Shown here: one piece after another, positions 1 to 28,836 of the stretch
Layout of the letters: every line of letters starts with the position of its first letter
Numbering within the stretch: position 1 is the first letter of the stretch
Source of the DNA: a virus
Reading direction: 5' to 3' (one strand)
Virus record (IMG/VR): IMGVR_UViG_3300018065_000059
Location: 1 to 28,836 of that record
DNA length: 28,836 nt
The notes under the pieces: generated by a model
The model's database searches: none
Told to the model about the DNA's origin: nothing
The model's input: only the letters and a program-made list of their open reading frames with translations
Translations under genes and position numbers: made by a program

Positions 1-27
1 AACACGCGACAAGCACAGGAGAAGAAG

Positions 28-2106
28 ATGATCGAGATCAAGCTGGACCCCGAGGGAACGAGCGTCACGATGAAGCCGGTGAGCTTCCTCGGGCGCGACA
101 AGTTCCCGCTGTACCGCGACGCCTGCTACCAGAACGGCGCGAAGTTCATCCCCGCCGAGCGGATCAACCGTGCGCCGCTGTCGCAGGTCGCAGACCTGTT
201 GCAGTCCTTCAAGGACGCGGGCCTGGACTGCCAGGTGGACCCGTCGATCGTGGACGCGCTGCGCTCCGAGGCCGACGCCGCCGTCGAGCTGTCCGAGTCC
301 GGCACCGCCGCGCTCGAGGCTGCTCGCGCCGACCTCGAGGCGCGCGGGCTCTCGCTGTTCAAGTACCAGGAGACCGGCGTCCAGTGGCTCGCGCCCCGCA
401 AGGGCGCGCTGTTGACCGACGAGATGGGCCTCGGCAAGACGGTCCAGGCGCTCGTGGCGCTGCCCCGCAAGGCGCGTGCGATCGTGGTGGTGCCGAACGC
501 GGTCAAGTACAACTGGATGCAGGAGATCAAGCGGTGGCGCCCCGACCTGCGCGCCACCCAGGTCGCCAGCAAGCGCACCTTCCGCTGGCCCGTGGAGGGC
601 GAGGTGATCGTGGTCACCTGGTCGTCGCTGCCCGGCGAGCTGGTCGATGGCGTCGATGCTGACGGCAAGCAGGTCCGCACCGTTGACCTGGACCTGCCCA
701 TGGCGCCCGGCGGCGTCACCCTGATCGCTGACGAGGCGCATTGCGCCAAGAACGCGAAGGCCCAGCGGACCATGAAGTTCGAGGAGCTGGCCGAGTTCGT
801 GCGAGCCTCCGAAGGCTCCGTCTGGCTGCTCACGGGGACCCCGTTGCTGAACCGTCCGCCCGAGCTGTGGCAGCTCCTTTCGATCGCGGGCGTGGCTCAC
901 GAAGCCTTCTCGGGCTGGCAGGACTTCGTCCGGCTGTTCCGTGGTGCCAAGTCCCGCTACGGCTACGACTGGGGCTCGCCGGACGCCGAGGTGCCGGACC
1001 GCCTCCGCCGTGTGATCCTGCGCCGGAACCGTTCCGAGGTGCTCCGCGAGCTGCCCCCGAAGATGCGGACCGACACGATGGTCAACGGCCTGTCCGCCGA
1101 AGTCGTGCGCCTGTGCGACGAGGTGCTCGAAGCCATGGAGGAGCGCGGCGTCGATCTGTCCTCGGTCGAGGCGCTCGAGTTGAAGGACGTGCCCTTCGAG
1201 ATGATGGCGAAGGTTCGCAGCGCCCTGGCCGCCGCGAAGACCCCGGCAGCGATCCAGCTCGTCGAGGAGTACGAGGCCCAAGGCGTTCCCGTCGTCGTGT
1301 TCTCGGCGCACCGCACCCCGGTCGATGCCCTCGGCAAGCGCGAGGGCTGGGCGACGATCACGGGAGACACCTCGACCGACGAGCGCGGTCGCATCGTCGA
1401 GGACTTCCAGGCTGGCAAGCTGAAAGGGCTCGCCGGGACCATCGGCGCGATGGGCGTCGGCGTCACCCTGACCCACGCGCACCACCTGATCCTCGTGGAT
1501 CTGGCCTGGACCCCGGCGCTCAACAGCCAGGCCGAGGACCGCTGCTGCCGGATCGGCCAGGAGGCCGACACGGTCCACGTGACCCGCCTGATCGCCTCGC
1601 ACGAGTTGGACCAGCGGGTCGTGGAGCTGCTGACCTACAAGCAGATGATCATCGAAGGCAGCGTCGAAGCTGCGAATGTGGACGAGTCCTACCTGCCCTC
1701 GAGTCCCGACGCCAACCTGTTGCGCGCCGCTTCGCTGGCCGAGGAGATGGCCTCGCGCGGCGCCGCCGTCGCTGAGCAGAAGAAGTCCGAGCGCGAGGTC
1801 GAGGTCATGGCCGAGATCAAGTCCCGCCACGACGGGCGCGAGATGAAGTGGAGCGACCGGCGCCGCTCGGCCTGCTGCGCCCTCGAGGATCACGCGCGCC
1901 AGGCCCTTGCCCAGCTCGTCGCCGCCGACCAGGACTACGCTCGCGAGCAGAACGGCATCGGCTTCTCGCAGTACGACTGCGAGTTCGGCCACAGCCTCCA
2001 CCAGCAGCTCGAGAAGTTCGAGATGCTGACCGAGCGCCAGTGGCGCGCGGCCTGCAAGCTCGCCGTGAAGTACCGCCGTCAGGTTGGCGAGCCCCCGGTC
2101 GCGTGA
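28..2106 (+). CDS. SNF2-family (SF2) DNA helicase/translocase
   Basis: 692 aa. A Q-motif-like segment (FKYQETGVQWL, about residues 111-121) precedes Walker A DEMGLGKT at 131-138. The DEAH box (ADEAH) lies near 234-238, followed by the motif III segment LLTGTPLLNR. The C-terminal RecA lobe carries TGDTSTDER and the SNF2-type motif VI region ending CRIGQ (about 505-510). This order is typical of SNF2 translocases, closest in feel to SMARCAL1/HARP-like annealing helicases. By family it would use ATP to move on DNA and remodel forks or recombination intermediates. The last 130 residues are charged and helical with no motif I recognise. A good ribosome site (AGGAG) sits just before the ATG. It overlaps the next gene by GTGA. 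Helicase call firm; exact role inferred. Confidence 0.9.
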   Translation: MIEIKLDPEGTSVTMKPVSFLGRDKFPLYRDACYQNGAKFIPAERINRAPLSQVADLLQSFKDAGLDCQVDPSIVDALRSEADAAVELSESGTAALEAARADLEARGLSLFKYQETGVQWLAPRKGALLTDEMGLGKTVQALVALPRKARAIVVVPNAVKYNWMQEIKRWRPDLRATQVASKRTFRWPVEGEVIVVTWSSLPGELVDGVDADGKQVRTVDLDLPMAPGGVTLIADEAHCAKNAKAQRTMKFEELAEFVRASEGSVWLLTGTPLLNRPPELWQLLSIAGVAHEAFSGWQDFVRLFRGAKSRYGYDWGSPDAEVPDRLRRVILRRNRSEVLRELPPKMRTDTMVNGLSAEVVRLCDEVLEAMEERGVDLSSVEALELKDVPFEMMAKVRSALAAAKTPAAIQLVEEYEAQGVPVVVFSAHRTPVDALGKREGWATITGDTSTDERGRIVEDFQAGKLKGLAGTIGAMGVGVTLTHAHHLILVDLAWTPALNSQAEDRCCRIGQEADTVHVTRLIASHELDQRVVELLTYKQMIIEGSVEAANVDESYLPSSPDANLLRAASLAEEMASRGAAVAEQKKSEREVEVMAEIKSRHDGREMKWSDRRRSACCALEDHARQALAQLVAADQDYAREQNGIGFSQYDCEFGHSLHQQLEKFEMLTERQWRAACKLAVKYRRQVGEPPVA

Positions 2107-2570
2107 CCCTGGACCTGGCGACCATCCTCGGCGCGCTCCCTGGACTCACCTCCAGCGAGCGCGCCAAGGTCGTGGCGGCCTGCCAGGTGCTCGGCACCGA
2201 GGCCGCCGACGACTCGCGACCCTCGACGCCCGAGGAGTTGTTGTGGCGCGGCTACCAACGGTTCGGGGAAGAATCGGGAGTCGTGCTTCCTCCCCTCTCC
2301 GTGGTGAAGAAGATGAGCGCCTACGCGGGCTTCCGTGCAGCCTCGCAAGCTCTGGACCCCTGGATCCTCGAGCACTTCAAGATCCAGGACGAATCGCAGC
2401 GGGCCAAGGCGTACCGGGTCGTAGGTAGATGCGTGATGCGTATGATCGAAGGGTTCGATGCTCCCTGGACCCCGGCGACGCTGATGCGCCAGGCTGCCAG
2501 CGCGACGGCAGCCGTCGATCTCCAGTTCCCCGGCTACGCCCAAGCGGGCTGGCTCCCCAGCACCCTATGA
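2103..2570 (+). CDS. hypothetical protein, 155 aa, between two helicase genes
   Basis: Starts at a GTG that overlaps the preceding stop by GTGA and ends in an ATGA overlap with the next gene, so its limits are fixed by tiling. The product looks mostly alpha-helical and soluble, with a tryptophan- and proline-rich second half and the ending FPGYAQAGWLPSTL. No signal peptide, membrane segment or metal-binding cysteines are seen. I do not recognise the family. Its place shortly upstream of the DnaB-type helicase would suit a helicase-loading or adaptor role, but that rests on position only. Confidence 0.75.
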   Translation: MTLDLATILGALPGLTSSERAKVVAACQVLGTEAADDSRPSTPEELLWRGYQRFGEESGVVLPPLSVVKKMSAYAGFRAASQALDPWILEHFKIQDESQRAKAYRVVGRCVMRMIEGFDAPWTPATLMRQAASATAAVDLQFPGYAQAGWLPSTL

Positions 2571-3082
2571 ACCCTTTCGACTTCATGCTCCAGGCGCCGG
2601 ACCCGATCAGGTTCCGGTGGAAGCCCCTGCCCTCGGAACGGCTGTTGGTCGAGCACCTGTCGCCTTTCCCGCTCGACTTCGTGGAGGTCGTGACCGAGAC
2701 CCTCAGCGAAGCGCAGGTGCTCCTCAAGGCCGCCCGCTACGAGCCCTCGAAGCTCTACCTCGTGTCCGCGATCCCGGATGAGGACGCGACCATCGGCACG
2801 CTGTTCCCGAAGTTCGACGAGGAGCGCCTCGGCGCCCGGCCCGTTGGTCGTCTCGAGGCCGCCGATCCCGGCGGCCAGTCCGGCGCTTCGCGCCCCTCCA
2901 AGGTCGTGGTCCACAAGAAGCCCGTGCCCCGGTGGTTCGTCGTGATGGCGCAGAAGGGGGAGGTGCTCGAGTTCGACGACCGCGACGAAGCGGAAGCCGT
3001 GTTCGCCGCCCAAGCCGGTCCCGGCGTCCTGATCCAAGCCACCGATGCTCGGGCAGTCCGCTCGAGGTTCACCGCTCCGTGA
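2567..3082 (+). CDS. hypothetical protein, 171 aa, upstream of DnaB-type helicase
   Basis: Starts at the ATG of an ATGA overlap with the previous stop and ends in a GTGA overlap with the helicase gene. The N-terminal 90 residues look globular; a Gly/Ser/Pro-rich linker around residues 95-112 leads to a C-terminal domain with beta-strand-like stretches (RWFVVMAQKGEVLEF) and an acidic helix. No catalytic motif or known family recognised. With its neighbour at 2103 it forms a two-gene insert between the SNF2 helicase and the replicative helicase, so a replication accessory role is possible but unproven. Confidence 0.75.
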   Translation: MNPFDFMLQAPDPIRFRWKPLPSERLLVEHLSPFPLDFVEVVTETLSEAQVLLKAARYEPSKLYLVSAIPDEDATIGTLFPKFDEERLGARPVGRLEAADPGGQSGASRPSKVVVHKKPVPRWFVVMAQKGEVLEFDDRDEAEAVFAAQAGPGVLIQATDARAVRSRFTAP

Positions 3083-4521
3083 AGCTCCAGGCCGCTGTTC
3101 AGGAGGCGCTCGTGGCGCTGCTGTGCTACGACGCCGAGGCAGGTGCCGAGGTGGCAGCGATGGTCCTGCCCCGCGACTTCGACCCGGTGTACCGGGAGAT
3201 CGCGGAGCAGGCCATCGACTACCGCCACAGGCACGCGCAAGCGCCGGGCGAGCACACGCCCGACCTGTTCGACGCCGCCGCTGAGCGGGCCGAGTCGAAG
3301 GCGCCTATGTTCGCGAGGCTGCTCGACTCGATCGAGCGCACTCGCGAAGACCTGAACCCGAAGTACGTGGTCCAGCGGGCTGCCGCCTTCGTCCGCTACC
3401 AGCGGGTCAAGTCCGGGCTCGAGAAGGCGCTCCGATCGCTGACCTCGGATGATGAAGCTGGGCTGGAGAACGCCGAAGCGGCCCTTCATGATGCGCTGAA
3501 AGCGAGTGTCGGGACCTTCGACGCGGGCCTGCACTTCATCGACGACCTGGAGGCCACGCTCCGGTTCCTGACCGATCCCGAGGAGGCGTACCCCACCGGG
3601 ATCCCGGAGTTGGATCGCGTCAGCGCCGGGCCGACCCCGGGCCGCTTCGGGCTGTTCGCCGCCCCGTCCGGCAAGGGCAAGTCGTGGTGGCTGATCCAGC
3701 TCACCGCTGCGGCGCTCAAGCGCGGGCTATCGGTCCTGTACGTGTCCCTCGAGTTGTCCGAGTCCGAGTTGTCCCAGCGACTCATTCAGCGCCTCCTGAG
3801 CGTGACGAAGCGAGACATCCCCGAGGGCGTCACCTACGAGCGGTTTCTCGAGACGCCGGACCCGGAAGACCGTGGCTCGCGCCGGAAGACGATGCGGATG
3901 AAGCCCCGTCCGGCGCTCGCTGATCCGAAGACCGAAGCCCTGGTGCGCCGCAAGCTCAAGGCGCTCGAGGGGCGAGGCAGGATCATCCTCAAGAGCTTCC
4001 CGAATGGATCGCTCTCGGTGGACCAGTTGGACAGCTTCCTGACCGTGCTCGAGGAGCGCGAGCGGTTCATCCCCCACCTGCTGTTGATCGACTATGTGGA
4101 CATCATGCACAGGCGCTCGGGCGTCGATCGCTGGGAGGCGCTCGTCGAGAACGCGGAAGGTGTGCGGGCCATCGCCCAGCGTCGGCACATCGCAGTCAAC
4201 TCCGTGACCCAGGTCAAGCACGCGGCGCTCCGCGCCAAGCGCGTGGAAGCAGCGGACACCGCAGGCGCGACGGGCAAGATCGAGACGGCGGACACGCTGA
4301 TCACCATGTCGCAGACCGAAGAGGAGGCTCGAGCGAAGCTGGCTCGCCTGTACCTGGCGAAGCACCGCACCGATGCGGACGGGCTCCAGGTGTTGATCGC
4401 CCAAGCCTACGAGGTCGGTCAGTTCGCTCGCCACTCGAGCGGCGTAGGTGCTGCCTACGGAGCCGATGACGACGAGCCCAAGAAGGGCCAGCCCAAGGTG
4501 CCCCGTAGGCTGAAAGGATGA
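3079..4521 (+). CDS. DnaB-type replicative DNA helicase
   Basis: 480 aa, near the usual size of DnaB/T4 gp41 helicases. An N-terminal helical domain (about residues 1-100) resembles the DnaB N-terminal domain. The RecA-like motor follows, with Walker A APSGKGKS at 195-202, the following helix and VLYVSLELSESEL (motif 1a), and Walker B LLLIDYVDIMH near 333-343. A later segment with QVKHAALRAKRVEAADTAGA fits the motif H3/H4 region. It should form a hexamer that unwinds the lagging-strand template 5'-3' and partners the primase at 6044. GTG start overlaps the previous stop by GTGA. The C-terminal tail is Lys/Arg-rich. The segment between Walker A and B is long, with an Arg-rich insert near 260-285. 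Confidence 0.88.
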   Translation: MKLQAAVQEALVALLCYDAEAGAEVAAMVLPRDFDPVYREIAEQAIDYRHRHAQAPGEHTPDLFDAAAERAESKAPMFARLLDSIERTREDLNPKYVVQRAAAFVRYQRVKSGLEKALRSLTSDDEAGLENAEAALHDALKASVGTFDAGLHFIDDLEATLRFLTDPEEAYPTGIPELDRVSAGPTPGRFGLFAAPSGKGKSWWLIQLTAAALKRGLSVLYVSLELSESELSQRLIQRLLSVTKRDIPEGVTYERFLETPDPEDRGSRRKTMRMKPRPALADPKTEALVRRKLKALEGRGRIILKSFPNGSLSVDQLDSFLTVLEERERFIPHLLLIDYVDIMHRRSGVDRWEALVENAEGVRAIAQRRHIAVNSVTQVKHAALRAKRVEAADTAGATGKIETADTLITMSQTEEEARAKLARLYLAKHRTDADGLQVLIAQAYEVGQFARHSSGVGAAYGADDDEPKKGQPKVPRRLKG

Positions 4522-6041
4522 TCGCCAAGTCGGCAGTCCAGGCGTTCCTCGAGCGCCCGATGCGCGACTCGACCGTTGCCAAGCGCATGAGCGAGCGCAA
4601 GCTCGACCGTCTCATCGAGAAGGCCGGGCTCGAGTTCCACACCGAGCCCCGTCGAGCGCAGAAGGTCTGCGTCCTGCTCGGGTGGCGCTACCCGAGCTAC
4701 CTGTTCTTGCTGGGCATGGGCGGCGGCAAGTCGAAGGTCTCCCTCGATCTGTTCCGCAACCGCCGCCGGGCTGGACAGGTGCGACGGATGCTCGTGCTCG
4801 TCCCGAACATCGTGAACCTCGGAGCTTGGGAGGAAGAAGCGCACAAGCACGCTCCCGATGCCTCGGTCGTGACCATCGACCAGTCAGGGCAGCGCCGCGT
4901 TGCTGCGCTGCTCGGTGAGGACGAGATCGCAGTCATGACCTACCAGGGCCTCGTGTCGATGGCGAAGACGATCGAACCTGACGAGATCGCGCGCCACTTC
5001 GAGATGCTGGTGCTCGACGAATGCACAGCGGTCAAGAACGCGAACACGAAGGCGTTCCGCATCCTCCGCAAGATGCGGAAGCGCATCGAGTTCTGCTACG
5101 GGCTGACGGGCACCCCCTTCGACAAGAACCCGATCGACCTGTGGAGTCAGTTCTTCCTGGTGGACAAGGGCGACACCTTGGGCGAGACGCTGGGGTTGTT
5201 CCGTGCTGCGTTCTTCCGCAAGGAGCAGGGCTACTTCGGCGGGACGAAGTACGCTTTCAAGCAGGCGATGAAGAAGAAGCTCGCCAGGCGCCTTGCGAAC
5301 CGATCGGTTCGGTACAGCGAGGCCGAGTGCCAGGACCTTCCTCCCGCTGTTGGAGGCATCGGCAACGAGTTGATGCTCGTCCCGGTCGAGATTCCCTCGG
5401 CGGCGCTGCCCTACTATGAAGCGATCCACTCCGAGCTTCGGAAGGCGCGCGGCGATCATCAGCTCGTGGACAACGCCTACGCCCGGATGCGGATGGTGTC
5501 GAGCGGGTGGCTTGGAGCGCGGACCGACGATGGCGAGAAGGTGGAGATCACCTTCCCCGAGAACCCCGTCGCGGATGCCGTGCTCGATCTGTTGAACAAG
5601 ATCCCGGCGAGCGAGAAGGTGATCGTGGTCGCCTACTTCCAGACTACCTGCGCCTTGCTGCTCGAGCGGATTCGAGCCGCCGGACACCGGGCGACGATCG
5701 TGAACGGTGCGTTGACCAAGAAGCAGAAGCTCGCGAACCTCGAGAAGTTCCGCCAGGACAGCAAGATGCGCGTGCTCGTGGCGAGCACCGCGATCAGCAA
5801 GGGCGTGAACCTGCAAGCTGCCTCGAGGTTCATGGTGTTCGCAGAGTCGCCCGACTCGACCATCGAGCGCAGCCAGATGGAAGCTCGCATCCGGCGCGAG
5901 GGTGGTGAAGGGAAGCCGTGCTACTACTACGATGTCGTCGCCCGACCGAAGAAGCGGGCGGGCGTTGCCGAGCGCATCCTGGAGTCGCTGACCACAGGGC
6001 GCGACCTGCACGAGTGCCTGATCGACAGCCGTAGGAGTTGA
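4518..6041 (+). CDS. second SF2 (SNF2/DEAD-like) helicase
   Basis: 507 aa. Walker A GMGGGKSK at 66-73, an unusual DECT in place of DEAD/DEAH (about 167-170), motif III LTGTPFDKNP, and a C-terminal helicase lobe with IVVAYFQTT, STAISKGVNLQAA and an arginine-finger-like motif SQMEARIRREG. The N-terminal 60 residues are basic and may bind DNA. Only about 20% of the sequence looks shared with the SNF2 protein at 28, so this is a separate paralogue, not a recent duplicate. Such enzymes in phages (T4 UvsW is the model) migrate branches, unwind R-loops or reverse forks. Start is the ATG of an ATGA overlap. Placed between replicative helicase and primase. Confidence 0.85.
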   Translation: MIAKSAVQAFLERPMRDSTVAKRMSERKLDRLIEKAGLEFHTEPRRAQKVCVLLGWRYPSYLFLLGMGGGKSKVSLDLFRNRRRAGQVRRMLVLVPNIVNLGAWEEEAHKHAPDASVVTIDQSGQRRVAALLGEDEIAVMTYQGLVSMAKTIEPDEIARHFEMLVLDECTAVKNANTKAFRILRKMRKRIEFCYGLTGTPFDKNPIDLWSQFFLVDKGDTLGETLGLFRAAFFRKEQGYFGGTKYAFKQAMKKKLARRLANRSVRYSEAECQDLPPAVGGIGNELMLVPVEIPSAALPYYEAIHSELRKARGDHQLVDNAYARMRMVSSGWLGARTDDGEKVEITFPENPVADAVLDLLNKIPASEKVIVVAYFQTTCALLLERIRAAGHRATIVNGALTKKQKLANLEKFRQDSKMRVLVASTAISKGVNLQAASRFMVFAESPDSTIERSQMEARIRREGGEGKPCYYYDVVARPKKRAGVAERILESLTTGRDLHECLIDSRRS

Positions 6042-6043
6042 CC

Positions 6044-7024
6044 GTGTTCGATTGGATGCACTTCCTCCAAGCCAACGGCGTCGAGCATGTTGTTGGCCCC
6101 ACCTCGAACGTGCGTCGAGGGCATGTCGGCTTCAACTGTCCGCGCTGCGCCGATGATGCGAAGCACCACTACTCGATCGAGCTGGACACGGGAAAGATCC
6201 GTGGGTGCTGGCGCGATCCTTCCCACTGGATGCCCCCGGCGGAGCTGATCGTTGCGCTTTCCGGCTGCACGCTCCACCGCGCCTACGAGCTGTTGAAGGG
6301 GCAGGAGGAGCAAGGCACGACGGGCGCGACCGCTGCGGACCTGCTCGAGGAGCTGACCGCCTCCGATGAGGACGAGTCGCCCGTGAAGAAGGTGCGCTGG
6401 CGTGACGAGCACCACAGGTTCCGCTTCTCCGGGGCGTCGAAGAAGCAGAAGCGATTCGTGCGCTACCTGGAGCAGCGCGGCTTCACGCTGGATGATGCTG
6501 TTCGTGGTGGGCTTCGATGGGCAGCCGATGGCAAGGATCGGAACAGAATCATCTTCCCCCTCTACTCGTGGGAGGAGGGCTTTCTGGCCGGGTGGTCGGG
6601 CCGTTCGATCGGCTCTGCTCGAGCGAAGTACCTCAGCTACCCCTCGGGCGAAGCGATCCAGCACCTCTGCTATGAAAGTCGCCCCTTGTCCGAGAATGAT
6701 CTGCTGGTGATCGTGGAGGGCCCCTTCGATGCGTTCAGCGTCACCACGAAGCTCGACACGATGCCGGATGATCCCGGTGTCGTGGGTTGCGCCATCCTGT
6801 CCAACAGCGTAGGACCCGAGAAGATCAAAGTCCTGGCTGCGATGGGCAGCCTCGCCCGCCAGACCGTGATCATGCTCGACCGTGGAGCGGAGACGCAGGC
6901 CCTCGAGCTGGCGAGACAGCTCGCCCTCGTCAAGCCCGATGTCGTCCTTCCCATCGACGGTGTGAAGGACCCCGGGGATGCAACCGAGCAGCAGCTTCGG
7001 CGCGCTCTGCGGGGCTTCTTGTAG
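6044..7024 (+). CDS. DnaG-like primase (zinc finger plus TOPRIM)
   Basis: About 326 aa. The N-terminus has a zinc-ribbon-like pattern (CPRC near residue 30, then GCWRDPSH about 20 residues on), as in phage primases. A TOPRIM-like core follows, with VIVEGPFDA (conserved Glu and Asp) and MLDRGAETQ where DnaG-type enzymes have a DxD motif; here the second Asp is absent. By family it makes RNA primers for Okazaki fragments with the helicase at 3079. Start: a TTG at 6038 overlaps the upstream stop, but AGGAG at 6033-6037 sits at the proper distance only for the GTG at 6044, so I use that. It is short for a bacterial primase (about 580-600 aa), lacking the helicase-binding domain. Confidence 0.8.
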   Translation: MFDWMHFLQANGVEHVVGPTSNVRRGHVGFNCPRCADDAKHHYSIELDTGKIRGCWRDPSHWMPPAELIVALSGCTLHRAYELLKGQEEQGTTGATAADLLEELTASDEDESPVKKVRWRDEHHRFRFSGASKKQKRFVRYLEQRGFTLDDAVRGGLRWAADGKDRNRIIFPLYSWEEGFLAGWSGRSIGSARAKYLSYPSGEAIQHLCYESRPLSENDLLVIVEGPFDAFSVTTKLDTMPDDPGVVGCAILSNSVGPEKIKVLAAMGSLARQTVIMLDRGAETQALELARQLALVKPDVVLPIDGVKDPGDATEQQLRRALRGFL

Positions 7025-7119
7025 GCGAATCATTTTTCCGCCTTTCTGGTGGACTGGACCGGCTCCACTGTGGATGATCGGTTTCGTCGGGAATAGGCCC
7101 GGCACACACGCAGACACAG
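7025..7119 (+). other. short non-coding gap, no clear element
   Basis: A 95-base gap after the primase, one of the longest in the window. It holds a locally A/T-rich patch (CATTTTTCC near 7030-7040) in otherwise G+C-rich DNA and an AATAGG near 7092. A weak imperfect GGCG...CGCC pairing exists but the T-run sits in its loop, so it is not an intrinsic terminator. A promoter for the sigma/clamp/polymerase genes is plausible, but I see no convincing -35/-10 pair. Confidence 0.3.
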
Positions 7120-7182
7120 ATGAACGACATCAAGCCCGGCGACCTCTGGGAGCGCGACATGGTGCAGGAGGGCTCGCTGTGA
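7120..7182 (+). CDS. possible 20-residue leader peptide or gene remnant
   Basis: ATG to TGA gives MNDIKPGDLWERDMVQEGSL. Its stop overlaps the GTG start of the sigma-like gene by GTGA, and the sigma gene's ribosome site lies inside it, the arrangement used for translational coupling. No good ribosome site is seen in front of its own ATG. The start resembles the opening of small phage proteins beginning with an I-x-P-G-D/Q-x-W pattern, so it may be a truncated relic. Coding status uncertain. Confidence 0.35.
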   Translation: MNDIKPGDLWERDMVQEGSL

Positions 7183-7700
7183 TCGAGTTCGACGACCCGA
7201 ACATCCAAGCGTTCTGCCGCCGCCAGATCCGCAAGTTGCGCGCGGCGAGCGACTACCAGCTCTCCGACGACGACATCATGCAGGAGCTTCGGATCGAGCT
7301 GTGGCTCGCTCTCGAAGCCTCTGACCCCGAGCGGGGAGACGGCGCCGCGATGACCATGTTCAAGAACCGCATCCACTGGATGCTGATGCGGTACAACCGT
7401 CACTACAAGGCCCGGCTGCCTCTGACGCAGCCGCCCGCCGACGAGGAGGGGACAGCCCTTTTCGATAGCACGCAGCAGGCGGACGAAAGCTATGATCCGA
7501 CCTGGATGAAGCTGGCGCTGGAGGAGGCCCCTCCCGAAGTGCGCCGCTTCGTCGAAGCCTACCGCACCGCCTTCGGCAACGGACACGCGCCCTCGATGGA
7601 GAGGCTGTCGCGTGAGGTGGTCGGTGTTTCCTGGCGCACGCTTGCTCCGCGAGTGCGGAGTTGGGCGGCGCTGTCCTGCCCGGTCGAGGACCGGGCCTAA
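7179..7700 (+). CDS. sigma-70-like factor (region 2 / region 4-like)
   Basis: 173 aa. Residues about 25-75 read like sigma region 2: DDDIMQELRIELWLALEASD, then an acidic/Gly turn, MFKNRIHWMLMRYNRH, matching the D-x-x-Q-E...lW-x-A pattern and the following helix. A Pro/Asp linker leads to a C-terminal helical segment (APSMERLSREVVGVSWRTLAPRVRSW) that could be a region-4-type helix-turn-helix. By family it would bind host RNA polymerase core and direct it to phage promoters, as T4 gp55 does; T4 gp55 also works with the sliding clamp, encoded two genes on here. Start GTG is backed by AGGAGGG at 7166-7172; an ATG at 7074 would add 35 unlikely residues. Family resemblance is read by eye. Confidence 0.55.
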   Translation: MIEFDDPNIQAFCRRQIRKLRAASDYQLSDDDIMQELRIELWLALEASDPERGDGAAMTMFKNRIHWMLMRYNRHYKARLPLTQPPADEEGTALFDSTQQADESYDPTWMKLALEEAPPEVRRFVEAYRTAFGNGHAPSMERLSREVVGVSWRTLAPRVRSWAALSCPVEDRA

Positions 7701-7715
7701 CCCAACATCAAAGTC

Positions 7716-8489
7716 ATGGCGAAGAAGACGGGCGCAGCGATCGAGAAGGAGCTGGTGAAGCTCACGGGTCTCAAGCGCAAGGACGGGGAGCCCCAGGACA
7801 AGTGGGTCACCCGCGTCTGCAAGAAGGCCCTCTCCCTCGACGAGGAGGTCCTCCAGGACATGAGCGACGACGCCTACGAGGCGGCGAACGCGGTGCTTGA
7901 CGCGATCGAGGCCAAGGAGGAGGTCCCCGACTTCGACGGTTCGGAGATCGATCCCGAGGAGGAGCCCGAGGAGGAGCCCGAGGAGGAGCCCGAGGACGAC
8001 GAGGACGACGAGGAGGAGTCCGAGCCCGAGGAGGACGACGAGGACGACGAGGAGGAGTCCGAGCCCGAGGAGGAGCCCGAGGACGAGCCCGAGGACGAGC
8101 CCGAGGAGAAGCCCGCTCGCAAGAAGGCCGCCAAGAAGACGGCCAAGAAGGCGAGCAAGAAGACCGCCAAGAAGGCCGCCAAGAAGGCCGCCAAGAAGGC
8201 CGCCAAGAAGACGGGCACGCGCAAGCACAAGAAGGTCGAGTCGCCCGCCACGGGCGCCGAGGTCTCGCTGCACCGGGCCTTCCGCGACCTGGTGATCCTC
8301 AACTTCGGCAAGTCGCGTCAGGAGTTGCTCGACCTCGGTGAGGAATCGGGCATCGGCCTCCCGCGACACTCGATGTCCACGACGATCTACCACACGAACG
8401 AGACCGTCGAGGCGCTCACCGAGATCCACGGCTTCGAGATGCCCTCGGGCACCGCGAAGAAGAAGAAGCGCACCAGCCGCAAGTCCTGA
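7716..8489 (+). CDS. histone-H1-like acidic/basic repeat protein
   Basis: 257 aa in four blocks. Residues 1-80 are a small helical domain. Residues about 81-133 are almost pure Glu/Asp/Pro (EEEPEEEPE, DDEDDEEESEPEE units). Residues about 134-170 are Lys/Ala (AKKAAKK units), like the histone H1 tail or bacterial HU/H1-like proteins. Residues about 175-257 form a second globular domain (LHRAFRDLVILNFGKSRQEL) with a final basic tail KKKKRTSRKS. The basic block should bind DNA non-specifically; the acidic block may mask it or bind a basic partner. A nucleoid or packaging role is inferred. The coding DNA is correspondingly repetitive (7957-8112 and 8129-8212). No strong ribosome site precedes the ATG. 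Confidence 0.7.
   Translation: MAKKTGAAIEKELVKLTGLKRKDGEPQDKWVTRVCKKALSLDEEVLQDMSDDAYEAANAVLDAIEAKEEVPDFDGSEIDPEEEPEEEPEEEPEDDEDDEEESEPEEDDEDDEEESEPEEEPEDEPEDEPEEKPARKKAAKKTAKKASKKTAKKAAKKAAKKAAKKTGTRKHKKVESPATGAEVSLHRAFRDLVILNFGKSRQELLDLGEESGIGLPRHSMSTTIYHTNETVEALTEIHGFEMPSGTAKKKKRTSRKS
7957..8212 (+). repeat. in-frame low-complexity repeats (GAGGAGCCC and GCCAAGAAG units)
   Basis: Short tandem units encode first the Glu/Pro acidic block and then the Lys/Ala basic block of the histone-like protein. All units are multiples of 3 bases, so length changes by slippage would keep the frame. Such a stretch is also a likely place for assembly error. Confidence 0.8.
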
Positions 8490-8506
8490 ACCCAGGGAGG
8501 GAAGTC

Positions 8507-9547
8507 ATGGAGCGCCAAGCTCTAGCCGAGGTGCTGCACCGCGTTCGTGGGGCAGTCGCCTCCAAGCCGACCATCCCCGCGTTCGGTGCCGTGTTCTTCG
8601 ATGGTCAGTACGCCGTCGCCTATGACGACGAGGTGGCCATCCAGACACCGTGCGACTTGAACGTGGTCGGCGGGATCGAGCACAAGACGCTCGAGACCTG
8701 GGTCAACGGGTGCAACGGCCTGATGGTCGAAGCCTCCGAAGTCGGTGATCAGATCGAGTTCAAGTGCGGTCGCTCGAGGGTCCTGACGACGCTGCTCGAG
8801 CCGGACTGCTTGACCTTCAAGCAGCCCTTCGGGTCTTCGGTCGAGATCCGCGAGCCCAGCGCCATCGTCGATGCCGTTGGTCGTGCGAAGCCCTTCATGG
8901 GGACCAACCCGTCGCTGCACTCCTGGATGCTCGGCATCACTCTGACCGTGGACGACAACGCTGTTCTGAGCGCCACGAACAACGTGGCGCTGACCAGCAT
9001 CGTCGCTGTCGCTGATGCGGAAGCACCCGCGCAGGTTCTCCTGTCGGCTCGCTTCGTCGAGCAGCTCCTCGCGATCTCGAAGAAGGTGCCCATCGCCGCG
9101 CTCGACATCGGAGATGGCTGGATCACGGCTTCGTTCGAGGACGACTCGGTCCTGTTCACCAGGACCTCAGCCGACTGCGCCCCGGAGCACTTCCAGCAGC
9201 TCATCGAGCAGAAGGAAGCCGAGGCCGCAGCTCGCGTCGAGTTGAACGAGGACGTGCTGCGCGCCGCGAAGAACGTGGACAAGGTGCTGCGCGCCGTTGA
9301 CTCGATCAACGTGGATGTCGTCGTCGTGGACGGGCGTGTTCAGATCTCCTCGACGGACGAGGCTCGAGTTCGAGTCGAAGACGAGGCAGACTTCGATCAT
9401 CCCGACACGGCGCTTGCCGTTCGGTCCTCGGACTTCGTGCTCGGGCTTGAGAACGCCCTCAGCGTCTTCCTCGGGGAAACGGCGATCGTGTTCTGGAACG
9501 AGGACTCGGTCTCGCTCGTCAGCGTAGGTGCCCACAAGAAGGGCTGA
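8507..9547 (+). CDS. DNA polymerase sliding clamp (DnaN/beta-like)
   Basis: 346 aa, close to the 366-380 aa of bacterial beta clamps. The N-terminus (ALAEVLHRVRGAVASKPTIP, then AVFFDGQYAVAYDDEVAIQ) follows the DnaN pattern of an opening helix, a K-x-x-x-P segment and a strand listing DNA- or ligand-facing residues. Alternating strand-like segments continue through three apparent repeats. The expected role is a ring that holds the polymerase at 9547 on DNA, loaded by the AAA+ protein at 12123. Neighbours strongly support this. A good ribosome site (GGGAGG) precedes the ATG, and its stop shares one base with the polymerase start (TGATG). The weakest point is sequence divergence; call rests on fold pattern and context. 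Confidence 0.7.
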   Translation: MERQALAEVLHRVRGAVASKPTIPAFGAVFFDGQYAVAYDDEVAIQTPCDLNVVGGIEHKTLETWVNGCNGLMVEASEVGDQIEFKCGRSRVLTTLLEPDCLTFKQPFGSSVEIREPSAIVDAVGRAKPFMGTNPSLHSWMLGITLTVDDNAVLSATNNVALTSIVAVADAEAPAQVLLSARFVEQLLAISKKVPIAALDIGDGWITASFEDDSVLFTRTSADCAPEHFQQLIEQKEAEAAARVELNEDVLRAAKNVDKVLRAVDSINVDVVVVDGRVQISSTDEARVRVEDEADFDHPDTALAVRSSDFVLGLENALSVFLGETAIVFWNEDSVSLVSVGAHKKG

Positions 9548-12126
9548 TGATCGACGGATTCTTCACTCGGCAGGACGCCAAGGAGGTGCGGACCAGGAAG
9601 CGGGCGGCTCGACGCGGGCCGTCCGTGGAGACGCTGCACCAGCTCGGCACGAAGGGGGTGCGGACCATGAACCGCAAGGCGCGCACGCCCCTGATGGAGC
9701 CTGACCGATGCGAGGACCCGTTGGTCTATGTGCTCGGAGGCGCCCCCACCCTGGTCGATGATCGCAACGGCTTCCCCTTCTCGGACGAGGACGGGGAGTT
9801 CCTGCGCGAGTCGATCCCCAGGTGGGGGCGTTCCGTCACCATGTTCGACAACGCCTGTCGGACGCTGCCTCCGAAGGGCCGGGATCCGAAGCCCGAGGAG
9901 TTGGAGTGCTTCCGCCCCTCGGTCGTCGAGTCCATCGAGAAGGCACAGCCGAAGGTGGTGATCGCTGTCGGCAAGGTCGCCCTCAAGTGGGCGAACGGGA
10001 TCACCCAGCCCATCATGGCTCGTGGTCGCAAGTATCCCGTCAGGTTCGGCAAGCACGAGTGCTGGATGGTCCCGCTGCTCGAGCCCGGCTGGATCATCGA
10101 CAACTACGAGGGCCGCCCCTTCAAGGTCAGCGGGAAGGAATGGCTCGCGCAGTGGCAGAAGGACATCGAGTTCGCCTACCAGTTGGCGGACCTCGACGAG
10201 CCCCCGGTCTTCGTCGAGGAGGATGAAGTCAAGGACGGCATCGAGCACGTGCTCTCGCTCTCGGCGCTCCAGCGCGCCGTGAAGCAGCTCCGCAAGGAGA
10301 CGCGGAAACGATCATCCTTCGACTGCCTCGGATGCGACATCGAGACGCACCGATTCCGGTTCTGGCATGAAGGCGCCCGTCTTCTCTCGCTTGCCTTCTC
10401 GACCCCGAGCAAGACCTACAGCATTCCCCTCGACCACCCCGAGCAGTCCTGGGGTGTAGATCGCAAGCGCGTGATCGAGTTGCTCCGGCAGGTGTTCCTG
10501 GACTCGGAGGTGCCGGTCGTCTTCCACAACCTGCCCTTCGACATCGAGTGGCTGGCGATGGTCCTCGGGAAGGACTTGCTCACCGAAGCGAACCTCGGGT
10601 GCTCGCTCCAGTCGGGCTATGTCCTGAACCCTGGCCCTCCTGGAGACGGCGCTGCGGGCTTGTCCCTCGATGACCTGTGCCTCGAACGGTTCGGGCTCGC
10701 AGCGAAGTCCCTGGCCCCGGCAGCGCAGTACGTGGCCCGCCTGATGGAGCAGCCTTTAGCCAAGGTGCTGGACTACAACGCCTACGATGCCCGCTTGGCC
10801 TGCTTGTTGTGGTCGGACTTGCAGCGAGATGTCGCCGCCGACGACGGGCTCGAGATGAGCTACAGGCTCCAGATGGAGCGCATCCCGGCTCTGGTGAACG
10901 CGCAGATCATGGGCGTCCCCGTCGATCAGGGGATCCGGCGCGAGATGGAGAAGGACTTCGACTCGAAGCTCAAGCAGCTCGAGGACGCGATCCGCGCTGA
11001 CCCCGAAGTGCAGGAGTGGGAGGCAGCGAATGAAGCGTTCAGTCCCACCTCGACCGACCACGTGGGCAAGCTGCTCGGGGACCAGCTCCGCATCCCCGGC
11101 GTGAAGAAGGCCAAGGGCTACAGCACGGCAGCGAACGTGATCGAGGCCGCGCGAGACGATCATCCGATCGTGGACATGATCCTCAAGCACCGGGGTCTGT
11201 CGAAGCTCGCTGGGACCTATGTGCGGCGCTTCAACCCGGATCACGAGGAGTCCTATGTTTCGAGTGATGGGCTCGTTCACTGCCGGTACTCGGTGTCCAA
11301 GACCAGGACTTTCCGACTCTCGAGCGAAGATCCGAACAACCAGAACTGGCCCAAGCGGAAGAACAAGGAGGTCCGCAAGCAGCTCGCGGCCCCGAAGGGC
11401 TGGGTGTTCGTCGCTGCGGACCAGGGCCAGATCGAAGCTCGAGTCCTCGCGATGGAGTCCCGCGATCCCACCTGGGTTCGCATGATCGGTGAGGACTACG
11501 ACATCCACACCGAATGGGCGGAGAAGCTCGCAGGCATCGACGACGACTTTGCTGCGCTGCTCGAGGAGAAGCCGAAGGCTGCGCGACATCAAGCGAAGAA
11601 CGGGTGGGTCTTCCCGTCCTTCTACGGCTCGAGTCTGCGCTCGATCATCGAGACCATCGGGCTCGAGGACGAGAACGCAGCAGGCGCGCTGTTCGAGGAG
11701 TTCTGGCGCACCTTCAAGGGCATCAAGTCGTGGCAGCAGGAGCAGAAGCGCAAGTACGACCGTCTCGGCTATGTGCGAAGCCTGACGGGCCGCCGCCGCA
11801 TGGGTCCGCTGTCCTGGAACATGATTATCAACACGCCGATTCAGTGCGCGGCTTCGGACATCTGCGTAGATGCCATGGTGAGGTGCTACCGCAGGTCGGT
11901 CGAGGAGGAAGCCCCCTTCCTCTGCCCCGTGTTGCAGATCCACGACGACCTCACCTTCCTCGTCCCTGAGTCGGAGTTGGGGTACGCAGTCCCGGTGATC
12001 GTCGAGGAGCAGCTCAACTTCAACGCGCCGTGGGTGAATGTCCCTCTCAGCGTAGAAGTGGAAGTCGGACCTAACCTCTTCGACATGGAAGAAATCGGAA
12101 CCTGGACCAGCAAGGACCTACAGTGA
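9547..12126 (+). CDS. family A DNA polymerase with N-terminal UDG-like domain
   Basis: 859 aa in three parts. Residues about 55-225 resemble family 4 uracil-DNA glycosylases: VYVLGGAPTLVDD, GFPFSDEDGEFL, NACRTLPPKGRDPKPEE, and KVVIAVGKVALKW; the expected HPS active-site loop reads EPG at 179-181, so glycosylase activity is doubtful. Residues about 255-430 are a DEDD 3'-5' exonuclease (DIETH at 264, HNLPFDIEW near 327, YNAYDAR near 411). The polymerase domain follows: motif A AADQGQIEAR (Asp625), motif B RHQAK...FYG (Arg680, Lys684), motif C HDD at 799-801. E. coli Pol I has DYS and HDE at these sites. This is the phage replicative polymerase. Start shares one base with the clamp stop; the end overlaps the clamp loader by GTGA. 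Confidence 0.93.
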   Translation: MIDGFFTRQDAKEVRTRKRAARRGPSVETLHQLGTKGVRTMNRKARTPLMEPDRCEDPLVYVLGGAPTLVDDRNGFPFSDEDGEFLRESIPRWGRSVTMFDNACRTLPPKGRDPKPEELECFRPSVVESIEKAQPKVVIAVGKVALKWANGITQPIMARGRKYPVRFGKHECWMVPLLEPGWIIDNYEGRPFKVSGKEWLAQWQKDIEFAYQLADLDEPPVFVEEDEVKDGIEHVLSLSALQRAVKQLRKETRKRSSFDCLGCDIETHRFRFWHEGARLLSLAFSTPSKTYSIPLDHPEQSWGVDRKRVIELLRQVFLDSEVPVVFHNLPFDIEWLAMVLGKDLLTEANLGCSLQSGYVLNPGPPGDGAAGLSLDDLCLERFGLAAKSLAPAAQYVARLMEQPLAKVLDYNAYDARLACLLWSDLQRDVAADDGLEMSYRLQMERIPALVNAQIMGVPVDQGIRREMEKDFDSKLKQLEDAIRADPEVQEWEAANEAFSPTSTDHVGKLLGDQLRIPGVKKAKGYSTAANVIEAARDDHPIVDMILKHRGLSKLAGTYVRRFNPDHEESYVSSDGLVHCRYSVSKTRTFRLSSEDPNNQNWPKRKNKEVRKQLAAPKGWVFVAADQGQIEARVLAMESRDPTWVRMIGEDYDIHTEWAEKLAGIDDDFAALLEEKPKAARHQAKNGWVFPSFYGSSLRSIIETIGLEDENAAGALFEEFWRTFKGIKSWQQEQKRKYDRLGYVRSLTGRRRMGPLSWNMIINTPIQCAASDICVDAMVRCYRRSVEEEAPFLCPVLQIHDDLTFLVPESELGYAVPVIVEEQLNFNAPWVNVPLSVEVEVGPNLFDMEEIGTWTSKDLQ

Positions 12127-13061
12127 CGGAGCTTCACACTAAGTACCGCCCGAAGACCTTCGATGAGCTGATCGGCCACGACGCCGTGGCAGCAGCCGTG
12201 CAGAAGGCTCTCGACAAGGGCACCGCGCGCTCGTTCCTGTTCACGGGCGAGCCGGGCCTTGGCAAGACCACCTTTGCCCGCGTGATCGCGGACCACCTCG
12301 GGCTCGATCCTACGAGCGACAGCTCGAACTACATCGAGTACGACGGCGCGACGAACACGGGCGTAGACGACATGCGGGCCATCCTCGACAAGACGAGGTT
12401 GTTGCCTCTGTCGGGCAAGCGGACCCGCGTGATCGTGATCGACGAGGCGCACATGCTCTCGAAGCAGGCGTGGAACAGCGCGCTCAAGGTCGTGGAGGAG
12501 CCTCCGCCCGATGTGTACTGGGTGTTCTGCACGAGCGAGCTGCGCCGTGTCCCGGCGTCGATCCGCTCGCGCTGCCAGGAGTTCATTCTGTCCGAGTTGT
12601 CCGATGACGACATCGCAGAGATCGTGTGCCAGGTGATCGACGACGAGCAGATGACCGTCAAGTCCGAGGTGACCGAGCTGGTGATCCAGCACGCGGAGGG
12701 GCGCCCGCGCAAGGCGCTCGTTGCTCTCGGCCAGGTCGAGGGCCTCAACTTCGAGGACGCCCGCCGCGTGCTCTCGGGCACCACCGAAGAAGGCCACGCC
12801 GAGGTGATCGACCTGTGCCGCCGGTTGGCGAAGGGCTCGGACTACCCCGCGCTGGCGAAGACCGTGCTCAAGCTCCAGGGCGAAGTCACAGCGGACGCCG
12901 TGCGCGCCCAGGTCCTCGCGTACTTCACGAAGGCTGCTGGAGGGCAGAAGTGGCGCCAGGCCGCCGCGATCCTCACAGCCTTCGGCACTCCCTACCCGCA
13001 AGGCATCGGCAACCAGCTCTGGCCGGTGCTCGTTTCACTCGCAGAGCTGTTCGAGGAATGA
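12123..13061 (+). CDS. AAA+ clamp loader (RFC small subunit / DnaX-like)
   Basis: 312 aa, matching T4 gp44 and RFC small subunits in size. It opens with KYRPKTFDELIGHDAV, a hallmark of clamp loaders, then Walker A GEPGLGKT at 42-49, Walker B DEAH near 107-110 (IDEAHMLSKQAWNSALKVVEEPP region), sensor 1 and an SRC motif (RSRC) near 147-150 that reaches the neighbouring ATPase. C-terminal helices should form the collar. It would open the clamp at 8507 using ATP. No second clamp loader subunit is seen here, so it may act as a homopentamer or with a gene outside the window. GTG start overlaps the polymerase stop. Confidence 0.9.
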   Translation: MTELHTKYRPKTFDELIGHDAVAAAVQKALDKGTARSFLFTGEPGLGKTTFARVIADHLGLDPTSDSSNYIEYDGATNTGVDDMRAILDKTRLLPLSGKRTRVIVIDEAHMLSKQAWNSALKVVEEPPPDVYWVFCTSELRRVPASIRSRCQEFILSELSDDDIAEIVCQVIDDEQMTVKSEVTELVIQHAEGRPRKALVALGQVEGLNFEDARRVLSGTTEEGHAEVIDLCRRLAKGSDYPALAKTVLKLQGEVTADAVRAQVLAYFTKAAGGQKWRQAAAILTAFGTPYPQGIGNQLWPVLVSLAELFEE

Positions 13062-13627
13062 TGTCCAAGCAGATCACGCAGCCGTCCGAAGTCCGGGACG
13101 AGCTGGCTATCAACAGGGCTCGTCTCGACGACGAGCTGGTCGGCCAACCCTCGCTCGTCTTCGATGTCCAGATGGAGTACGCGAAGGTGATGTCCAAGAA
13201 GGACGCGATCAAGGAGGCGTTGAAGCGCCTCGAGGTCGAGAAGTTCAAGCACTTCAAGCGCACGCTCGAGAAGGGCACGGACAAGGACGCGAACGCCGAA
13301 GTCGAGTTGGACGAGGAGGTGCAGAAGCTCCGCGACAACTACGCGCTCGCGATGGGCATGGCCCGCCGCTGGGAGGCCGCCTTCGAGTCGGTCAAGGCCC
13401 GTGGCTACGCGCTGCATAAGCTCGTGGACATGCACCTGACCCAGGGCGCTGCCATCGCTGGTCAGTTCGAGCGCGGTGACGATCGTTCCCAGGAGGCGAT
13501 GCGCGAGCGACGCCGCCGCCGCTCCGAGGAGTCCCAGTCCGCCGAGACCGACACCGGGAACGAGGAAGCCAGCGCCGGGACCCCGCGCCGCAAGCGCAGA
13601 ACCCGCCGAACCTCGAGCGACGAGTAG
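13058..13627 (+). CDS. UvsY-like recombination mediator
   Basis: 189 aa. Residues about 25-140 follow the layout of T4 UvsY as I recall it: an Asp/Leu start (DVQMEYAKVMSKKDAIKEAL), a basic helix (RLEVEKFKHFKRTLE), then the helical segment WEAAFESVKARGYALHKLVDM, which lines up with UvsY's alpha-helical end (a x-x-I-K-S-R-G-F-A-I pattern). Order supports it: it sits beside gp32-like and UvsX genes, whose products UvsY joins. The last 50 residues are an added Arg-rich, disordered tail absent from T4 UvsY. By family it loads UvsX on gp32-coated ssDNA. Two ATGs (13058, 13061) are possible; the second is better spaced from GAGG at 13053-13056. Confidence 0.65.
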   Translation: MMSKQITQPSEVRDELAINRARLDDELVGQPSLVFDVQMEYAKVMSKKDAIKEALKRLEVEKFKHFKRTLEKGTDKDANAEVELDEEVQKLRDNYALAMGMARRWEAAFESVKARGYALHKLVDMHLTQGAAIAGQFERGDDRSQEAMRERRRRRSEESQSAETDTGNEEASAGTPRRKRRTRRTSSDE

Positions 13628-13691
13628 GCCGCCGAGCGTAGGATCCCCCGCGACGCCTAGCGTCCAAGCAACATCAACAGGAATCAGCAAC
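13628..13691 (+). other. intergenic leader before ssDNA-binding protein gene
   Basis: A 64-base gap that breaks the otherwise overlapping gene chain. It contains TAGGAT at 13639-13644 (a TANNNT, -10-like hexamer) and a ribosome site AGGAA at 13679-13683, 8 bases before the ATG. It may add a promoter for the ssDNA-binding protein, which phages need in large amounts. No matching -35 was found. Confidence 0.35.
13639..13644 (+). promoter_or_regulatory. candidate -10-like hexamer TAGGAT
   Basis: Lies in one of the few intergenic gaps, about 48 bases before the ssDNA-binding-protein ATG. The same hexamer occurs in the gap before the last gene (28566-28571). No -35 partner at 16-18 bases is convincing, so this is only a candidate. 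Confidence 0.2.
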
Positions 13692-14890
<1,199 letters not shown>

Positions 14891-14891
<1 letters not shown>

Positions 14892-15934
14892 TGGCGAAGA
14901 AGGCGAGCAAGAAGGCGCGCAAGCGGCGCGTCGTCGGTGAGCCGGAGGCTCCCGAACCCGAAGGTGAAGACATCTACGGTGTTCGGGAGCCTCGTACATC
15001 ATGCTTCTCGAGCGGCTGCACCCTGTTGGACTGCGTCCTCGGTGGAGGCTGGGCCTACAGCCGTGTCGCGAACATCGTGGGCGACAGGTCCACGGGCAAG
15101 ACGCTGTTGGCGATCGAAGCGGCGGCCAACTTCATCGCCGCGAACCCGGATGGCCGTGTCGTGTACATGGAGGCCGAGGCCGCGTTCGACGAGCTGTACG
15201 CCGAGTCCCTCGGGCTCCCGCTCGACTCGGTCGAGTTCCCCGAGGCATCGACCATCGAGGATGTGTTCGAGGATCTCGAGGAGCGGTTCGACTGCAAGGA
15301 GAAGACGCTCTACATCATCGACAGTCTCGATGCCCTGTCCGACCGTGACGAGGAGAAGCGGAAGATCGACCAGAACAGCTTCGGGCAGTCCAAGCAGAAG
15401 AAGCTGTCCGAGCTGTTCCGCCGCATGATCCAGAAGTTCAAGCGGTCGCAGATCACGCTGATCGTCGTGTCGCAGGTCCGCGATGCCATCGGCGTCGCCT
15501 TCGGGGAGAAGCTCAAGCGCAGCGGCGGGCGTGCCCTCGACTTCTACACTTCCCAGGTGGTCTGGCTGTCCAACCTCGGGCAGATCAAGGTCCAGCGCAA
15601 GGGAGTGAAGCGCACCGTGGGCGTGAATGTCCGCGTCCGCTGCAAGAAGAACAAGATCGCCCCTCCCTTCCGTGAGGCCGAGTTCCCGCTCATCTTCGAG
15701 TACGGCACCGAGGACCTCCAGGCGTGCTTGGACTGGCTCGTCAGCGTCAAGCGCACCGACTCGATCGGCATGACCCTCGAGGATGCGAAGAAGCTCGCGT
15801 CGAAGTGCGATCGACTCACCGAAGCCGAGTACGCCGAGGAGCTGGAGAACGTGCGCGACGCCGTGCGCGAGGTGTGGCAGGACATCGAGAAGGAGTTCCG
15901 CCCGAAGCGTCGGAAGTACCTCCCGCCGAAGTGA
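14891..15934 (+). CDS. UvsX/RecA-family recombinase
   Basis: 347 aa. A Lys/Arg-rich start is followed by the RecA core: Walker A GDRSTGKT at 64-71, Walker B YIIDSLDAL near 140-148, and the loop region SQVRDAIGVAFGEKLKRSGGRALDF with the RecA-type SGG(K/R)AL motif. No RecA C-terminal domain of bacterial type is seen; the length and the SSB and UvsY neighbours match phage UvsX. It forms filaments on ssDNA and carries out strand exchange, which in T4 starts recombination-dependent replication and repairs breaks. Start ATG shares a base with the SSB stop (TGATG); end overlaps the nuclease gene by GTGA. Confidence 0.9.
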
Positions 15935-16392
15935 GACAGCCCCGCGTCCTGCTGCCGGAGAACGGCGTCGTCGGTGTTGATCCTGGCAGGTCGTCAGGGT
16001 CGATCGCCTATGTCGTCGGAGATGAAGCGTTCACCTGGCCGCTCAAGAACATGACCGACCTCGAGATCTGGTCGGTGTTCGAGCGGCTCGGTGGATGCGC
16101 TTCGTTCGCCGTGCTCGAGCGCGTGAACGCCATGCCCAAGCAGGGCGTGGCCTCGAGCTTCAAGTTCGGCGCTTCCTTCGGGGAGTTGAAGATGGCCCTC
16201 GTGGCTGCACGCCTCCGCTTCGAGCTGGTGACTCCCGCCACCTGGCAGGGCAAGCTCAGGTGTCGCACGAAGGGCGACAAGAACATCACGAAGACCCTGG
16301 CGCAACGGCTCTGGCCGGGCGTCAAGATCACACACGCAACCGCAGATGCGCTCCTGCTCGCGGAGTACGGGCGCCGACACCTCTCAGCATGA
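15931..16392 (+). CDS. RuvC-fold Holliday junction resolvase-like nuclease
   Basis: 153 aa, the size of phage RuvC-like enzymes. Catalytic acids fit the RNase H/RuvC fold: Asp17 in GVDPGRSSG (first strand), Glu63 in AVLERVNAMPKQG, and His135/Asp139 in HATADALLLAEYG. The MPKQG segment after the Glu resembles the Q-G pattern of RuvC-like proteins. The expected job is cutting four-way or branched junctions made by UvsX and at replication forks before packaging. GTG start overlaps the UvsX stop by GTGA; the end overlaps the MazG-like gene by ATGA. Confidence 0.85.
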   Translation: MRQPRVLLPENGVVGVDPGRSSGSIAYVVGDEAFTWPLKNMTDLEIWSVFERLGGCASFAVLERVNAMPKQGVASSFKFGASFGELKMALVAARLRFELVTPATWQGKLRCRTKGDKNITKTLAQRLWPGVKITHATADALLLAEYGRRHLSA

Positions 16393-16799
16393 ACAGATCC
16401 TTCAACGACTACCAAGTCCGGGCGACCGAGACAGCCCTCCCCGCCGACAATGCCTGCAACCAGATCGCCGGTCAGTTCGACAGCTACGACGGCGAGAACC
16501 ACCGCGAAGTGTCCGACCTCGAGCGGGTGCTTCGACTCAACTACTCGGTCCTCGGACTCACGAACGAGGCAGGCGAAGTCGCGGGCAAGGTCAAGAAGAT
16601 GATCCGCGACAAGGGCGGCGAGATCGACGACGAGTTCCGGGCGCAGATGGTGGCGGAGCTTGGCGATGTCCTCTGGTACTTGTCGGACACGTGCTCATCC
16701 CTGGGAATCCTGTTGAGCGACGTGGCGGCCCAGAACATCGCCAAGCTCAAGGATCGCCAGGAGCGCGGAAAGCTCCAGGGCGACGGCGACAACCGCTGA
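16389..16799 (+). CDS. MazG-like nucleotide pyrophosphohydrolase
   Basis: 136 aa. The all-helical NTP pyrophosphatase pattern is visible: LTNEAGEVAGKVKKMIRD (metal-binding Glu pair) and, 25 residues later, VAELGDVLWYLSDTC (Glu/Asp pair). By family it hydrolyses (d)NTPs to monophosphates, or ppGpp-like or damaged nucleotides. Phage MazG proteins have been linked to nucleotide-pool control and to host stress signalling; which applies here cannot be told. ATG start overlaps the preceding stop. The N-terminal 40 residues (FNDYQVRATETALP) are the usual extension of this phage subfamily. Confidence 0.85.
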   Translation: MNRSFNDYQVRATETALPADNACNQIAGQFDSYDGENHREVSDLERVLRLNYSVLGLTNEAGEVAGKVKKMIRDKGGEIDDEFRAQMVAELGDVLWYLSDTCSSLGILLSDVAAQNIAKLKDRQERGKLQGDGDNR

Positions 16800-16814
16800 G
16801 TACCCTTGGCGGGC

Positions 16815-17402
16815 ATGAAGCCCGCCATCATCCTCCTGCTGGCCGTCCTAGCTTCGTGCGGGACCCTGGCAGCCGCAGAGCCGAACGAGTGGCACCTGTT
16901 CTTCCGGCAGGAGTTCTCGCACCAGTCCGGCTCGATCGAAGGAGTGCAGCCCCTCGCGTTCGACACCAGCTCGAGCGGCGAAGGGTTCGCCATCGGCATC
17001 GGGGCCACCTGGTATGGCAAGCCCCCGCTGCCCTCTCGAACGACCCTCCGCGCCACGGAAGTCCTCGAGAAGCTGTTGGTTCTCGAGCAGTCTCGTCGTG
17101 ACGAGGATCAGATTCGCACCATCGCCAAGAACGAGTCCACGGATGCCCTCGGATCCACTGGACCCAGCACGACCACCGTGAACATCGGTGGCGAGGAGAA
17201 GGAGCCGGACAAGCCCGCGCCGCACCCGATCCTCGGAGAGAAGCCCGAAGGCGTTCCTGACTTCCTGTGGTGGCTCCTCGGCCTCTTCGTCGTGCTCGGG
17301 ATCGAGGGCGTGCGTAGGATCCGGGCGGCGATTCGACTCGCTGACGAAGAACCCAAGCCGACAGTTGCCAATGATCGTGACGACCGACCTGCACCTGACT
17401 GA
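16815..17402 (+). CDS. predicted lipoprotein/membrane protein of unknown function
   Basis: 195 aa. The start MKPAIILLLAVLASCGTLAAA is a signal peptide with a lipobox-like LASC, so lipid attachment at Cys15 is likely. The middle is hydrophilic with Thr/Gly/Pro linkers. A second hydrophobic segment (FLWWLLGLFVVLGIEGV) lies near 150-166, with a charged tail after it. An envelope protein among DNA-metabolism genes is odd; a spanin, superinfection-exclusion or membrane-anchor role are all possible, none shown. ATG at 16815 preferred over an in-frame TTG at 16806, since it begins the signal peptide exactly; no strong ribosome site is present. The 3' end overlaps the SbcD-like start by 32 bases. Confidence 0.65.
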   Translation: MKPAIILLLAVLASCGTLAAAEPNEWHLFFRQEFSHQSGSIEGVQPLAFDTSSSGEGFAIGIGATWYGKPPLPSRTTLRATEVLEKLLVLEQSRRDEDQIRTIAKNESTDALGSTGPSTTTVNIGGEEKEPDKPAPHPILGEKPEGVPDFLWWLLGLFVVLGIEGVRRIRAAIRLADEEPKPTVANDRDDRPAPD

Positions 17403-18396
17403 TCGCGAGCGCGACGAGTACAGGTGGGACTTCCTGCGCTGGCTCACCGCGAAGACCTCGAAGTCCAGTGAGGACACCTGGATCCTCGGGGACTTGACCG
17501 ACGCGAAGGACGGACACAGCTCCGTGCTGGTGAACCGTATCGTCCGCGCGCTCGTGGGCCTGGCTGCCTGTGGTGGCCAGGTCTACGTGTTGAAGGGGAA
17601 CCACGACTACACCGACGAGGCCGAGCCGTTCTTCGGGTTCGTGGACAAGATCCCCGGAGTCCACTTCGTCACCGAGCCCCAGTGGATCGAGACCGATGTC
17701 GGGCTGGTGCTCGCGCTCCCCCACACGCGCCAGCCCGTGCCCGTGTGGGATCCGATCCTCGAGGAGCGGGAAAGCGACCCGGATCTGATCCTCTGCCACC
17801 AGACCTTCAACGGCGCCAACGCTGGTGGAGGCTTCAAGCTCCAAGCGGGCATCAGCTCGACCTACTTCAAGGAGTGGAAGCTCGAGTGCCCCGTTCTCTC
17901 GGGCGACATCCATGTCCCGCAGACCCTCGGCGGCATCGAGTACGTCGGCACTCCCTACCCGGTCGCGTTCGGAGATGACCACGACTGCCGTGTCCTCGGG
18001 CTGTGGAACGAGGGCGATGGCGTCGAGTGGGCCTCCGAGCCGGTCGAGACCATCCAGAAGCTCAAGCTGGTGATCGACGACCTCGACGACCTCGAGGGCA
18101 TCGGCCCCGGCGACCAGGTGAAGGTGAAGCTCCGGCTCCCTCGACGTGAGTTCGCGGACTGGGAGCAGCGCCGCGACGAAGTCGTCGAGCTGGTGGCCCA
18201 CATGGGCGGGCACCTTCACTCGATCGAGTTGGAGGAGCGCAAGCGCAAGCGCCGCCTCGTGGACGCCCCCAGGACTTCGATCGCCCGGGACACGCGCACC
18301 CCTCGGGAGCTGCTCGCGCAGTTCTGCGAGGCGCGGGGCCTCACCGAGGGCGAACGATTCGCTGGCGAGGACGTGTTGGATCAGCTCGAAGCGTAG
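17371..18396 (+). CDS. SbcD/Mre11-like nuclease subunit (T4 gp47-like)
   Basis: 341 aa, near T4 gp47 (339). Metallophosphoesterase motifs appear in order: Asp6 and His8 in TTDLHLTD, ILGDLTD near 38-44, KGNHDY (Asn77, His78), LCHQTF (His143), and SGDIHVPQ (His181). The C-terminal 130 residues are the charged capping/partner-binding part. With the SbcC-like protein next door it should form a nuclease that resects DNA ends to give 3' tails for UvsX. The ATG lies inside the end of the upstream lipoprotein gene (32-base overlap). Ends TAG, 8 bases before the next ATG. Confidence 0.88.
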   Translation: MIVTTDLHLTDRERDEYRWDFLRWLTAKTSKSSEDTWILGDLTDAKDGHSSVLVNRIVRALVGLAACGGQVYVLKGNHDYTDEAEPFFGFVDKIPGVHFVTEPQWIETDVGLVLALPHTRQPVPVWDPILEERESDPDLILCHQTFNGANAGGGFKLQAGISSTYFKEWKLECPVLSGDIHVPQTLGGIEYVGTPYPVAFGDDHDCRVLGLWNEGDGVEWASEPVETIQKLKLVIDDLDDLEGIGPGDQVKVKLRLPRREFADWEQRRDEVVELVAHMGGHLHSIELEERKRKRRLVDAPRTSIARDTRTPRELLAQFCEARGLTEGERFAGEDVLDQLEA

Positions 18397-18404
18397 GTGC
18401 TCGA

Positions 18405-20219
18405 ATGAAGATCAAGCAGATCAGCCTCGAGGGCTTCCGTTCGTTCGCGCAGCGGCAGACCTTCGTGTTCCCCGACCGCGCGGGCCTCTTCCTGATCCGG
18501 GGCGAGAACAAGCTCGAGCCGAACCTGGGAGCCAACGGCTCGGGCAAGAGCACCTTCTGGGACGCTGTCTGCTGGTGCTTGTACGAGAAGACGGCGCGCG
18601 GGCTCCGCGCGGGCAACGCTGAGTCCTGGTTCGGCGGGAAGACTTCGGTGGCACTCACCCTCGAGGTGGACGGCACCGAGGTCGAGATCATCCGCACGCG
18701 CAAGCCGATCAGCCTCACTCTGAACGGCGAGCCCGTCGAGCAGAAGATCATCGACGACCTGGTGGCGATGTCCTACGACCGCTTCCTCCAGGCCGTGCTG
18801 ATGGGCCAGTTCGGGACGATGTTCACGGACCTGCGCCCCACGCAGCGCCTCGACTGGATGACCTCGATCCTCGACCTAGGCATCTGGTCGGATGCGTCGA
18901 AGGCCGCCTCGAGGATGGTGAATGACTACGACCGCGACCTGGTGCGATCGAGCACGAGCGTCGAGATGCTCGAGCGCGAGATCGCCCGCCTCCGTGAGCT
19001 GGATGATGCGACTCGCTCCGCCCGGGACGAGTGGCAGGCCCAGCGCGACGCGAAGGAGGAGGCGCTCCGCGCCAAGATCCGCGAGTTGAAGGACAAGCGC
19101 GAGCGCATCGCAGCCCTGTCCCGCGAAGCCACGGACAAGCTCCAGCGCGGGCTCGAGGTGAAGGAGGGGGTCGAGAAGGACTACGGCGCCGCCGACTCCC
19201 GCCTGCGCCGCACCCGCGAGCAGGTCGCCACGCTCAAGGCCGAGTTCGAGTCCGAGAAGCGCAAGCTGCATGATCTCCAGCAGCGGTCCGACGAGCTGGC
19301 CGACCTGGGCGGCACCTGCCCCACCTGCGAGCAGGAGATCCCGACGAGCCATCTGGAGAAGGCGCTCGACGAGGTGGACGGGCAGCTCGACCTCCAGAGC
19401 AACGAGGTGAAGAAGGCGAAGGCCGACCTCGATGCCGCTCGCGATGAAGTGAAGCGCGTGCAGGATCATCTCATCCGCCACGAGACGGCGCTGCGCGACG
19501 CCAAGCGCGAGGTCGAGCTGGCGCGGGACATGCGAGCCCAGCACTCGAGAGATGAAGGCAGGGTCACCGACGAGCTTTCCCTGCTGTGCGACAGGCTCGA
19601 TGAAGTGCGGGCCGAGAAGTTCCACAGCGCGCTGGACCCGCAGAAGCTCGATGATCTCGAGAACGAGCTGCTGGAAGCCGAGGTGGCGATGTTCGACGCC
19701 TCGAGCCTCAAGGACATGGCCGAGGACTGGCCGAAGCTGTTCAAGGAGCTGCGCCTTTGGGTCGTGGATGAAGCTCTCGACGAGCTGGAGATCCATGTGA
19801 ACAGCTCGCTGGTGGAGCTGGGCCTCAAGGACTGGCAGCTCGAGTTCACCGTCGAGCGCGAGACCGCCTCGGGCTCGATCAGCCGAGGCTTCGAGATCAT
19901 CGTCCGCAGCCCCGAGAGCCCCGCAGGCGTTCCGTGGGAGACCTGGTCCGGCGGCGAGACGCAACGCCTCCGCATCGCCTGTGCGGTCGGCTTCGCCAGC
20001 CTCATCCGCTCGCGGATGCCCAGCCCGCCCGACTTCGAGGTTTGGGACGAGCCCACGGCCCACCTGAACACCGAAGGAGTCGAAGATCTCGTCGCCTTCA
20101 TGGACGAGCGAGCAGAGGACCGCCAGGTCTGGATCGTCGATCACCGGATGCTCGACAGCGGCCACTTCGACCAGACCTTCACCGTCACGAAGACCAAGAA
20201 CGGGAGCAGGATCGAATGA
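18405..20219 (+). CDS. SbcC/Rad50-like ATPase subunit (T4 gp46-like)
   Basis: 604 aa (T4 gp46 is 560). The start KIKQISLEGFRSF is typical of Rad50/SbcC. Walker A GANGSGKS at 42-49; long coiled coil with Arg/Glu/Lys heptads from about 165 to 440, interrupted by a zinc hook with CPTC at 305-308; ABC signature TWSGGETQRLR at 513-523; Walker B FEVWDEPTAHLN near 544-555; and a His switch VDHRM near 582. Dimerises through the hook and partners the nuclease at 17371. The order gp47-gp46 matches T4. End overlaps the next gene by ATGA. Confidence 0.92.
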   Translation: MKIKQISLEGFRSFAQRQTFVFPDRAGLFLIRGENKLEPNLGANGSGKSTFWDAVCWCLYEKTARGLRAGNAESWFGGKTSVALTLEVDGTEVEIIRTRKPISLTLNGEPVEQKIIDDLVAMSYDRFLQAVLMGQFGTMFTDLRPTQRLDWMTSILDLGIWSDASKAASRMVNDYDRDLVRSSTSVEMLEREIARLRELDDATRSARDEWQAQRDAKEEALRAKIRELKDKRERIAALSREATDKLQRGLEVKEGVEKDYGAADSRLRRTREQVATLKAEFESEKRKLHDLQQRSDELADLGGTCPTCEQEIPTSHLEKALDEVDGQLDLQSNEVKKAKADLDAARDEVKRVQDHLIRHETALRDAKREVELARDMRAQHSRDEGRVTDELSLLCDRLDEVRAEKFHSALDPQKLDDLENELLEAEVAMFDASSLKDMAEDWPKLFKELRLWVVDEALDELEIHVNSSLVELGLKDWQLEFTVERETASGSISRGFEIIVRSPESPAGVPWETWSGGETQRLRIACAVGFASLIRSRMPSPPDFEVWDEPTAHLNTEGVEDLVAFMDERAEDRQVWIVDHRMLDSGHFDQTFTVTKTKNGSRIE

Positions 20220-20623
20220 TTGCCTTTGGCGGGTATGAATGGTGGAAGGCGAAGGCCGACGACCACAGGAAGCTCCGAGATGAGGCCCTGGATTCATTCG
20301 AGCGCGACCGGCAGGACGAGTGCTACCGTCTGGCGGCGCAGGTTGCCGGGGACCTGAGACGAGCTGAACGAGCGGCAGACCCCGCCGCACAGCTCAAGGA
20401 CGCCATCGAGCGGGAAGCCCACAGGCTCGAGCGCGACCTCAGGTACAGCGTCTCCCCCGATGGTCGCGTCGCCATCGAGATCATGCAGTCCAAGCTCAAG
20501 GATCCGCTGGCCGTGCGCGAAGCTGCAAGGATCGCCCTCGACAGACTCGGCCTCGGCAAGCCCGAGGACTACCGCAAGGCGCAGGACCTCGATTGCTACA
20601 TCGGCTACCCCAAGAAGAAATGA
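20216..20623 (+). CDS. hypothetical protein, 135 aa, charged helical
   Basis: Limits set by ATGA overlaps at both ends. The product opens MIAFGGYEWWKAKADDHRK and is mostly Arg/Glu-rich helix (probably coiled coil around 30-75), then a short beta/helix part ending in GYPKKK. No motif recognised. Being fused by overlap to the gp46-like gene, it may accompany the nuclease complex, but this is inference. Confidence 0.7.
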   Translation: MIAFGGYEWWKAKADDHRKLRDEALDSFERDRQDECYRLAAQVAGDLRRAERAADPAAQLKDAIEREAHRLERDLRYSVSPDGRVAIEIMQSKLKDPLAVREAARIALDRLGLGKPEDYRKAQDLDCYIGYPKKK

Positions 20624-20892
20624 AGTCGCACAAGCTCTACTTCGACCCGAAGCGCGACGCCCTGATGAGCAAGCACGGCGAGATGAACGCCTGCTATGTC
20701 TGCGGGCGCCCGCTCGATGCAGATCGAGCCCAGTTCATCCACGTGGTCGGCGGAGGGCTCGAGTGGACGGACGACGAGGACTGGCCCGACGACCCGGGCA
20801 GCCTCGGATGCTTCCCCGTCGGAGCCTTCTGCTACCAGATGATGCGGACCAGGGCGGGCCTCCATGAGCGCCCCCATGAGCCCAGCTCTTGA
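20620..20892 (+). CDS. small putative zinc-binding protein, 90 aa
   Basis: ATGA overlap start. Cysteines are arranged as CYVCG near residues 25-29, with His in QFIHVVGGG about 18 residues later, and LGCFPVGAFC near 64-73, which could make one zinc site. A distant relation to HNH-like or recombination-endonuclease VII-like treble clefts cannot be excluded, yet no H-N-H triad is seen. Unknown function. Its last 29 bases overlap the terminase-like gene. Confidence 0.6.
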   Translation: MKSHKLYFDPKRDALMSKHGEMNACYVCGRPLDADRAQFIHVVGGGLEWTDDEDWPDDPGSLGCFPVGAFCYQMMRTRAGLHERPHEPSS

Positions 20893-21499
20893 CCTAGGAG
20901 CACCTTCCAGGGTAGACCTCGAAGGACCCAGCATCCGACAGGGAGCGACCGTACAGAAAGTCGAACCCGTCGAACGCCTCTACCGTCGCACCCGAGGAAT
21001 GACGAAGAAGCGCCAGCGCCGCGTGCTCGAGAAGGGCACGGAAGAGAAGGAACCGCCGAATGATACAGGCGGGAAGAAGGAGCCTTGGCGCGAGCTTCCG
21101 AAGGTCGAGCTGGCCCGAAAGCTGCCCGGACTCGGGCGTCCCAGCAAGTTGACGGGACCCGTGCTCAAGCAGATCGAGACGATCTGCATGTTGGAAGCGA
21201 ACCCGAGCTACAGGACGATCGCGAAGATCATCGGAGTCAAGCACACGACCTTTCATGCTTGGCTGAATGAATATCGAGGTCTGAGGGAACAGGTTGATTC
21301 ATGGAGGCAGACGGCGCTTCAAAGCCTGCGCCGAGCAGCCGTGAGTGAAGCGCGGAACGGAGACATGCGGACGCTGCGCTGGCTACTGGACAGGCGGGAC
21401 CGCGACTTCAAGAAGGAAGACGAGCCGGGCGGCGTAGATGCTGGTGCTTCGACGCTGTGGAGCGACGACGACGAGACCCCTGACCCCACCTTCCTGTGA
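20864..21499 (+). CDS. terminase small subunit-like DNA-binding protein
   Basis: 211 aa from the first ATG; in-frame ATGs at 20876 and 20999 are possible and 20999 (164 aa, GAGGA just before) may be the true start. From about residue 90, GRPSKLT...NPSYRTIAKIIGVKHTTFHAWLNEY is a helix-turn-helix of the kind that opens small terminases. The later ARNGDMRTLRWLLDRRDRDFK matches the family's helical end (x-x-G-D-x-x-x-x-x-W-L-L-x-R-R). Role: recognises phage DNA for packaging, or another regulator with the same fold. No large terminase lies in the window. A patch around 21241-21310 is richer in A/T than its surroundings. Confidence 0.6.
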   Translation: MSAPMSPALDLGAPSRVDLEGPSIRQGATVQKVEPVERLYRRTRGMTKKRQRRVLEKGTEEKEPPNDTGGKKEPWRELPKVELARKLPGLGRPSKLTGPVLKQIETICMLEANPSYRTIAKIIGVKHTTFHAWLNEYRGLREQVDSWRQTALQSLRRAAVSEARNGDMRTLRWLLDRRDRDFKKEDEPGGVDAGASTLWSDDDETPDPTFL

Positions 21500-21717
21500 G
21501 CGACCGACCCGACTTCCGCCTCAGCCCCGACAAGCTGTGGGGCCGCTACCACGAGGCGCGTGAAGGTCGGCGCCGGGCCTCGAGGGAAGGTCGGGAGGTC
21601 GCAGCGGCGTTCTACAAGGGCCAGATGTTCGCCTTCGCCGCAGCCATCGGGCACCCGCGCGTCGAGGTCGAGGAAGACCTCAAGGACACCGTCACCAGCA
21701 CCAGCACGCAGGCATGA
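21496..21717 (+). CDS. small hypothetical protein, 73 aa
   Basis: GTG start in a GTGA overlap and ATGA overlap at the end. Basic helical first half (RYHEAREGRRRASREGREVAAAFY) and an acidic, Thr/Ser-rich end. No family recognised; tightly packed after the terminase-like gene. Confidence 0.65.
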   Translation: MSDRPDFRLSPDKLWGRYHEAREGRRRASREGREVAAAFYKGQMFAFAAAIGHPRVEVEEDLKDTVTSTSTQA

Positions 21718-22193
21718 ACAAGCTCGACGACGAGTTCCGGCTTCTCCGTACCGTCACCATGGAGCATGACGCCACGGGCAAGCACCTGGTGGACTTCTAC
21801 ATCGGACCCAGCTCGCAGAAGATCACGGTCTGCGCTCGCGAGCTGTGGCAGTTCTTCGATCCCGGTGCGAGCCGTGGACGGCCCAAGAAGATCACGCTGG
21901 AGATCGGCGCGGTCAGTTGCGACGCTGTCGGCTCCTACAGCACGGCGAAGCATGTCGTAGGCATCACCCGCTTCATCTTCGATTCAGGTGCGGGCACGGG
22001 CAACAGGCTCTTCGTTCTGACGAAGGATGGCAGCATCGCGGGCATCGAGATCACCCCCTCGTTCGCCGCGCTGCTGGTGAGGGCTTGGTCGCAAGCCCAC
22101 CAGATCCGCGAGCAGTTCCTCGACAAAGGCGAGTACGAGCAATCCCGAAGGTACGCCCAACTCGCCCTCCGACTCTGGATCCACTCCGAATGA
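21714..22193 (+). CDS. hypothetical protein, 159 aa, mixed beta/alpha
   Basis: ATGA overlaps at both ends. Strand-rich residues 10-115 (HLVDFYIGPSSQKITVCARELW, KITLEIGAVSCDAV, GNRLFVLTKDGSIAGIEI) followed by two helices with an Arg/Tyr/Leu pattern at the end. Family not recognised and no catalytic signature visible. Confidence 0.7.
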   Translation: MNKLDDEFRLLRTVTMEHDATGKHLVDFYIGPSSQKITVCARELWQFFDPGASRGRPKKITLEIGAVSCDAVGSYSTAKHVVGITRFIFDSGAGTGNRLFVLTKDGSIAGIEITPSFAALLVRAWSQAHQIREQFLDKGEYEQSRRYAQLALRLWIHSE

Positions 22194-22642
22194 AGTACCC
22201 CGGGCTGTTCCTTGGGCCTGTTGCGGAAGTCGTCGATCTTCTCGACGGCGCGGGCTACGAAGGACACGCGGATTGCCTGCGCGAGTTGCTCGAGGAGCTT
22301 CGCGTCCAGGTTGGCGCTCTCGATCCCGATGGATCCTGCCCCTGGTGTGGTACACCTAGAGGCATGAGCGACCAACCGCACCCCGACGGCGGAGTCGAAG
22401 TGATCCTCGAGCCCGAGGACCTTCTCCCGCAGAACGAAGCAGCGACCGTCAAGTTCCTGCTCCACCCCGAGGCCATGATGCTCGCCATGCAGGACTCCGC
22501 CTGGCCGAGTGTGAAGTCCGAGCCCCAAGCCCATGTGTTCGTGGCTCGCTTCTACAAGCAGGCGAAGCCCAAGGTCCTCGAGCGCATCCGCAAGGCGCGC
22601 GACAGGGCGCGCATCGAAGCGGCTCGCCGCATGGACACCTGA
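22190..22642 (+). CDS. hypothetical protein with CPWC motif, 150 aa
   Basis: ATG of an ATGA overlap. Residues 1-55 form a helical domain ending in a CPWCGT pair, reminiscent of half a zinc ribbon. After residue 59 comes a second part (VILEPEDLLPQ, LLHPEAMMLAMQDSAWP) and a basic helix KVLERIRKARDRARIEAARR. An in-frame ATG at 22363 could start a shorter protein, MSDQPHPDGG..., as an internal start or separate old gene now fused. Function unknown. Confidence 0.65.
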   Translation: MKYPGLFLGPVAEVVDLLDGAGYEGHADCLRELLEELRVQVGALDPDGSCPWCGTPRGMSDQPHPDGGVEVILEPEDLLPQNEAATVKFLLHPEAMMLAMQDSAWPSVKSEPQAHVFVARFYKQAKPKVLERIRKARDRARIEAARRMDT

Positions 22643-22670
22643 ACCCCAGCATCCGAGGAAAAGCAACACC

Positions 22671-23360
22671 ATGGTCACCAAGAAGCGCAAGCGCCGGGTC
22701 ACGAAGGGCGCGGCGATGGAAGTCGAGACGGTCCCGATCGACGACCTCAAGCTCGACAGCCGCAACGCGAGGAAGGGCAGCATCGGCCCGATCGCTGAGT
22801 CCCTCCAGGAGTTCGGCCAGCACCGCCCCGCTGTGGTGCAGCGCGGGACGAACAAGATCATCGCCGGGAACCACATGGTCAAGGCGGCGAAGTCGATCGG
22901 CTGGGACGAGATCGCCGTCGTGTTCGTGGACGACGACGACGAGCAGAGCATCCGGCGAGCCATCGCGGACAACGCGACCGGCGACCTGGCGACGTGGGAC
23001 GAGGCCGTCCTCAAGTCCCTGATGGACGAGGTCGGTACGGACATCCCCGGCGTCACCGACGATCTGCTCGAGCAGCTCCAGAAGGCCACGAAGGAGGTGG
23101 AGGACGACGACGGCCCCACCTACCCGATCGTCCCCCGGATGAACGAGAAGTACGGCTACGTGGTGATCGTGGCCGAGTCGGAGGTGGACTGCGCCTGGCT
23201 CGAGACCACCTTCGGGCTCCAGAAGGAGCAGAGCTACAAGAACAGCAAGATCGGGATCAGCCGAGTGGTGACGGTCTCGAGGCTCCAGGCCGAGACCCGC
23301 CTGGGCGCGCTCGGCGCCCAGAACGACGAGGACGAGGACGACATCGAGGAGGTGGAGTGA
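22671..23360 (+). CDS. ParB-like (ParB/Srx-fold) nuclease-domain protein
   Basis: 229 aa. After a basic start, residues about 18-105 follow the ParB N-terminal domain: VETVPIDDLKLDSRNARKG, IAESLQEFGQHRPAVV, IIAGNHMVKAAKSIG and VVFVDDDDEQSIRRAIADN. The usual G-E-R-R box is G-N-H-M here, as in many phage ParB-like proteins. The C-terminal 80 residues (YGYVVIVAESEVDCAWLETTFGL) form a second strand-rich domain. No centromere-binding helix-turn-helix is seen, so plasmid partition is unlikely. In phages this fold occurs beside DNA-modifying enzymes, and its stop shares a base with the glycosyltransferase-like start here. Ribosome site GAGGAA at 22655-22660. Confidence 0.75.
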   Translation: MVTKKRKRRVTKGAAMEVETVPIDDLKLDSRNARKGSIGPIAESLQEFGQHRPAVVQRGTNKIIAGNHMVKAAKSIGWDEIAVVFVDDDDEQSIRRAIADNATGDLATWDEAVLKSLMDEVGTDIPGVTDDLLEQLQKATKEVEDDDGPTYPIVPRMNEKYGYVVIVAESEVDCAWLETTFGLQKEQSYKNSKIGISRVVTVSRLQAETRLGALGAQNDEDEDDIEEVE

Positions 23361-24112
23361 TGCACGTGCCCTGCGTAGTCCCGACTCACGGGCGGTCGAA
23401 GAAGGTGCTGACCTTCGATGCGATCGACGACATCATCCTGTGCGTAGCCGAGTCCCAGCTCCCGCTGTACAAGGAGACCTACCCCGATGCTGAGTACAGC
23501 GTCCACCCCGACAGCGTCGTCGGGCTGAGTGCCAAGAGGCAGTGGATCTACGAGGAGTTCGGGGACGTGTTCATGCTCGACGACGATGCAGTCGCCCTCT
23601 ACGACATGACGCACGAGGCTGGCAGCACCGAGGCCAGCAAGATCAGCCCGAAGCGCGCTCGAGCCATGCTCGATCGGCTGTACACCGAGGCGAAGGACCT
23701 GGGCGTCTACCTCTGGGGGTTCTTCCAGTCGTCGGACCCCCGGATGTACGGGCCCCAGAACCCTTTCAAGGTCACGGGCTACGTGCTGGGCGGAAGCATC
23801 GGCCTCTGCGCGGGCAGCCGGATCCACTTCCCGAAGGAGATCAACACGATCGAGGACTTCTGGGCAGCGGGCCTGAACGCGCACTACCACCGGAAGATCT
23901 GGGTGGACCGGCGCTACGCCTTCAAGTTCAAGGACACCTTCAAGGGCAAGGGAGGCTGCTCGCAGCACCGGACGATCGACGTGGAGAAGCGCGGGAACGA
24001 GATGCTCCGCAAGGCGTTCGGGACGAAGGTGATCATCCCGAAGGCGCCGACGCCCCTGACGGGTGTTCGACACCCGGGGCAGCGGACCTTCAAGTCGCCC
24101 TTCAACAAGTGA
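23360..24112 (+). CDS. TAGT-like (TET/JBP-associated) glycosyltransferase
   Basis: 250 aa. The opening VPCVVPTHGRSKKVLTF, then LCVAESQLPLYKETYP, a G-L-S-A-K-R-Q-W-I segment and FMLDDDAVALYD (Asp74-76) match the layout of TAGT glycosyltransferases: short strand, G-R, sugar-nucleotide loop, R-Q-W helix, acidic D-D-D metal site. Later LGGSIGLCAG and EDFWAAGLNAHYHRK are also GT-A-like. Iyer and colleagues described TAGT genes in phages with TET/JBP base oxidases, ParB-like proteins and other modification genes. No such oxidase is in this window, so the acceptor (modified pyrimidine or other) is unknown. It closes the operon just before an intrinsic terminator. Confidence 0.6.
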   Translation: MHVPCVVPTHGRSKKVLTFDAIDDIILCVAESQLPLYKETYPDAEYSVHPDSVVGLSAKRQWIYEEFGDVFMLDDDAVALYDMTHEAGSTEASKISPKRARAMLDRLYTEAKDLGVYLWGFFQSSDPRMYGPQNPFKVTGYVLGGSIGLCAGSRIHFPKEINTIEDFWAAGLNAHYHRKIWVDRRYAFKFKDTFKGKGGCSQHRTIDVEKRGNEMLRKAFGTKVIIPKAPTPLTGVRHPGQRTFKSPFNK

Positions 24113-24133
24113 GCGGCGACGAGTGAGTCAAAC

Positions 24134-24163
24134 AGCGGGGGCTTCGGCCCCCGCTTCATTTTC
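24134..24163 (+). terminator. intrinsic (Rho-independent) terminator
   Basis: A 9-bp perfect stem AGCGGGGGC / GCCCCCGCT closed by a TTCG tetraloop, at 24134-24155, followed directly by TCATTTTCC. It lies 21 bases after the glycosyltransferase stop and marks the end of the long replication/recombination run. It is the clearest termination signal in the window. Confidence 0.88.
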
Positions 24164-24206
24164 CAGGGAATCATGCTCGACTGCTGCCGTTCAGGTTCGG
24201 CACGGT

Positions 24207-24464
24207 ATGTCCATGAAGAAGCCCCTCACCTTCAAGGCTACGCAAGTCCGTGAAACCCAGCGCGCCGTCCTGGTCCGCGCCAGGATGATCGAGCCCGACC
24301 CGATCGGTCCGGGCTTCGTGGAGTTCGAGCGCACCGTCTGGCTGCCCAAGTCGCAGGTCGAGATCGACGGCGACACCTACACGGTCCCGCGCTGGCTGGC
24401 CCGCGACCGCGGCCTCGAGTGCGGCGAGTGCCGTGGCATGATGCGCTACCAGGTGGCCGTCTGA
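24207..24464 (+). CDS. small hypothetical protein with C-terminal CxxC, 85 aa
   Basis: First gene after the terminator. Starts MSMKKPLTFKATQV; an ATG two codons on (24213) is equally possible and no clear ribosome site favours either. Strand-rich, with ECGECRG near residues 73-79, a possible half zinc site. Unknown function. Its upstream gap probably carries a promoter, since the terminator stops upstream transcription, but none was identified with confidence. Confidence 0.6.
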   Translation: MSMKKPLTFKATQVRETQRAVLVRARMIEPDPIGPGFVEFERTVWLPKSQVEIDGDTYTVPRWLARDRGLECGECRGMMRYQVAV

Positions 24465-24479
24465 TCGCAGGCGCGCTCG

Positions 24480-24513
24480 GGGCTCGGGTCCGCGATCTCT
24501 GCGGCTCGAGCCC
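24480..24513 (+). promoter_or_regulatory. long hairpin in the leader before the RarA-C-like gene
   Basis: GGGCTCG (24480-24486) pairs with CGAGCCC (24507-24513), and CCGC (24490-24493) with GCGG (24501-24504), around a 7-base loop. No T-run follows, so it does not look like a simple terminator. Lying 22 bases before the ATG and just before the ribosome site (TAGGAG), it could regulate translation or protect the RNA. Confidence 0.4.
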
Positions 24514-24535
24514 TCGCGCAGCGTAGGAGAAGCGC

Positions 24536-25156
24536 ATGGACGCACGACCGCAGGTGAGCACCGTTCGGGGCTATGACTTCTTCGAGGTCAGCTCCGCGTT
24601 CCAGAAGTCGATCCGCAGGGGCGAGGAGGAAGACGCGCTCTACTGGGCAGTCGAGCTGGACCTCTCGGGCCGAGCCCAGTACGTGTGGAAGCGAATGCTC
24701 GTCATGGTGTCCGAGGACATCGGCTTGGCCGAGCCCCACCTGCCCGCGACGATTCGAGCCCTGCACCAGACCTGGCTCGACTTCAAGGCCAAGAACGACA
24801 AGCACAAGCCCGAGCGGCTCCAGTTCATCCACGCGGTCCTGCTGTTGGCGCGTGCGAAGAAGTCGCGAATCGTGGACCACGCGATCTGCGTGGCCTACGG
24901 CGGAGGGCTCGAGGAGCGAGACATCCCCGACTACGCCCTCGACAAGCACACCCGTCGAGGCAAGCGGATGGGCAGGGGCTTCGATCACTTCTTCAAGGAG
25001 TGCATCAAGCTCGAGAACGAGCCCGACGACCTGCCCGACGAGTACGAGGAGGATGCCCGGTACATCTACACCCACCCCGACGAGTTCGAGGCCCCGGCTT
25101 CGACGAGCACCCGAAAGAAGCGCCGGACCGGGCCGACGCTGTACGGAGACGACTGA
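24536..25156 (+). CDS. free-standing RarA/MgsA C-terminal domain protein
   Basis: 206 aa. Residues about 14-175 match the C-terminal (tetramerisation) part of RarA/MgsA/WRNIP1 AAA+ proteins: FFEVSSAFQKSIRRGEEEDALYW, VWKRMLVMVSEDIGLAEPHLP, and a later aliphatic helix set with IPDYALDKHTRRGKRMGRG (like RarA's P-x-x-L-x-D-x-H segment). There is no Walker A or B, so no ATPase. RarA family proteins act at stalled forks with the beta clamp and SSB. A lone domain could bind a host or phage RarA-like partner or SSB, acting as an adaptor or a decoy. Good ribosome site (TAGGAG) before the ATG. The tail is disordered and charged. Confidence 0.7.
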   Translation: MDARPQVSTVRGYDFFEVSSAFQKSIRRGEEEDALYWAVELDLSGRAQYVWKRMLVMVSEDIGLAEPHLPATIRALHQTWLDFKAKNDKHKPERLQFIHAVLLLARAKKSRIVDHAICVAYGGGLEERDIPDYALDKHTRRGKRMGRGFDHFFKECIKLENEPDDLPDEYEEDARYIYTHPDEFEAPASTSTRKKRRTGPTLYGDD

Positions 25157-25158
25157 TC

Positions 25159-25866
25159 ATGGAAGACGAAGCGCAGTGGGAGTTGACTCCCAACGAGTTG
25201 ATGGAGGAAGCCAACGACCTGCGGCTCAAGGCCGTCAGGTTGGAGATCGAGGCGCGCCGCAGGCAGGAGCAGAAGCAGACCGAAGTCGAGGTGGACTCGA
25301 AGGTCGAGATCGAGGAGAAGGCGAAGATCTCGGGCACGGCTCACCGCGTTCGTGGCCCCGTCTCCCGCAACGAGGAGGACATGGAGCGTCTGGTGCTCGT
25401 GCTCGACTCCATCCCCGAGGAGAAGATCATCAAGCTGCTGGACAAGCTCGAGGCGACGAAGACCCGTGCGCTGCGGAAGAAGGTCGAGGAGCAGGACATT
25501 CTCGGGTGGGCGCGTGTTGCCGTCGAGCGGTCGGACGCCAACCCGAGGAACGCGCTGTCGTTGTCGTCCCTCGAGGCTTCGAGGCTGCTCAAGCAGGTCG
25601 CCCTCGAGAAGCACGCCGACAGGTGCGCCGGTCGGCGCACCGTTCTGGACGAGCAGGCGAGCTTCCTGGCCGAGATCGTGGAGCAGTTGAAGGAGGTGAA
25701 GATCCCCGACACTCCCGACACCAGGCTGCGCCGCGATGCTGAGAAGCTCGAGAGCGCCCTCGAGGCGCTGGCGCTCCGTCTGGACACCGTGGTCGAGCAC
25801 AGCAACTTGGCGGCGAAGGCCGCTTCCAAGGCCCTTCGCCAGGCTGCCGGGAATCCGGTAGAGTGA
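25159..25866 (+). CDS. hypothetical coiled-coil protein, 235 aa
   Basis: ATG 3 bases after the previous stop. Nearly all predicted helix: Glu/Lys/Arg heptad-like stretches at 10-60 and 75-115 (KIIKLLDKLEATKTRALRKKVEEQD) and a long C-terminal helix with Leu/Ala heptads (LESALEALALRLDTVVEHS). It suits a structural or adaptor role with the RarA-C-like protein next door. No enzyme motif, no membrane segment. Family not recognised. Confidence 0.7.
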   Translation: MEDEAQWELTPNELMEEANDLRLKAVRLEIEARRRQEQKQTEVEVDSKVEIEEKAKISGTAHRVRGPVSRNEEDMERLVLVLDSIPEEKIIKLLDKLEATKTRALRKKVEEQDILGWARVAVERSDANPRNALSLSSLEASRLLKQVALEKHADRCAGRRTVLDEQASFLAEIVEQLKEVKIPDTPDTRLRRDAEKLESALEALALRLDTVVEHSNLAAKAASKALRQAAGNPVE

Positions 25867-25955
25867 TCCTCCCCGAAGACCTGGTGGGCGTTGCGCTGTT
25901 GCTCCTGCTCTACTGGTTGGTCTTCGACAACCACGAACCCTGTAGATCCAAGTGA
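25863..25955 (+). CDS. small membrane protein, 30 aa
   Basis: Too short for routine gene calling, but its GTG overlaps the previous stop by GTGA and its stop overlaps the next start by GTGA, the exact pattern used throughout this genome. The product VILPEDLVGVALLLLLYWLV... is one hydrophobic segment (about 14 residues of Val/Ala/Leu/Tyr/Trp) with a short polar tail FDNHEPCRSK. It should sit in the inner membrane. Function unknown. Confidence 0.6.
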   Translation: MILPEDLVGVALLLLLYWLVFDNHEPCRSK

Positions 25956-26206
25956 GTCTCACCGAAAGCAATCTGATCGCCCTGTTGGAAGCCATCGAAT
26001 CCCTGGAGTCCAAGAACGAGTTGGGCCTCCGCGCCATCGCGTCGAAGTACGGGCGCGAGCAGGTCCGCATCCTCGCGGACTGCCGTGCGTTGCTGTGGCA
26101 CATCGCCGGGAAGCCCGAGTTCGGACGCCTGCCCACCGGGGACGATCCGATGAAGCCCCCGTTCCAGGGCGGCACGTACCCCGAAGACCTTCCCCCGCCG
26201 CAGTGA
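25952..26206 (+). CDS. small hypothetical protein, 84 aa
   Basis: GTG start in GTGA overlap, end in GTGA overlap. Helical first part (NLIALLEAIESLESKNELGLRAIASKYG) and a Pro/Gly-rich end (FGRLPTGDDP, PPPQ). Unknown family. Confidence 0.6.
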   Translation: MSLTESNLIALLEAIESLESKNELGLRAIASKYGREQVRILADCRALLWHIAGKPEFGRLPTGDDPMKPPFQGGTYPEDLPPPQ

Positions 26207-26400
26207 GCCTTCCCAAGCCCAAGATGGTCGTGCGGGTCGATGAGTCAGGAGTGCTCGTCGGCCCGTTCGATGGTGTGGACGCCGCGCTCGAGTGGGTCCG
26301 TCGCCACGGACTCGATGGCCGTTGCGAGGTGCGGGCCTTGCGCGAGCCTCACAGGTGGCCGCTTCCGAAAGTCCCCGTCCGAACGCAGTCGAAGGCGTAG
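26203..26400 (+). CDS. small hypothetical protein, 65 aa
   Basis: GTG start in a GTGA overlap, stop TAG. One compact alpha/beta unit: MVVRVDESGVLVGPFDGVDAALEWVRRHG, then a basic end. The strand-helix look resembles small phage accessory proteins, without a family I can name. Confidence 0.55.
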   Translation: MSLPKPKMVVRVDESGVLVGPFDGVDAALEWVRRHGLDGRCEVRALREPHRWPLPKVPVRTQSKA

Positions 26401-26403
26401 ACT
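26398..26403 (+). promoter_or_regulatory. candidate -10 (TAGACT) at leaderless spacing
   Basis: TANNNT hexamer placed at -12 to -7 if transcription began at the A of the glycosyltransferase ATG (26410). This is the spacing seen for leaderless transcripts. The gene lacks a well-spaced ribosome site (GAAGG is 14 bases away). The hexamer also holds the upstream gene's TAG stop, so chance is possible. Confidence 0.25.
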
Positions 26404-26409
26404 GCGCCC

Positions 26410-27168
26410 ATGAAGACCTTGTTCTGCAACCTGTGGAAGGGCGAGGGCTTGCCCGCCTTCTCCGAGAACGCCTACGGGCCTGCTGATGTGTTGCGACTCT
26501 GGCGCGGGATGAAGCGACATGTGAGCGACGCGAGGCTGGTGGTGCTCACCGACGAGCATTACTTCGATGCCGTGAACGAAGCGATCCGAGACGCCGCGCA
26601 GCTCGAGCAGTACGAGGGCATTCTCGGCACCTGCGCGGCTGAGAAGTACGAGGGCTACGGGTGCGGGGGCTGGACCAACGTGATGGAGGTCTTCCGCCCC
26701 GACCTGTTCGAGCGTTACATCGGAGCGAAGTTCGCGCGCGGCGTCGTCGTGGGACTGGACACCGTGTTCGTTCGCAACTCGGACTGGCTGTGGGAGTGGG
26801 CAGATTCGCCCGTAGGTCTGCCCGTGGACCCCTACGACTCAGATGTCCCGTGCGATGCTGTGGTGACCTTCGACATGATCGGAGCGCACCTGGCCTGGTC
26901 GGAGCACCTGCGCGCTGCCAGCGAGGTCGAGTACCCGCACCGGCTGTTCGGCAAGCCCTCGGAGATGGTCCTGCTCCAGCACCTCTGGCGCCTGAACAAC
27001 TGGACCATGCTCGAGGCTTCCATGGAGAAGCTCGTCAGCTACAAGGGCAAGCGCCTCGCGGAAAGCGGCGCCATCCCTCCCCGCGCGACGGTCGTGTACT
27101 TCCACGGACGCCCGAAGCCGTGGGAGATCGACTCGGGCCACCCCGTCTACCAGGAGTGGGTGCGGTGA
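26410..27168 (+). CDS. GT-A-type glycosyltransferase
   Basis: 252 aa. KTLFCNLWKGEG at the start, then RHVSDARLVVLTDEHYF, VVVGLDTVFVRNSDWLWEW (a D-x-x-F variant of the metal-binding DxD) and the C-terminal FHGRPKPWEIDSGHP, which matches the F-H-G-x-x-K-P-W ending common to phage glycosyltransferases of this type. It would transfer a sugar from a nucleotide-sugar. It opens a three-gene set with an LpxA-like acyltransferase and a sulfotransferase, suggesting a decorated glycan; the acceptor (host surface polymer, virion protein or DNA) is unknown. No good ribosome site; see the candidate leaderless promoter. End overlaps the next gene by GTGA. Confidence 0.78.
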   Translation: MKTLFCNLWKGEGLPAFSENAYGPADVLRLWRGMKRHVSDARLVVLTDEHYFDAVNEAIRDAAQLEQYEGILGTCAAEKYEGYGCGGWTNVMEVFRPDLFERYIGAKFARGVVVGLDTVFVRNSDWLWEWADSPVGLPVDPYDSDVPCDAVVTFDMIGAHLAWSEHLRAASEVEYPHRLFGKPSEMVLLQHLWRLNNWTMLEASMEKLVSYKGKRLAESGAIPPRATVVYFHGRPKPWEIDSGHPVYQEWVR

Positions 27169-27899
27169 AGGACGCCCCCTCCATCCACCCCAGCGCGGTG
27201 GTGGCTCCCGATGCTCGCATCGGGCCGGGAGTGATGATCGGGCCGAACGCCGTGATCTTCGGGCGTGTTGCGATCCATGCGGGCGCGAAGATCAGCTCGG
27301 GCTGCATCATCGGGGAGTGGCCCGAGCACCGGGAGATCGGACAGCGCCCCGAGGACTACACCGATCCGAACGAGTCCTGGGTGGTGATCGGCAAGGACGT
27401 GACCCTGCGCGAGAACGTGGTGGTTCAGCGCGGGCTGCCCGTCAGCTACGAGCAGAAGCGGGTGTGGGGGACCTCGATCGAAGAGGGGGCGTACATCATG
27501 CACGGCGCTCACGTGGCGCATGACTGCCACGTTGGCCCGTTCGCCACGCTGTCCCCGTACACCGTGCTCGGCGGGCACACGCTCGTCCAGGAGGGAGCGA
27601 ACCTGGGGATCCACAGCGCGACCCACCAGTTCTCGACCGTCGGTGCCTATGCCATGGTGGGGATGGGAGCGATGGTCGTTCAAGACGTGCGGCCCTTCGA
27701 GAAGGTGGTAGGCGTTCCCGCCAAGCCCATCGGTGAGAACCCGTTGGGCATGAAGCTCCTCGAGAAGACCAGGCGTAGGATTCAGCAGGACCAGCCCGGC
27801 ATCATCTTCCCTGCCCAAGCCGAGGAGTTCGTCGAAGCTGCTCGGCGCGGCATCGAGATCGTCTTCGACAGCATCAGCCTCCGACCCCGCAAGCGATGA
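27165..27899 (+). CDS. LpxA-like acyltransferase (left-handed beta-helix)
   Basis: 244 aa, near LpxA's 262. GTG start in a GTGA overlap. Hexapeptide repeats begin at once (IHPSAVVAPDARIGPGVMIGP...), then the LpxA-type AHVAHDCHVG with the catalytic-type His pair, HQFSTVGAYAMVGMGAMVVQDV, and the V-V-G-V-P-A-K-P closing motif. A helical end follows. LpxA acylates UDP-GlcNAc in lipid A synthesis; relatives acylate other sugars. The Gly/Ile-rich coil is clear, but which sugar or acyl donor is used cannot be told. A host-lipid-A-editing or sugar-acylating role fits the neighbours. Confidence 0.82.
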   Translation: MKDAPSIHPSAVVAPDARIGPGVMIGPNAVIFGRVAIHAGAKISSGCIIGEWPEHREIGQRPEDYTDPNESWVVIGKDVTLRENVVVQRGLPVSYEQKRVWGTSIEEGAYIMHGAHVAHDCHVGPFATLSPYTVLGGHTLVQEGANLGIHSATHQFSTVGAYAMVGMGAMVVQDVRPFEKVVGVPAKPIGENPLGMKLLEKTRRRIQQDQPGIIFPAQAEEFVEAARRGIEIVFDSISLRPRKR

Positions 27900-28537
27900 T
27901 CGTCAGTCACAAGCTCAAGCTCCTGTTCGCTCACGTGCCCAAGACGGGCGGAAGCTCGATCACTGAGGCGCTGCGGCCCTGGATCCACACGAATCGGGTG
28001 ACGAACCTCAAGCCCGGCGAGCGCGGCTGGCAGAACCAGTGGCACGCGATCGGCTCCATGCACTCGCCCTTCGGGCTGGAAGCGAAGCTCGCGCAGGACT
28101 TGATCGACTCCGGCTACCAGGTGGCGACGAGTCTCCGCACGCCCTTCGAGCGCATGGCGAGCATGTGGGCCATCAAGGGCAGAGCGAACGGAGTCGAGCC
28201 CTTCTCGTACCTGCGCAAGTACCTGCCCACCCACTGCCGGTTCACCGTGCAGGAGATGGCTGGTCCGCAGATCGACTTCGAGTTGAGCTTCGAGACGCTG
28301 GCGCAGAGCTTCTCGGACATGATGCTGGACCTGCACGTGGCCTACGACCCGGGCGACTTCCCGTGGGAGAACCGCCAGCCCAACATCACTCCCGGCGGAG
28401 GGAGCCGGGAGATCATGGAGCGGGTGTACGAGGACGACCGCGTGACGGCCTGGGTGCTCGACACCTTCGAGGACGAGTTCGACGAGTGGGGCTTCGACGA
28501 CGACCCGCTGGCGGGACTCCCCGAAGACCCGGCTTGA
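27896..28537 (+). CDS. sulfotransferase-family protein
   Basis: 213 aa. ATGA overlap start. The 5'-phosphosulfate loop reads HVPKTGGSSITEAL (Pro15-Ser21), the signature of carbohydrate and related sulfotransferases, and the 3'-phosphate site is recognisable in ATSLRTPFERMASMW near 75-90. The rest is helical, ending in an acidic tail. By family it moves sulfate from PAPS to a hydroxyl, often on sugars. It completes the GT / acyltransferase / sulfotransferase set. PAPS would come from the host. Substrate unknown. Confidence 0.8.
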   Translation: MIVSHKLKLLFAHVPKTGGSSITEALRPWIHTNRVTNLKPGERGWQNQWHAIGSMHSPFGLEAKLAQDLIDSGYQVATSLRTPFERMASMWAIKGRANGVEPFSYLRKYLPTHCRFTVQEMAGPQIDFELSFETLAQSFSDMMLDLHVAYDPGDFPWENRQPNITPGGGSREIMERVYEDDRVTAWVLDTFEDEFDEWGFDDDPLAGLPEDPA

Positions 28538-28603
28538 CCTGACTCGAGGAGCCCTCCTGACCGGCTAGGATGCTGGCAGGTCCCAAGCCCGAGGAGGCTC
28601 CCC
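28538..28603 (+). other. intergenic gap before the last gene
   Basis: 66 bases. Holds TAGGAT (28566-28571), an imperfect GGAG/CTCC pairing upstream of it, and a strong ribosome site GAGGAGG at 28591-28597. TTGACC at 28534-28539 is 26 bases from TAGGAT, too far for a normal promoter. A new transcription unit may start here. Confidence 0.35.
28566..28571 (+). promoter_or_regulatory. candidate -10-like hexamer TAGGAT
   Basis: Identical to the hexamer before the ssDNA-binding-protein gene (13639-13644), 38 bases before the ATG at 28604. Candidate only; no well-spaced -35. Confidence 0.2.
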
Positions 28604-28836
28604 ATGACTGCGTTCCCGTTCCACGCTGCCGTGCTGGCAGCAGTCCCGCACCTGCTCAAGGGCCTGGCGGTGTCGCTGGGCAACTACGGAGGGTTCGTGC
28701 GCCCCGACAGCGAAGGCGTGTCGATCGACACGCCTCGCACCTTCGAGGAGGAGGGCGTGGTGCGCCTTGCCTCGCAGGGCTCGGCTGTTCCCGATGGGCC
28801 GACCATCCGGCACGAGTTCCGAGTTCGCGCCGACCG
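28604..28836 (+). CDS. start of an unidentified gene (cut by window end)
   Basis: ATG with a strong ribosome site (GAGGAGG) runs 77 codons to the window end without a stop. The product begins MTAFPFHAAVLAAVPHLLKG, an amphipathic stretch, then strand-like segments (GVSIDTPRTFEEEGVVRLAS). A virion or morphogenesis protein is possible since gene order changes here, but the fragment shows no family signature. Confidence 0.6.
   Translation, partial: MTAFPFHAAVLAAVPHLLKGLAVSLGNYGGFVRPDSEGVSIDTPRTFEEEGVVRLASQGSAVPDGPTIRHEFRVRAD

Follow-up and report, generated by a model that had tools for sequence, protein, structure and literature searches.

A ParB-like gene coupled to a TAGT-family glycosyltransferase gene in an IMG/VR virus fragment: a candidate DNA-glycosylation module

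The window, i.e., the whole stretch of DNA that was analysed, is the 28,836-base IMG/VR virus record IMGVR_UViG_3300018065_000059, which is classed as linear and is likely an incomplete fragment. It encodes a ParB-like protein (P0001) and, directly downstream, a glycosyltransferase (GT) of the TAGT family (P0002), with the following features:

22671-23360, + strand: ParB-like gene P0001, 229 aa (Pfam ParB_N; PHROG 620/8071, ParB-like; AlphaFold2 model resembling ParB/Noc CTPase folds)
22722-22973, + strand: ParB_N domain, aa 18-101 of P0001 (Pfam), freely swapped among relatives
23106-23288, + strand: C-terminal domain of P0001, aa about 146-206, proposed GT-docking adaptor (alignment, mirror-tree, reverse search)
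23360-23360, + strand: one-base stop/start overlap, TGATG (ORF coordinates)
23360-24112, + strand: TAGT-family glycosyltransferase gene P0002, 250 aa, clade P (PF20691, GT-A-like model, tree)
23579-23587, + strand: D74-D75-D76 of P0002, presumed metal/nucleotide-sugar motif, invariant in 50 sequences
23852-23857, + strand: E165-D166 of P0002, presumed catalytic acidic pair, invariant in 50 sequences
23951-23959, + strand: GGC motif (198-200) of P0002, then R204; G198 invariant, the others at least 90% conserved in 50 sequences
24134-24155, + strand: intrinsic-terminator-like hairpin closing the gene pair (terminator-like site scan)

The ParB-like assignment of P0001 made in a preliminary description of the locus is borne out by a Pfam ParB_N match of 29.2 bits (cut-off 26.3), by PHROG ParB families matched down to 4e-33, and by the structural model, in which the N-terminal domain matches ParB, Noc, and sulfiredoxin and the C-terminal domain is modelled with low to moderate confidence. 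Profile and fold match together place P0001 in the ParB/Srx superfamily. In published work, substitution of the Box II arginine abolished NTP binding (PMC12704722). This arginine is present in 33 of 43 aligned ParB sequences and is missing in P0001, which has M69 at this position, and in nine of its 42 aligned relatives. A role in partition (ParABS) was rejected because no ParA was recognised beside P0001 and there is no HTH profile match; its C-terminus also differs.

For P0002, the Pfam search that the preliminary description had proposed returned the TAGT family PF20691, matched along its entire length (profile positions 2-205 of 205) at 49.7 bits (cut-off 27.5), and phrog_842 was matched with 66 bits. 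The D-D-D layout noticed earlier is real, because all residues invariant in an alignment of 50 relatives (Y37, G55, D74-D75-D76, G120, P135, E165-D166, and G198) are kept in P0002. Its model (pLDDT 84) matches TarP and other GT-A enzymes in the PDB with E about 1e-5 and a modest TM of about 0.5. Judged from its sequence, P0002 is a GT-A-type TAGT with an intact active site. The characterised member of the family, the TAGT of T6 (PF20691), adds a sugar to glucosylated hmC, is modelled as GT-A, and has kinship with GT2 enzymes with TarP as a named neighbour (PMC13216743). Kinship of P0002 with the alpha- and beta-GTs of T4 was rejected because those enzymes are GT-B (PMC13216743).

As described before, the two genes have one base in common: base 23360 belongs both to the TGA stop (23358-23360) and to the ATG start (23360-23362). 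The hairpin behind the pair has nine pairs (eight GC; -23 kcal/mol) followed by TCATTTT. It has the most pairs and is by far the best formed of the eight terminator-like sites of the window, which agrees with the claim that the strongest terminator follows the pair; the number of such sites in the window is not above chance (4 vs a mean of 10.5; 4 vs 4.5). Neither Rfam nor tRNA scans gave a match in the window.

Other parts of the window encode several recognisable proteins. Positions 9547-12126 encode a DNA polymerase A whose N-terminal domain belongs to the uracil-DNA-glycosylase superfamily (UDG, 53 bits, aa 57-188); over almost its full length, this polymerase aligns with those of Vibrio MAR10-like and Edwardsiella phages. 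A MazG-like nucleotide pyrophosphohydrolase (38 bits) lies at 16389-16799; such genes are sometimes found in phages that manage nucleotide pools. Three overlapping genes at 26410-28537, for a glycosyltransferase (phrog_1962), a hexapeptide acyltransferase-like, and a sulfotransferase-like protein, are perhaps a surface-glycan cassette. Behind the gene pair, the product of 24536-25156 matches only the C-terminal domain of MgsA, without the AAA+ ATPase part. Its homologues in the phage G007 (46% identity) and in Microbacterium phage Metamorphoo (gp87) occur in phages that also have a ParB-GT pair, and it was considered but not upheld as a third component, being shared only with Metamorphoo and with G007, where it is not adjacent. 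The 14,632-base IMG/VR contig L002 (IMGVR_UViG_3300017960_000426) equals window bases 1-14632 and has the same first base, which reflects either an assembly break common to both records or a physical end.

Neither the GT nor the ParB had a close relative among the viral and genome contigs that were searched directly by BLAST or by peptide scan. The GT search gave one weak phage match, MW202897, a "glucosyl transferase" beside a "pyrimidine hmase", through which TAGTs were reached in T4-like, Klebsiella, Stenotrophomonas, and Brevibacterium phages. A seven-sequence TAGT alignment was too diverse for a locus search, and a DNA pattern on DDD-ED-GGC was used instead, yielding 119 viral loci that are nearly all TAGT by HMM; this sample is biased towards GC-rich codons and a fixed spacing, for which the pattern selects. 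Most of what the pattern matched in bacterial genomes was due to chance; two bacterial contigs, L207 and L232, carry genuine TAGTs.

A maximum-likelihood tree of 106 GTs separates, with support of 100/100, a clade P that includes the window from a clade T of T4-like/T6 and LuckyBarnes type GTs; the exact positions of the window GT and of L016 are unsure because the two join each other on long branches. Most clade-P relatives are contig fragments. The two clades have different partners. Of 57 clade-P loci, 52 have a ParB gene upstream in the same orientation, or 52/52 testable ones (in the other five, the contig breaks off at the GT or less than 224 bases away), vs none of 60 clade-T loci (Fisher p about 3e-33, indicative only, as the relatives are not independent). 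Conversely, a TS-like gene (PF00303), probably encoding a pyrimidine hydroxymethylase, occurs in 44 of 50 clade-T records vs 0 of 99 clade-P records. Among 143 clade-P ParB-GT pairs scored, the genes overlap by four bases in 45, by one base in nine, and otherwise in 50. Several pairs can occur in one phage: L071 has two and G007, the closest relative, has three pairs of different type on one 45.8-kb phage (L250/L251). A further TAGT type (L071:6857-8322 and L251:4404-6003; 127-140 bits to Pfam) comes with its own ParB without the C-terminal domain, in phages that also have a clade-P pair.

The ParBs of clade P have a common C-terminal domain (C-domain), with the consensus ...EYxVIxxxxxxEWxxLxxxLxLxxVRRGGYKxGSxFDxVGTxRV in one subgroup. 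The window C-domain scores 61.9 bits to a C-domain model that includes the window sequence itself, and P0001-P0002 combine a C-domain ParB with a clade-P TAGT directly downstream. When viral contigs were searched in reverse, starting from the C-domain, 98 new loci were recovered, some of them other cuts of contigs already in the set, and a clade-P GT lies downstream on the same strand in 98/98. Together with the 52/52 and 0/60 counts, this sustains the earlier view of the two genes as a unit, the pairing being obligate in clade P. Two versions of the C-domain searched against 50,697 phage records matched only Javan291, which has the GT; the Metamorphoo ParB has a divergent C-domain that is detected by HMM. 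ParBs that precede other enzymes (in EastWest, Mariokart, prophi79-1, Acadian, and Tonitrus) are without it.

In mirror-tree comparisons, distances among GTs correlate with those among C-domains at r 0.93 for 31 dereplicated loci and 0.87 for 73 (partial 0.90 and 0.84), vs 0.52 and 0.46 for the ParB N-domain (partial 0.03 and 0.13). Terminases, taken as a linkage control, gave r 0.24-0.74 with the GT within four groups, each time under the C-domain value, and within the TerL_9 group the N-domain tracks the GT as well as, or slightly better than, the C-domain. Although the co-variation could partly be linkage, we infer from these distance correlations that the C-domain is the cognate of the GT and that the N-domain is exchangeable.

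Most pairs lie close to packaging genes. With four different query terminases, a large subunit gene (TerL) from one of several terminase groups was found within 3 kb downstream in 72 of the 109 loci that have at least 3 kb of downstream sequence, and none upstream in 52 loci; the window is an exception, with a TerS-like gene (20864-21499) upstream of its pair. The order ParB-TET/JBP-TAGT before the terminase is found in the clade-P contig L125, where the three genes form one operon (4260-6537), and in mycobacteriophage Acadian (gp1-gp3). These two resemble clade-P relatives in having ParB and TAGT just before the terminase but differ from the window pair in the TET/JBP gene between the two and in a ParB without the C-domain. 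Acadian gp2, annotated as "queuine tRNA-ribosyltransferase", is TET/JBP-like in our analysis and probably misannotated.

Related ParBs also precede ABC-ATPase-GNAT proteins, which we take to be Mom-like, and one PAPS-reductase-like protein. In Gordonia phage Mariokart (gp1-2) and Arthrobacter phage EastWest (74-75), such a ParB is directly upstream of a probable DNA-modifying ABC-ATPase-GNAT protein; these pairs differ from that of the window in having an enzyme other than a GT and a ParB without the C-domain. The TAGT/ParB context is reportedly usually credited to one earlier published study. ParB domains have further been connected to phage methyltransferases and the carboxymethyltransferase CmoX (PMC12704722, PMC12783734), and the TET of L125 shares about 50% identity with a protein of Rhodococcus phage Tonitrus, the "Tet-like J-binding protein", that has been placed in a possible thymidine hypermodification system (PMC11955845).

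Further known systems close to the window pair occur in Metamorphoo, Javan291, and T6/T2. The cultured phage Metamorphoo, with a complete genome, encodes in gp84-gp85 a C-domain ParB and a clade-P-like GT in overlapping ORFs and has no TS-like gene (PF00303 was not found); it differs from the window in the UDP-glucose dehydrogenase family gene that comes next in the cassette, possibly on the sugar donor side, and in a divergent GT without a Pfam TAGT match, which is carried by 56 records. In Streptococcus phage Javan291 (0034/0035), a C-domain ParB is followed by a TAGT (63 bits) before the terminase genes; the two are annotated as "DNA modification methylase" and hypothetical protein. The former (L258) has a ParB fold in our analysis and is probably misannotated. 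The beta-glucosyl-HMC-alpha-glucosyltransferase of T6/T2 is like P0002 in its Pfam family, modelled GT-A fold, acidic motifs, and GGC, but belongs to a separate, fully supported clade; the partner of P0002 is a ParB rather than a TS-like enzyme, and P0002 has no known glucosylated hmC acceptor.

To our knowledge, every characterised TAGT reaction requires a hydroxyl-bearing acceptor. Enzymes that could make such a handle were looked for in clade P. In agreement with the preliminary description, no TS-like hydroxymethylase or TET was found among the 20 ORFs scanned in the incomplete window. The C5-methylase PF00145 was found in 0 of 49 clade-P records. Searches with the TET profile PF12851 gave nothing above the cut-off, but this profile misses divergent phage TETs: control genomes were also silent, and the L125 TET scores only 19 bits against Pfam Tet_JBP (cut-off 34.9), so the absence of TET rests mainly on phmmer. 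Of all clade loci and nine larger genomes searched with the L125 protein by phmmer, only L125 itself and clade-T loci matched. Three clade-P genomes of 35-42 kb (G010, G016, and G025) are probably complete because 98-127 bases are repeated identically at their two ends. When most of the proteins predicted for them were scanned with Pfam (crude gene calls, the unscanned ORFs being mostly small or structural), the matches were to structural and recombination functions of phages, to ParB/TAGT, and to DUF5131 and DUF932; no TS-like enzyme, TET/2OG oxygenase, or C5-methylase was among them. The absence of a handle enzyme from clade P is thus well supported for TS-like enzymes and moderately supported for TET, and the ParB-GT pair was found again in over a hundred other phages without a known handle-making enzyme.

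From sequence comparison, our best reading, held at slightly better than even confidence, is that the ParB-GT pair is a two-component, ParB-directed DNA-glycosylation module. The C-domain of the ParB would bind the GT and bring it to DNA, the exchangeable N-domain would serve as a DNA/NTP-binding targeting or clamp unit, and late in infection, at about the time of packaging, the GT would use a host nucleotide sugar to glycosylate the phage DNA, for restriction protection or marking. The need of characterised TAGTs for a hydroxyl-bearing acceptor, the missing Box II arginine of P0001, and the upstream TerS-like gene of the window speak against this reading. The acceptor is probably not a phage-made 5-hydroxymethylpyrimidine, because relatives have neither a gene for a TS-like hydroxymethylase nor genes for TET or a C5-methylase; candidates are a base position that is unmodified or unusual, and a handle supplied by the host or by an unrecognised enzyme. 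A bolder version, which we regard as less likely than not, is that the ParB-guided GT glycosylates phage DNA without any prior hydroxymethyl/TET handle, on a canonical base or a new acceptor, with the C-domain replacing the oxidase step and the N-domain picking the target.

The earlier proposal that this phage puts a sugar on a base stands in part. DNA modification is likely, given the ParB-TET-TAGT-terminase order and the Mom-like and PAPS-reductase-like neighbours of related ParBs, whereas a base donor gene elsewhere in the genome is not favoured; its alternative, that the system is different, fits the clade-P relatives better, as none of 99 records with the pair has a TS-like enzyme and no recognisable handle enzyme was found in the three end-overlapping genomes. 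The classical route, in which a 5-hydroxymethyl-U/-C enzyme encoded outside the 28.8-kb fragment prepares the base and the TAGT adds the sugar, is suggested by the characterised activity of the family (PMC13216743), by the TET beside ParB and TAGT in L125 and Acadian, by the TS-like enzymes of clade-T relatives, and by the incompleteness of the window. We nevertheless regard it as rather doubtful for this pair, as clade P has TS-like enzymes in 0/99 same-pair records and C5-methylases in 0/49, no TET homologue appears in its other loci or in the nine larger genomes, and neither the three end-overlapping genomes nor complete Metamorphoo have a TS-like enzyme.

Glycosylation of a protein of the virion or of the packaging machinery (capsid, tail, or terminase), with the ParB as adaptor, would suit a cassette that in most relatives lies just before terminase, portal, and capsid genes and has no base-handle enzyme, and GT-A enzymes often act on proteins or glycans. 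We consider it unlikely, since the characterised member of the TAGT family marks it as one that modifies DNA, ParB-TET-TAGT operons exist, and related ParBs are paired with other probable DNA-modifying enzymes. These same contexts would go unexplained if the GT acted on the ParB itself or on a host target, in counter-defence or takeover and without DNA modification. The tight one-to-one co-variation of C-domain and GT would also be expected for a ParB substrate, but the alignment of C-domains has no prominent conserved Ser, Thr, or Asn, and this reading appears very improbable.

In a 2026 study on the glucosyltransferases of T4, a solitary TAGT was reported for 288 of 753 GT-bearing phage genomes, and novel transferases were suggested (PMC13216743). 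Our comparison shows a large, deeply branching clade of ParB-coupled TAGTs that has no recognisable acceptor-making enzyme and has its own conserved ParB domain. The pair, which cultured lytic Microbacterium phages such as Metamorphoo also carry, may represent an undescribed way of marking viral DNA. If the DNA is modified, either the chemistry would be new or the module would be a DNA-glycosylation tool that is compact and targetable, and phages would have a further layer of protection against restriction.
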